A stretch of 49,560 nucleotides of DNA from Solimonas variicoloris DSM 15731 (GTDB taxonomy: Bacteria > Pseudomonadota > Gammaproteobacteria > Nevskiales > Nevskiaceae), in NCBI RefSeq assembly GCF_000382285.1, contig NZ_KB907945.1, forward strand, positions 1-49,560, read 5' to 3'. The notes under the pieces were generated by a model. That model ran no database searches, was not told the origin of the DNA, and saw nothing but the letters and a program-made list of their open reading frames with translations. Positions 1 to 49,560 of the stretch are shown piece by piece. Every line of letters starts with the position of its first letter. Position 1 is the first letter of the stretch. The translations under genes and the position numbers were made by a program.

Positions 1-165
1 AAGCCCGTCATCGACCGCGCCTGGGATGCGCAGCTGCGGCTGTGCCGACGTTTCCAGAAACTCAGCCGGCAGGGCAAGCACCCCAACGTCGTCGTCACCG
101 CCGTGGCACGAGAACTGGCCGGCTTCGTCTGGGACCTTGCACGGATCGCATCGGCAACGGCGTAG
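1..165 (+). CDS. IS110-family transposase, C-terminal fragment
   Basis: The first reading frame is open from base 1 to a TAG at 163-165. It encodes 54 residues, including KHPNVVVTAVARELAGFVWD, which is typical of the C-terminal end of IS110-family (DEDD/serine) recombinases. In these, an Arg-Leu-Cys-rich helix is followed by VxVAxARELAGFxW. The 5' part is cut off by the window edge, so the catalytic DEDD domain and the serine motif cannot be checked. Family assignment rests on this tail alone. The gene points towards the cassette array and ends about 300 bases before the inferred element end. Confidence 0.65.
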   Translation, partial: KPVIDRAWDAQLRLCRRFQKLSRQGKHPNVVVTAVARELAGFVWDLARIASATA

Positions 166-462
166 CGGCACCTCGCACTTCCCATCCACCCAAACCCAGG
201 AGGGCGAGTCTTCTGACGGCGGCGCAGCCCGGTGAATATGCGCAATCCGCGTCGGCGTTAGGCGACGGCAGAGCATCGCCGACTCGCGAGCCTAGACCGC
301 GGCAGGCGCATGGACGGATCACAGCACTGCGGTATCCAACCCGCGAATATCAGCGTGAGCAACCGTCGAGCGTGCTGGCTGCGCCGCCTTCAGAGGATTC
401 GTAAACCGAGATGAACTGAAAACAGCGAAAACTTCATCTCTCGTTCTTGACGGCGGAAGTCA
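166..462 (+). other. Non-coding 3' region of the left insertion sequence
   Basis: No convincing gene lies here. The stretch contains a stem-loop with perfect 8-base arms (GAGATGAA at 408-415 and TTCATCTC at 433-440). In IS1111-group elements the region downstream of the recombinase encodes the structured bridge RNA that selects target and donor, so this is the candidate location. That role is inferred from family layout, not from a recognised RNA sequence. Confidence 0.4.
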
Positions 463-530
463 TATCAACGCCAAAATTAACCCGCGGACCCGCCGGAGGC
501 GGGGCCGTCGGGTTGAATGCCTTGTTGGGC
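463..530 (-). other. attC site of the distal integron cassette, R' box altered
   Basis: Read on the minus strand, the site begins with the R'' box GCCCAAC (524-530). It has complementary arms around CAACCCGACGG and CGCGGGTTAATTTTGGC, and ends in GTT followed by GATA instead of the GTTRRRY expected for the R' box. Everything up to GTT looks like a normal attC of about 60-70 bases, and the last bases coincide with the inferred insertion-sequence end. The simplest reading is an insertion inside R'. IS1111-attC elements are known to target cassette attC sites. The last codons of the cassette gene lie within this site. Confidence 0.7.
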
Positions 531-782
531 CAACTGCGTCTCAACTTTTGCGCCCTCCGATTGCAGCGCACTACGAATAGCGTTGTAGAACTGCCCGTTG
601 GCCAAAACCAGCTCAGACGCCTGCCGGGCGAACACAGCTTTGATGAGCCGCTTGGCCTCAGTGTGGCTCAAAGCAGTTGACTGGCGAATGAGGCCAACCA
701 GCATGCTCTTTGTATGCGCAACGTCGGATGACCAAGCCAGCGCCGGGTTCCAATCGGTGATTTTGAGCACGACGGGTTCCAT
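477..782 (-). CDS. Integron cassette protein, 101 residues, unknown function
   Basis: This is the single gene of the distal cassette. Its ATG at 782 lies 13 bases after the R' box of the preceding attC, with AAAGGA as a good ribosome binding site, which is the tight spacing typical of cassette genes. The first 80 residues look folded (EAKRLIKAVFARQASELVLA), with a helical pattern faintly like the L7/L12 C-terminal fold, but too weak to name a family. The last 17 or so residues (QQGIQPDGPASGGSAG) are encoded by the attC site itself, and the stop TAA lies in it. No signal peptide or membrane segment is seen. Function unknown. Confidence 0.7.
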   Translation of the reverse strand: MEPVVLKITDWNPALAWSSDVAHTKSMLVGLIRQSTALSHTEAKRLIKAVFARQASELVLANGQFYNAIRSALQSEGAKVETQLAQQGIQPDGPASGGSAG

Positions 783-795
783 GCTTTTCCTTTAG

Positions 796-861
796 GCCCA
801 ACGCTCAAACTCAGCCGCAGCGAGCCGAAGGCTTGCTGTCGGCTGGAGTGCCATGTTGGGC
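796..861 (-). other. Complete attC recombination site (66 bp)
   Basis: On the minus strand the site runs from R'' GCCCAAC (855-861) to R' GTTGGGC (796-802), which are exact inverse complements and match RYYYAAC and GTTRRRY. Between them lie imperfectly paired arms (ACTCCAGCCGAC against GCGGCTGAGTTTGAGC) around a small hairpin AGC..CTTC..GCT. This is the canonical attC layout and length, and it separates the two cassettes. Boxes, arms and position between two same-strand genes all agree, so confidence is high. Confidence 0.88.
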
Positions 862-862
862 G

Positions 863-1327
863 TCATTTTAGTTTCTGAGCGATGAAAAGAAGGGCAACAA
901 CCGCCACGAAGAGCGCCCATAGGATGGGGTGCGCTGTTCCTTCCTTGTTGTGTGCATCCCCACCAACCGTAAAGAGGCGCAGCCACCCGACGCCAACAGC
1001 GCCGCCAGCGAATAAAAGAAAGGCACAAAGACATACAGCAAGGCCAGTGTCACTCGGCAGGGCAAAGAAGCGAAGGTCCAGGATCACCGTCGTGACCATA
1101 CCCAACAGAATTGCGCTGATGGGGATGATCGCTCTCCAGGCGCCGAAACCAATCGGCGCATTGCCCTGAAGGGCGGCGGCGAAACAAAGGAGGAGCGCCC
1201 ACGCGCCCGTTAGGGCGAACCCAGGCACTGTGCCCACCACCAAATTCGGGGATGCCACCCGCAGCAAGATCAGAGCCGCGAGGGTAACGACACTGGCCGC
1301 GCCTAGAATCCGGACTAGCAGTTTCAT
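863..1327 (-). CDS. Integron cassette membrane protein, 154 residues
   Basis: This is the gene of the proximal cassette. I chose the ATG at 1327, three bases after an R' box GTTGGGC at 1331-1337. A TTG start at 1342 would place the start codon inside the recombination site and is less likely. The protein is very hydrophobic, with about five predicted membrane segments near residues 5-22, 35-55, 65-85, 95-120 and 132-150, and no cytoplasmic domain. The stop TGA (863-865) is directly adjacent to the attC at 796-861, so the cassette is almost entirely coding. No family is recognised. It is less GC-rich than the chromosomal genes further right, as is common for cassette DNA. Confidence 0.75.
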   Translation of the reverse strand: MKLLVRILGAASVVTLAALILLRVASPNLVVGTVPGFALTGAWALLLCFAAALQGNAPIGFGAWRAIIPISAILLGMVTTVILDLRFFALPSDTGLAVCLCAFLLFAGGAVGVGWLRLFTVGGDAHNKEGTAHPILWALFVAVVALLFIAQKLK

Positions 1328-1330
1328 GAC

Positions 1331-1369
1331 GCCCAACGCCAATTAGGCGGACGAGGCTGTCCGCCTAAT
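1331..1369 (-). other. Partial attC-like site at the proximal cassette boundary
   Basis: On the minus strand a perfect 11-base stem (ATTAGGCGGAC / GTCCGCCTAAT, 1342-1369, six-base loop) is followed by TGGC and the R' box GTTGGGC (1331-1337), then the cassette start codon. The left R'' box RYYYAAC expected upstream of the stem is not found, so this is half of an attC or a degenerate junction. No attI-like sequence or integrase gene follows. Confidence 0.5.
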
Positions 1370-1902
1370 CCGTGATGTCGTCCGTATAACTCGCCGCGCA
1401 TGCTCGCAAGGCTTTGATTACACGGCGTTCGCGTTTTTTGGGGCGGAAACGATGGCGGACGCGATGGCACTTCAGCTTTTCCTCGTCTGGTGGATAGCTT
1501 CCGAAGCAGGATGCGCACGCTGCATTACAGCCTGCGCACCGAAGAAACCTCTTGTCGCTGAATTAAACGCTGCATTGTGTTCAGCGGCAAGCGGCATTCG
1601 CGCGTGTCGGGAGCTTTGTGTGAGCGCCGGCGTCGAATCGCGGATTAGGTGCACGGCGCATGGCCGCCCCCGCCGTATCGCCCCCGCCGTATCGGGCGGA
1701 CGGCGGTGATCGCTACGGTGAAGCCCTCAGGCTGTCGGCGACGGCGATCGGGGTGTCGTTCGCGCCGCGCGCCCTGACGGCTAGTCAGGGCACGCGGCCG
1801 CGGCGGGTGGGCCGCAGCGGCGTGCCGCTGAAGGAATCCACGCCTTGACGCCGCCGGCTCGGGTGGCGGAGCCTGCGGGCGAGGAGACGAGAACGGATCG
1901 CC
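1370..1902. other. Intergenic stretch without a convincing gene
   Basis: Short frames here have no recognisable product and I do not annotate them. The only structure seen is a 14-base tandem duplication (CCCCCGCCGTATCG, 1667-1680 and 1681-1694), followed by GC-rich inverted sequence. There is no integrase gene, although this is where intI and attI would lie relative to the minus-strand cassettes. Base composition shifts from moderate GC near 1400-1620 to very high GC after 1640, marking the accessory/chromosome boundary. Confidence 0.4.
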
Positions 1903-2715
1903 ATGAGCATCCTGCAGATTCCGCGCGCGCGCCCGCGCGTGATCCTGTTCGACTGGCACGCCACGCTGGTCGACACGATGGACGCGATGTACTACGCGCT
2001 TGACGATGTGCTGCCGCGGCTCGGACCGCTGGGGCTGATCGAGCGTCTGGTCCCGCCGGGTCGGTCGAAGACGCTGGAGGATGCCAAGCTCGTCAAGTAC
2101 GTGCGCGAGCACGCGCGCCTGCATCCGAAGATCAAGGCCGAGCGGCGCATCTCGCGTACCGATGTGTTCGAGGTGCTGTTCGGCTCCGATCAGGAGGCCA
2201 AGGCGATCGCGCATCGCGAGTTCGACCGGAGCTACGCGCGGCACTTCGGCGCGGTGCGGCCGCTGGAAGCCGACGCGCGTGCGCGGCTGCTGGAGCTGCG
2301 CGGGCTCGGCCTGCGTCTCGGCGTGCTGTCGAACCGCGCGCGGCATTTCATGGCGCACGAGATCTACACGGTCGACGCCGAAGGCTGGCACGAGTTGTTC
2401 GACACCATGGTCTGCGGCGACGACGTCAGCCGCCGCAAGCCGCATCCGGATCTGGTGCTCAAGGCGCTCGATGAACTCGGCGTGGCGCCCGGCCTGGGCT
2501 GCTGGTACGTCGGCGACAGCACCACTGACGTGATCGCCGCCAAGCAGGCCGGCGTGACGGCTGTGTTCTACAACGGTGCGGCCTGGGATCGCGCGTGGAT
2601 CGACCGGATCTTTCCCGGCACGATCCGCCACCCGCACGTGCCGGACGCCGTGGTCGGCAGCCTCGCCGACCTCAGCACGCTGGCGCGCGAGCTGATCGCC
2701 GCGGTGCCGGCGTAG
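1903..2715 (+). CDS. HAD-superfamily hydrolase
   Basis: A 270-residue protein with the four HAD motifs: motif I FDWHATLVDT (nucleophile Asp17), motif II LGVLSNRA near residue 143, the motif III lysine in RRKPHPD near 180, and motif IV YVGDSTTD near 203. An alpha-helical cap lies between motifs I and II, as in phosphoglycolate-phosphatase-like C1-cap enzymes. The second acidic residue of motif I, usually DxD, is histidine here (D17-W-H19). HAD enzymes lacking that general acid are often not simple phosphatases, so the reaction is left open. The length is slightly above the usual 220-240. It is followed by the REP-like pair and stands alone. Confidence 0.85.
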   Translation: MSILQIPRARPRVILFDWHATLVDTMDAMYYALDDVLPRLGPLGLIERLVPPGRSKTLEDAKLVKYVREHARLHPKIKAERRISRTDVFEVLFGSDQEAKAIAHREFDRSYARHFGAVRPLEADARARLLELRGLGLRLGVLSNRARHFMAHEIYTVDAEGWHELFDTMVCGDDVSRRKPHPDLVLKALDELGVAPGLGCWYVGDSTTDVIAAKQAGVTAVFYNGAAWDRAWIDRIFPGTIRHPHVPDAVVGSLADLSTLARELIAAVPA

Positions 2716-2748
2716 CGGCTCAGGAACCTCCGAAAAAGCGCATTCATC

Positions 2749-2852
2749 GTCATGGCGGGGAGCCGCAGACGACGAAGCCATCCAGTGGCGCCCTGTGCAA
2801 CAAGCGGCGTATCCGGATCGCCGCGGTCGCTGTGCGGCCTCGCGATGACGGA
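2749..2852. repeat. REP-like repeat, copy 1
   Basis: A palindrome-ended intergenic unit opening with CGTCATGGCGGGGAGCC and closing with GCGGCCTCGCGATGACGG. Its ends are near inverse complements of the CGTCATxGCGAGG type found in many proteobacterial intergenic regions. The last 82 bases (2771-2852) match the second copy closely. No coding potential is assigned. Such units fold as hairpins in RNA or single-stranded DNA. Confidence 0.65.
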
Positions 2853-2883
2853 TCTGTTCAGAGGTTTCCGAGGAGGCTCAGGC

Positions 2884-2965
2884 GACAAAGCCATCCAGCA
2901 GCACTCTATGCAACAAGCGGCGTATCCGGATCGCCACGGCCGCTGCGCGGCCTCGCGATGACGGA
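2884..2965. repeat. REP-like repeat, copy 2
   Basis: An 82-base direct repeat of 2771-2852, beginning GACAAAGCCATCCAG and ending CGCGATGACGGA, with a fully conserved core CAACAAGCGGCGTATCCGGA. A handful of substitutions are seen, some on both sides of the hairpin. It lies just after the 3' end of the convergent SDR gene, a typical REP location. Confidence 0.65.
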
Positions 2966-2981
2966 GTTTCCCGACCTTCCC

Positions 2982-3803
2982 TCAACCTGACAGCGTCGCC
3001 TCACTGAGCGCCCAGAGCCGGCCGGCGAGCGCGACATTGCGGCTCGCGGCGCTGCCGCGCTGCAGCTTGCGCTTGACGAAGTATTCGCCGCTGACGTGGC
3101 GCAGCTCCGGCGCGGTCGCCAGCCACACCGCGGTATCGGCGCCCTGTGCCGGCGTCAGCATCAGCGCGGTGATCAGCGTCTGCAGCGGCAGCTCGCGGTA
3201 GATGCCGGTCGCGACCGCGCCCGGATGGAAAGCGTTGACGGTGACCGGCGTGCCGGCGAGGCGTCGCGCCAGTTCGCGCGTGAACAGCAGGTTGGCGAGC
3301 TTGGCCTGCGCGTACGCGCTGATGCCGGTGCGGTGCCGCGAAGGGTCGGTGAAGCTGGCCTCGTCGATGCGGCCGAAGCGGTGCATCAGCGAGCTGGTGA
3401 CGACGATGCGGCCCTGCTCGGCGCGCTGAAGCGCTTCGAGCAGCCGCATCGTCAGGCGGAAATGGCCGAAGTGCATGACGCCGATCATCGCCTCGTAGCC
3501 GCTCGGCAGGCGCCGCAGCTTGAGCGTGTAGAGACCGGCGTTGAGCGCCAGCACGTCGAGCGTCGGCATGCGTGCGAGCAGCTCGGCGGCGAAGCGGTCG
3601 ATGTCGGCGGCGTCGCCGAGATCGAGCGGCAGCGCCTCGATCTGCGCGTCGGCGTGGCGCGCGCGAATTTCGTCGACTGCCTGCTGCGAGCGCGCCTGAT
3701 CGCGCGAGGCGATCACCACGCGGTCGCCGCGTGCGGCGAGCGCCAGCGCCAGTTCGTAGCCGATGCCGCTGTTGCCGCCGGTGATGAGCACATTGCGGGT
3801 CAT
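2982..3803 (-). CDS. SDR-family oxidoreductase, retinol-dehydrogenase-like
   Basis: A 273-residue classical short-chain dehydrogenase. The Rossmann motif TGGNSGIG lies at residues 8-15, with LNAG near 89 and the catalytic pair YAQAK near 163 preceded by the VVTSS serine strand. The FHPGAVATGI stretch after the active site and the loop around the substrate pocket resemble the retinol dehydrogenase/WWOX-like branch, which acts on hydrophobic alcohols or carbonyls with NADP(H). The substrate is not deducible. The next minus-strand gene upstream (metallo-hydrolase) ends four bases before this start, so the two form an operon. Confidence 0.85.
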   Translation of the reverse strand: MTRNVLITGGNSGIGYELALALAARGDRVVIASRDQARSQQAVDEIRARHADAQIEALPLDLGDAADIDRFAAELLARMPTLDVLALNAGLYTLKLRRLPSGYEAMIGVMHFGHFRLTMRLLEALQRAEQGRIVVTSSLMHRFGRIDEASFTDPSRHRTGISAYAQAKLANLLFTRELARRLAGTPVTVNAFHPGAVATGIYRELPLQTLITALMLTPAQGADTAVWLATAPELRHVSGEYFVKRKLQRGSAASRNVALAGRLWALSEATLSG

Positions 3804-3807
3804 CGCT

Positions 3808-4722
3808 TCACTCCTGAAAGCCGGGTTGCAGCAGGCCGGCGGCGATCAGCGCGGAAACCGCCTCGCCGTCGTGGCCGGGAACGAGGTGCAGCTCGGGCGC
3901 CGCGCGGCGCAGCGCATCGAGCGCCTTGAGTTCGCCGGCCACCTCGATGCGATCTTCGTCGATCAGTCCGCCGGTGACCCAGCGCGGCCGTTCGCGCTGC
4001 GCCTCGATGTTGCGCATCTGCCAGGCGACGTCGCCGATGAACAGCAGCTCGCGGCCGTCGGCGCGGCGCACATAGACCATCTGGCTGCCCGGCGTGTGGC
4101 CGGGCGCGGCGACGAGCACGACGCCGGGCGCGAGCGCCGCGTAGCGCTCGTAGCGCAACGGCGCGTAGCCGGCCAGCGCGCCGTCTGGCAGGCCGGCGGC
4201 CTTCGCATACTTGGGCTCGGCGAGCTGTGCCGCGGTCAGCCGCGTCGCCGGCAGCAGCGCGGCGAGCTGCGGATGGCGCGCCAGGCCGCCGAGGTGATCC
4301 ATGTGCTCGTGCGTGACGACGATCAGCGCGGCCTGTTCGAGCGCCTTTTCGACGCGCGCGTAGGCCGCGTCGTCGAAGAACGGCACCATGAATGCCGGCT
4401 TGGCGAGGCTGCGGTCGAGTGCGCTGTCGATCATCACCGTGCGCTCGGCGTAGACCAGCCGGTAGGCGTAGACCGGGATCTCCAGCCCGCGCCAGGCGCC
4501 GCCGGCCATCACCATCGCTTCCGGGAACGAGAACGCCGCGACCTTCTCGACCTGCACCGCCGCCGGCTTGTCGCCCGGCAGCGAATCCGCCAGCCGGCGG
4601 ACTTCGGCGAGATCGAAGTCGTAATGCGCCGCGTCCGGCAGGCGGCCATCGAGCGCCAGCCACCAGTATCCGGCGCCGAGCGCGGCCGCCAGCGCCAGCG
4701 CCGCAGTCCAACGCTTGCCCAT
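3808..4722 (-). CDS. Exported metallo-beta-lactamase-fold hydrolase
   Basis: A 304-residue protein starting at MGKRWTAALALAA. Upstream in-frame ATGs would add a charged extension and I reject them. One N-terminal hydrophobic segment (about residues 5-22) is a signal peptide or anchor. The metal-binding motif THEHMDH lies near residue 134, a further histidine in PGHTPGS near 210, an aspartate in FIGDVAWQ near 232, and a last histidine in VPGHDGE near 285. This set is complete for a dinuclear MBL-fold enzyme of the lactonase/glyoxalase II type. The substrate is unknown. It precedes the SDR gene with a four-base gap. Confidence 0.85.
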   Translation of the reverse strand: MGKRWTAALALAAALGAGYWWLALDGRLPDAAHYDFDLAEVRRLADSLPGDKPAAVQVEKVAAFSFPEAMVMAGGAWRGLEIPVYAYRLVYAERTVMIDSALDRSLAKPAFMVPFFDDAAYARVEKALEQAALIVVTHEHMDHLGGLARHPQLAALLPATRLTAAQLAEPKYAKAAGLPDGALAGYAPLRYERYAALAPGVVLVAAPGHTPGSQMVYVRRADGRELLFIGDVAWQMRNIEAQRERPRWVTGGLIDEDRIEVAGELKALDALRRAAPELHLVPGHDGEAVSALIAAGLLQPGFQE

Positions 4723-4985
4723 CGTGGTCTTCCCGGCCTGTGTATCCGGCGGCGAGTGTAACCGCCGCGGCATGACTCGGGTGCGACAGCGTGCGTCGGG
4801 GGCCAGCGTCAGGTGCGGCGCGGTGCGCGGTCGCCTGGCGTTCGGGGGCAGCAGGATGTCCTGGACCCGATCTGGAGCCCGTTTCGCGCAGCCTGGTCAG
4901 GATCGAGCGGGTGAAAACGTGCCCGGCTTCGCGACGCCATCAGCCGAAGCGGGTCATCATGTCCGGCAATGAATCGGGGGGAACC

Positions 4986-6515
4986 ATGATGGATGGCATT
5001 CGCCGTTTTACCTTGGCGCTCACGCTTGCGCTCTGCACGGTTTTTCCCGTGCAGGCAGCGGTTACGCAGGAACTGGCGACGCCCGCGAATGACAGTGTCG
5101 AGTCCACGCGGGAGTACATCGGGCAGGCCTACGCGCGTGCGCGTAATCAGGATTTGGAAGGGGCGGCGTCCGCGTTGGATCTCGCGATTCGTTCGCCCGG
5201 TTTCGTCGAGCTCGAGGACATCGAGCAATACACGGCGCTTTCATTGGCGGCCAGGATTTCACTGGATAAGCGCGGGCCCAAGCGCGCCTACGCGCTGTTC
5301 AGGCGTTCCAGCTCCTATCCTTACGCCGAGGGCGGCGATTGGCACGGACGGTTCTCCGGAGCCTTCGTGACTCGAGACTACGGCGACGCGGCGTACTGCG
5401 TGGCCACGATCGCGACCCGCTGGCCGCAGACCTTGGACGAGATCAACAATCAGGCGATCTTCATGATCGCTTCGGCGCTGCAAGGAGATGCGGAAAAAGC
5501 GGATTTCCGCTTCGAGATGCTGTCTGCGCTTTTTGCCGCCGGCTGGACGGTGGATGGAGGACAGCCGAACTATCTGTGGTCGAATCTCGCAGATGAACTG
5601 GTTCGCCGCGGCGAAGTGAAGCAGGCTGCACTTGTGGCAAGCCGCATCGATTCGGCGCGTGCTGTTCTGGCCATGAGCGTCGACAAGCGTTTCGATCCGA
5701 TCGTGCGGCGGGGCGGCATTGCCTTCGACGTCGAGAAGGTGGCGATGGCCGAGCTGCAGGCCGCAGAGCGCCGCGCAGCCGATGATGCGCAACAGCTCAG
5801 GTCGATCATCGAGCTGCAGTATCTGTTGCTCGACACGCTGCAAGCCGAGCGGGCGCTCGCCCTGGCGGACGAAGTCGTCGATCGGGTTCGCGACGGCAAG
5901 GGTCCGCCGATCTATCGGGATTTCAAGTCAGATTACATCTGGATACTGGACAACCGGTCGCGTGCGCTGCAGAGACTGGGGCGATGGGATGAAGCGGTTG
6001 CCCAGCAGCGGAAGGCGGCGCTGCGCCCGGAGAACGGGGATATGAATGTCAGTCAGGCGCTCAATCTGGGCCTGTTGCTGGCCGAGCTGGACCATCCAGA
6101 TGAGGCGTTGTCGGCGGTGGCCGATCTGGGCGACATGAGCCCTTACGGGCGCATGCAGCTGGAGCTGGTCCGGCTGATGGCTGCGGTTGAGCGCAATGAC
6201 GCGCCGGAGGTGCAGCGCCATCTCGATTTCATGCGGGAGCATCGCAGCGACGCGCCCTCGACCTATCAGGACGCCCTGCTGTCGGCGGAGAGGCTGGATG
6301 AGGCCGCCGATCTCATCCTGGAACGGCTCCGCAGCGAGTCGCTGCGGGGCGCGGTGCTGACCGAGATTCAGGAGTACGCCGAGGTGCCGAGCACGCCGCG
6401 CCAAGCGGAGCGCAGCCGTCGCCGGCGCGAAGTCCTGTCCAGGCCTCAGGTGCAGGCTGAGCTGAAAAAGGTCGGGCGCATTGCGAGCTTCAGGCTCGGA
6501 CCGCCGTTTTCGTGA
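4986..6515 (+). CDS. Secreted helical-repeat (TPR-like) protein, unknown function
   Basis: A 509-residue protein. I start it at the ATG at 4986 (an alternative ATG follows directly), behind GGGGGAA. This gives a clean signal peptide (residues about 5-25, cleavage after VQA), while the open frame further upstream encodes Arg/Cys-rich residues that look non-coding. The mature part is almost wholly alpha-helical, with repeated pairs such as AYARARNQDLEGAASALDLA and ALQRLGRWDEAVAQQRKAAL, like degenerate tetratricopeptide repeats. No catalytic motif is seen. Codon use is less GC-biased than in the neighbours. It stands alone between oppositely oriented operons. Confidence 0.75.
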   Translation: MMDGIRRFTLALTLALCTVFPVQAAVTQELATPANDSVESTREYIGQAYARARNQDLEGAASALDLAIRSPGFVELEDIEQYTALSLAARISLDKRGPKRAYALFRRSSSYPYAEGGDWHGRFSGAFVTRDYGDAAYCVATIATRWPQTLDEINNQAIFMIASALQGDAEKADFRFEMLSALFAAGWTVDGGQPNYLWSNLADELVRRGEVKQAALVASRIDSARAVLAMSVDKRFDPIVRRGGIAFDVEKVAMAELQAAERRAADDAQQLRSIIELQYLLLDTLQAERALALADEVVDRVRDGKGPPIYRDFKSDYIWILDNRSRALQRLGRWDEAVAQQRKAALRPENGDMNVSQALNLGLLLAELDHPDEALSAVADLGDMSPYGRMQLELVRLMAAVERNDAPEVQRHLDFMREHRSDAPSTYQDALLSAERLDEAADLILERLRSESLRGAVLTEIQEYAEVPSTPRQAERSRRRREVLSRPQVQAELKKVGRIASFRLGPPFS

Positions 6516-6524
6516 TGGCGGCGC

Positions 6525-7064
6525 TCAGCCGAGGCGGTGCTCGACCAGCGTCGTCGTCAGCGGCTGGCCGTCGACGTCAAGGTAGAGCTGGCGCTCGGTG
6601 ACCGAGACGGCGAGACGGCTGCGTCGTTCGAGGCGGGCGGCGGCGTCGGCGACGAAGGCGCGGCCGAGTTCGTAGACCGGGATCTCGTCGCCGCGGTGGA
6701 TCTTGCGGCCGACGAGCTGGGCGAGCACTGGCCCCGGATCGCGGTGTGTGTAGACCGCCGCGCGGCCGGCGAGCTTGCTGCCGCGGTGCAGGCGCTCGGC
6801 GTCGGGCGCGCCGATCTCGATCCAGGCCGTCACGCGGCCGGTGAGATCGCGCACCAGCAGCGCCGGCTCGTCGACCGCGGCGACGCCCTCGGTCAGCGCG
6901 ATGCCGTCCTGGTATTCGAGACAGTAGGCGAGTACGCGCGCGAGCATGAACTCGGCGGTTTCCGACGGCTGGCGGGCGACGCGCAGCTCGAAGTCCGCGT
7001 AGACGCCGCGATCGACGTCGGCGAGCTGGATCGTGAAGTGGTACAGCGTGGCGGTCTGGGCCAT
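6525..7064 (-). CDS. yaeQ: YaeQ family protein
   Basis: A 179-residue protein matching the YaeQ family along its whole length. It opens with ATLYHFTIQLADVDRGVYADF, followed by ARQPSETAEFMLARVLAYCL, and DEPALLVRDLTGRVTAWIEI near residues 65-85. These conserved blocks form the restriction-endonuclease-like PD-(D/E)XK-type fold of this family. The usual length is about 180. The physiological role of YaeQ is not settled. The gene lies 25 bases downstream of the AhpD-like gene on the same strand, so co-transcription is likely. Confidence 0.9.
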   Translation of the reverse strand: MAQTATLYHFTIQLADVDRGVYADFELRVARQPSETAEFMLARVLAYCLEYQDGIALTEGVAAVDEPALLVRDLTGRVTAWIEIGAPDAERLHRGSKLAGRAAVYTHRDPGPVLAQLVGRKIHRGDEIPVYELGRAFVADAAARLERRSRLAVSVTERQLYLDVDGQPLTTTLVEHRLG

Positions 7065-7089
7065 GCGGGGCGGCGGGCGGGCGCGCAGC

Positions 7090-7590
7090 TTAAACCACCG
7101 CCATCGCGCCGCGCTCCAGCGTCAGCGTGCAGCTCTGGCCCAGATCGAGCACGCGCATCGTGCGGCCGGCGCCGAGCCACAGCGCGCAGCAGATCGCCAG
7201 ATCGGCGATCTCGCCGTCGCTGTAGTGCCGGTGCAGGCGCTGCCAGAAATCGGCGTCGTCGCGCAGGCGCAGGTGGTCGTGCGCGAGGCCCGCGGCGTAT
7301 TCGGCGGCGAGCTTCTCGCGCACGCTGTAGCCGGGCCAGCGGCGCCAGTCGGCGACGTGCTCGTAGAACGCGGCGTCGAGGCCGGTATCCGAGCCCGGCG
7401 CGTAGCGTGCGCGCCGGCAGACCTCGCACTCGTTGGCGAGCGCGATGCGCATGCGCGCGAGTTCGTGAATGCGCGGCGTCAGCCGGCTCTGGCTGTAGAC
7501 CGCCTCGCTGAGCGCGGCAAGGCCGGCGCCGAGTTCGGGGCGCAGCGACAACCAGGAGCCGAGATCGTCGGCGACGGCAATGCGGGGCAT
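7090..7590 (-). CDS. Carboxymuconolactone decarboxylase / AhpD-like protein
   Basis: A 166-residue alpha-helical protein with the AhpD-like redox motif ECEVC (Cys55 and Cys58) preceded by HELARMRIALAN, the hallmark of the CMD family. The C-terminal half (SDGEIADLAICCALWLGAGR) matches the second conserved helix pair. Members act as peroxidase partners or decarboxylases. With the paired cysteines, a thiol-peroxidase role is more likely than lactone decarboxylation. It starts with ATG at 7590 and probably heads a two-gene unit with yaeQ. Confidence 0.8.
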   Translation of the reverse strand: MPRIAVADDLGSWLSLRPELGAGLAALSEAVYSQSRLTPRIHELARMRIALANECEVCRRARYAPGSDTGLDAAFYEHVADWRRWPGYSVREKLAAEYAAGLAHDHLRLRDDADFWQRLHRHYSDGEIADLAICCALWLGAGRTMRVLDLGQSCTLTLERGAMAVV

Positions 7591-7674
7591 GCGAGGTCTC
7601 CGTGGCGACCGGCAGCGGCTGCGTGCATTAGTGCACCGCAGGCCGACGCAATCATGATCCGTTTGCGGGATGAC

Positions 7675-8556
7675 TCAAGCGGACGGCGAACGGCGCGGCG
7701 GCCGCGGCAGCAGCGCGGGCACGCGGCGCATGTGCTCGGCGTAGGCCGGGCGCCGCTCGAGGTTGCGCCGGTCCATGAGCGGGATGCTGACGAACACGAA
7801 CATCGCCGTCATCGCCAGCGCGCCCCACGGCAGCCACCACCAGGCCGACGGCGCCGCGGCGAGGCCGAACAGCAGCAGTCCCCACCAGAACGACACTTCG
7901 CCGAGGTAGTTCGGGTGTCGCGACCAGGCCCAGAGGCCGTGGGCGATGAAGCCGCCGCGCGGCTTGCGCGCGAGGTACGCGTGCAGCTGCAGATCGGCGA
8001 CGGTCTCGATCAGGATCGCGCCGAGCGTGACGACGGCAGCGAGCAGGTCGAGCGCGCCGAGCGGCGCCGTGCCCCGCGTCATCACCGCGTAGATCGGCAG
8101 GCTGGCGACGAACACTTGCAGCGTCGGCATCAGGTGGATGCCGAGGAAGTCGGCGAGCCGCGCGTGGCGTCCGGCCCGCGCACGCACCAGCGGATAGCGC
8201 CAGTCCTCGTGCGCGAGCCCGCCCCAGTGGCGCGCCCAGTTCGCGGTCAGGCGGATGCCCCACAGCCAGACCAGCGCGACGACGATCGCGGCGCGCGACA
8301 GATCGACACCGTCGGCGCGGTGCGCGAACCACCACAGCGCCAGCAGCGGCGGTATCACGCTCCAGTACGGATCGTAGAAGCTGGAGTTGCGATAGCGGCG
8401 GCTGAACGCGAAGACGACGACGGTGGCGGCGAGATCGGCGAGCAGCGCGTCCCACGGCGCCGTCGCCGGCGCGCCGGCCAGCAGCGCGAGCGCGGCGCCG
8501 GTCGCGGTCAGGTAGGCGACGAAGATCAGCGCGAATGCCGCCGTTTTCGGACGCAC
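7675..8556 (-). CDS. DUF1295 / steroid 5-alpha-reductase-like membrane protein
   Basis: A 293-residue integral membrane protein with about six or seven hydrophobic segments. The C-terminal block AHGLWAWSRHPNYLGEVSFWWG (around 203-224) is the NADPH-binding signature of the steroid 5-alpha-reductase C-terminal/isoprenylcysteine methyltransferase fold, and the preceding KPRGGF fits DUF1295. Members reduce enone bonds of lipids or are uncharacterised. The gene is divergent from the catabolic island starting at 8690, and its own promoter would lie in 8557-8690. A connection with hydrophobic substrate metabolism is possible but unproven. Confidence 0.8.
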   Translation of the reverse strand: MRPKTAAFALIFVAYLTATGAALALLAGAPATAPWDALLADLAATVVVFAFSRRYRNSSFYDPYWSVIPPLLALWWFAHRADGVDLSRAAIVVALVWLWGIRLTANWARHWGGLAHEDWRYPLVRARAGRHARLADFLGIHLMPTLQVFVASLPIYAVMTRGTAPLGALDLLAAVVTLGAILIETVADLQLHAYLARKPRGGFIAHGLWAWSRHPNYLGEVSFWWGLLLFGLAAAPSAWWWLPWGALAMTAMFVFVSIPLMDRRNLERRPAYAEHMRRVPALLPRPPRRSPSA

Positions 8557-8628
8557 GGGGCCCTCCTGTTTCGGTGCGCGGCCCGCTGCCGCGAGGCGAC
8601 GATGGTTGATCCGGACGGGCGCCGCCTC

Positions 8629-8645
8629 ACCTGCATGCAGCAGGT
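8629..8645. promoter_or_regulatory. Inverted repeat ACCTGC-N5-GCAGGT
   Basis: A perfect 6-base inverted repeat with a five-base centre (ACCTGCATGCAGCAGGT), 45 bases upstream of the putative operator of the transport operon and inside the divergent interval. A lone half-site CGGGTAG of the operator motif follows at 8672-8678. It may be a second regulator site or serve the divergent DUF1295 gene. No direct evidence. Confidence 0.3.
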
Positions 8646-8689
8646 CATGTTGCAGCCCAGCATGAGCGGCGCGGGTAGGCGGCTGCGCG

Positions 8690-8709
8690 AAAACTACCTG
8701 TTCGTGTAG
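8690..8709 (+). promoter_or_regulatory. Shared operator motif of the transport operon
   Basis: AAAACTACCTGTTCGTGTAG. It matches the sequence at 17569-17588 at 16 of 20 positions, and both are CTACCyG-NN-CGkGTAG near-palindromes. It lies 42 bases (start to start) before the -10-like TAGTTT at 8732-8737, exactly the spacing in the second operon. No -35-like hexamer is seen, so the motif is placed like an activator site overlapping the -35 region. The MalT-type regulator encoded at 36048-38759 is the natural candidate to bind it. That link is inference. Confidence 0.6.
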
Positions 8710-8731
8710 TGCGGCAGGGCGGGGCCGAACT

Positions 8732-8737
8732 TAGTTT
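8732..8737 (+). promoter_or_regulatory. -10-like hexamer of the transport operon
   Basis: TAGTTT fits the TAnnnT minimum of a sigma-70 -10 element. The call rests on the same hexamer type (TAGTGT) occurring at the same distance from the shared operator in the second operon. The start of transcription would be near 8744. Confidence 0.4.
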
Positions 8738-8811
8738 CTGCTCCCATCAATACAGGCAGCGACGGCATCCGCGACGCGGACCGATCCCTGCCATCGAGTG
8801 AGGAGAGAGCC

Positions 8812-8877
8812 ATGTTGCCTGCCCCCGTCCGCGTGGTGGACCTGTCGTTCGCCATGACCCGCTCGCCGCGCTGCTGA
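8812..8877 (+). CDS. Putative 21-residue leader peptide before the transport operon
   Basis: ATG at 8812 behind a strong ribosome binding site (GAGGAGAGAGCC) opens a 21-codon frame, MLPAPVRVVDLSFAMTRSPRC, ending in TGA at 8875-8877. It is the first open frame after the inferred promoter and lies 61 bases upstream of the transporter start. It is too short for domain recognition. The second operon starts with an equivalent micro-ORF behind nearly the same Shine-Dalgarno, which makes chance less likely. It could be a leader peptide controlling translation or a functional small protein. A remnant of a lost gene is also possible. Confidence 0.45.
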   Translation: MLPAPVRVVDLSFAMTRSPRC

Positions 8878-8938
8878 TCCCGCCGTTCTGCCCTCGGGGC
8901 AGGTCACGCCGGCAGCCGCCGGCCTATCCGGAAACGAC

Positions 8939-11380
8939 ATGGAAAGCTTTCGCTTCAGGCTCGCCGCCCTGGTGATGCGTCACCGCGGTTTCACGACGCT
9001 GCTGTTCGCGCTCGTCACGGCATTTTTCGCGGTCGGACTGCGCAACGTCGAACTCAAGACGATCTTCTCCGACCTGCTGCCGAAGGACGATCCGTTCGTG
9101 CAGGTCTACAAGGATCATCCGAACTTCGGCAATCCGCTGACCTTCACGCTGATGATCCAGCGCAAGGATGGTGACATCTACAATCCCGAGACGCTGGCCA
9201 AGGTCTGGAAGCTGACGCGCGACGTCGATCTCGCGCCCGGCGTCGACCATGACCAGATCCTGTCGATCGCGACCGAGAAGGCGCGCTACGCCGAGGCCAC
9301 GCCCTACGGCATCGACGTGCGGCCGCTGATGGAAGACCACGCGCCGACCACGTCCGAGGAGATCGCCGAGTTCCGGGCCCGCGTCGACAAGGCACCGGGC
9401 GCGCGCAACTTCCTGATCTCCGGCGACGGCTCGGCGACGCTGATCAACGCCACCTTCATCGAGCGCCTGCTCGACTACGGCGAGGCCTTCAACTACATGC
9501 AGAACCTCGTCGAGCAGGCGCGCGACGAGCATCACGACGTGCACCTCGCCGGCCAGCCGGCGCTGACCGGCTGGGTCTACCGCTACGAAAGCCAGATGTT
9601 CGTGATCTTCGCGGTGACGCTCGCCGCGCTGGTCATCACGCTGGCGCTGTACATGCGCAACGTGGTCGGCGTCGTCACGCCGATCGTCACCAGCGCGGTC
9701 GCCGCGATCTGGGGTTTCGGCTTCGTCGGCTGGCTGAAGTCGCCGATCGAGCCGCTGCTGATGATCGTGCCGCTGCTCCTGATCGCGCGCTCGTTCTCGC
9801 ACTGCGTGCAGTTCACCGAGCGCTACTACGAGATCTACGCGCATCTGCGCGATCGCGAGAAGGCCGCCGAGATCACCATGGGCGTGATGATGGTGCCGAG
9901 CGTGCTCGGCATCTTCACCGACATCGTCGGCATCTTCCTGATCGCCATCGCGCCGATCCCGGCGATGGAGCGCTTCGCGCTGTTCTGCGGCTTCTGGGCG
10001 ATCTGGCTGATCCCGACCGGCACTTTCCTGATCTCGCTGCTGCTGTCGGTGCTGCCGCCGCCGAAGAACATCGACAAGCTGGTCGGCGCCAGCGGCGGCG
10101 GCGTGCACCGCAAGTTCTCGCAGCTGCTGCGCGGCATCGCCGCGACCACCTACGGCCGCCCGGCGCGCGTGACGACGGTGATCGTCGCGGTCGGCGCCGT
10201 CGCCGCGATCTACACCGCGCTGCAGATCAAGATCGGCAACCCGGTCGAGGGCAGCAATCTGCTGTGGCCGGAGTCTGAGTACAACGAGGGCGTCGCGCAG
10301 ATCAACCGCAACTTCCCCGGCGTCAACACGCTGGAGATCGTGTTCGAGGCCAAGGACCAGAAGAATCCGAGCCGCGTCACGCGCCAGGCCGACACGGTGC
10401 TGACGATGCAGGCCCTGCAGGCCGAGATCGAGCGCTCGCCGCAGCCGCCGCGCGCGACGCTGTCGTTCGGCGACTATCTGATGGAAGCCAACCGCCTGTT
10501 CTCCGGCGGCAACCCGAAGTGGGCGCCGCTCGATCCGACCGACGCCGCCGTCAACGCCGCCGCCGGCGCGGTGATGGTCGGCAGCAGCCCGAAGGCGTTC
10601 TCCAACGTCATCGACTTCGAGCAGCAGAACGGCACCGTGTCGCTGTGGTTCAAGGACAACAGGCAGGAGACGGTCGACGCCGCGCTCGCCGAAGCGCGCC
10701 GCGCGATCGACAAGGTCGGAGCCGACCACAAGGCGTTCCTGATCCGCCTCGGCACCGGCACGATCGCGCTGCAGCAGGCGGTCAACAACGTCGTCGACCG
10801 CTATCACTGGCTGATCATCGGCTGCCTCAACCTGGTGATCCTGATCGGCTGCTCGCTGGCCTACCGCTCGCTGGTCGCCGGCCTGATCCTGCTGATGCCG
10901 GTCAATCTGTCGAACGTCGTGCTGCTGTCGACGATGCATCTGATGGGCATCGGCCTCGACGTCAACTCGATGCTGGTCGCGGCGATCGGCATCGGCGTCG
11001 GCATCGACTACGGCATCTACCTGCTGTCGCGCATCTGCGAGGAATACCACGGCCAGGATCACGACTGGGGCCGCACGCTGACCGCGGCTCTGACGACGAC
11101 CGGCAAGGCGATCATGTTCACCGCCTCGATCATGATGATCGGCATCCTGCCCTGGTACTTCCTGTCCGACCTCAAATTCATGGCGGACATGGGCCTGCTG
11201 CTGACGCTGATCATGCTCATCAACATGATCCTCGCGCTGGTCGTGCTGCCGCTGATCGTGTGGCTGCTCAAGCCTTCGTTCGTCGGCCGCAAGGACCTGC
11301 TGGTCGGCGAGAGCGTCGATCTGTCGGCGATCGTCGCCGAGGACCTCGGCAGCAAGCCGATGCAGTCGGCGCCGGCCTGA
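8939..11380 (+). CDS. MMPL/RND-superfamily transporter
   Basis: An 813-residue inner-membrane protein of the MMPL/RND type with the duplicated layout: a membrane segment near residues 20-35, a periplasmic domain to about 215, a cluster of five segments (about 218-385), another single segment near 405-425, a second periplasmic domain, and a final cluster (about 620-775). The conserved transmembrane block GVGIDYGIYLLSR (about 685) is the MMPL signature. These proteins move lipids or other hydrophobic compounds using proton flow, alone or with periplasmic partners. Its partners here are the DUF1329, YCF48 and DUF1302 proteins encoded immediately downstream. The direction (import or export) is not shown. 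Confidence 0.88.
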   Translation: MESFRFRLAALVMRHRGFTTLLFALVTAFFAVGLRNVELKTIFSDLLPKDDPFVQVYKDHPNFGNPLTFTLMIQRKDGDIYNPETLAKVWKLTRDVDLAPGVDHDQILSIATEKARYAEATPYGIDVRPLMEDHAPTTSEEIAEFRARVDKAPGARNFLISGDGSATLINATFIERLLDYGEAFNYMQNLVEQARDEHHDVHLAGQPALTGWVYRYESQMFVIFAVTLAALVITLALYMRNVVGVVTPIVTSAVAAIWGFGFVGWLKSPIEPLLMIVPLLLIARSFSHCVQFTERYYEIYAHLRDREKAAEITMGVMMVPSVLGIFTDIVGIFLIAIAPIPAMERFALFCGFWAIWLIPTGTFLISLLLSVLPPPKNIDKLVGASGGGVHRKFSQLLRGIAATTYGRPARVTTVIVAVGAVAAIYTALQIKIGNPVEGSNLLWPESEYNEGVAQINRNFPGVNTLEIVFEAKDQKNPSRVTRQADTVLTMQALQAEIERSPQPPRATLSFGDYLMEANRLFSGGNPKWAPLDPTDAAVNAAAGAVMVGSSPKAFSNVIDFEQQNGTVSLWFKDNRQETVDAALAEARRAIDKVGADHKAFLIRLGTGTIALQQAVNNVVDRYHWLIIGCLNLVILIGCSLAYRSLVAGLILLMPVNLSNVVLLSTMHLMGIGLDVNSMLVAAIGIGVGIDYGIYLLSRICEEYHGQDHDWGRTLTAALTTTGKAIMFTASIMMIGILPWYFLSDLKFMADMGLLLTLIMLINMILALVVLPLIVWLLKPSFVGRKDLLVGESVDLSAIVAEDLGSKPMQSAPA

Positions 11381-11459
11381 GCCGCGCCCTTTCCGACAAC
11401 ACCCACCGTACGACGACCCAGGCGCCGCGGCGCCGCCAGTAGAGCGAGGAGAAAGAACC

Positions 11460-12842
11460 ATGTGGATCAAGAAGTACGACTTCGATTACGGCCGGCGCAT
11501 GCTGCTCGAGAAGACGCTCAAGGGCGTCGCCGCCGCCGGTGTGCTGGCGCCGCTGTGGCCGCTGATCGGCAACGCGGCGGACAGCTCGAAGGCGTATCCG
11601 GACGAGCTGCTGTCGATCGAGGCCTACACCAAGGGCAAGATCAAGCCGGGTGACGTCATCACCGCCAACAACGTCGAGGCGGTCAAGGACCTTCTCGATC
11701 CGATCGCCTACCAGCAGGTCAAGACGATGGGGCGCCGGATCAACATCGTCGACTCGACCAAGGACGTGACCAAGCTGTTCCCGGCCGACTACCTGCAGGC
11801 GACGCTGAAGAACAAGGGCCGCGCCAAGCTCGACAGCGCCGGCAACGTCTTCACCGACAATGGCGAGCCGTGGATCGGTGGCAATCCCTTCGTCGAGCCG
11901 AAGGACGGCGTCGAGGCGGCGGCCAACCTGACGCTGTCGTGGGGCCGTCACGACTACTCGATGTACGCGGTGCGCGACTGGGACATCGCTCCGGACGGCA
12001 CGCAGGCCTACCAGTACGACTTCGTCTGGGCCGAGCTCAACAACACCGCGCGCGTCGACGGCAAGGTCTGGAACGGCAAGAAGGACATCCTGCGCTACCA
12101 GTCGGTGTGGTTCACCTCGCCGCAGGACACCGCCGGCAGCTCGTATCTGAACACCTGGTACTACGACCAGCGCAAGTTCCCGGATCTCTACGGCTACCTG
12201 CCGGCGTTCAAGCGCGTGCGCCAGTTCCCGACCAACCAGCGCTTCGAGCCGCTGGTGCCGGGCATCACCTTCTTCCTGTCGGACGCCTGGGCGGCCGGCG
12301 ACCCGATGCTGACCTGGGGCAACTACAAGATCATCGGCCGCCAGCCGATGCTCGGCGCGATCGGTTCGCGCAACTTCATGGGCGGCTACCACCCGAACTA
12401 CGAGCGTCCGGTGCACGGCGGCCCGAAGAACCAGACCTTCCACGACGTGTGGATGGAACTGGTGCCGGAATGCATCGTGCTCGAGGCCGAGCCCACCGGC
12501 TATCCGCGCGCGCCGGTCGGCAAGAAGCGGATCTGGATCGACGTGCGCAACGGCATGTACGTCGCGTACGTGACCTACGACCGTCGCGGCGAAATCTGGA
12601 AGTCGTTCGAGCCTTGCTACGCGCAGTACTCGAACGACAAGGTGACGGTCAAGGACGGTGCCAATCCGGCCTGGTCGTGGGTCGCGGTGCTCAGCCACGA
12701 CATCCAGGCCAACCGCATGACGCGCTTCGTGCAGGCCAAGGAAGTGACCGGCGGCTACAAGAGCGGCTACTCGGTCGGCAACGACGACGTCTACAACAAG
12801 TACCTCACCAACCAGGCGATCGCGCGCCTCGGCTCGGCCTGA
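11460..12842 (+). CDS. DUF1329 protein with Tat-type signal
   Basis: A 460-residue DUF1329 protein. The N-terminus has a twin-arginine stretch YGRRMLLEKTLK before a hydrophobic segment (about residues 20-38), consistent with Tat export. The mature part carries family blocks such as KAYPDELLSIEAYTKGKI, LTLSWGRHDYSMYA and RFEPLVPGITFFLSDAWAAG. The DUF1329 fold is related to lipoprotein carriers of the LolA/LolB type, so a periplasmic carrier or outer-membrane-associated lipid-handling role is plausible. It is a clear paralogue of the protein encoded at 16018-17385. It starts 79 bases after the transporter gene, with GAGGAGAAAG as ribosome binding site. Confidence 0.88.
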   Translation: MWIKKYDFDYGRRMLLEKTLKGVAAAGVLAPLWPLIGNAADSSKAYPDELLSIEAYTKGKIKPGDVITANNVEAVKDLLDPIAYQQVKTMGRRINIVDSTKDVTKLFPADYLQATLKNKGRAKLDSAGNVFTDNGEPWIGGNPFVEPKDGVEAAANLTLSWGRHDYSMYAVRDWDIAPDGTQAYQYDFVWAELNNTARVDGKVWNGKKDILRYQSVWFTSPQDTAGSSYLNTWYYDQRKFPDLYGYLPAFKRVRQFPTNQRFEPLVPGITFFLSDAWAAGDPMLTWGNYKIIGRQPMLGAIGSRNFMGGYHPNYERPVHGGPKNQTFHDVWMELVPECIVLEAEPTGYPRAPVGKKRIWIDVRNGMYVAYVTYDRRGEIWKSFEPCYAQYSNDKVTVKDGANPAWSWVAVLSHDIQANRMTRFVQAKEVTGGYKSGYSVGNDDVYNKYLTNQAIARLGSA

Positions 12843-12844
12843 CG

Positions 12845-13792
12845 ATGAACGCCAGAACCTTGGGCGTGGCGCTGGGCCTGCTGCTGGTGCCGCCGGCATT
12901 CGCGGCTGCGGCGGCGAGCAGCGTGCAGGTGGTGCAGAGCGGCACCGTGCATCAGGCGCTGTTCGCGATCGCCGTCGACGGCAACGAGGGCCTCGCGGTC
13001 GGCGCCGCCGGCGAGATCCAGCAATCCGCTGACGGCGGCAAGACCTGGAAGGCCGCTGCCGCGCCGGGCAGCGAGGCGCTGCTCGGCGTCGCGCTGCGCG
13101 GCGGGCGGGCGCTTGCCGTCGGCCAGCAGGGCACCGTGCTGCTGCGCGACGCGCAGGGCCAGTGGCGCAAGGCCGATGCCGGCACCGAGGCGCGTCTGTT
13201 CGGGGTGTCGCTGAACGCGCGCGGCGAGGCGGTCGCGGTCGGCGCGTTCGGCACGGTACTGAAGTCCGACGACGCCGGCGCGCACTGGCGTGCCATCGCG
13301 CCGACCTGGGCTTCGTACAACGAGAACGGCGAGGAGCCGCACGTCTACGACGTGCAGATCGACGACCGCGGCGTGATCACGCTGGCTGGCGAGTTCGGGC
13401 TGATCCTGCGCTCCGCCAACAGCGGCGGCGACTGGCAGCTGCTGCACAAGGGCGACGCCTCGCTGTTCTCGATGGCCCTGCGCGGCGACGGTGTCGGCTA
13501 CGCGGTCGGCCAGAGCGGCACGGTGCTGAAGACGACCGACGGCGGCGCCAGCTGGCAGGCGCTCGACGCCGGCACGCGGGCGATTCTGCTCGGGGTCGAC
13601 TCGGTGCCCGGCGGGCGCGTCGTCATCACCGCGATCCGCGAGCAGCTGCAGAGCCACGACGACGGCGCCAGCTGGCAGCACGTCGACGCGCCGGAAGTCG
13701 CGGCTTACTGGAACCAGGGTGTCACGCACGTGGCGGGAGGGCCGGCGCTGGTCGTCGGTCAGGCGGGACGGATCGTGCGCATCGGCGAATAG
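12845..13792 (+). CDS. YCF48/Hcf136-like beta-propeller, secreted
   Basis: A 315-residue protein with a signal peptide (cleavage near AFA-AAA). It is built from repeats of the sort GLAVGAAGEIQQSADGGKTW, AVAVGAFGTVLKSDDAGAHW and GYAVGQSGTVLKTTDGGASW, the YCF48/BNR-type propeller blades. About six or seven blades are visible. In proteobacteria such proteins are repeatedly encoded beside DUF1302, DUF1329 and MMPL genes, apparently as periplasmic scaffolds of a hydrophobic-compound transport system. Its start lies two bases after the preceding stop, indicating translational coupling. No catalytic residues are seen. Confidence 0.85.
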   Translation: MNARTLGVALGLLLVPPAFAAAAASSVQVVQSGTVHQALFAIAVDGNEGLAVGAAGEIQQSADGGKTWKAAAAPGSEALLGVALRGGRALAVGQQGTVLLRDAQGQWRKADAGTEARLFGVSLNARGEAVAVGAFGTVLKSDDAGAHWRAIAPTWASYNENGEEPHVYDVQIDDRGVITLAGEFGLILRSANSGGDWQLLHKGDASLFSMALRGDGVGYAVGQSGTVLKTTDGGASWQALDAGTRAILLGVDSVPGGRVVITAIREQLQSHDDGASWQHVDAPEVAAYWNQGVTHVAGGPALVVGQAGRIVRIGE

Positions 13793-13842
13793 CGGCCGGC
13801 GCCCGGGAACGAAAGAGCGGTCTGAAAGCGAGGGGATCAGAC

Positions 13843-15924
13843 GTGAATCGAAAGACGAGATGGGCAGCCGTTGCGCTGCTCGGCAGCGGACTGGTGCAGG
13901 CCGGCGTGGCGTCGGCGCAGGACGAAGGGGAAGGCGGTGACACCGGCTTCTTCTCGTCGCTGTTCAGCGGCATGGACTTCAGCCTCGGCGGCTTCATCCG
14001 CCCCGAGATCGCGGTCGCCACCGGCGACGAGAACCCGTTCAACCAGGGCGGCAACGTCTACAACGGCGTCACCGTCGCGCGTCAGGCCGGCGATCCGTTC
14101 ACCGCCTACGGGCCGGTGCTGTCGGTGCCGGTGCTGTCCGGCGCGCTCAACGCCATCGGCCTGGGCAGCGTCACCCAGCCCGGCACGCTGCTCGGCGATC
14201 TGCTCGGCGCGGTGCCGGTGGTCAACGGTCAGCTGCCGATCGCCGATCAGGTCGCGCGTCCGGTGCACAGCACCGACAACACCTTCAACATGATGGTGCT
14301 GCGCGGCGAGCTCGAAGCCGGCATCCGCTTCAGCTCGGACCTGAGCCTGGTCGCGCGCGTGCGCGCCATGTACGACCCCGGCGTCTACGACGACATCAAC
14401 GCCGAGCATCTGGTCGGTGCCGACGGGATGGGCATCGTCGGCGGCGATCCGGCGCTGTACCACCACCAGCCGAACTTCTACGAATACCGCGTCGAGGGCG
14501 ATTCGACGCCGAACCCGCTGGAGTGGGACGGCAAGAACTACCAGGTCTACTTCCCGGCGCTGTTCTTCGAATACAACCGCGGGCCGCTGAACCTGCGCCT
14601 CGGCAACCAGCAGATCGCCTGGGGCCAGGCGATCTTCTTCCGCGTGCTCGACGTCGTCGACGGGCTCGATCTGCGCCGCCACTCGGTGCTCGACAACGCG
14701 CAGGAGGAATTCTCCGACAAGCGCGTGCCGTCGCTGGGCCTGCGCGTCGGCTACCAGATCAGCGACGAGTGGATCGCCGACGCCTACGTGCAGAAGTTCC
14801 AGCCGTCGATCTACGGCAACCCGAACACGCCGTACAACGTCATCCCGACGCAGTTCACGGTGCACGATCTGTACGCCAAGGGCGGCTACGACGACAAGAT
14901 CAGCTATGGCCTGCGCCTGAAGGGCAACTACGGCCAGTGGGGCTTCCAGGCGATGGCGGTGCGTCGCTACAACCCGGACGGCGTGTTCCGCTGGACGGCG
15001 TCGAACGTCGATCGCGATCTGCCGAACAACAACATCCTCGGCATCACCGAGAACCTGCTCAACAACGGCGTCACCGGGCCGTCGACCGGCGAGCTGCTCG
15101 CGCAGACGCCATTCGAAGCGTCACCGGGCGGCGTCTATTCGGCGAACGAGTGGTTCCACTACGCCGGCATGGCGCGACTCGACGCGGTCGACGGCCTCAA
15201 CGCCGCGATCACCGAGTTCGCGCCGGCGACGAGCCGGCTGCTGGCGGCGCCGGCGGCGGACACGCAGGCCGCGTACAACGAGCTGAACACCTTCTTCATG
15301 GCGGCCGGCGGCGCGCTGCGCGGACACATCGCCCGCGAGTACTTCGCCGAGAACGTGTTCGGCGCCGGCGTCAGCTACGTCACCGAAGGCACGCCGGGCT
15401 CGTTCCTCGACCAGCTGATCATCAACCTCGAAGCCTCGTACACGCCGAACCGCGTCTACACGGCGCCGTCGCTGTCGCGCGACTACCTGCGCGAGGACAG
15501 CGCGATCGGCGCGCTGGTGCTCGAGAAGTACCATCGCTTCACGCAGGCCTTCCCGGCGACCTACATGGTGCTGCAGTACATGCATCGCACCAAGGACGAT
15601 CTGTTCGGGCGCGCGCTGAAGGGCTACGGCGGCAACGTCAACGCCCCGGCCGGCGGCATCAGCGGCGGCGCCAACTACGTCGTGTTCGCGCTGCAGCAGC
15701 CGTTCCCGCAGGACATCTACCGCGTCTCGCTGGCGACGCTGTACGACCCGCGCGGCGGCATCCTCGTGCAACCGGGGATCAAGTGGAAGCCGCGCGGCTC
15801 GATCACCGTCGACGCCTTCTACAGCTACATCAACGGCCATCTCGGCGGCAATCCGAACAACAACGCGCTGTCGACGGCCGACTTCGCGGACGAGTTCACG
15901 CTGCGCGTCGGGTATCAGTTCTAG
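13843..15924 (+). CDS. DUF1302 outer-membrane protein
   Basis: A 693-residue protein. I choose the GTG at 13843 (MNRKTRWAAVALLGSG) because it follows AGGGGAT and gives a signal peptide cleaved near ASA-QDE; the open frame further upstream overlaps the previous gene and is not plausible. The mature protein is rich in aromatic, amphipathic strands (NLRLGNQQIAWGQAIFFRVL, IMPLIED barrel strands throughout) and ends in VGYQF, a C-terminal aromatic typical of outer-membrane barrels. DUF1302 is taken to be a porin-like protein for hydrophobic substrates. It closes the first operon and is followed by an intrinsic terminator. Confidence 0.85.
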   Translation: MNRKTRWAAVALLGSGLVQAGVASAQDEGEGGDTGFFSSLFSGMDFSLGGFIRPEIAVATGDENPFNQGGNVYNGVTVARQAGDPFTAYGPVLSVPVLSGALNAIGLGSVTQPGTLLGDLLGAVPVVNGQLPIADQVARPVHSTDNTFNMMVLRGELEAGIRFSSDLSLVARVRAMYDPGVYDDINAEHLVGADGMGIVGGDPALYHHQPNFYEYRVEGDSTPNPLEWDGKNYQVYFPALFFEYNRGPLNLRLGNQQIAWGQAIFFRVLDVVDGLDLRRHSVLDNAQEEFSDKRVPSLGLRVGYQISDEWIADAYVQKFQPSIYGNPNTPYNVIPTQFTVHDLYAKGGYDDKISYGLRLKGNYGQWGFQAMAVRRYNPDGVFRWTASNVDRDLPNNNILGITENLLNNGVTGPSTGELLAQTPFEASPGGVYSANEWFHYAGMARLDAVDGLNAAITEFAPATSRLLAAPAADTQAAYNELNTFFMAAGGALRGHIAREYFAENVFGAGVSYVTEGTPGSFLDQLIINLEASYTPNRVYTAPSLSRDYLREDSAIGALVLEKYHRFTQAFPATYMVLQYMHRTKDDLFGRALKGYGGNVNAPAGGISGGANYVVFALQQPFPQDIYRVSLATLYDPRGGILVQPGIKWKPRGSITVDAFYSYINGHLGGNPNNNALSTADFADEFTLRVGYQF

Positions 15925-15965
15925 GCCCTGCAAAGACCTCCCCATGCCCCGCAGGTCTGGGGCTC

Positions 15966-16004
15966 CGGCGATCGATCGGCAGCGGTCGATCGCCGTATTT
16001 TTTT
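15966..16004 (+). terminator. Intrinsic terminator / attenuator before the second DUF1329 gene
   Basis: An inverted repeat CGGCGATCGA...TCGATCGCCG (15966-15975 and 15986-15995; the core stem is nine perfect pairs plus one) is followed by TATTTTTTT to 16004. The T-run directly abuts GGAG, the ribosome binding site of the next gene, whose ATG is at 16018. The hairpin therefore ends the first operon or tunes read-through into the second DUF1329 gene. Confidence 0.85.
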
Positions 16005-16017
16005 GGAGCAGCCACGC

Positions 16018-17385
16018 ATGCACCTGCGCCGCTACGGGCCCGGCTACAGCCGCCGCCATTTCCTCGCGCTGTCGGGCGCCGCCGCGGCCGGCGTGCTGAT
16101 GCCGCTGTGGGACGCGGTCGCGCAGACCGGCGAGGTCAGCAAGGCCTACCCGGACGAACTGCTGTCGATCGAGGCGTACAGCAAGGGCCGCATCAAGGCC
16201 GGCGACGAGATCACGGCGGCCAACGTCGAACTCGTCAAGGACCTGCTCGAGCCGATCAAGTACGTGCAGATCGCCACGCTCGGCCGCCGCCTGCGCGTGG
16301 CGCCGACGACGACCGAGATCATGCGGCTGTCGCCATGGGAATATCTGGAGGCGACGCTGAGGAACCGCGGCCAGGCGCGCTTCGACGCGCACGGCAATGT
16401 CGTCGCCGCCGACGGCCGGCCGTGGATCGGCGGCCATCCGTTCCCGGGCAGCACCGACGCGCTGGAGCTGATGGCCGGATTGACGCTGAGCTGGGGCCGC
16501 CACGACGCCGTGCTCTACGGCATGAAGGAGTACGACCTCGATCCGCAGGGCGAGATCGCCTTCGAGTACCAGGCCGGCTGGGCCGAGCTGTCGCCGGTCG
16601 CGCGCGTGCGTCTGGAGCCGAGGCCTTACTGGCCGGGCCGCGAGGACAAGCTGCGCTACCAGACGGTGTTCTTCGTCGGCCCGGACAGCGTCAAGGGCAC
16701 CGCCTATCTGAACGTCTGGGCCTACGACCAGCACGCGTTTCCCGAGCTGTACGGCTACCTGCCGGCGTTCAAGCGCATCCGCCAGTTTCCGACCGACCAG
16801 CGCTTCGAGCCGCTGGTGCCGGGCTCGACGCTGTATCTGTCGGACGCCTGGGCGGCCGGCGATCCGCTGCATACCTGGGGCAATTACCGCGTCGTCGGCC
16901 GTGGTCCGGCGCTGGCCGCGGTGTCCGGCGGCTGGAACGCGGCGCATCCGAACTGGGAGCACCGCACGCACGGCGGGCCCAAGGGCAAGACCTTCTGGGA
17001 CACCACCGTCGAGCTGGTGCCGGAGGCGATCATCGTCGAAGCCGAGCCGATCGGTTTCCCGCGCGCGCCGGTCAGCAAGAAACGCGTGTGGTTCGACGCG
17101 CGCACGCAGCTGCCGATCGCGATGGTCTCGTACGACCGCCGCGGCCAGCCGTACCGTTCCTTCGACGGCGCCTACGCGCTCTACGAGGACGGCGGCAAGT
17201 CGTTCAAGGACGGCGCGCATCCGTACTGGTCGTGGGCACACGTGCACGCCTACGACATCCAGAGCGGACGCATGACGCGCCTCGAACAGGTGCGCAGCAT
17301 CGCCGGTGGCCACGTGACCACCGTCAACGATGCGGCGATCTACGAACGCTACCTGACCAATGCCGCGCTGATGCGGCTCGGCTGA
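16018..17385 (+). CDS. Second DUF1329 protein with canonical Tat signal
   Basis: A 455-residue paralogue of the protein encoded at 11460-12842, similar along the whole length (KAYPDELLSIEAYSKGRI, LTLSWGRHD, FEPLVPGSTLYLSDAWAAG). The N-terminus YSRRHFLALSGAAAAG is a textbook twin-arginine signal. I use the ATG at 16018; a TTG at 16003 is inside the terminator T-run and ribosome binding site. No promoter is obvious between the terminator and the start, so expression probably depends on read-through. Having two diverged DUF1329 proteins suggests two carrier steps or two substrates. Confidence 0.87.
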   Translation: MHLRRYGPGYSRRHFLALSGAAAAGVLMPLWDAVAQTGEVSKAYPDELLSIEAYSKGRIKAGDEITAANVELVKDLLEPIKYVQIATLGRRLRVAPTTTEIMRLSPWEYLEATLRNRGQARFDAHGNVVAADGRPWIGGHPFPGSTDALELMAGLTLSWGRHDAVLYGMKEYDLDPQGEIAFEYQAGWAELSPVARVRLEPRPYWPGREDKLRYQTVFFVGPDSVKGTAYLNVWAYDQHAFPELYGYLPAFKRIRQFPTDQRFEPLVPGSTLYLSDAWAAGDPLHTWGNYRVVGRGPALAAVSGGWNAAHPNWEHRTHGGPKGKTFWDTTVELVPEAIIVEAEPIGFPRAPVSKKRVWFDARTQLPIAMVSYDRRGQPYRSFDGAYALYEDGGKSFKDGAHPYWSWAHVHAYDIQSGRMTRLEQVRSIAGGHVTTVNDAAIYERYLTNAALMRLG

Positions 17386-17568
17386 GCCGTCAGGTTCCGA
17401 CCCTGCCTGGCGCGGCAAGGCTGGCGTCTCCGGACGACCGGCCCTGCTGCGCCTTGGCGCGGAAGAGAACGCGAATCGAGGTCACGTCGCGGCCGGACGC
17501 GTGCCGGCGGTGCGTGCGGATGGAAGCGAAGTCGCGCGATCGGACGGCGTTGGTGTCGTCGGAATTCA
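17386..17568. other. Intergenic region before the second operon
   Basis: The 354-base gap between the second DUF1329 gene and the ketone carboxylase operon carries no gene in this first part and no clear terminator for the preceding gene. The control elements of the second operon begin at 17569 and are listed separately. Confidence 0.4.
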
Positions 17569-17588
17569 AAAACTACCCGAGCGGGTAG
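17569..17588 (+). promoter_or_regulatory. Shared operator motif of the ketone carboxylase operon
   Basis: AAAACTACCCGAGCGGGTAG. The inner 16 bases are a perfect inverted repeat, CTACCCG-AG-CGGGTAG (17573-17588). The sequence repeats that at 8690-8709, with the same AAAA lead and the same distance of 42 bases to a TAnnnT hexamer (17611). Palindromes of 16-20 bases are typical of dimeric LuxR- or TetR-type binding. The local candidate is the MalT-type protein encoded at 36048-38759. Confidence 0.65.
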
Positions 17589-17610
17589 CGGTGAAGCGCA
17601 GCGACGCGCT

Positions 17611-17616
17611 TAGTGT
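17611..17616 (+). promoter_or_regulatory. -10-like hexamer of the ketone carboxylase operon
   Basis: TAGTGT, in register with TAGTTT at 8732 relative to the shared operator. A small inverted repeat GTTCT-N5-AGAAC overlaps it (17615-17629) and could be a further operator. No -35 consensus is seen, which suits an activator-dependent promoter. Confidence 0.4.
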
Positions 17617-17671
17617 TCTTCACCAGAACGAGGCTCGCGAAGAGCCCGACCCTTGCGCGGAGGAGACCGCC

Positions 17672-17743
17672 ATGCCAGTCATCGCTACGGGCCATGCCCT
17701 GCCTCCGTCCTCTTTTCTTTCTGCCACGGAGGTCGCGGCATGA
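17672..17743 (+). CDS. Putative 23-residue leader peptide overlapping the carboxylase gene
   Basis: ATG at 17672 follows GCGGAGGAGACCGCC, a very strong ribosome binding site. The frame encodes 23 residues (MPVIATGHALPPSSFLSATE then VAA) and ends in TGA at 17741-17743, overlapping the ATG of the next gene as ATGA. This is the classic arrangement for translational coupling. It is the first frame after the inferred promoter and mirrors the micro-ORF at 8812. No sequence family is recognised. A leader peptide or coupling device seems likelier than a stable protein. Confidence 0.5.
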   Translation: MPVIATGHALPPSSFLSATEVAA

Positions 17744-19701
17744 ATGCTGTACTCAAGGAGCGGTCCGATGCGCGGACCGCGGCGGCGCCGGCTACCGCTG
17801 GCAAGCTGATCAACATCGACAACGGCGGCACGCTGACCGACATCTGCGTGATCGACGGCAGCCAGGTCTGGCGCACCAAGACGCTGACCACGCCGTATGA
17901 CCTGTCGAAGTGCCTGTTCGAGGGTCTGCGCAAGGTCTCGCGCGTGATCTACGGCGAGGAAGACCTGCTCAAGCTGCTGCTGTCGACCGCGCACATCCGC
18001 TATTCGACGACGCAGGGCACCAACGCGCTGGTCGAGCGCAAGGGTCAGCGTCTCGGCCTGCTGCTGTCCGGACTCGACGCGGCGGCGCTGCAGGGCGATG
18101 CGCAGCAGCGCGACGTGTTCGCCGGCCTGGTCGGCCCGCGCGTCGAAATGCTCGACCTGTCGGCCGACGACGCGGCGCTCGAGATCGCCGCGACGCAGGC
18201 GATCAACCGGCTCGCCTCGGCCGGCGCCAACCGCATCGTCGTCGGTGTCGGCGGTGCGCAGCGCGACGCTGGCGAGACGCGGCTGAAGAAGATCCTGCTG
18301 AAGAAATTCCCGCCGCACCTGCTCGGCGCGATCCCGCTGCTGTACTCGCACGAAGTCGTGCAGGACGAAGACGACGCGCGCCGCGTCTGGACGGCGCTGT
18401 TCAACGCCTTCCTGCATCCGGCGATGGAGCGCTTCCTGTACAGCTCGGAGCATCGCCTGCGCGAGTACAAGACCAAGAATCCGCTGCTGATCTTCCGCAA
18501 CGACGGCGACTCGGCGCGCATCTCGCGCACGGCCGCGATCAAGACCTACTCGTCCGGCCCGCGCGGCGGCGCCGAGGGTGCCAAGGCGCTGGCCGCGCAC
18601 TACGGCTTCGAGCGCCTGCTCGGCATGGACATCGGCGGCACGACCACCGACATCAGCCTCGTCGAGGGCGGCGCCGTACGCACCGACCGGCGCGGCAAGA
18701 TCGAGGGCGTGGCGACCTCGCTGGCACTGTGCAACGTGGTCAGCGCCGGCGTCGGCGGCTCGTCGATCCTGTCGGTCGTCGATGGCCGCATCAAAGTCGG
18801 TCCGGAGAGCGTCGGCGGCGCGCCGGGGCCGGCCTGCTTCGGCCTCGGCGGCACCGAAGCGACGATCACCGACGCCTTTCTCGTGCAGGGCCTGCTCGAT
18901 CCGGCGAGCTACTTCGGCGGCGAGCTGAAGATCGACGTCGAGCGCGCGCGCGCGGCGATCGCCGAGAAGATCGCCAAGCCGCTCGGCCTGTCGGTCGAGG
19001 CCGCGGCGGCGGCGATGGAGAAGGCCTGGGTGCAGAAGGTCGCCGACGCGCTGAAGGCGTTCACGACCATCACTGCCGATACCACGCTGGCGGCGTTCGG
19101 CGGCGGCGGTCCGTTCCTGGCGACCCAGGTCGCCGAGGCGAGCGGCATCACCCGCGTCATCATCCCGGGCCTCGCCGCAGTGTTCTCGGCGTTCGGCATC
19201 GGCTTTTCCGACATCGCCCACGAATACGAGGCGCCGCTCGCCGACGGCGACGCGGCGACGATCCAGGCGGCGCGCGAGCAGCTGCTCGAACGCGCGCGCC
19301 GCGGCATGTTTGCCGAAGGCTTCGATCTCGCCGACTGCCGCGTCGAGACCTGGCTGCAGGTCGGCGACGAGCGCCAGCCGCTGCTCGGCGACGTGCCGCC
19401 GGCGCTGCCCAAGGGCACGAAGCCGTCGCTGCTGCTCAAGGCCACGCGCGTCATTGCCCGCGCCACGCTCGCCGGCCGGTTCGGCGCGGCGCGCCAGCAG
19501 GCGAGCGCCGACGGCACGCGCAGCGTGCGCATCGACGGCCAGGTCCAGGCCTTGCCGCTGTACCGCACCGAACAGCAGTCCGGCGGCGTGCAGGCGCAGG
19601 GGCCGTGCGTGCTCGAAGACGCCTTCTTCACCAGCCGCATCGACGCCGGCTGGCGCTTCGAGATCAACGAGTCCGGCGACATCCTGCTGAGCCGCGCCTA
19701 A
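17740..19701 (+). CDS. Acetophenone-carboxylase-like alpha subunit (hydantoinase A/oxoprolinase family)
   Basis: A 653-residue protein of the HyuA family with ASKHA-type ATPase motifs: NGGTLTD at residues 28-34 (N-terminal domain) and MDIGGTTTD near 296-304. It fits the roughly 70-kDa alpha subunit of acetophenone carboxylase, where alpha and alpha-prime are thought to phosphorylate ketone and bicarbonate before they are joined. The start at 17740 leaves a 20-residue Ala-rich lead; a longer frame upstream would include the micro-ORF region and is rejected. It heads the four-gene order alpha, gamma, alpha-prime, beta. N25-I-D-N-G-G is unusual in having Asn before GG, where the paralogue has Ile. 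Confidence 0.85.
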   Translation: MNAVLKERSDARTAAAPATAGKLINIDNGGTLTDICVIDGSQVWRTKTLTTPYDLSKCLFEGLRKVSRVIYGEEDLLKLLLSTAHIRYSTTQGTNALVERKGQRLGLLLSGLDAAALQGDAQQRDVFAGLVGPRVEMLDLSADDAALEIAATQAINRLASAGANRIVVGVGGAQRDAGETRLKKILLKKFPPHLLGAIPLLYSHEVVQDEDDARRVWTALFNAFLHPAMERFLYSSEHRLREYKTKNPLLIFRNDGDSARISRTAAIKTYSSGPRGGAEGAKALAAHYGFERLLGMDIGGTTTDISLVEGGAVRTDRRGKIEGVATSLALCNVVSAGVGGSSILSVVDGRIKVGPESVGGAPGPACFGLGGTEATITDAFLVQGLLDPASYFGGELKIDVERARAAIAEKIAKPLGLSVEAAAAAMEKAWVQKVADALKAFTTITADTTLAAFGGGGPFLATQVAEASGITRVIIPGLAAVFSAFGIGFSDIAHEYEAPLADGDAATIQAAREQLLERARRGMFAEGFDLADCRVETWLQVGDERQPLLGDVPPALPKGTKPSLLLKATRVIARATLAGRFGAARQQASADGTRSVRIDGQVQALPLYRTEQQSGGVQAQGPCVLEDAFFTSRIDAGWRFEINESGDILLSRA

Positions 19702-19715
19702 CGCGAGAACCCGAC

Positions 19716-20165
19716 ATGAAAGTCCTGATCACCGAATACCTGCGCATCAATCTCGACACCGAGCAGTGGGAGTGCCGCCGCTGCGGCCACGCGCACGGCA
19801 GCGCGCGCGACAACTACAAGCGCGGCCTGCTGGTCTATGACCGCGATCCGCGCGAGATCCACAAGCCGCTGCTCGATCCGAAGCTCTACGAGCGCACCTA
19901 TTCGCCGGACCCGCAGTGGTGCCGGATCCTCGAGTACTACTGCTCGTCGTGCGGAACGATGGTCGAAGTCGAGTACCTGCCGCCCGGCCATCCGCCGCTG
20001 CACGACATCGAACTCGACATCGACGCGCTGAAGCTGCAATGGCAGGACCGCGAGGAAGTCACCGAGCCGGCGCCCGCCCCGGACCTGGCGCTGGAGAAGG
20101 TCAAGCACGGCCGCGCGCTGCACGCCGAGATGCACCAGCACGGCGGCCACGGCCACCAGCACTAG
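19716..20165 (+). CDS. Acetone/acetophenone carboxylase gamma-like zinc subunit
   Basis: A 149-residue protein of the acetone carboxylase gamma family. It shows the expected cysteine pairs, ECRRCGHAHG (Cys20, Cys23) and YYCSSCGTMVEVEY (Cys76, Cys79), with Cys69 close by, forming a probable zinc-binding site, and the family block GLLVYDRDPREIHKPLL. The C-terminus is histidine-rich (MHQHGGHGHQH). The presence of this small subunit separates the complex from plain hydantoinases and 5-oxoprolinases, which lack it. It starts 14 bases after the alpha gene. Confidence 0.9.
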   Translation: MKVLITEYLRINLDTEQWECRRCGHAHGSARDNYKRGLLVYDRDPREIHKPLLDPKLYERTYSPDPQWCRILEYYCSSCGTMVEVEYLPPGHPPLHDIELDIDALKLQWQDREEVTEPAPAPDLALEKVKHGRALHAEMHQHGGHGHQH

Positions 20166-20234
20166 GCCGGCGCGCGGCCAGGCGTTTCATCGGCGGTTTG
20201 AACTTCCGCGGACTTCGAATCTAGAGACAGTGCG

Positions 20235-22370
20235 ATGAAAAGAGTTTCCGTAGACATCGGCGGCACCTTCACCGATACCTTCGTGGTCTGGGACAACCAG
20301 TACATCGAAGGCAAGGCGCTGACCACGCATCACAATCTGGCGCTGGGCTTCAACGAATCGCTCGGCGACGCCTGCAAACAGCTCAATGTCGAGCCGGCGC
20401 AGCTGCTGTCGGAAGTCGACTCGGTGCGCTATTCGACGACGCTCGGCACCAACGCGCTGATCGAGCGCAAGGGCCCGCGCATCGGCGTGCTGGTCACCAC
20501 CGGCTTCAAGAGCACGATCCCGCTGTCGCGTGCCCGCGGCTACGGCGAGGGCCTGTCCGAGCACGAGCAGATGGACATTCCGAACGCCCGGCGCCCGCAG
20601 CCGATCGTGCCGATTCCGATGATCCGCGAGGTGCGCGAGCGCATCGACTATCTCGGCCAGGTGTTCTGGACGCTCGACGAGGACGACGTGCGCCTGCGCA
20701 TCCGCGAACTCGTCGACGCCGGCGCCGAAGCGCTGGTCGTGCTGTTCACCAACAGCGTGGTGAACCCCGCGCACGAGCTGCGCGTGCGCGAAATCTTCCT
20801 CGAGGAGTATCCGGCGCATCTGCTCGGCGCGATCCCGATGCTGCTGAGTCATCAGGTCGCCGGCCGAAAGGGCGAGTACGCGCGCGGCACCTCGACGATC
20901 ATGGACGCGTTCCTGCACCAGACCATGTATCACGGCCTCGGCACGCTGGAGCTGAACCTGCGCGCGCAGGGCTACAACAAGCCGATGCTGGTCAGCCACA
21001 ACTCGGGCGGCATGGCGCAGCTGAACTCGACCGACGCGCTGCAGACCGTGCATTCCGGCCCGGTCTCCGGCATCGCCGCCAGCGAACATCTGGCCGCCGC
21101 CGCCGAACTCGGCAACGTGGTCGCCACCGACATGGGCGGCACCAGCTTCGACATCGGCATCGTCGACCAGAGCGGCGTCAAGCACTACGACTTCAATCCG
21201 GTGATCGACCGCTGGCTGGTGTCGATCCCGATGGTGCATCTGGTCACGCTCGGCGCCGGCGGCGGCTCGATCGCGCGCTACGACCGCATGTTCGGCTCGA
21301 TCGAGCTCGGCCCCGAGTCGGCCGGCTCCGATCCGGGCCCGGCCTGCTACGACCGCGGCGGCCTCAAGCCGACGGTCACCGACGCCGATCTCCTGCTCGG
21401 CTATCTCGATCCGAAGAACTACGCCAACGGCCGCATTCCGCTCAATCCGAAGCGCGCCAGGCAGGCGGTCGAGGACCATCTCTGCGACGAGCTCGATCTG
21501 TCGGTCACCGAGACCGCCAAGCTGATCAAGCGCAACGTCGACGCCAGCATGGCCAACGGCATCGCCACCGAGCTGCGCACGCGCGGCTACGAGCCCAAGG
21601 ATTTCACCATCCTCGCCTACGGCGGCAATGGCCCGCTGCACGCCTGCGGCATCGCCAACGCGCTCGGCGTGTCGAAGATCCTGGCGCCGCCGTTCTCGTC
21701 GACCTTCTCGGCCTGCGGCGCCGGCAACGTCAACCAGATGCACATCCACGAGATGAGCACCTGGACGGTGCTGTTCAATCCGGCCACCAAGCGCTTCTTC
21801 AACGACTACGAGAAGTTCAACCGGAACGTCGAGGAACTGGAGCGCCGCGGCCGCGAGGACCTGCTGCGCCAGGGCATGGACGAAAAGCAGATCCGCTACC
21901 GCCTCGAACTCGACATGCGCTACGGCAACCAGCGCGTGCAGACCGCCGTCGTCACCGAGCTGAACCGCCTGCACACGCAGAAGGACGTGCTGGCCCTGAT
22001 GGACCAGTTCCACGAGAGCTACGGCGCGCGCTTCGGCGAGGGCAGCCAGTCGCCGGAGACCGGCGTGCGCATCAACACGATCCGCGTCTGCGCCTACGTC
22101 GAGCAGCCGAAGGTCGCGTTCGCCAAGCTCAAGCTCGGCGACAAGACCATCGCGCCGCCGGCGCCGGTCGGACAGCGCGACTGCCATTTCGTCGGCCACG
22201 ACCGGCCGCTGGCGACGCCGGTCTACGACGACAAGGCGCTCGCCGAGGGAACGCGCATCGAAGGGCCTGCGATCGTCACCACGCGCGCCACGACCTATCT
22301 GGTCGAACCGGGCTGGACCTACCGCGCCGCGGCGCAGGGCGGGGTCTGGTTCATCAAGGAAAACGCTTAA
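20235..22370 (+). CDS. Acetophenone-carboxylase-like alpha-prime subunit (hydantoinase A family)
   Basis: A 711-residue HyuA-type protein with DIGGTFTDTFVVWD at residues 7-20 and a second phosphate-binding motif TDMGGTSFDIG near 298-308. In between, VRYSTTLGTNALIERKGPRI matches the conserved substrate-proximal region. Its length fits the 78-kDa alpha-prime subunit of acetophenone carboxylase or the beta subunit of acetone carboxylase. It is clearly diverged from the alpha gene at 17740, so the two are not a recent duplication. The 69 bases before it contain no promoter I can recognise, so it is read as part of the operon. Confidence 0.88.
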   Translation: MKRVSVDIGGTFTDTFVVWDNQYIEGKALTTHHNLALGFNESLGDACKQLNVEPAQLLSEVDSVRYSTTLGTNALIERKGPRIGVLVTTGFKSTIPLSRARGYGEGLSEHEQMDIPNARRPQPIVPIPMIREVRERIDYLGQVFWTLDEDDVRLRIRELVDAGAEALVVLFTNSVVNPAHELRVREIFLEEYPAHLLGAIPMLLSHQVAGRKGEYARGTSTIMDAFLHQTMYHGLGTLELNLRAQGYNKPMLVSHNSGGMAQLNSTDALQTVHSGPVSGIAASEHLAAAAELGNVVATDMGGTSFDIGIVDQSGVKHYDFNPVIDRWLVSIPMVHLVTLGAGGGSIARYDRMFGSIELGPESAGSDPGPACYDRGGLKPTVTDADLLLGYLDPKNYANGRIPLNPKRARQAVEDHLCDELDLSVTETAKLIKRNVDASMANGIATELRTRGYEPKDFTILAYGGNGPLHACGIANALGVSKILAPPFSSTFSACGAGNVNQMHIHEMSTWTVLFNPATKRFFNDYEKFNRNVEELERRGREDLLRQGMDEKQIRYRLELDMRYGNQRVQTAVVTELNRLHTQKDVLALMDQFHESYGARFGEGSQSPETGVRINTIRVCAYVEQPKVAFAKLKLGDKTIAPPAPVGQRDCHFVGHDRPLATPVYDDKALAEGTRIEGPAIVTTRATTYLVEPGWTYRAAAQGGVWFIKENA

Positions 22371-22390
22371 TCACGACGGAGCACTCTCCC

Positions 22391-24667
22391 ATGTACGACA
22401 ACATCTCCGCCGAAGAGCAGGCCCTGCTCGACAAGTTCCTCGCCGACAACAAGATGTTCCTCGGCCCCGACCCCGAGATCATGCGCGACCACACGGTGAC
22501 GCCGCGCTCGGCCGCCGAAGAGGAAGTGCTGAAGAAGGGTTTCGATGCGCACCAGGCGCATCACATCCGCGGCCTGATCAACGCGGCGCTGTCGGAAGCG
22601 TTCACGATGGTCAACCAGATGGGCGCCGCGCCGGGCGCGAAGTGGGGCGATCTCGTCACCGCGATCTATACCGCCGACGGCAACCTCGCGATGATCGCGC
22701 CGCACGGCATCATCACCTTCGCCGCCTGCGCGTTCTATCCGATCCGCTTCATCATCAAGAACTGGATGAACGATCCGACCGTCGGCGTGAAGGACGGCGA
22801 CGGCTTCATCCACAACGATGCGCGCTACGGCGGCGTGCACAACACCGACCAGTCGATGATGATGCCGCTCTACTACAAGGGCGAGCTGATCTGCTGGCTG
22901 TCGAGCACGATCCACGAGGGCGAGAACGGCGCCTGCGAGCCGGGCGGCCTGCCGGCCGCGGCGGAGAGCAAGTACGACGAAGGCATCAAGATGTCGCCGT
23001 TCAAGGTCGTGGAGAACTTCCAGATCAAGCGCGACCTCGTCACCTTCCTGCAGAACTCGGTGCGCGATCCGAAGCTGCAGCTCGAGGACATGAAGGTCAA
23101 GCTGCACGCCGTCATGCGCCTGCGCGACCGCATCACCGCGATCCTCGACCAGTTCGGCCGCGACGCGCTGATCGCGACCATGCGCATGCACCTCGAGGAC
23201 ACCGAGGCCGAAGTGCGCCGCCGCATCCGCGAGCTGCCGGACGGCACCACGCGCGTGCTGCAGTTCATGGACTCCAGCCTGCGCGAGAACTGCCTGCAGA
23301 AGATCAGCGTGGCGATCACCGTCAAGGGCGATCGCATGATCGCCGACTTCCGCGGCACCGCACCGCAGTTCATGAACCGCTCGGTCAACACCAATCTCGC
23401 CTCGTTCAAGGCGGCGCTGGCGACCGGCCTGCTGCAGAACATCTGGCCGGACCTGCCGCACACGATGGCGGTGCTGTCGCCGATCGAGGTCATCACCGAC
23501 AAGAACTCGATCATCGACGCCGAGGGCGAGATGCCGCAGGCGATGAGCCTGATGCCGCTGTTCAAGGCCTGCGTCGCCTGGACGGTGCCGATGGCCAAGT
23601 TCAACTACAGCCTGCCGAAGCGCTACTCGGCGATCATCGCCTCGCAGTACGACCAGGCGGCGACCTTCATCTACGGCGGCCTTACCCAGCACGGCGACGT
23701 CACCGGCAACTTCTGCGGCGACATCAACGGCATGGGCCAGGGCGCGCGCAGCCACGCCGACGGCGAGCACAGCGTCTCGCCGGTGTTCGGCTTCATGGCG
23801 GACTCGGGCGAGCACGAGATCAACGAGGAAGACACGCCGATCATCCGCCTCGGCGCGCAGCGCCTCGCCAAGGACCGCATCGGCTTCGGCAAGTACCGCG
23901 GCGGCATGGGCTACGAGCAGATCGCCACGGCGCGCGGCTCCGGCATGTGGGGCTTCATGACCGGCTGCGAGGGTTCGAAGTTTCCGTCGGCACAGGGCCT
24001 GTTCGGCGGCTATTCGTGCCCGGCCTACCAGCTGCTGAAGATCAAGGGCGTCAACATCTTCGAGGAACTGAACAAGGACCCGAAGGTGGTCGAGGTGTTC
24101 GACATCGTCAAGCTGATGAACGAGCGCCCGCTCAAGGGCGGCAAGTACAGCAGCAACGACATGGGCATGACCTTCGAGCTGTGCAACGAAGGCGAGATCT
24201 ACATGATCTGCCAGGGCGCCGGCGGCGGCTACGGCGACGTGCTCGAGCGCGATCCGGCGCTGGTCATGAAGGACGTCGAGGAAGACCTGCTGTCGGCCGA
24301 TCTGGCGCGCGAGATCTACAAGGTCGTGTTCGACGAGCGCACGCTGGTCGTCGACGAGGCCGCGACGCGCCAGCTGCGCGACGACGAGCGCCGCGCCCGC
24401 CTGCAGCGCGGCAAGCCGTTCGACGCCTTCTGCAAGGAATGGGTCACGCCCGAGCCGCCCGCCGACCTGCCGTACTTCGGCAGCTGGGACGACAACAGCA
24501 AGATCTACGCGCAGAACCCGGCGATCAACCTCAAGGTGGTGATGCCGGCCGACCAGCTGCAGGGCTTCTACATGCCCAACCCCAAGGATCTGCAGATCGC
24601 CACGCTGGAGGCGAAACTCGCCGCGGCGCAGGCGGCGCTCGAAGCCTGCCAGGCGGCGGGCCGCTGA
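22391..24667 (+). CDS. Acetophenone-carboxylase-like beta subunit (hydantoinase B family)
   Basis: A 758-residue HyuB-type protein, the carboxylating partner of HyuA subunits. Family blocks include KWGDLVTAIYTADGNLAM, the glycine/asparagine-rich VKDGDGFIHNDARYGGVHNT near 133-152 and GQGARSHADGEHS near 450. It is about 84 kDa, above the 75 kDa reported for the acetophenone enzyme and close to acetone carboxylase alpha. The C-terminal 40 residues form a predicted helix (IATLEAKLAAAQAALEACQA). It starts 20 bases after the alpha-prime gene behind GGAGCA. Confidence 0.88.
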   Translation: MYDNISAEEQALLDKFLADNKMFLGPDPEIMRDHTVTPRSAAEEEVLKKGFDAHQAHHIRGLINAALSEAFTMVNQMGAAPGAKWGDLVTAIYTADGNLAMIAPHGIITFAACAFYPIRFIIKNWMNDPTVGVKDGDGFIHNDARYGGVHNTDQSMMMPLYYKGELICWLSSTIHEGENGACEPGGLPAAAESKYDEGIKMSPFKVVENFQIKRDLVTFLQNSVRDPKLQLEDMKVKLHAVMRLRDRITAILDQFGRDALIATMRMHLEDTEAEVRRRIRELPDGTTRVLQFMDSSLRENCLQKISVAITVKGDRMIADFRGTAPQFMNRSVNTNLASFKAALATGLLQNIWPDLPHTMAVLSPIEVITDKNSIIDAEGEMPQAMSLMPLFKACVAWTVPMAKFNYSLPKRYSAIIASQYDQAATFIYGGLTQHGDVTGNFCGDINGMGQGARSHADGEHSVSPVFGFMADSGEHEINEEDTPIIRLGAQRLAKDRIGFGKYRGGMGYEQIATARGSGMWGFMTGCEGSKFPSAQGLFGGYSCPAYQLLKIKGVNIFEELNKDPKVVEVFDIVKLMNERPLKGGKYSSNDMGMTFELCNEGEIYMICQGAGGGYGDVLERDPALVMKDVEEDLLSADLAREIYKVVFDERTLVVDEAATRQLRDDERRARLQRGKPFDAFCKEWVTPEPPADLPYFGSWDDNSKIYAQNPAINLKVVMPADQLQGFYMPNPKDLQIATLEAKLAAAQAALEACQAAGR

Positions 24668-24731
24668 GGCGCGCTCGCCATCACGCGGCCGCGCCGCTGA
24701 CGACAACGACTATCACCAGGGGAGAGCTTCG

Positions 24732-25544
24732 ATGACCGATTACGGCAAGCGGTTCCGTCTCGACGGCAAGGTGGCACTGGTCAGCGGCGCGGCGCGCGGC
24801 ATCGGCGCCGAGATCGCGCTGGCGCTGGCGCAGGCCGGCGCGCGCGTGATCGTCAGCGATGTCGCCGACGGCGGCGGACGCGCGACGGCGCAGGCCATCG
24901 CCGCCGCCGGCGGCAGCGCCGACGCCTGCGTGCACGACGTCACCGTCGAGGCGCAGTGGGAGGCGGCGGTCGCGCTCGCGCAGCACCGCTACGGACGCCT
25001 CGACGTGCTCGTCAACAACGCCGGCATCGAGACCGCGGCGCTGCTCGCGCAGTGCACGCTCGACGACTTCCGCCGCGTCATGGACATCAACGTCAACGGC
25101 GTCTTCCTCGGCGTCAAGCATGCGATCCGGGCGATGGCCAAGCCGCAGGGGCAGGGCGGTTCGATCATCAATCTGTCGTCGGTCGCCGGCCTGATCGGCA
25201 CGACCGGGCACGCCGCCTACCACACGTCCAAAGGCGCGGTGCGCCTGCTGACCAAGGCGGCGGCCGTCGAGTGCGCGCAGCTCGGCACCGGCATCCGCGT
25301 CAATTCCGTGCATCCGGCGATCGTCGCCACCGACATGGGCACGAACTTCATCCAGCACTTCGTCGATCTGGGGCTCGCGCCGGACTACGCGACGGCCGAG
25401 GCCGCGATCAAGGCCGCGCACCCGCTCGGCCGCTTCGGCGAGCCGGCCGACGTCGCCAGCGCCGTCGTCTATCTCGCCTCCGACGCCGCGCAGTGGGTGA
25501 CCGGCACCGAGCTGGTGCTGGACGGCGGCTACACCGCGGCCTGA
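24732..25544 (+). CDS. SDR-family NAD(P)-dependent alcohol dehydrogenase
   Basis: A 270-residue classical SDR: SGAARGIG near residues 18-25, NNAG near 95, the NLSS strand with serine, and YHTSK near 162-166. It closes with GTELVLDGGYTA as in the fabG/3-alpha,20-beta-hydroxysteroid dehydrogenase branch. In the anaerobic ethylbenzene pathway, a comparable SDR (1-phenylethanol dehydrogenase) makes the ketone that acetophenone carboxylase consumes, so the same pairing is the natural hypothesis. It is within the operon, 64 bases after the beta-subunit gene behind GGGGAGAG. Confidence 0.85.
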   Translation: MTDYGKRFRLDGKVALVSGAARGIGAEIALALAQAGARVIVSDVADGGGRATAQAIAAAGGSADACVHDVTVEAQWEAAVALAQHRYGRLDVLVNNAGIETAALLAQCTLDDFRRVMDINVNGVFLGVKHAIRAMAKPQGQGGSIINLSSVAGLIGTTGHAAYHTSKGAVRLLTKAAAVECAQLGTGIRVNSVHPAIVATDMGTNFIQHFVDLGLAPDYATAEAAIKAAHPLGRFGEPADVASAVVYLASDAAQWVTGTELVLDGGYTAA

Positions 25545-25554
25545 GCGCGCGACC

Positions 25555-26382
25555 ATGAACCGCTTCGAAGAACTGCTCGCCGCGCGCGCGGCGCTGTGGC
25601 TGGACTACGCCGACTACGCCGGCGCGCTGCTCGCCGGCGGCAGCGCGCCCTGGCTCGACGCCTCGGCGCTGATCGCCTGGCAGCGCAAGGCGCAGGGCCT
25701 GCTGCGTTCCGACGTCGTCGAGCTGCCGCTCGGCGCCGTCGCCGCCGCCTGGCTCGCCGCGCACGCCCCGCTGCGCGAGGCCATGCGCGCCAAGCGCCGC
25801 GCCGTGTTCCCGCTGCGCACGCTGCTCGCCGACGAGGCCTGGCGCGCGCATCTGGCCGAGCTCGCCGGCGGCCTGCGCGCCAGCTTCGCGGCGCAGCCGC
25901 TGGCGCTGGCCTGCCCGTCGCCGCGGCGCTGGCTGCTCGACGCCTACCAGGCCGCGCACGGCGAGGCGCCGGAGATCGACGACGACGAGGTCGAAAGCGC
26001 CGCTGTCTATCTCGCCGACTTCCTGCGCTGCTTCGGCGAGACCGGCGTCGACCTGCTGCTGCTGCAGGAGTCGGCCGCCAGCGAGCCCGGCGAGGCCTCG
26101 GCGCTGGCCGCCTATCAGCCGGTGCTCAACGTCGCCGCGCACTATCGCTGGAGCGCCGGCCTGTCGGCGCCCGCCGGGCGCTACGCGGGCGGCGAGGCGC
26201 CGCTCGATTTCGTCGTCGCGCCGCAGCCGGCGGCGGCGCGCTACGCGGCGCAGCTGGTGCCGGCCGCGTACTGGAGCGGCGGCGAGGCGCCGCCGTGTCC
26301 GCCCGGCGGCTTCCGCTACGCCGGCATTCCCGGTGACGCGCAGCCCGAAGCCGTGCTGCAGCGCCTCGCGGCGCTGCGCTGA
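25555..26382 (+). CDS. Unrecognised operon protein, candidate fifth (epsilon-like) carboxylase subunit
   Basis: A 275-residue soluble protein starting 10 bases after the SDR. I recognise no domain with confidence. The alternation of long Ala/Leu-rich helices with short strands (ALACPSPRRWLLDAYQAAHG; ETGVDLLLLQES near 160-171) recalls a TIM-barrel of the uroporphyrinogen decarboxylase type, but weakly. Acetophenone carboxylase needs a separate fifth protein of about 34 kDa in addition to the four-subunit core. This 29-kDa protein has the right operon position and a similar size. Assignment as that subunit is a hypothesis only. Confidence 0.6.
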   Translation: MNRFEELLAARAALWLDYADYAGALLAGGSAPWLDASALIAWQRKAQGLLRSDVVELPLGAVAAAWLAAHAPLREAMRAKRRAVFPLRTLLADEAWRAHLAELAGGLRASFAAQPLALACPSPRRWLLDAYQAAHGEAPEIDDDEVESAAVYLADFLRCFGETGVDLLLLQESAASEPGEASALAAYQPVLNVAAHYRWSAGLSAPAGRYAGGEAPLDFVVAPQPAAARYAAQLVPAAYWSGGEAPPCPPGGFRYAGIPGDAQPEAVLQRLAALR

Positions 26383-26397
26383 ACGGGAGACGCGACG

Positions 26398-27315
26398 ATG
26401 CATCTGCCGCCCCGCTTCGTGCCGCCGGCGCTGCGCCTGCTCAAGCGCGCGCTGCAGCCGGGCGTGCCGGTCGCCGTGCAGCGCGCGCTGTCGGCCGCCG
26501 CGCTGCGCGCGCTGCCGCCGCCGCGCGGCACCGAGCGCCGCCACGCCACGCTCGGCGGCGTGCCGGTCGAGCGGCTGCGCCGCCGCGGCACGCGGCCGAC
26601 GACACGGATCCTCTATCTGCACGGCGGCGGCTACGTGCTCGGCTCGCCGGCCACGCATCGCGCCATCACCGTGCGCCTGGCGCTGCACAGCGGCGCGGAG
26701 CTGATCGTGCCGGACTACCGGCTCGCGCCCGAGCATCCGCATCCGGCCGCGCTCGACGACGCGCGCGAAGTCTGGCGCGCGCTGCTCGACGAGGTTGGCG
26801 ACGCCGCGCGCATCGCCGTCGCCGGCGATTCGGCCGGCGGCGGCCTCGCGCTGGCGCTGGCGCTGGCCCTGCGCGACGCCGGCCAGGGCCTGCCGGCGGC
26901 GCTGGCGACGATTTCGCCGTGGACCGATCTGGCGCTGAGCGGCGCCAGCGTGCAGGCGCGCGCCGCGCGCGACCCGCTGCTGACGCCGGCCTGCGGCGCG
27001 CACTGGTCGGCGCTGTATCGCGGCGGCCTGGCCGCCGACACGCCGGCCTGCTCGCCGCTGTACGCCGATCCCGCCGGGTTGCCGCCGCTGCTGGTCCACG
27101 TCGGCAGCGAGGAAATCATCTACGACGACGCGCAGCGCTGGGTCGACAAGGCGCGCGCCGCCGGCGTCGCGGTGACGCTGCGCGAGTACGCCGGGCTCTG
27201 GCACGACTTCCACTTGCAGGCCGGGCTGCTGCGCGAGGCCGACGACGCGGTCGCCGAGATCGCTGCCTTCTGCGCCGCCGCGCTGGCCGCCGACACCGTC
27301 CGGGAGCGGACATGA
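26398..27315 (+). CDS. Alpha/beta hydrolase, hormone-sensitive-lipase family
   Basis: A 305-residue esterase-type protein with the oxyanion motif LHGGGYVLGSP near residue 77, nucleophile motif AGDSAGGGLA (serine near 144), and C-terminal histidine in GLWHDFHLQ near 272. The acidic residue is expected in VGSEEIIYDD near 238; many relatives have Asp where Glu is found, which I note without knowing its effect. HSL-family enzymes hydrolyse short or bulky esters and lactones, so it may open an ester formed upstream in the pathway. Its TGA overlaps the next ATG (ATGA). Confidence 0.85.
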   Translation: MHLPPRFVPPALRLLKRALQPGVPVAVQRALSAAALRALPPPRGTERRHATLGGVPVERLRRRGTRPTTRILYLHGGGYVLGSPATHRAITVRLALHSGAELIVPDYRLAPEHPHPAALDDAREVWRALLDEVGDAARIAVAGDSAGGGLALALALALRDAGQGLPAALATISPWTDLALSGASVQARAARDPLLTPACGAHWSALYRGGLAADTPACSPLYADPAGLPPLLVHVGSEEIIYDDAQRWVDKARAAGVAVTLREYAGLWHDFHLQAGLLREADDAVAEIAAFCAAALAADTVRERT

Positions 27316-27785
27316 ACGACACCGATTTCGCATTGCGCGGCGAGCCGCTGTTTTCGATGCAGGCGACGCTGCAGGCGCCGCCCGAGCTGATCGGGCCGGT
27401 GCCGGAGGGCATCCGCGTGACCTTCTACGTCAGCGGCGGCCGCGTCGAGGGGCCGCGCCTGCGCGGCCGGCTGCGTCCGGTCGGCGCCGACTGGTTCACG
27501 CTGCGCCGCGACGGCGTCGGCCAGCTCGACGTGCGCGCGACCATCGAGACCGACGACGGCGCGCTGATCCAGGTCGATTACCCGGGCCTGACCGACGTCG
27601 GCGCCGACGCCTACGAGCGCTTCCTCGCCGGCGAGATGCCGCCGCGGCTGGCATTGCACACCGGCCCGCGGCTGCGCACGGCGCATCCGGACTACCAGTG
27701 GCTGCAGCGCCTGTACTGCGTCGGCGTCGGCGAGGCCGACCTGCAGACCTTCGAGGTCCGCTACCGGGTCTACGCGCTGCGCTAG
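27312..27785 (+). CDS. DUF3237 family protein
   Basis: A 157-residue DUF3237 protein. The family pattern is present: an N-terminal strand LFSMQATLQAPPELIG, then VPEGIRVTFYVSGGRVEGPRLRGR, with DWFTLRRDGVGQLDVRATIETDDGALIQVDYPG in the centre, written here in parts. It is a small beta-barrel family of unknown activity often found in aromatic or terpenoid degradation clusters. The start overlaps the hydrolase stop by four bases, so the two are translationally coupled and may act in the same step. Confidence 0.85.
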   Translation: MNDTDFALRGEPLFSMQATLQAPPELIGPVPEGIRVTFYVSGGRVEGPRLRGRLRPVGADWFTLRRDGVGQLDVRATIETDDGALIQVDYPGLTDVGADAYERFLAGEMPPRLALHTGPRLRTAHPDYQWLQRLYCVGVGEADLQTFEVRYRVYALR

Positions 27786-27830
27786 CGCCGCCGGCAGGCC
27801 CTGGGCATACGAGAACAAGAGGAGAACGAC

Positions 27831-29870
27831 ATGGTGCAGGAAGGCGAGTTGCTGTGGACGCCGCGGCCCGAGTTCGCGGAGCGCTCGCAGATCGCCCGCT
27901 ACCAGCGCTGGCTGCGCGAGCAGCGCGGCGTCGACACCGGCGACTACGCGGCGCTGTGGCGCTGGTCGGTCGACGAGCCCGAGGCCTTCTGGGCGACGAT
28001 CTGGGACTACTTCGACGTGCAGTCCTCGGTGTCGTACTCGCAGGTGCTCGACCGCCGCGCGATGCCCGGCGCGAAGTGGTTCGAGAACTCGCGCGTCAAC
28101 TACGCCGAGCATCTGCTGCGCCACGAGAAGACCGCGCCGGACGCGCCGGTCTTCCACCACCTGTCGGAGACGCGGCCGCTGGCGACGATGTCGTGGCGCG
28201 AGCTCGGCCGTCAGGTCCGCATCCTCGCCACACAGCTGCGTGCGCTCGGCGTGCGGCCGGGCGATCGCGTGGTGTCGTACATGCCGAACGTGCCGGAAAC
28301 CGCGATCGCGATGATGGCGACGGTCGCGATCGGCGCGGTGTGGTCGTCGGCGGCGCCGGAGTTCGGCGTGCAGACCGTCATCGAGCGCTTCTCGCAGATC
28401 GAGCCCAAGGTGCTGTTCGCGGCCGACGGCTACCGCTTCGGCGGCAAGGACTTTTCACGCGAGGCCGAGGTGCGCCGCATCGTCGATGCACTGCCGTCGC
28501 TGCAGACGCTGATCTGGCTGCCGTACCTGCAGCCCGACGCGGCGCCGCCGGCCTGGCCGGCGCTGCGCCGCTGGGACGATCTGCTGGCGCAGCCGGAAGT
28601 GCCGGCCGAGTCGTTCCGCTACGAGCACGTCGCCTGGGACCATCCGCTGTGGGTGGTGTTCTCGTCGGGCACCACCGGCCTGCCGAAGGCGATCGTGCAC
28701 AGCCACGTCGGTGCGCTGCTCGAGCATCTCAAGCTGATGCACTTCCACCTGAATCTCGGCCCGGATTCGGTGATGTTCTTCTACAGCACCACCGGCTGGA
28801 TGATGTGGAACCTGCTGCTGGCGGCGCTGCTCACCGGCAGCGCGATCGTGCTCTACGACGGCAATCCGGCGCATCCGTCGCCGGATTTCCTCTGGCAGCT
28901 CGCCGCCGACACCGGCACGACCAGCTTCGGCGCCAGCCCGACCTACGTGCAGATGATGGAGAAAGCCGGCCTGGTGCCCGGCGAGCGCTTCGACCTGTCG
29001 CGGCTGGAGTCGATCGTCGTCGCCGGCGCGCCGTCGACGCCGGAGACCTTCGCCTGGTTCTACCGCTGCGTGAAGAAGGATCTGTGGGTGACCTCGCAGT
29101 CCGGCGGCACCGAGCTGTGCAGCGGCTTCGTCGGCGCCGCGCCGACGCTGCCGGTGCATGCCGGCGAGATCCAGACGCGCCTGCTCGGCATGGACGTGCG
29201 TGCCTGGAGCGACGATGGCCGCGAACTCGTCGACGAAGTCGGCGAGCTGGTCGTGACCACGCCGTTTCCGTCGATGCCGGTGCGCTTCTGGAACGACGAA
29301 GGCGGCAAGCGCTATCGCGAATCGTACTTCGAGGCCTTCGATCACATCCGCCCCGGCATCTGGCGGCATGGTGACTTCATCAAGATCAACGCGCGCGGCG
29401 GCTGCTACATCTACGGCCGTTCGGATTCGACGCTAAACCGCTACGGCGTGCGCATCGGCACCGCCGAGATCTACCGCGCGGTCGAACAGGTGCCGGAAGT
29501 CGCCGACAGCCTGATCGTCTGCTGCGAACTGCCGGGCGGCAATTTCTTCATGCCGCTGTTCGTGCGCCTCAAGCCCGGCATCGAGCTCGACGAGGCGCTC
29601 GTGCGCCGCATCAACGCGCGCCTGCGCGAGGACTGCAGCCCGCGCCACGTGCCCGACAAGATCTACGCGGTCGCCGCCGTGCCGTACACGCTGACCGGCA
29701 AGAAGATGGAAGTGCCGGTGCGCAAGCTCTTGATGGGCTGGCCGCTCGAAAAGGCCGCGAGCCGCGACGCGATGATGAATCCCGAGGCGATCGACTGGTT
29801 CGTGCGCTTCGCTGCCGAGAGCCGCGACTACGACTGGCGCGGTGCCGCGCCGGCCTCGGCGCAGGCCTGA
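27831..29870 (+). CDS. Acetoacetyl-CoA-synthetase-like 3-oxoacid CoA ligase, copy 1
   Basis: A 679-residue adenylate-forming enzyme of the acetoacetate-CoA ligase branch. Visible are the N-terminal RVNYAEHLLRH block, the AMP-binding loop SSGTTGLPKAIVHSHVG near 278-294, the substrate loop SQSGGTELCSGF near 423, hinge GRSDSTLNRYGVRIGT near 530, and the catalytic lysine in TLTGKKMEVPVRK near 622. Benzoylacetate-CoA ligase of the acetophenone pathway belongs to this branch, so activation of the carboxylated ketone is the expected job. It starts 45 bases after the DUF3237 gene behind AGAGGAGAA. Copy 2 at 31848 is similar throughout. Confidence 0.88.
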   Translation: MVQEGELLWTPRPEFAERSQIARYQRWLREQRGVDTGDYAALWRWSVDEPEAFWATIWDYFDVQSSVSYSQVLDRRAMPGAKWFENSRVNYAEHLLRHEKTAPDAPVFHHLSETRPLATMSWRELGRQVRILATQLRALGVRPGDRVVSYMPNVPETAIAMMATVAIGAVWSSAAPEFGVQTVIERFSQIEPKVLFAADGYRFGGKDFSREAEVRRIVDALPSLQTLIWLPYLQPDAAPPAWPALRRWDDLLAQPEVPAESFRYEHVAWDHPLWVVFSSGTTGLPKAIVHSHVGALLEHLKLMHFHLNLGPDSVMFFYSTTGWMMWNLLLAALLTGSAIVLYDGNPAHPSPDFLWQLAADTGTTSFGASPTYVQMMEKAGLVPGERFDLSRLESIVVAGAPSTPETFAWFYRCVKKDLWVTSQSGGTELCSGFVGAAPTLPVHAGEIQTRLLGMDVRAWSDDGRELVDEVGELVVTTPFPSMPVRFWNDEGGKRYRESYFEAFDHIRPGIWRHGDFIKINARGGCYIYGRSDSTLNRYGVRIGTAEIYRAVEQVPEVADSLIVCCELPGGNFFMPLFVRLKPGIELDEALVRRINARLREDCSPRHVPDKIYAVAAVPYTLTGKKMEVPVRKLLMGWPLEKAASRDAMMNPEAIDWFVRFAAESRDYDWRGAAPASAQA

Positions 29871-29885
29871 AAGGAGACCGCGAAC

Positions 29886-30647
29886 ATGGGGCGAGTACAG
29901 GACAAGGTCTGCGTCGTCACCGGCGGTGCCCGCGGTCTCGGGCTCGCCGCCGCCGAAGCGCTGCTCGCCGAGGGCGCACGCGTGCTGCTCACCGACGTCG
30001 ACCGCGCCGCCGGCGAGGCCGAGGCGCGGCGGCTCGGCGCGCGCGCGCGTTTTCGCGTGCAGGACGTCACCGACGCCGCGCAGTGGGCGGCGACGCTCGA
30101 CGCGGCGTTCGCCGAGTGGGGGCGTCTCGACGTGCTCGTCAACAACGCCGGCATCGCCGGCATCGCCGACGTCGAGCGCATCTCGCTCGCCGACTGGCAG
30201 CGCACGCTCGACATCAATCTGAGCGGCGTGTTTCTCGGCACGCAGGCGGCGATCGCGCGCATGAAGGCCGGCGGTGGCTCGATCGTCAACATCGCCTCGA
30301 TCGAAGGCCTGATCGGCGAGCCGCTGATTCCCGCCTACAACGCCAGCAAGGGCGGCGTGCGCCTGTTCACGCGCTCGGCGGCGGTGCACTGCGCGCGCAG
30401 CGGCTATCCGGTGCGCATCAACAACGTCTGCCCCGGCTTCGCCGAGACGCAGATGGTGGCCGGCGCGCTGGCGTCGATGGCGCCGGACGACGCGCAGAAC
30501 TTCGCGGCGCGCACGCTGGCGCGCATTCCGCTCGGCCGCTTCGCGCGGCCGGCCGAGATCGCCGCCTGCGTGCTGTTCCTGGCGTCGGACGAATCGAGCT
30601 ACGTGACCGGCGCCGACCTCGTCGTCGACGGCGGCATGACCGCCTGA
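29886..30647 (+). CDS. SDR-family oxidoreductase
   Basis: A 253-residue classical SDR starting 15 bases after the ligase. TGGARGLG is at residues 13-20, NNAG near 88, the SIVNIAS strand near 134, and YNASKGG near 152-158, ending GADLVVDGGMTA. It is in the same broad branch as the SDR at 24732 but only moderately similar, so probably acts at a different position or with different stereochemistry. With the fourth SDR at 33958 it makes three SDRs in the operon, more than a simple methyl-ketone pathway needs. Confidence 0.85.
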   Translation: MGRVQDKVCVVTGGARGLGLAAAEALLAEGARVLLTDVDRAAGEAEARRLGARARFRVQDVTDAAQWAATLDAAFAEWGRLDVLVNNAGIAGIADVERISLADWQRTLDINLSGVFLGTQAAIARMKAGGGSIVNIASIEGLIGEPLIPAYNASKGGVRLFTRSAAVHCARSGYPVRINNVCPGFAETQMVAGALASMAPDDAQNFAARTLARIPLGRFARPAEIAACVLFLASDESSYVTGADLVVDGGMTA

Positions 30648-30696
30648 GCGCGGCAATCCCGAACGACAACGACATCCGCAGAATCCGAGGAGAACC

Positions 30697-31833
30697 ATGA
30701 GCAAGAAGCCCGTCGTCATCTATGGCGTCACCGGCTACACCGGCCGCCTCGTCGCCGAATACCTGCGCGAGCATCGCGTGCCGTTCGTCGCCGCCGGCCG
30801 CGACGCCAGGCGCATCAGGGAAGTGCTCGACCGCGTGCCGGGCATCGAGAGCGCCGATTACGAGATCGCCGAAGTCGAGCACACGGTCGAGGCGCTGACC
30901 AAGCTGATGCAGGGCGCCAAGGTCATGTGCAACATGGTCGGCCCGTTCATGAAGTACGGCGACGAGGCGGTCGAGGCCTGCCTCAACGCCGGCGCGCACT
31001 ACACCGACACCAACGGCGAGCAGAACTGGATGATGCACGCCGAGGCGAAGTGGGGGCAGAAGTTCGCCGACAAGAACCTGCTGCTGGCGCCGGGCATCGC
31101 GCAGATGTACACGACCGGCGAGATCGCCGCGAACCTGTGCCTGGAGACGCCGGGACTCGACACGCTCGACATCCTGGTGCTGTGGAAGGGCTTCCCGACC
31201 TACGCCTCGACGCAGACGATCTTCAGCATCCTCACCGCGAACTTCTACTACCTCGAAGGCAACCAGTACGTGCAGTGGTTGCCGACGGCGAAGTCGGAGG
31301 TCGTCGTGCCGGGCCAGCACGAGACGGCGATGGCCCTGCCCTGGGGCGGCACCGCGCATCCGGTATGGTTCAAGAACGATCCGCGCGTCGCCAACGTCAA
31401 GGCGCAGGGCGGCGTGTTCGCGCGCGCGGTGATGGAAGGCGTGGTGCAGATCGCCGCGGTGGTCGAGGAGCAGATCAAGCCGCTGCCGAAGGACCAGGCC
31501 GAGAAGAAGCTTTCGGAGATGGCGGCGAGCCTGCAGGCCGGCATGCCGCCGCGCGAGAATCCGCGCGAGAACACCTCGGTCGACTCGGTGCACGCCAGCG
31601 GCCCGCTCGGCCGCGCGCACTGCGTGATCCACGGTGTCTGCAACTACAAGCAGACCGGCCTGCTGCAGGCCTACGCCGCCTATCACCTGCTGCAGGCGCC
31701 GCCGAAGCGCTACGGCTTCGCGTCGGGTTGTCAGGCCTTCGGTCATCGCGAGCTGCTCGGCGTGCTGCAGAGCTTCGGTCTGGTGTCGCGCCCGGAGCTC
31801 ACGGTCAACGCCGCGTCGGCGCGCATCGGCTGA
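30697..31833 (+). CDS. Saccharopine-dehydrogenase-like NAD(P)-binding protein
   Basis: A 378-residue protein with an N-terminal Rossmann motif VVIYGVTGYTGRLVAEYL (residues 6-23) and the family continuation VMCNMVGPFMKYGDEAVEAC near 76-95. It belongs to the saccharopine-dehydrogenase-related group that includes lipid trans-enoyl reductases, not lysine biosynthesis enzymes. There is no membrane anchor. A reduction of a double bond in a bulky hydrophobic intermediate would fit the surroundings, but the substrate is unknown. It is preceded by GAGGAGAACC, in series with the SDR upstream. Confidence 0.8.
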   Translation: MSKKPVVIYGVTGYTGRLVAEYLREHRVPFVAAGRDARRIREVLDRVPGIESADYEIAEVEHTVEALTKLMQGAKVMCNMVGPFMKYGDEAVEACLNAGAHYTDTNGEQNWMMHAEAKWGQKFADKNLLLAPGIAQMYTTGEIAANLCLETPGLDTLDILVLWKGFPTYASTQTIFSILTANFYYLEGNQYVQWLPTAKSEVVVPGQHETAMALPWGGTAHPVWFKNDPRVANVKAQGGVFARAVMEGVVQIAAVVEEQIKPLPKDQAEKKLSEMAASLQAGMPPRENPRENTSVDSVHASGPLGRAHCVIHGVCNYKQTGLLQAYAAYHLLQAPPKRYGFASGCQAFGHRELLGVLQSFGLVSRPELTVNAASARIG

Positions 31834-31847
31834 CGGGCGCGCACGCC

Positions 31848-33872
31848 ATGGCCGGCCTGGGTGTTGCGCCCGCCGCCGCGCGCGTCGCGGAAGGCGAATG
31901 CCTGTGGACGCCGCCGCCGGAGCAGGTGGCGGCGGCGGCGGTCGAGGATTTCCGGCACTGGGTCAACGCCCATCACGGCCTCGATCTCGACGACTACGCG
32001 GCGCTGTGGCGCTGGTCGGTCGACGAACCGGAGGTGTTCTGGGCGGCGATCTGGCGCTACTTCTGCATCGTCAGCGAGACGCCGTACCGGCGCGTGCTCG
32101 ATCGCCGCACGATGCCCGGTGCGCAGTGGTTCGAGGGCGCGCGCGTCAACTACGCCGAGCATCTGCTGCGTCACGAGGACGCCGATCCGGACGCGCCGGC
32201 GCTGCTGTACGCCTCCGAGCTGCGCACACCGGGCCAGCTGAGCCGGCGCGAGCTCGGCCATCGCGTGCGCGTGCTGGCGACGCGGCTGCGCGCGCTCGGC
32301 ATCCGCCCCGGCGACCGCGTCGGTGCGTACATGCCGAACATTCCGGAGACCGCGATCGCGATGCTGGCGACGACGGCGATCGGCGCGGTGTGGACGGCGG
32401 CCTCGCCGGAGTTCGGCGCGCGCACCGTGATCGACCGCTTCGGCCAGCTGGCGCCGAAGCTGCTGTTCGCCGTCGACGGCTACCGCTTCGGCGGCGAGGA
32501 CTTCGCACGCGGCGAGCAGGTCGCGGCGATCGTCGCCGGCCTGCCCAGCGTCGAGCACGTGGTCTGGCTCGACTATCTCGCGCCCGGCGCGGCGCCGCCG
32601 CTGCCCGGCGCCCGGCGCTGGTCGGAACTGGCCGACGGCCCCGAGCCGGCGACGTTCGCATACGAGCGCGTCGCCCACGACCATCCGCTGTGGGTGCTGT
32701 TCTCGTCGGGCACCACCGGCCTGCCGAAGGCGGTCGTGCACAGCCACGTCGGCATCCTCGTCGAGCACTGCAAGCTGACCGCGTTCCACGTCGGCCTGCG
32801 TCCCGGCGACCGGCCGCTGTATCACTCGACGTCCGGCTGGATGATGTGGAACGTGCTGCTCGCGAGCCTGCTGCAGGGCGCCGCACCGGTGCTCTACGAC
32901 GGCTCGCCGATCGGGCCCGATCCCGAGGTGCTGTGGAAGCTCGTCGAGCAGCTGCGCGTCACGCATTTCGGCACCAGTCCGAGCTTCGCGCAGATCATGC
33001 AGAAGAACGGCCTGCGGCCGCGCCTGCACTACGATCTGGCGGCGCTGCGCATGGTGCTGCTCGCCGGCTCGCCGTCGGTGCCCGAGACCTTCGCGTGGTT
33101 TTACGACGAGGTGAAGCCGGATCTGTGGGTGACCTCGCAGAGCGGCGGCACCGAGATCGCCTCGGCCTTCGTCGGCGCGGTGCCGACGCTGCCGGTCTAC
33201 GCCGGCGAGATCCAGACGCGCCTGCTCGGCATGGACGTCGAGGTCTGGAACGAGTACGGCCAGCCGGTCGTCGACCAGACCGGCGAGCTGGTCGTGCGCA
33301 CGCCCTGTCCGTCGATGCCGATCCGCTTCTGGAACGACGACGACGGCCAGCGCTACTGGGAGTCGTATTTCGCGACCTGGCCCGGCGTCTGGCGCCACGG
33401 CGACTCGACCAAGATCAACGCGCGCGGCGGCGTCTACATCTACGGTCGCAGCGATTCGACGCTGAACCGCTACGGGGTCTGCATCGGCACCGCCGAGATC
33501 TACCGCAGCGTCGAGCGCATCGACGAGGTGGTCGACAGCATCATCGTCTGCTGCGAGCTCGCCGGCGGCCGCTTCTTCATGCCGATGTTCGTCAAGCTGC
33601 GCGCCGGCGTCGAGCTCGACGAGGCGATGCGCGACCGCATCCGCCGCCAGCTGCGCCTCGACTGCAGTCCGCGCCATGTCCCCGACCAGCTGTACCGCGT
33701 CGACGAGATTCCGTACACGCTGACCGGCAAGAAGATGGAAGTGCCGGTGCGTCGCCTGCTGAGCGGCTGGCCGCTGGAAAAATCGGCGAGCCGCGACGCG
33801 ATGCTGAATCCGGCGGCGATCGACTGGTTCGTGCGCTTTCGCGCCGACAACCGCGTGATGCTGAGCAGCTGA
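31848..33872 (+). CDS. Acetoacetyl-CoA-synthetase-like 3-oxoacid CoA ligase, copy 2
   Basis: A 674-residue paralogue of the ligase at 27831. I start it at the ATG at 31848 (MAGLGVAPAAARVAEGE), 14 bases after the preceding stop; a longer frame would overlap that gene. All motifs are intact: SSGTTGLPKAVVHSHVG, SQSGGTEIASAF, GRSDSTLNRYGVCIGT and TLTGKKMEVPVRR with its catalytic lysine. The substrate loop differs from copy 1 (TEIASAF against TELCSGF; FHVGLRPGD against FHLNLGPDS), suggesting a different acyl group. The two ligases may activate successive 3-oxo acids or related substrates. Confidence 0.88.
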   Translation: MAGLGVAPAAARVAEGECLWTPPPEQVAAAAVEDFRHWVNAHHGLDLDDYAALWRWSVDEPEVFWAAIWRYFCIVSETPYRRVLDRRTMPGAQWFEGARVNYAEHLLRHEDADPDAPALLYASELRTPGQLSRRELGHRVRVLATRLRALGIRPGDRVGAYMPNIPETAIAMLATTAIGAVWTAASPEFGARTVIDRFGQLAPKLLFAVDGYRFGGEDFARGEQVAAIVAGLPSVEHVVWLDYLAPGAAPPLPGARRWSELADGPEPATFAYERVAHDHPLWVLFSSGTTGLPKAVVHSHVGILVEHCKLTAFHVGLRPGDRPLYHSTSGWMMWNVLLASLLQGAAPVLYDGSPIGPDPEVLWKLVEQLRVTHFGTSPSFAQIMQKNGLRPRLHYDLAALRMVLLAGSPSVPETFAWFYDEVKPDLWVTSQSGGTEIASAFVGAVPTLPVYAGEIQTRLLGMDVEVWNEYGQPVVDQTGELVVRTPCPSMPIRFWNDDDGQRYWESYFATWPGVWRHGDSTKINARGGVYIYGRSDSTLNRYGVCIGTAEIYRSVERIDEVVDSIIVCCELAGGRFFMPMFVKLRAGVELDEAMRDRIRRQLRLDCSPRHVPDQLYRVDEIPYTLTGKKMEVPVRRLLSGWPLEKSASRDAMLNPAAIDWFVRFRADNRVMLSS

Positions 33873-33909
33873 CGGCGCGTCGCGCGATCCGCCCATTTCC
33901 CGAACCCAC

Positions 33910-33929
33910 GTCCCGCGCCGGAGCGGGAC
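33910..33929 (+). promoter_or_regulatory. Intercistronic hairpin before the HSDL2-like gene
   Basis: GTCCCGC-GCCGGA-GCGGGAC forms a perfect seven-pair hairpin in the 85-base gap between the second ligase and the HSDL2-like SDR. No T-run follows, so it is not an intrinsic terminator. It could be an RNA-stability or processing element. The gap is longer than most in the operon. Confidence 0.35.
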
Positions 33930-33957
33930 TTCACACCCACAACGGAGCGGCACGTCC

Positions 33958-34806
33958 ATGGTTCAAGCGGCATCGGCAGCAGCAGCGGCGTCACTGGCCG
34001 GCAAGACCCTGTTCATCACCGGCGCGAGCCGCGGCATCGGCAAGGCGATCGCCCTGCGCGCGGCGCGCGACGGCGCCCGCATCGTCGTCGCCGCCAAGAC
34101 CGCCGAGCCCGATGCGCGCCTGCCGGGCACGATCCACAGCGCCGCGGCGGAGATCGTCGCCGCCGGCGGCGAGGCGCTGCCGCTGCAGGTCGACATCCGC
34201 GACGAGGCGCAGGTGCAGGACGCCGTCGCCCGTGCGGCCGCGTATTTCGGCGGCATCGACATCCTCGTCAACAACGCCAGCGCGATCAGCCTGACGCGCG
34301 CCGAGGCGACGCCGCTGAAGCGCTACGACCTGATGATGGACATCAACGTGCGCGGCGCCTTCGTCTGCACGCAGGCCTGTCTGCCGCAGCTGCGCCGCGC
34401 CGCCAATCCGCACGTGCTGCTGCTGGCGCCGCCGCTCGACCCCGATCCGCGCTGGTTCGCGCAGCACGCCGCGTACACCGTCTCGAAGTACGCGATGAGC
34501 CTGCTCGGTCGCGGCCTCGCCGCCGAGCTGCGCGACGACGGCATCGCCGTCAACACGCTGTGGCCGCGCACGCTGATCGAGACGTCGGCGCTGAAAGTGC
34601 CCGGTCTCGACGGCACCGGCGACGGCCGCACGCCGCAGATCATGGCCGACGCCGCCTACCGCATCCTGACGCGGCCGTCGCGCCAGTTCAGCGGCCATGC
34701 CTGTCTCGACGAAACGGTGCTGCGCGAAGCCGGCGTCGACGACTTCGACCCGTATCTGGCCCGGCCGGGCACGACGCCCGCGCTCGACCTGTTCGTCTCC
34801 GCCTGA
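33958..34806 (+). CDS. HSDL2-like SDR
   Basis: A 282-residue SDR that closely follows the hydroxysteroid-dehydrogenase-like-2 (HSDL2) pattern: TLFITGASRGIGKAIALRAA near residues 17-36, AAKTAEPDARLPGTIHSAA, LVNNASAISLT near 100, WFAQHAAYTVSKYAMSLLG near 162-180 and VNTLWPRTLIET. The active-site YTVSK is present. It lacks the C-terminal SCP-2 domain that animal HSDL2 carries. HSDL2-type enzymes are linked to lipid metabolism, which fits the following SCP-x-type thiolase. It starts 85 bases after the ligase. Confidence 0.85.
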   Translation: MVQAASAAAAASLAGKTLFITGASRGIGKAIALRAARDGARIVVAAKTAEPDARLPGTIHSAAAEIVAAGGEALPLQVDIRDEAQVQDAVARAAAYFGGIDILVNNASAISLTRAEATPLKRYDLMMDINVRGAFVCTQACLPQLRRAANPHVLLLAPPLDPDPRWFAQHAAYTVSKYAMSLLGRGLAAELRDDGIAVNTLWPRTLIETSALKVPGLDGTGDGRTPQIMADAAYRILTRPSRQFSGHACLDETVLREAGVDDFDPYLARPGTTPALDLFVSA

Positions 34807-34815
34807 GGGCAAGCC

Positions 34816-35997
34816 ATGCAACGTCCCGTCCACGTCATCGGCGTCGGCATGACGCCGTTCGTCAAGCCCGGCAGCAGCCCGGATTATCCGGAGATGGCGC
34901 GCGTCGCCGGCCGCACCGCGCTGGCCGACGCCGGCGTCGCTTACGACGACATCGAACAGGCCTACGCCGGCTACGTCTACGGCGATTCGACCAGCGGCCA
35001 GCGCGCCGTCTACGAACTGGGCCTGAGCGGCATTCCGGTCGTCAACGTCAACAACAACTGCTCGACCGGTTCGAGCGCGCTGTACCTCGCGCGTCAGGCG
35101 ATCGAAGGCGGACTCGCCGACTGCGTGCTGGCGATCGGCTTCGAGAAGATGGAGCGCGGCGCGCTCGGCGAGAAGTACGCCGACCGCGAGGCGCCGCTCG
35201 GCCGCCACCTGGCGACCATGCACGCGGCGCAGGCGCCGTCGTCGGCGCCGATGGTGGCGCAGATGTTCGGCGGCGCCGGCCGCGAATACCGCGAGCGCTA
35301 CGGCGCCAGCCGCGAGACCTTCGCCCGTATCACCGTCAAGGCGCGCCGCCACGCGCAGCACAATCCGAACGCGCTGTTCCGCACGCCGCTCGACGTCGAG
35401 GCGGTGCTGGCCTCGGAGGCGGTCTACGATCCGCTGACGCGCCTGCAGTGCTGTCCGCCGACCTGCGGCGCCGCCGCCGCCGTGCTCTGCTCTGACGCGT
35501 TCCTGCGCCGGCTGCGCGACGCGCGGCCGGTGCGCATCGCCGCGCAGGCGATGACCACCGACTACGCGAGCAGCTTCGAGCCGCCGTCGATGATCCGCAT
35601 GGTCGGCAGCGAGCTGACACGGCAGGCGGCGCAGCGCGTCTACGCCGAGGCCGGCATCGGCCCGGACGAGGTCGACGTCATTGAGCTGCACGACTGCTTC
35701 ACCACCAACGAGATCATCAGCTACGAAGGCCTCGGCCTGTGCGGCGAAGGCGAGGCCGAGCGCCTCGTCGCCGACGGCGACAACAGCTATGGCGGACGCT
35801 GGGTCGTCAATCCGTCGGGCGGCCTGCTGTCGAAGGGGCATCCGCTCGGCGCGACCGGCCTGGCGCAATGCGCCGAGCTGGTCTGGCAGTTGCGCGGCGA
35901 GGCCGGACCGCGCCAGGTCGAGGGCGCACGCGTCGCGCTGCAGCACAATCTCGGCCTCGGCGGCGCCTGCGTCGTGACCCTGTACCGGCGCGACTAG
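34816..35997 (+). CDS. SCP-x-type thiolase (lipid-transfer thiolase)
   Basis: A 393-residue thiolase of the SCP-x/SCP2-thiolase branch. The nucleophile cysteine is in NNNCSTGSSAL (Cys82), the histidine of the second motif in ELHDCFTTNE near 292, and the last motif GHPLGATGLAQ near 341. Such thiolases cleave 3-oxoacyl-CoA with bulky or branched acyl groups and are often found in steroid and lipid degradation. It would release acetyl-CoA and a shortened acyl-CoA from the product of the carboxylase and ligase. It starts nine bases after the HSDL2-like gene and closes the operon. Confidence 0.88.
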   Translation: MQRPVHVIGVGMTPFVKPGSSPDYPEMARVAGRTALADAGVAYDDIEQAYAGYVYGDSTSGQRAVYELGLSGIPVVNVNNNCSTGSSALYLARQAIEGGLADCVLAIGFEKMERGALGEKYADREAPLGRHLATMHAAQAPSSAPMVAQMFGGAGREYRERYGASRETFARITVKARRHAQHNPNALFRTPLDVEAVLASEAVYDPLTRLQCCPPTCGAAAAVLCSDAFLRRLRDARPVRIAAQAMTTDYASSFEPPSMIRMVGSELTRQAAQRVYAEAGIGPDEVDVIELHDCFTTNEIISYEGLGLCGEGEAERLVADGDNSYGGRWVVNPSGGLLSKGHPLGATGLAQCAELVWQLRGEAGPRQVEGARVALQHNLGLGGACVVTLYRRD

Positions 35998-36047
35998 AGC
36001 CGGGCCCGCATCGCGCGCGCTGCGCCCGTCGTCGCGGTGCGCGCGCT

Positions 36048-38759
36048 TCAGCGCAGCAGCGCCATCTGCCGCGCCGCGTTGATCGCCTGCAGGCGACTGC
36101 TGACGGCGAGCTTCGAGTAGATGTTCTTGAGGTGGAACTTGACGGTGTTCTCGGAGACGAAGATGCGCCGCGCCATCTCCTTGTTCGACACGCCGTTGGC
36201 GAGATAGACGAGGATTTCCTTCTCGCGGTCGGTCAGCGGTTCGAGCGGCTGGAAGCTGCCCATCGCCGGCGCCGGTCCGGCCGGGTCGGCGCCGAGTCCG
36301 GTCGCCGCCAGCAGCCGGCCGACGAAGTCGTGCAGCGTCGCCTGCGCGGCGTCGCCAGCGGCTTCCTGGGCGAGGCGGCCGTGCTCGTCGCGCAGCAGCG
36401 GCAGCAGCGCTTCGCCTTCGTCGAGGAACAGGCGCACGTAGCCTTCCGGCGCGGCCAGCTGCAGCGCGCGATGCAGGCTGCGGCGCGCGGCGTTGTCGCT
36501 GCCACGGCGCTGCAGCGCCAGCGTCTCCAGCGTCAGCAGCTTGATGAGCCGGTACTGGCGGCGCTGCTTCTGTGCCAGGGCAATCTCGTCGGCGAGGCGC
36601 GGCAGCATGCTTTCGGCCTGGCCGGTGTGGATCGCCAGGCGAATCGCGCCGAGCGCGTCGCCCTCGATCATTTCCGAATAGATCATGCCGCCGTCCGGCA
36701 GCTCGAATTCCGGCTGCCGCGGGATGCGGCTGGCGAGCGCCTGCGCGCGTTCCGGTTCGCCGGCGAGCAGGGCGCCGCGCACCCGTTCCCACGCAGCGAT
36801 GCGCAGCAGGCGCGGCCAGCCGGCGCTGTGGGCGAGCTGCTCGGCTTCGCCGAACACCTCGTCGGCGCGGTTGCTGCGGCCGTGCGCGAGCTGGATGCGG
36901 CCCATCGCCACGTAGCCGAGCGCGAGGAAGTCGAGCAGCACGGAGTCGGCGATGACATCGTGGAACTGCAGGAACATCGACTCGGCGAGATCGAGTTCGC
37001 CGCACTCGTACAGCGCGTGCACGTAGCAGGCCGCCAGCGAGGCGGCGGCGAAGGACTTGTCGAGGTCCAGATGCTGCTCGGCGAGGCCGCTGCGGTAGAG
37101 GTTCAGGGTGTCGACCAGACGACCCTGCATGAACAGGCTGATGCCGTGCACGGCGACCGTATAGCCGCCGCTGAACGCGGCGTCGCCGCGGCGGTTGTAA
37201 GTCTGCGCCAGCTGCAGCATCTCGCGCTCGGCGTCGAAGTCGGCGACCGACAGCAGGCGGTAGCCGGCGAGGTTGGCGGCGGCACCGAGCTCGAAGGCGC
37301 GAAAGCCTTCCGGCTTGAGATCGCGGATCGCGACGTCGCGGATGATCTCGAACGCCAGCGGCACGTCATCGACGACCATCGCCAGCATCGAGCGCACGAC
37401 GCTGGCGTCGACGCGGTGTTCGGCGGCCGCTTCGAGCGTCGGCAGCAGCGGCCGCAGCTTGTGGTGGCGGCGCAGGAAGACCAGCGCCCAGGCGATCTTC
37501 ACCGCCAGCGCCGGCCGCCGCGCGATCTCCTCGAGCGGCAGCGCATCCGACCAGCGCTCGACGGTCGCCAGGTTGGCGTCGACGATCAGGCGGTCGATCC
37601 ACTCGCTCATGATGTCGCCGGCGAAGGCGTAGTCGTGCGCGGCGATGGCGTGATGCACGGCGTCCTCGTGCATCTCGTGGCGGTGGAACCAGTCGGCGGC
37701 GCGCTGGTGCACGGTCTGCAGCAGATCCGGCTCGTCGAGCCGCGTCTGGTCGGCGAGGAACGACGAGAACAGCGTGTGGTACTTGAACCAGCTGAGGTCC
37801 GAGTCGAGACAGCGCAGGAACAGCCCGGAGCGTTCGAGGAACAGCAGGATGCTCTGCGAGTCCTGCCAGCCGGTGACGTGATCGCACAGGCCTGCCGACA
37901 GGCGCGTCAGCACCGAGGTCTGGCGCAGGAAATGCTGGATGCGCGGCGGCTGCAGGCTCAGCACGTTGTCGGCGAGGTATTCGGCGAGTTCGCGCGGCTT
38001 CGGTGAACTCGCGCCGCTCAGCGAACGGCGCACCGACGGGCTGGCGAGGCTGAGGCGGAACAGCTGCAGCGCCGCCGGCCAGCCTTCGGTCTGGCGGTAG
38101 ATGGCGTCGAGCTCCTGGCGGTTGATGCCGAGCTCGCGCGCCTGGCCGAAGAACAGCTCGGCCTCGTCCGGCGAGAAGCGCAGGTCGTCGGCGCGCAGCA
38201 CCAGCGCCTGGTTGTTGACGACGAAGCGCGCCAGGCCGATTTCCGGCAGCGCGCGCGTGCCGATGAACAGGGTGACGTTGTCCGGCAGGCGTTCGAGCAG
38301 CTCGCGGAACATCGCCAGCGCGGCGCGGTTGTTGAGCGCCTGGAACTCGTCGAGGAACAGGTGCACCGGGGCATCGAAGCGGGCCAGCCGGCTCGCCGCC
38401 CAGTCGGACAGGCGCCGGCGGCCGCCGCTGCCGGCCTCGCTCTCGTCGTTGCCGCCGTCGGCGCCCGGCAGCGATTCGATCAGCGCCTGCAGGTGGCCGC
38501 CGAGGCGGCGCATGTCGTTGTCGGCCTCGTCGAAACTGAGCCAGGCGCTGACCGCGCCGCGCGTCTCGCCGAGGCTCTTGGCCTGCTGCAGCAGCGTCGA
38601 CTTGCCGTGCCCGGCCGGCGCCTGGATGACGACGGCGCTGTACGGCGGCGCGCGCAGCATCCGCCCCAGCAGCTGATCGCGCTGAATGGCGCCCGGATAC
38701 GAGGGCGGGGCGAAGAACTTGTGGGTAAAGACTTCGCTTGGATGTGCGTTTGCATCCAT
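36048..38759 (-). CDS. MalT-type LuxR-family transcriptional regulator
   Basis: A 903-residue STAND-type regulator. It has a Walker A motif APAGHGKST at residues 48-55, an ATPase domain with LFLDEFQALN near 127, a long helical-repeat (TPR-like) sensor region from about 370 to 800, and a C-terminal LuxR helix-turn-helix (LTDREKEILVYLANGVSNKE... NTVKFHLKNIYSKLAV, about 838-890). Length and layout match MalT. These proteins bind inducer and ATP, oligomerise and activate promoters lacking a good -35 element. It is convergent with the catabolic operon and is the only regulator in the island. Confidence 0.9.
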   Translation of the reverse strand: MDANAHPSEVFTHKFFAPPSYPGAIQRDQLLGRMLRAPPYSAVVIQAPAGHGKSTLLQQAKSLGETRGAVSAWLSFDEADNDMRRLGGHLQALIESLPGADGGNDESEAGSGGRRRLSDWAASRLARFDAPVHLFLDEFQALNNRAALAMFRELLERLPDNVTLFIGTRALPEIGLARFVVNNQALVLRADDLRFSPDEAELFFGQARELGINRQELDAIYRQTEGWPAALQLFRLSLASPSVRRSLSGASSPKPRELAEYLADNVLSLQPPRIQHFLRQTSVLTRLSAGLCDHVTGWQDSQSILLFLERSGLFLRCLDSDLSWFKYHTLFSSFLADQTRLDEPDLLQTVHQRAADWFHRHEMHEDAVHHAIAAHDYAFAGDIMSEWIDRLIVDANLATVERWSDALPLEEIARRPALAVKIAWALVFLRRHHKLRPLLPTLEAAAEHRVDASVVRSMLAMVVDDVPLAFEIIRDVAIRDLKPEGFRAFELGAAANLAGYRLLSVADFDAEREMLQLAQTYNRRGDAAFSGGYTVAVHGISLFMQGRLVDTLNLYRSGLAEQHLDLDKSFAAASLAACYVHALYECGELDLAESMFLQFHDVIADSVLLDFLALGYVAMGRIQLAHGRSNRADEVFGEAEQLAHSAGWPRLLRIAAWERVRGALLAGEPERAQALASRIPRQPEFELPDGGMIYSEMIEGDALGAIRLAIHTGQAESMLPRLADEIALAQKQRRQYRLIKLLTLETLALQRRGSDNAARRSLHRALQLAAPEGYVRLFLDEGEALLPLLRDEHGRLAQEAAGDAAQATLHDFVGRLLAATGLGADPAGPAPAMGSFQPLEPLTDREKEILVYLANGVSNKEMARRIFVSENTVKFHLKNIYSKLAVSSRLQAINAARQMALLR

Positions 38760-38957
38760 GGCTTCGGCTGCTCTCCTCAGACGCCGAATTCGTTCTGTGG
38801 ACTATAGCGTAGCGATGCCGCGCTGCCGCGGCTGTAGGACACCGTCCATCGGACCACGCCGGCGGCGCAGGCAGGCTCAGGTTCTGAGCCATGCCCCGCC
38901 TAAGCTGCGCAACGGCTGATCGTTCTTCAGCCACTTCGTAGCGTCTCACCTGATCCT
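38760..38957. other. Intergenic region between the LuxR gene and queA
   Basis: No gene is seen in this 198-base stretch. It must contain the promoter of the minus-strand regulator. It also holds a perfect hairpin GGCTCAG-GTT-CTGAGCC at 38874-38890 and is followed by a plus-strand terminator, although no plus-strand gene precedes it. A short untranslated RNA is possible. Confidence 0.35.
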
Positions 38958-38983
38958 GGCCCGCCTCGCGCGGGCCTCTTTTT
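38958..38983 (+). terminator. Intrinsic terminator on the plus strand
   Basis: GGCCCGC-CTCGC-GCGGGCC (38958-38964 and 38970-38976) followed by TCTTTTT. It lies 76 bases upstream of queA and has no annotated plus-strand gene in front of it within 2.7 kb. Confidence 0.75.
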
Positions 38984-39059
38984 GTGCGTGTTGCGCGCGC
39001 GCCGCCGCGAGCGCTTCTGCGACAATACGCGGCCGCACCGCCGACCCGCGCCGCCGACC

Positions 39060-40103
39060 ATGCGTCGTTCCGATTTCCAGTACGAACTGCCAGCCGAGCT
39101 GATCGCCCAGCATCCGACCGCCGCCCGCTCGGCGAGCCGCCTGCTGCACGTCGGCCGCGCGCTGGCCGATCGCCACATCGTCGACCTGCCGGCGCTGCTC
39201 GCGCCCGGCGACCTCGTCGTCTTCAACGATACGCGCGTCATTCCGGCGCGCGTCTACGGGCGCAAGCCGACCGGCGGCCACGTCGAAATCTTCGTCGAGC
39301 GCGTGCTCGACGGGCACGAATTCCTCGCCCAGCTCGGCGTCAGCAAGAAGCCGAAGGCCGGCGGCGTGATCGAAGTCGGCACGGACCGTCTGACGGTGCT
39401 CGGCCGCGACGACGATCTGTTCCATCTGCGCTACGCCGGCGACGACGGCGTGATGGCGTTCCTGGAGCGCGCCGGCCGCCTGCCGCTGCCGCCGTACATC
39501 GCGCATGCGCCGGATGCGGTCGACGCCGAGCGCTACCAGACGCTGTTCGCGCGCGAGCCTGGTGCCGTCGCCGCGCCGACCGCCGGCCTGCATTTCGACG
39601 CCGCGCTGCTGCAGGCGCTCGCCGGGCGCGGCGTCGAGACGGCGACGCTGACGCTGCACGTCGGCGCCGGCACCTTCCAGCCGGTGCGCGTCGACGATCT
39701 CGCCGAGCATCGCATGCACGCCGAGCGCTATGCGATCGATGAAAAGCTGTGCGCGCAGCTGGCGGCGACGCGCGCGCGCGGCGGCAAGGTGGTGGCGATC
39801 GGCACGACCGTGACGCGTGCGCTCGAATCGGCCGCCGCCGCGCAGGACCGCGTCGGCACGCTGCTGCCGCAGAGCGGCGAGACGCGGCTGTTCATCACGC
39901 CGGGCTATCGTTTCCGGATCATCGACCGCCTGCTGACCAACTTCCATCTGCCGGAAAGCACGCTGCTGATGCTGGTCTGCGCGTACGGCGGCTACGAGCG
40001 GATGATGGCGGCGTACCGCCACGCGGTCGTGCAGCGCTACCGCTTCTTCAGCTACGGCGACGCGATGCTGATCGAGCCGGCGCCCGAGGCGCTTACAAGG
40101 TAG
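39060..40103 (+). CDS. queA: tRNA preQ1(34) S-adenosylmethionine ribosyltransferase-isomerase
   Basis: A 347-residue QueA matching the family from end to end: [19 protein letters not shown] at the start, [14 protein letters not shown] near 59-72, [14 protein letters not shown] near 163-176, [16 protein letters not shown] [11 protein letters not shown] near 200 and [14 protein letters not shown] near 294. The enzyme transfers and isomerises the ribosyl part of SAM onto preQ1 in tRNA, forming epoxyqueuosine. I use the ATG at 39060; an earlier frame is Arg-rich and not plausible. tgt follows after an oppositely oriented gene. Confidence 0.96.
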
Positions 40104-40668
40104 GCGCCTTGCGCTCGACCGCCGGTGGCGGCGTCGGGCGCGGCGCCGCCGCGCTGGTCGCGGGCGCCGACGCGCGCCGGCGCCGGACGCGCAGCGGCCA
40201 GCCGAGCAGATTGAAGACGCCGCTGAACAGTACGGCGCCGGCCAGGCCGCAGAGCAGGGCGTCGGTCGACAGCGGCAGGCCCGGCGTGAACGCGGCCCAG
40301 GTCGCGGCGGCGATGCGGACGTCGAGATGGCCGGCCAGATACCAGAGCCGCTGGGCGAGGATTTCGTGTTCGAGGATCGCCAGGCCTGCGCGCATCTGCT
40401 GCTCGCGGGCGCGGTCGCGCTGCAGCTTGTCGCCGATCTCGCGCAGGCCCGGACCTGCCGACGCGTGCAGGTCGGCGATCAGGCGGTCGAAATCGCCGCC
40501 GTAGTGCGCGTCGGCGTTGCGCTGGTATTCGGCCAGGCTGTCGACCAGCGCCTGGTGGTAGCCGCCGTAGCGCTGCGTGTAGTGGTCGACGAACTGCGGC
40601 AGCTGCATCGCCAGCGCGAAGCCGGCGGCGAACAGCAGGCGGTCGAACAGGCCGAGCAGCAGTTTCAT
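40093..40668 (-). CDS. DUF2937 membrane protein
   Basis: A 191-residue protein of the DUF2937 type. I start it at the ATG at 40668 ([20 protein letters not shown]), because residues upstream in the longer frame are antisense to the tgt start. One N-terminal hydrophobic segment (6-22), a long charged helical middle with [20 protein letters not shown], and a C-terminal hydrophobic stretch ([26 protein letters not shown], around 137-162). The function is unknown. It overlaps the 3' end of queA by 11 bases on the opposite strand and separates queA from tgt. Confidence 0.75.
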
Positions 40669-40690
40669 GGCGAGGCAGGCGTCCAGGTGA

Positions 40691-42058
<1,368 letters not shown>

Positions 42059-42100
42059 ATCACCAGGGCCGGTTGACGCGATTAGCGTTAACAAGCATAC

Positions 42101-42115
42101 ATGGACTCCTCCCGC
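42101..42115. repeat. IS1111-type inverted repeat, left
   Basis: ATGGACTCCTCCCGC, the exact inverse complement of 43487-43501. No obvious target duplication is seen in the adjoining bases (GCATAC on this side, TCCATC on the other). Confidence 0.9.
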
Positions 42116-42371
42116 AAGCCCGCAGGTGAAGTGAATCGCTGATCGCTGGCGCGCGAAGGTGGTTGCAGTCGTACATTCGGCTTCATCGAGGGCCTGCGTT
42201 GCAGGCCGAGCCTTCATGGAAATCCGCGCCGGGAGGGCCACACGCTCACAACGAGCTTTGCATCGCTCAAGCTTGTTATCGGCTTTCTCTTCCGGACGGT
42301 CCGACCGTCTACGCCATGATCTGCTGTCTTCTCCTGCGCAACCGCTGGAAAGGTTTGGGTCCTGCTCCCGA
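42116..42371 (-). ncRNA. Candidate bridge-RNA region of the insertion sequence
   Basis: The 256 bases between the recombinase stop and the left inverted repeat carry no gene. In IS1111-group elements the bridge RNA is encoded 3' of the recombinase. The region has local pairing such as GGGCCTGCGTTGCAGGCC (42189-42206, written on the plus strand), which fits a structured RNA. Exact ends and loops cannot be placed by eye. Confidence 0.4.
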
Positions 42372-43415
42372 TCAGGCGGCGGCAGCCGCCTGATTCGGAT
42401 CAAATACCGTGCCGTGCCGCCACGTGGCCCAGGCGATGCGGGCGATCTTGTTGGCCAAGGCGCACGTGGCCTTGTTATGGTTCGTTCGCTCTTTGAGCGA
42501 AAGCGCCCATCGCTGCAGCGCGTTGAGCGGCTGTCCGGCCCGCTGCATCTGGCCCGCTCGCAAGAGCACGGCTCTGGCGCCGTGCGTGAGCAGCATGCGC
42601 ACGTAGCGATCGCCACGCTTGCTGATGCCGCCGAGTTTTCGGATGTTGCCGCTGGAATGTTCGCGCGGCGTCAGGCCGAGCCACGAGGCGAGGTGTCGGC
42701 CGTCACGGAAGTGCTTGGCATCGTTGGCGCTGGCGTACAGCGCGGTCGCGGTCAAAAGGCCGATACCGGAAATGTCGCGTAGGTGTTCGATCACCGGGTT
42801 CTGCCGGCTGATCGTTTCAAGCTGGCGTTCGACCGCAACAATGCGCTGTTCAAGCTCGTGAATCTCGTCGAGCAGGGTCTGCAGGGCCGGGCGCAGCATC
42901 GGCGGCAGCGCTTCATCGCCGAGCGCATCCGGTATCTGCTTGAGCGCCGCGGCTGCACCGACGGGCAGGATCAGGCCGAACTCCCGCAGCAAGCCGCGCA
43001 GCGTGTTGATGCGCGCGGTACGTGTTTCCATCCAGGCACTGCGGCAGCGATGCAGGCCTTGGATCGCTTGATGCTCGGTCGTCTTCACCGGCACCGGCAG
43101 AATCTCCGGATTCTTCGCCGCTTCCAGCATCGCCAGGCAGTCGGCCCGATCAGTCTTGTTACGACGGCGGTACGCACAGACGTACGGCACCGGCAGCAGC
43201 CGAACCGAATGGCCGATCCGTTCCATCACCCGCGCCCAGTGATGCGCACCCCCGCAGGCTTCCAGCACAAAAGCCGCCTTCTCTCGCGTCGCCAGGTACT
43301 CAGCAAACTGTGGCCGATTCAAGCGAAGCCGGCGCCGCACCTTGCCGGCCGCATCTGCCTCGGCAACCTCGAATACGAGCTTTGCGGTATCCACCGCGAT
43401 GAGCGTAGATTCCAT
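42372..43415 (-). CDS. IS110-family transposase (recombinase)
   Basis: A 347-residue recombinase. The N-terminal RuvC-like DEDD domain is visible as IAVDTAKLVFEV (Asp9), AFVLEACGGAHHWA (Glu near 53) and NKTDRADCLAML (Asp near 90-93). The C-terminal Transposase_20 part has LRDISGIGLLTATALYA near 214 and LGLTPREHSSGNIRKLGGIS near 247-266, including the serine used in cleavage. The protein has full length and no break, so the element may be active. It ends in a short alanine run. Confidence 0.92.
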   Translation of the reverse strand: MESTLIAVDTAKLVFEVAEADAAGKVRRRLRLNRPQFAEYLATREKAAFVLEACGGAHHWARVMERIGHSVRLLPVPYVCAYRRRNKTDRADCLAMLEAAKNPEILPVPVKTTEHQAIQGLHRCRSAWMETRTARINTLRGLLREFGLILPVGAAAALKQIPDALGDEALPPMLRPALQTLLDEIHELEQRIVAVERQLETISRQNPVIEHLRDISGIGLLTATALYASANDAKHFRDGRHLASWLGLTPREHSSGNIRKLGGISKRGDRYVRMLLTHGARAVLLRAGQMQRAGQPLNALQRWALSLKERTNHNKATCALANKIARIAWATWRHGTVFDPNQAAAAA

Positions 43416-43486
43416 GTCCGGACTCCTCTCGTTGGTGAGCTGATGATTCGCATCTCCAGCTTGGCACTTCGATGCCGACCAAAACA

Positions 43487-43501
43487 GCGGGAGGAGTCCA
43501 T
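43487..43501. repeat. IS1111-type inverted repeat, right
   Basis: GCGGGAGGAGTCCAT, inverse complement of 42101-42115. Its last bases (GGAGTCCAT) resemble the end of the partial element at 449-463 (GGAAGTCAT), suggesting related transposition systems. Confidence 0.9.
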
Positions 43502-43508
43502 TCCATCA

Positions 43509-45011
43509 CTAGAGCAGCGCCGCGACTTCGCCGGCGGCGCGCTCGCCGGAGCGGATCGCGCCGTCGAAGTAGCCGTTCCAGACCTCGGCGGTTTCGGTGC
43601 CGGCCCAGTGCAGACGGCCGATCGGTGCGCGCAGCGCTTCGCCGTAGTCGAGCCAGACGCCCGGCGGGAAGTAGCCGGCATAGCAGCCGCGCGACCATTC
43701 CTCGTCGGCCCAGCTCTGCTCGATGTATTCGAGCGGATGGCGCGCGGCTTCGCCGAAGTAGCGCACGAAGCTGTCGATCACGCCCTGCATGCGCTGCTCG
43801 CGCGTCTGCCGCAGTGCGCGGCGGCCGTCCTCGCCCTCGATGAATCCCATCAGTACGCCGACGCTGGCGTCCGGCGGCGAGTTGTCAAAAGTCGTCTTGA
43901 CCGGCCCGACGTCGCCGGTTGCCTGACCGTTGAGGCCGGCGTCGCGCCAGAACGGCTTGGCGTAGACGCATTGCGCCTTGATGACGGTGCCCATCGGCAC
44001 GCGCTGCGTGAGCTGGTCGCGCAGGCCGTCGAGGATCGGCGCGTAGCGGATGCGGCCGGCGAGGGTGGGCGGCATGGCGATGATCGCGCGCCGGGCCTGC
44101 ACGGCGAAGCCGGCGCCGCGCACGCTGACGCCGTCGTCATGCTGCTCGACGCGCTCGACCGGCGCGTTGAGCAGGATGCGCTGCGCGCCGAGCTGCTCGG
44201 CCATCGCCAGCGCGATGCGCTGCGAGCCGCCGACGATGCGCGAGTCCTGCGCGCCGCCCTCGGTGTTGACCAGCATGTCCAGCGAGCCGGCCGAATGGAT
44301 GTAGAACAGCACGTGCAGCAGCGACAGGTCGCGCGGCTGCGCCGAGAACACCGCCTCGATGACGAGCTGCAGCAGCGAACGGCCGGTGTCGGTATAGAGG
44401 TTGTGGTCCATCCAGGTCTGGAAGGTCTGGCTGTCCCATTCGACCGCCTTGGCGGCCGTCCACGGCTTGTCGAGCGGCACCGACTCGGCCATGCGGTTGA
44501 GGCGCGTCATCGCGATCTGCGTGTCGATCGAGCCGAAGAACGCGCCGGGCGGGATGCGGCCGTCATATTCCGAGCGCGCGCCGTCGCGCACGTCGACCGA
44601 TTTGCCTTGCGTCCAGCTCTTGAACGTCGACAGCTTCAGCTCCTTGATCATCGCCAGCACGCGGTCCTGGGTCGGGCCGACCCACTGGCCGCCGACCTCG
44701 ACGACGGTGCCGGGACTGGCGCCGCGCACGCTGACGGCGTGGTTCAGCGTGCGGCCGCCAACGCGGTCGCGCGCCTCGACGACGAGCACCTCGCGGCCGG
44801 CGGCGCGCAGCTGGCGCGCAGCGGCGAGGCCGGCGAGGCCGGCGCCGACGATGACGACCTCGCAGTGACGCTCGCCGCTGGTGGCCGGCGTCGCGGTCGT
44901 TGCGCCAGGAGTGGTGGCGGGCGCGGCCTGAGCGCCGCCGGACAGCATGCCGGCGCCGAGCGCGGCGGCGCCGCCGAGCAGGCGGCGGCGGGAAAGATCC
45001 GGATGATCCAT
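43509..45011 (-). CDS. Flavin monoamine oxidase with Tat signal
   Basis: A 500-residue FAD-dependent amine oxidase. The chosen ATG at 45011 gives DLSRRRLLGGAAALGAG, a twin-arginine signal cleaved near AQA. FAD is bound by VVIVGAGLAGLAAARQL (residues 52-68) and EARDRVGGRTLN; the C-terminal flavin motif is IGRLHWAGTETAEVWNGYFD near 466-485. The HWAGTET block matches the monoamine/putrescine oxidase group, acting in the periplasm on primary amines. It is the second gene of a minus-strand pair, 29 bases after the nitrilase-like lipoprotein. The IS lies eight bases beyond its stop, so its terminator may have been separated from it. Confidence 0.88.
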   Translation of the reverse strand: MDHPDLSRRRLLGGAAALGAGMLSGGAQAAPATTPGATTATPATSGERHCEVVIVGAGLAGLAAARQLRAAGREVLVVEARDRVGGRTLNHAVSVRGASPGTVVEVGGQWVGPTQDRVLAMIKELKLSTFKSWTQGKSVDVRDGARSEYDGRIPPGAFFGSIDTQIAMTRLNRMAESVPLDKPWTAAKAVEWDSQTFQTWMDHNLYTDTGRSLLQLVIEAVFSAQPRDLSLLHVLFYIHSAGSLDMLVNTEGGAQDSRIVGGSQRIALAMAEQLGAQRILLNAPVERVEQHDDGVSVRGAGFAVQARRAIIAMPPTLAGRIRYAPILDGLRDQLTQRVPMGTVIKAQCVYAKPFWRDAGLNGQATGDVGPVKTTFDNSPPDASVGVLMGFIEGEDGRRALRQTREQRMQGVIDSFVRYFGEAARHPLEYIEQSWADEEWSRGCYAGYFPPGVWLDYGEALRAPIGRLHWAGTETAEVWNGYFDGAIRSGERAAGEVAALL

Positions 45012-45040
45012 GAGTATTGCCGGTGGAGGTGAAGGGAAAA

Positions 45041-46558
45041 TCAGCGCACGAGATCCGCCCAGACGGCGGTTTCGAGATAGTCGTTTTCGAGCGCGTCGCC
45101 GCTGCCCGGGGCCAGCGCGGCGCCGGTCGCGGCGAGCTGCGCGCGCGGCGCGTCGGCGCTGACCCACGGCGCCAGTTGCACGAACTCGCGTTTGTCACCC
45201 TGGAAGGCCTGATACCAGGCCACGTCGGTGCCGGATTCGAATTCGAGATTGCCGACGTAATGGCGCGGCGCGGCCGTGCCGCCGCGCTTGGTGATCGCCG
45301 TCTGGCCGTCGAACGGCAGATCGAGCAGATTGCCGACCAGGTGCGCGGTGATGTTGTAGCGGAAACCGACCTCGGGATCGGCGACCGTGCGCCAGGTCGA
45401 CGCCATCCATTCGAGCGGCTGCCAGCCGCCGGCCTGATAGGCGGCCCAGCGGCCCGGATTGGCCTCGGCCTGGACGACGACGTCGACGCCGAGTGCATCC
45501 ATGCACGGCATGTAGCTGACGGTGACGTCGGCGCAGGGCGCGAAGCCCGCGGGCGGCGCCGCGCCGAAGTCGTAGCCCCACTGGAATGCTGGCAGCGAAG
45601 TCGCGAAGCCGAGCCGGAAGCCGGCGAGCGGATAGCCGGCGGCGTTGGCGAGCGCTGCCGCGCCCGTGCTCGGGCCGGCGTCGAGGCCCAGCACTGCGGT
45701 CTCGATATCGGTCAGCGGCACCTTCTCGTTGCGGAACAGCAGATTCTTTTCGCCGCTCGGAGCGTTCGCGTCGACTTCGTCGGGGCCCCAGAGGTAGGTG
45801 GTGTTGGTGACGCGCGCGTCGGTCGCGACATAGACCTCGTCGACCGCGCCGAGATCGGGATCCTTGAACAGCGCGAGGTCGAGCGGCTCGCGCGAGGCCG
45901 CGTAACGCGCCTGATTGTTCGATGCGACGACGTAGACGCGGTAGTCGCGGGCGATATCGGAAAACGTCTGCGAGAACGCGCGCACGAAGGTGTCGGTCGC
46001 CGCCAGCAGCGCCTGCTTGCGTGCATCGAGCCCGGGAAAGCGGGCGCGGTAGGCGAGGATCTGCGGCAGGTAGCTGACGTTCAGCAGTGCCAGCGCGCCG
46101 AGCATGCTGAGCGGCAGCTGGTCGCCGACCGGCGCGCCGAGCGGCGAGCCGGCCAGCGCCCGCACCGCTGCGCCACGCGTGCCGGTGGCCAGCGTCATCA
46201 GACCGGCGTCCTCGTTGAAGACGACGAGCATCGGCAGGCCGGCGCGCATCTGCGGCACGGCGTGTTCCTCGATCAGACAGCGCATCTTGGTGCGGAACGT
46301 CGCGTAGTCGACGACGTGGCGGATCTCCTGCTTGTACTGCATGGCCACGACGCGCAGCGCCGCGCCGGAGGCGCCGTAGCCGCTCGCCGCCGCCCAGCGT
46401 GCGGGGCGCAAGGCGGCGCAGGTGTCGGCGCTCGGCCGCTCGATGTCCGGCGGCAGCAGCGCCTCGCCGCCGGCCGGCGCCTCGCTCGATGCACAGCCGC
46501 CCAGTGCCATGGCGGCCAGCGCCATGACGCCGGCCCAGGCGATCCCTGATCGTCGCAT
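45041..46558 (-). CDS. Lipoprotein with nitrilase-superfamily fold (predicted)
   Basis: A 505-residue protein. The ATG at 46558 gives MRRSGIAWAGVMALAAMALG followed by GCASSE, a lipobox with the modified Cys22. The rest matches the nitrilase/carbon-nitrogen hydrolase triad in order: PMLVVFNEDAGL (Glu near 104), LLFRNEKVPLTDIE (Lys near 281), and VSYMPCMDALGVDVVVQAEA (Cys near 357). The overall similarity to named nitrilases is low, and residues after 400 (AITKRGGTAAPRHYVGN) form an extra region. It would act at the outer or inner membrane face on an amide or nitrile. It is co-directional with the amine oxidase and divergent from the TetR gene. Confidence 0.7.
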   Translation of the reverse strand: MRRSGIAWAGVMALAAMALGGCASSEAPAGGEALLPPDIERPSADTCAALRPARWAAASGYGASGAALRVVAMQYKQEIRHVVDYATFRTKMRCLIEEHAVPQMRAGLPMLVVFNEDAGLMTLATGTRGAAVRALAGSPLGAPVGDQLPLSMLGALALLNVSYLPQILAYRARFPGLDARKQALLAATDTFVRAFSQTFSDIARDYRVYVVASNNQARYAASREPLDLALFKDPDLGAVDEVYVATDARVTNTTYLWGPDEVDANAPSGEKNLLFRNEKVPLTDIETAVLGLDAGPSTGAAALANAAGYPLAGFRLGFATSLPAFQWGYDFGAAPPAGFAPCADVTVSYMPCMDALGVDVVVQAEANPGRWAAYQAGGWQPLEWMASTWRTVADPEVGFRYNITAHLVGNLLDLPFDGQTAITKRGGTAAPRHYVGNLEFESGTDVAWYQAFQGDKREFVQLAPWVSADAPRAQLAATGAALAPGSGDALENDYLETAVWADLVR

Positions 46559-46597
46559 CCCCGCTTCCCCGTGTTGCAGGCATCCGGCCATTTATGC

Positions 46598-46609
46598 CGT
46601 ACGCGTACG
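46598..46609. promoter_or_regulatory. 12-bp palindrome in the divergent tetR interval
   Basis: CGTACGCGTACG is a perfect palindrome 40 bases upstream of the lipoprotein start and 131 bases upstream of the TetR gene. It is a reasonable operator for the TetR protein, which would repress the lipoprotein/amine oxidase pair. Only position and symmetry support this. Confidence 0.5.
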
Positions 46610-46686
46610 CAAAATATGGGGCAAGCACCGCGGCGCCGTCAACGTGCGCAAGCGCGACATGCGCCGGGGGCTGCGGGCCTGCCCCC

Positions 46687-46692
46687 TATAAT
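46687..46692 (+). promoter_or_regulatory. -10 element TATAAT before the TetR gene
   Basis: A perfect consensus TATAAT, 47 bases before the ATG of the TetR gene. The region 17 bases further upstream is G-rich and has no TTGACA-like hexamer, so the call rests on the -10 alone. Confidence 0.5.
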
Positions 46693-46739
46693 GGCGCCGT
46701 CGTCATACGGCGACGCCCTTTACACGACGTCCAACCCGC

Positions 46740-47417
46740 ATGCCCACGATGAAGCGCCCCGGTGGTCCGCGCTCTGCCGCGCCCGCCGCGCCCGCCGCGC
46801 CCGCCGCCACTTCGCGCCCGCGCGGCCGGCCGCGCCGCGATCCCGAGCAGGAGCAGCGGGTCCGCACTGAACTCGTCGCGGCGGCGCGGCGCCTGTTCGC
46901 CGACGAAGGATTCGAGGCGGTCAGCATGCGGCGCATCGCCGACGCCGCCGGCTGCGGCGCGATGACGCTGTACGGCTACTTCCGCAGCAAGAACGATCTG
47001 CTGCGCCACATCTGGGACGATTTCTTCGTCGAGATGTTCGAACAGATCGCGCGCGTGACGAGGCGCGGCACGCCGCGCGAGCGCCTGCGCAAGGCCTGTC
47101 TGGCTTACATCGACTACTGGTGTGCGCACCCGGAACGCTACCGCATGGTGTTCCTCAATCAGGACCAGGGCGGTGTCGGCGAAGCGCTGTACGTCGACAG
47201 CTCCAACATCGTCGAGCGCTTCGGCGTGTTCAGCGAGCTGATCGCCGCGATGCAGGCGCAGGGCAGCGCCCGCGCCGGCGCGCCGCAGGCGCTCGGCGAG
47301 GCGCTGATCTGCGCGCTGCTCGGCATCACGCATGCGCTGCTGACGATTCCGGAGTATCCGTGGCAGTCGCGCGAGCATTTGCTCGATGCCTGCCTGGGCA
47401 TCGTCGATGCGCGCTGA
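46740..47417 (+). CDS. TetR-family transcriptional regulator
   Basis: A 225-residue TetR-type repressor. After a Pro/Ala/Arg-rich lead (residues 1-35) comes the DNA-binding domain: RTELVAAARRLFADEGFEAV, then SMRRIADAAGCGAMTLYGYF with the helix-turn-helix near 60-82. The C-terminal ligand domain (about 90-225) resembles the TetR_C_33/WHG type (AYIDYWCAHPERYRMVF). The lead may be non-native if translation begins at a later start, but no better one is visible. It is divergent from the lipoprotein/amine oxidase pair, its probable target. Confidence 0.88.
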   Translation: MPTMKRPGGPRSAAPAAPAAPAATSRPRGRPRRDPEQEQRVRTELVAAARRLFADEGFEAVSMRRIADAAGCGAMTLYGYFRSKNDLLRHIWDDFFVEMFEQIARVTRRGTPRERLRKACLAYIDYWCAHPERYRMVFLNQDQGGVGEALYVDSSNIVERFGVFSELIAAMQAQGSARAGAPQALGEALICALLGITHALLTIPEYPWQSREHLLDACLGIVDAR

Positions 47418-47489
47418 GCCCGGAACCGGCGTTGCGCAGGCGCCCGCGCTCGGCGACGATCGCGGCCATGAGCAAGAGCGGAGGCGGCG

Positions 47490-48335
47490 ATGAAATGGCG
47501 TGATGCGCGGCGCAGCGACAATGTCGTCGGCGCGGGTGGCCGCGGCGGCCTGCGGCTCGGCATCGGCGGCATCGCCGTCGTCGTCGTGCTCGGTCTGCTG
47601 CTCGGCCGCAGCCCGCTCGAAATGCTCGGCCTCGTGACGCAGATCGAGCAGCAGGCACCGGCCGGCGGCAGCGAGCAGGCGCTGCCGGACAACGAGACCA
47701 CCGACTTCGTGCGCGCGATCCTCGGCGAGACCGAGGACATCTGGAGCGCGATCTTCGAGAAGGCCGGCGGCCACTACGAGGCGCCGAAGCTGGTGCTGTT
47801 CGCCGGCAGCGTGCAGACGGCCTGTGGCGGGGCCAGCGCGGCGTCCGGCCCGTTCTACTGTCCGGGCGACCAGCGCGTCTATCTCGACACCGGTTTCTTC
47901 GCCGACATGAAGGCGCGGCTCGGTGGCGGCGGCGATTTCGCATACGCCTACGTGATCGCCCACGAGGTCGGCCATCACGTGCAGAACCTGACCGGCGTGT
48001 TCGCGCGCACCGAGCAGGCCCGGCAGCAGGGAGCATCGATGCAGGGCGCCGACGGTCTGTCGGTGCGTCAGGAACTGCAGGCCGATTGCTACGCCGGGGT
48101 CTGGGCCAACCGCGCTCAGGCGCGGCACCAGTGGCTGGAAGCTGGCGACATCGAGGAAGCGCTGAATACCGCGTCGGCGATCGGCGATGACCGCCTGCAG
48201 CACGAAGCGCAGGGGACGATCGTGCCCGACGCGTTCACGCACGGAACCTCGGCGGAGCGCGTGCGCTGGTTCAAGACCGGCTTCGATTCGGGCGAGGTCG
48301 CGCGCTGCGATACGTTCTCGGCCGCGAGGCTCTAG
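47490..48335 (+). CDS. ypfJ: YpfJ-type neutral zinc metallopeptidase
   Basis: A 281-residue protein of the YpfJ/zinc_peptidase family. The N-terminus MKWRDARRSDNVV is typical, followed by one membrane segment (about 23-42). The extracytoplasmic domain carries GPFYCPGDQRVYLDTGFF near 120 and the zinc site AHEVGHHVQNLTG near 157 with catalytic Glu, then the third ligand region LSVRQELQADCYAGVW near 190. Length is the family norm. The substrate is unknown. It is separated from the TetR gene by 72 bases, and a bidirectional terminator follows. Confidence 0.9.
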   Translation: MKWRDARRSDNVVGAGGRGGLRLGIGGIAVVVVLGLLLGRSPLEMLGLVTQIEQQAPAGGSEQALPDNETTDFVRAILGETEDIWSAIFEKAGGHYEAPKLVLFAGSVQTACGGASAASGPFYCPGDQRVYLDTGFFADMKARLGGGGDFAYAYVIAHEVGHHVQNLTGVFARTEQARQQGASMQGADGLSVRQELQADCYAGVWANRAQARHQWLEAGDIEEALNTASAIGDDRLQHEAQGTIVPDAFTHGTSAERVRWFKTGFDSGEVARCDTFSAARL

Positions 48336-48353
48336 CCGGAAGATTCATTGTCA

Positions 48354-48387
48354 CGAAAAAAGCCGGCATCGCGCCGGCCTTTTTTCG
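48354..48387. terminator. Bidirectional intrinsic terminator
   Basis: CGAAAAAAGCCGGC-ATCGC-GCCGGCCTTTTTTCG: a GCCGGC stem flanked by an A-run and a T-run, between the convergent ypfJ and glutathione peroxidase genes. It can terminate both transcripts. Confidence 0.92.
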
Positions 48388-48407
48388 TACCTGAACCGAT
48401 CGGGGCT

Positions 48408-48887
48408 TCAGAGCAGCGCAGCGATCTCGCCGTCGATCTTCTCCGGCGTGTCCATCGAGCCGTAGCGCTTCACGACCTTGCCGCTCTTGTCGACCAGGAA
48501 CTTGGTGAAGTTCCATTTGATCGCCTCGGTGCCGAGCACGCCCGGTGCCGAGCTCTTCAGGTGCTGGTACAGCGGATGGGCGCTGGCGCCGTTGACGTCG
48601 ATCTTCGCGAACATCGGAAAGTCGACTTCATAGGTGAGCGAGCAGAAGTTCTTGATCTCGTTCTCGTCGCCGGGCTCCTGGTGGCCGAACTGGTCGCACG
48701 GAAAGCCGAGCACCGCGAAATCCTTGTCCTTGTACTTGCGCCACAGCGCCTCGAGCCCCTTGTACTGCGGGGTGAAACCGCATTTGCTCGCGACATTGAC
48801 GATCAGCAGCACTTTGCCGCGATAGGCGTCGAGCTTTTGCGTCGCGCCGTCGATGGTCTTCGCTTCGAAATCGTAAACCGCCGTCAT
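48408..48887 (-). CDS. Glutathione/thioredoxin peroxidase, cysteine type
   Basis: A 159-residue GPx-family protein. The ATG at 48887 gives MTAVYDFEAKTIDG. The peroxidatic cysteine is in VASKCGFTPQY (Cys36), the tetrad glutamine in GFPCDQFGHQEPG (Gln70) and the tryptophan/asparagine in IKWNFTKFLVDK (Trp121, Asn122). Selenocysteine is replaced by cysteine as usual in bacteria; Cys64 may act with thioredoxin. D65 stands where most relatives have Asn (PCNQF). Cytoplasmic removal of hydroperoxides is expected. Confidence 0.92.
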   Translation of the reverse strand: MTAVYDFEAKTIDGATQKLDAYRGKVLLIVNVASKCGFTPQYKGLEALWRKYKDKDFAVLGFPCDQFGHQEPGDENEIKNFCSLTYEVDFPMFAKIDVNGASAHPLYQHLKSSAPGVLGTEAIKWNFTKFLVDKSGKVVKRYGSMDTPEKIDGEIAALL

Positions 48888-48913
48888 GATCGTCGCCCTC
48901 GGTATTTCGGGTT

Positions 48914-48943
48914 CACTTATAAGTGCCTTCATTCAGGAAGGCG
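48914..48943. promoter_or_regulatory. Palindrome and hairpin between gpx and the H-NS gene
   Basis: A perfect palindrome CACTTATAAGTG (48914-48925) is followed directly by the hairpin GCCTTC-ATTCAG-GAAGGC (48925-48942). They lie between the end of the H-NS gene and the peroxidase start, both on the minus strand. The hairpin lacks a T-run. It could be a weak terminator or a regulator site for the peroxidase gene. Confidence 0.35.
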
Positions 48944-48956
48944 TCTTATCAATACA

Positions 48957-49259
48957 TTAAACCGCGAACTGGTCCCGGGATTTTCCGGCGGCTTCCGCCT
49001 CGGCGAGCCATTTCGGCGTGCGGCCGCGCCCCGTCCAGGACTCGCCCGTTGCTGGATTGCGATATTTTTCAGCGACTTTGCCGGTGCGGCGGGCGCGCTT
49101 GGCGGGCTTGGCGTCGAGCTCGAGGTCGGCGACGCTGATCCCGTACTGGGCCATTTTGTCCTTGATCTCGGCGATGACCTCCGTGATTTCCTTGTGGCGC
49201 AGCTCTTCGGCCTGGCGGGTGAGCGATTCGATCTGCTTCAGGAGGTCGCTGTAAGTGGT
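48957..49259 (-). pseudogene. H-NS-family nucleoid protein gene, start removed by IS5-family element
   Basis: The remaining frame encodes about 100 residues of an H-NS-like protein. There is an N-terminal oligomerisation helix (TTYSDLLKQIESLTRQAEEL, VIAEIKDKMAQYGISVADLE) and a C-terminal DNA-binding domain with KYRNPATGESWTGRGRTPKW. The native start codon, expected just before TTYSDLL, is missing. Upstream residues in the open frame come from insertion-sequence DNA, and no ATG, GTG or TTG lies close by in frame. Only the first few residues are lost, so low expression from an alternative start cannot be excluded. Confidence 0.75.
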
Positions 49260-49560
49260 CGGCCCTGAACAACCCGCCCGCCCCTTACCCGGCGCGGGCT
49301 GAGCACCCTTGAGGCCTTGCCGAATCCTCCAGTTTCCAGTGCAATCGCATTCACTTTCTGGAAGATTTGGAGCGCAGGTTTTCAATGACCACCCCGGACT
49401 TTTTCCGCGCCCGGCTGGATGCGATGATCGATCTGCGTCACCCGCTCGCGGTATTGGCAACCCGCATGCCGTGGGCCGAGATCGAATCGGCGCTGGCGCC
49501 GTGCTTTGCCCGTCAGGACCGGCAGGGACGCCCGATCGAAGGCCTGGATCTGTTCGGCCC
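49260..49560 (+). mobile_element. Partial IS5-family element running off the window
   Basis: The left end is placed at about 49260, where H-NS-type coding sequence stops and GGCCCTGAACAACCCGCCCG begins, a probable terminal repeat. About 125 bases follow before the transposase start. The right end, second repeat and target duplication lie outside the window, so the exact border is approximate. Confidence 0.7.
49385..49560 (+). CDS. IS5-family transposase, N-terminal fragment
   Basis: The ATG at 49385, behind GGAGCGCAGG, opens 58 codons to the window edge. The residues FFRARLDAMIDLRHPLAVLA, then ARQDRQGRPIEGLDLFGP, are the typical start of IS5-family DDE transposases that carry a DUF772-type N-terminal domain. 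The catalytic DDE domain lies outside the window. Confidence 0.8.
   Translation, partial: MTTPDFFRARLDAMIDLRHPLAVLATRMPWAEIESALAPCFARQDRQGRPIEGLDLFG

Follow-up and report, generated by a model that had tools for sequence, protein, structure and literature searches.

Ketone carboxylases of the acetophenone carboxylase (Apc) type use no biotin and convert two ATP to two ADP for each ketone carboxylated. The closest described system is Apc of Aromatoleum aromaticum (core structure 5L9W, epsilon structure 9FOU), whose five subunits are encoded in the order alpha', gamma, alpha, beta and epsilon, termed apcABCD(E) (PMC5214803). In the nomenclature of the crystal structure paper, the first HyuA-type gene encodes alpha' (ApcA) and the second alpha (ApcC), and a fingerprint of the RERIDYLG type (R/KERiDsxG) is assigned to alpha (PMC5214803). 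When that paper was written, the Apc branch contained a single characterised enzyme, and close relatives of epsilon were found in only two other gene clusters (PMC5214803). Acetone carboxylase (AcxABC) has the same HyuA, HyuB and gamma folds but lacks alpha' and epsilon. Hydantoinases, caprolactamases and 5-oxoprolinases share the HyuA and HyuB folds, but consist of two subunits or one fused chain, without gamma, alpha' and epsilon.

Core genes and conserved sites

We analysed a window of 49,560 nucleotides from Solimonas variicoloris DSM 15731. All six genes that a sequence-only reading had placed at 17740-26382 are confirmed at these coordinates on the plus strand. Codon-position GC picks five of the six genes; the gamma gene is overlapped by longer frames and therefore rests on homology. 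The first gene (17740-19701) encodes a HyuA-type, ApcA-like alpha' subunit of 653 aa (Pfam Hydant_A_N and Hydantoinase_A), a putative bicarbonate kinase. It is followed by the ApcB-like gamma subunit (19716-20165, 149 aa, Acetone_carb_G 3e-39), by an ApcC-like alpha subunit of the HyuA type with a C-terminal domain (20235-22370, 711 aa), a putative ketone kinase, and by the HyuB-type, ApcD-like beta subunit (22391-24667, 758 aa). Apc 5L9W is the best solved relative for each of the four, the top PDB matches being 5l9w_b for alpha' (E 3e-92), 5l9w_C for gamma (E 1e-31), 5l9w_B for alpha (E 5e-157) and 5l9w_A for beta (E 6e-82). The set is completed by an SDR (24732-25544, adh_short_C2 6e-63), likely a secondary-alcohol dehydrogenase judging from its Ped analogue, and by a 275-aa epsilon homologue (25555-26382). 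Thus, the order is that of Apc, except that an SDR gene is inserted between beta and epsilon. The beta subunit is longer than that of Apc (684 aa; Acx 776), and gamma lies between the Apc and Acx lengths (129 and 168 aa). Subunit identities and gene order, as well as the ATP, metal and zinc sites and the epsilon homology described below, were established by computation.

Both HyuA-type subunits carry the ASKHA ATP site, with the motifs DNGGTLTD, DIGGTTTD and GGAPGP in alpha' and DIGGTFTD, DMGGTSFD and GSDPGP in alpha. RERIDYLG is found only in the second of them and is absent from the first. Since this is the published fingerprint of alpha, the naming alpha, gamma, alpha-prime, beta proposed from sequence has to be reversed for the two HyuA genes. 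The four cysteines of gamma are conserved as two CxxC pairs (20/23 and 76/79), as in Apc, which completes the signature motifs of the Apc type. In alignments, D87, H150, D153 and H175 of beta match Apc D65, H123, D126 and H148. They also match the Mn ligands E89, H150, D153 and H175 of acetone carboxylase, where three residues even bear the same numbers and the acidic D87 takes the place of E89. The substrate pocket of alpha, in contrast, differs from that of Apc. It consists of T72, V272, H273, P276, I324, H335 and L336 (TVHPIHL), compared to LFNPIQT in all four Apc-like alphas, so that two of seven positions are kept and five are changed. The signature T[VI]HPIHL may serve as a marker to recognise such loci.

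The 275-aa epsilon homologue

The last gene product had been called an unknown protein in the sequence-only reading, which listed epsilon as a needed subunit but did not recognise it here. In a fold search with a structure model of the protein (pLDDT 96), the three best-matching PDB chains were all from ApcE 9FOU (E 3e-8 to 2e-7), with the next hit at 8e-4. Identity to ApcE is only 16-18%, and the NCBIfam ApcE model is reached by 5 of 55 family members. Profile comparison by hhalign with three ApcE relatives gave E 3.4e-7 and a probability of 93, whereas reversed sequences under the same settings gave E 0.8 and 0.1; an earlier comparison of a shallower alignment with two ApcE relatives had been weak (probability 34, E 4e-4). 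Moreover, among 41 genomes the epsilon gene is present in all 16 that encode a beta of this class and in 1 of the 25 that do not (p 1.6e-10). Searching plasmids with a relative of ApcE gave no matches, and in an archaeal locus (L086) the protein following beta was not significantly epsilon-like (E 0.26). Fold match, profile comparison and co-occurrence together indicate that the 275-aa protein is very probably the fifth, epsilon subunit.

Relatives, trees and class assignment

The same gene string was found again in related genomes, and the cluster is also present in a strain of S. terrae and one of S. aquatica. Relatives were gathered by a search with beta, which led to 78 fetched loci, of which 53 named loci with enough flanking sequence were counted. 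Within 9 kb of beta, gamma and alpha are each encoded in 52 of the 53, alpha' in 48 and the 275-aa epsilon in 41; conversely, a nearby epsilon is missing from 12 loci and alpha' from 5. Since the string recurs in relatives and its subunits lie near beta in most loci, the grouping is not due to chance. The class is found in Pseudomonadota and Actinomycetota, as well as in single metagenome bins labelled Bacteroidota and Ignavibacteriota. Compared to Solimonas flava, the region from alpha' through most of epsilon (about 18000-26180) shows 72-92% DNA identity, whereas the flanks show 91-99%. This diverged block between conserved flanks suggests that the core and epsilon apparently moved as one unit.

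All twelve tested genomes that contain loci without alpha' and/or epsilon encode a full-length alpha' at some place in the genome, and ten of them an epsilon. The copies of these two genes are often fewer than those of beta. One genome (G483) has six betas of the class, a further one of 33% identity and a single epsilon; another (G490) has three betas and one epsilon. In two Hydrocarboniphaga genomes, each with a single beta, epsilon is separated from it by about 418 kb or 236 kb. From these counts, one can imagine a modular system in which several gamma-alpha-beta cores per cell share one alpha' and one epsilon in trans, with the set in the window carboxylating isoprenoid or long-chain methyl ketones. 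We regard this combined proposal as speculative and would not bet on it.

In the beta tree, which has long branches, the class, Apc and one lone sequence are split from three sequences of the acetone carboxylase type (support 96/94), and all of these together stand apart from 13 other HyuB-type sequences (100/99), so that acetone carboxylase forms its own branch and the hydrolases a distant one. The alpha' subunits group in a single clade with Apc alpha' (SH-aLRT 99), in a tree that likewise has long branches. Beta and alpha' do not, therefore, fall inside true hydantoinases or oxoprolinases, the outcome that the sequence-only reading had named as refuting its proposal; the alpha tree gives no settled order among Apc, the class, and acetone carboxylase together with the hydantoinase type. 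On the basis of profiles and trees we reject hydantoinase and oxoprolinase, which have HyuA and HyuB only, as well as acetone carboxylase, since alpha' and epsilon are present and the order is not alpha, beta, gamma. The earlier proposal of an ATP-dependent ketone carboxylase of the Apc type, distinct from these enzymes, is thus borne out by the profiles, the beta tree and the alpha' clade.

A hydrolase of the hydantoinase, lactamase or oxoprolinase type that has acquired extra subunits would also account for the shared HyuA and HyuB folds, and caprolactamase models do score 426 and 135 bits, under their cut-off. Yet gamma, alpha' and epsilon belong to carboxylases and the beta tree sets the locus apart from hydrolase-type sequences, which makes this extremely unlikely. 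It is scarcely conceivable that the set ends with the four core subunits and that the 275-aa protein is some unrelated TIM-barrel enzyme. TIM barrels are common, the window sequence alone matched no Pfam or NCBIfam family, and its profile did not find 9fou in a sequence search of the PDB with E up to 10; nevertheless, the E value of ApcE is about four orders of magnitude better than that of the next fold, the reversed control fails, and the gene is present in all 16 compared genomes with a beta of the class. Acetophenone carboxylase proper, or another aryl-methyl-ketone carboxylase, would have the same subunits and gene order, and the SDR and ligase resemble the ped and apc-bal system, as far as the available text of PMC4729919 describes it. 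We nonetheless consider it very unlikely. Beta identity to Apc-like beta is 28-31%, and the subunits widely miss the NCBIfam ApcA-D equivalog cut-offs (366/1250, 135/250, 551/1500 and 310/1500 bits), whereas the beta of an Apc-like locus from the same bacterial family (L076) scores 1561 against 1500. Furthermore, Apc-like loci stand separately in relatives (L076-L079), and the pockets differ. The missed cut-offs and the five changed pocket positions also agree with the earlier suggestion that the ketone is probably one other than acetophenone. We conclude, with good confidence, that the locus specifies a complete Apc-type ketone carboxylase with five subunits, biotin-free and ATP-dependent, which belongs to a sister class of acetophenone carboxylase. 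This class is widespread and divergent in sequence. No activity, growth or expression data were found for any of its members.

Gene neighbourhood and proposed pathway

Upstream, on the plus strand, lies an envelope module. It encodes an AmeD-like RND/MMPL inner-membrane transporter (8939-11380, MMPL 2e-27), which is conserved upstream in several relatives, a first DUF1329-type periplasmic protein (11460-12842), an AmeC-like YCF48/BNR-repeat periplasmic protein (12845-13792, PSII_BNR 7e-14), an AmeA-like DUF1302 outer-membrane protein (13843-15924, DUF1302 4e-30) and a second, AmeB-like DUF1329/LolA-like protein (16018-17385, DUF1329 2e-53). The first DUF1329 label is based on the open frame and on DNA identity to Solimonas flava, 11522-12735 being 70.5% identical to the site of the second DUF1329 copy there (L094, 3610-4826). 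In the available text of PMC6394551, AmeABCD of Castellaniella defragrans is described as DUF1302, DUF1329, COG4447 (YCF48-like) and RND (HAE3) proteins encoded beside terpene catabolism genes. Likened by these family descriptions, the component families agree, but in the window the gene order differs and a second DUF1329 gene is extra.

Downstream, also on the plus strand, follow an HSL-type alpha/beta hydrolase (esterase; 26398-27315, Abhydrolase_3 8e-56), an acetoacetate-CoA-ligase-like enzyme (27831-29870; NCBIfam acetoacetate--CoA ligase 923 bits, cut-off 639), a second SDR (29886-30647, adh_short_C2 2e-63), a saccharopine-dehydrogenase-like DUF5938 oxidoreductase (30697-31833, DUF5938 4e-135) and a second ligase-like enzyme (31848-33872). 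The latter is labelled from its open frame and DNA identity, 31976-33855 being 76% identical to the site of the S. flava copy of the first ligase-like enzyme (L094, 15517-17417). Neither ligase-like gene had been listed in the sequence-only reading. Next are an SDR (33958-34806; PRK08278 406 bits, cut-off 250), for which we keep the earlier label HSDL2-like, and an SCP-x-type thiolase (34816-35997; lipid-transfer protein PRK08256, 670 bits, cut-off 436). On the minus strand, a MalT/LuxR-type gene (36048-38759, TPR_MalT and GerE), which recurs beside many relatives, possibly regulates the cluster. Within 9 kb of beta, a strong acetoacetate-CoA-ligase-like match is present in 31 of the 53 loci and an SCP-x thiolase of at least 300 bits in only 3; in the window, the thiolase gene is found about 10 kb downstream of beta and so falls outside this range. 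The envelope module sets the locus apart from Apc. The setting is nonetheless less foreign than the sequence-only reading had it, because the SDR, the beta-ketoacid-CoA-ligase-like enzymes and the thiolase have counterparts in the ped, apc, bal and thiolase steps described for Aromatoleum in the available part of PMC4729919. Both systems thus have an SDR and a CoA ligase nearby, the Solimonas ligases being of the acetoacetate-CoA type.

Catalysis, pathway direction and substrate are what we infer for the locus. By analogy with Apc, alpha would phosphorylate the enol of the ketone and alpha' would turn bicarbonate into carboxyphosphate, the C-C bond would form in the core, where the beta metal site is located, and binding of epsilon would close and activate the complex. 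The adjoining SDR may convert a secondary alcohol to the ketone, the ligase-like enzymes may activate the beta-keto acid to its CoA ester, and the SCP-x thiolase may split this into acetyl-CoA and a shorter acyl-CoA. The two ligase-like genes and the thiolase suggest such a route from ketone via beta-keto acid and CoA ester to cleavage; the ligase-like enzymes could alternatively belong to another pathway.

The AmeABCD-like envelope module points to a hydrophobic, perhaps isoprenoid, substrate. The idea of a bulky hydrophobic substrate also leans on the pocket differences. Our tentative candidate is a methyl ketone that is hydrophobic and either aliphatic or isoprenoid. Literature searches on how isoprenoid or methyl ketones are carboxylated, or on a ketone carboxylase in Solimonas, returned nothing of use; PMC8461187 was set aside as a precedent, its available text concerning a biotin-dependent enzyme. 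It is unlikely that the carboxylase serves an assimilatory or biosynthetic route, or acts on a carbonyl other than a methyl ketone, such as a cyclic ketone or a ketosteroid side chain. The sterol-carrier-type thiolase and several SDRs close by would fit, as would the DUF5938 reductase that adjoins 13 of the 53 loci, but ligase, thiolase and envelope module appear catabolic, and the scanned genes included none recognisable as ring-opening.

Being encoded in 41 of 53 loci, the epsilon homologue regularly accompanies this large class of divergent sequences, and many natural enzymes are now available to probe what epsilon and alpha' do, which has been elusive. The class as a whole points to a common biotin-free, CO2-fixing attack on inert ketones.

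Placement of the locus and its conserved residues

The window, a complete contig of 49,560 bases with 69% GC, comes from a 4.1-Mb genome and encodes at 17740-26382, in this order, alpha', gamma, alpha, beta, an SDR and a 275-aa protein. Upstream lie RND, DUF1329, YCF48, DUF1302 and second DUF1329 genes. Downstream are an HSL-type esterase, two acetoacetate-CoA-ligase-like genes, a second SDR (SDR2), a DUF5938 reductase, an HSDL2-like SDR and an SCP-x thiolase, beyond which a MalT/LuxR regulator is found on the opposite strand. An IS110-family transposase gene occupies 42372-43415 on the minus strand.

For all four core subunits the top PDB match is the acetophenone carboxylase (Apc) core, 5L9W (alpha' E 3e-92, gamma 1e-31, alpha 5e-157, beta 6e-82); the best acetone carboxylase matches are at 4e-37, 2e-12, 7e-88 and 3e-33, respectively. 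The NCBIfam Apc models also match the window subunits, but with scores far below the equivalog cut-offs. Among Apc-like loci of relatives, the beta of L076 exceeds the cut-off (1561 vs 1500). Scores of 1026, 1300 and 1256 bits for the three large subunits of L079 are under the cut-off and far over the window scores.

A midpoint-rooted tree of 57 beta sequences, which carries a long-branch warning, places the window within a class of 36 sequences (support 100/99). Four Apc-like sequences and a lone one, from L210, stand on the side of this class. Three sequences, assigned to the acetone carboxylase type by a three-gene order with gamma last, fall outside (96/94). Farthest out (100/99) are 13 other HyuB-type sequences, assigned to the hydantoinase/oxoprolinase type by Pfam hits and open frames; one of them, from L087, was named apc4 by its depositor, yet sits in a two-gene HyuA-HyuB pair. 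In a tree of 90 alpha and alpha' sequences, built with a quick method, the alpha' subunits of the window and of Apc form one clade (SH-aLRT 99). L210 itself (3643-11129, minus strand) is a deep Apc-like locus with the order alpha', gamma, 289-aa protein, alpha, beta, whose 289-aa protein looks ApcE-like by eye and matches no family.

Phosphate and adenosine motifs are present in both HyuA subunits of the window, and RERIDYLG in the second only; PMC5214803 describes a motif of this type as the fingerprint of Apc alpha. The cysteines are conserved in the window gamma. By alignment, beta residues D87, H150, D153 and H175 correspond to D65, H123, D126 and H148 of Apc, and to E89, H150, D153 and H175 of acetone carboxylase; the former are a mercury-binding site in 5L9W and the latter Mn ligands.

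The 275-aa protein as the probable fifth subunit

The 275-aa protein matched no Pfam or NCBIfam family. A structure model (mean pLDDT 96.4) was built from 55 sequences: the window protein plus those of 54 of the 55 named loci that the profile hit, the remaining one being too short. Its three best PDB folds are the three chains of the Apc epsilon subunit ApcE, 9FOU (E 3.4e-8 to 1.7e-7; TM 0.63-0.67 by query length; identity 16-18%), and the fourth fold reaches only E 8e-4. Aligning the 55-sequence profile with three ApcE sequences by hhalign gave E 3.4e-7 and probability 93, over 167 columns by default and 245 with a relaxed alignment threshold, whereas reversed-sequence controls gave E 0.8 and probability 0.1 under both settings. 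The NCBIfam ApcE model is reached by five of the 55 family members (best 1.1e-5), the window protein not being among them. The epsilon of the Apc-like locus L079 is ApcE by sequence (9fou E 3e-26) and has a weak uroporphyrinogen decarboxylase likeness (Pfam URO-D 6e-4, under the cut-off).

Across 41 related genomes, epsilon occurs in 16/16 with a class beta and in 1/25 without (p 1.6e-10, uncorrected for kinship), the single case being a partial match (E 4e-6). G013, whose sole beta is Apc-like (28% identity), was scored as lacking a class beta. Our searches of the literature on acetophenone and ketone carboxylases, mostly outside subscription journals, found no description of the class or its epsilon, nor did a search for ApcE in the literature from 2018 on. 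PMC5214803 already pointed out diverse Apc-like clusters, and PMC6498646 mentions a Rhodococcus ruber apc1-4 cluster.

Distribution and variation of the locus

The best 80 of 405 relatives in the named-genome scan yielded 78 loci with at least 52% identity. Of these, 53 have room on both sides of beta, and nearby are alpha' in 48, gamma in 52, alpha in 52, epsilon in 41, DUF5938 in 13 and the outer-membrane DUF1302 gene in seven. A strong ligase-like match (at least 500 bits) is close by in 31 (33 counting weak ligases), and an SCP-x thiolase of at least 300 bits in three. In close relatives, much of the gene string that runs from the envelope module through the ligases is present as well. In an even sample of the phylum, gamma was found in 9 of 398 genomes; three of six gamma-bearing genomes examined besides the window's own (G116, G352 and G470) have the class.

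Epsilon is not nearby in 12 of the 53 loci, five of which also lack alpha'. Genome-wide searches covering nearly the same set of 12 (L116 replacing L150) recovered full-length alpha' (at least 44% identity) in all 12 genomes and epsilon in ten, as one copy each and two in G485. The remaining two, which lack epsilon, are bins from marine metagenomes (2.2 and 2.6 Mb). Betas at E <=1e-100 number one to seven per genome, with two weak matches (32-33%) in G483 and G491. A paralogous class (beta ~64%) forms gamma-alpha-beta loci with no adjacent alpha' (L042 7779-12803, L062 1962-7033, L065 11027-15934, L069 12278-17095), several such loci adjoining a divergent LuxR regulator and an SCP-x thiolase.

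Beta matched 250 plasmid records. Six among 20 listed were examined, and the class is present on plasmids of Cupriavidus necator N-1 (81%), Neorhizobium petrolearium, Rhodococcus jostii RHA1 (pRHL2), R. qingshengii and the archaeon Halorientalis marina (42%), and absent from that of Pleomorphomonas. The protein after beta matches the epsilon profile in Neorhizobium and both Rhodococcus plasmids (E <1e-50); the archaeal one does not (E 0.26). In Cupriavidus, an SDR stands between beta and the epsilon downstream of it (44% identity). The haloarchaeal plasmid locus (L086, 7385-15201) has the order alpha', gamma, alpha, beta, hypothetical protein, with AMP-binding ligases and a thiolase close by.

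Compared in 500-base steps with the Solimonas flava locus, the window shows 91-99% DNA identity at 12463-17462 and 26463-34462, and 72-92% at 17963-26462, a stretch that begins inside alpha' and reaches the last quarter of epsilon, where identity rises again near 26200. The divergent block (~18000-26180) is sharp and spans the carboxylase core between conserved flanks. The window alpha' is closer to that of S. marina (85.5%) than of S. flava (78.1%); the same holds for gamma, alpha and beta, but not for SDR1 and epsilon. The simplest reading of these sequences suggests that the core was swapped in by recombination with a breakpoint inside epsilon, the alternative being fast divergence.

Substrate and chemistry

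Two Apc-like loci, L078 (1423-2307) and L077 (16078-17118), have a putative alpha/beta hydrolase-like gene between alpha' and gamma. At L076 (16314-18341) and L077 (6968-8964), the adjoining genes presumably encode, as judged by eye, a G3E-type GTPase and a beta-keto acid cleavage enzyme-like protein; the latter would give an alternative benzoylacetate route. In a Haliea bin, the cluster of L145 (16439-22232) is followed by putative leucine/isovalerate (liu)-like genes, judged from translation starts only; methyl isobutyl ketone or an isoprenoid ketone would be in keeping with such a set. Bacteria can carboxylate isoprenoid ketones; our literature search found no report of this.

The window alpha retains two of seven Apc alpha pocket residues. 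The pocket sequence is TVHPIHL in 26 of the 35 class alphas of the tree, TIHPIHL in eight and TMHPIYM in the archaeal one; in all four Apc-like alphas it is LFNPIQT. As the signature is common to the whole class, it points away from acetophenone rather than to a separate substrate for each locus. By analogy, the window enzyme most likely works as outlined for Apc in PMC5214803 and for acetone carboxylase in PMC5543143. The envelope genes of the window are likened to AmeABCD of Castellaniella defragrans, and a mutant without AmeABCD grew only poorly on monoterpene hydrocarbons, according to PMC6394551. This phenotype suggests, at what is the weak point of the reading, that the substrate of the window enzyme may be a hydrophobic terpenoid or alkyl ketone.
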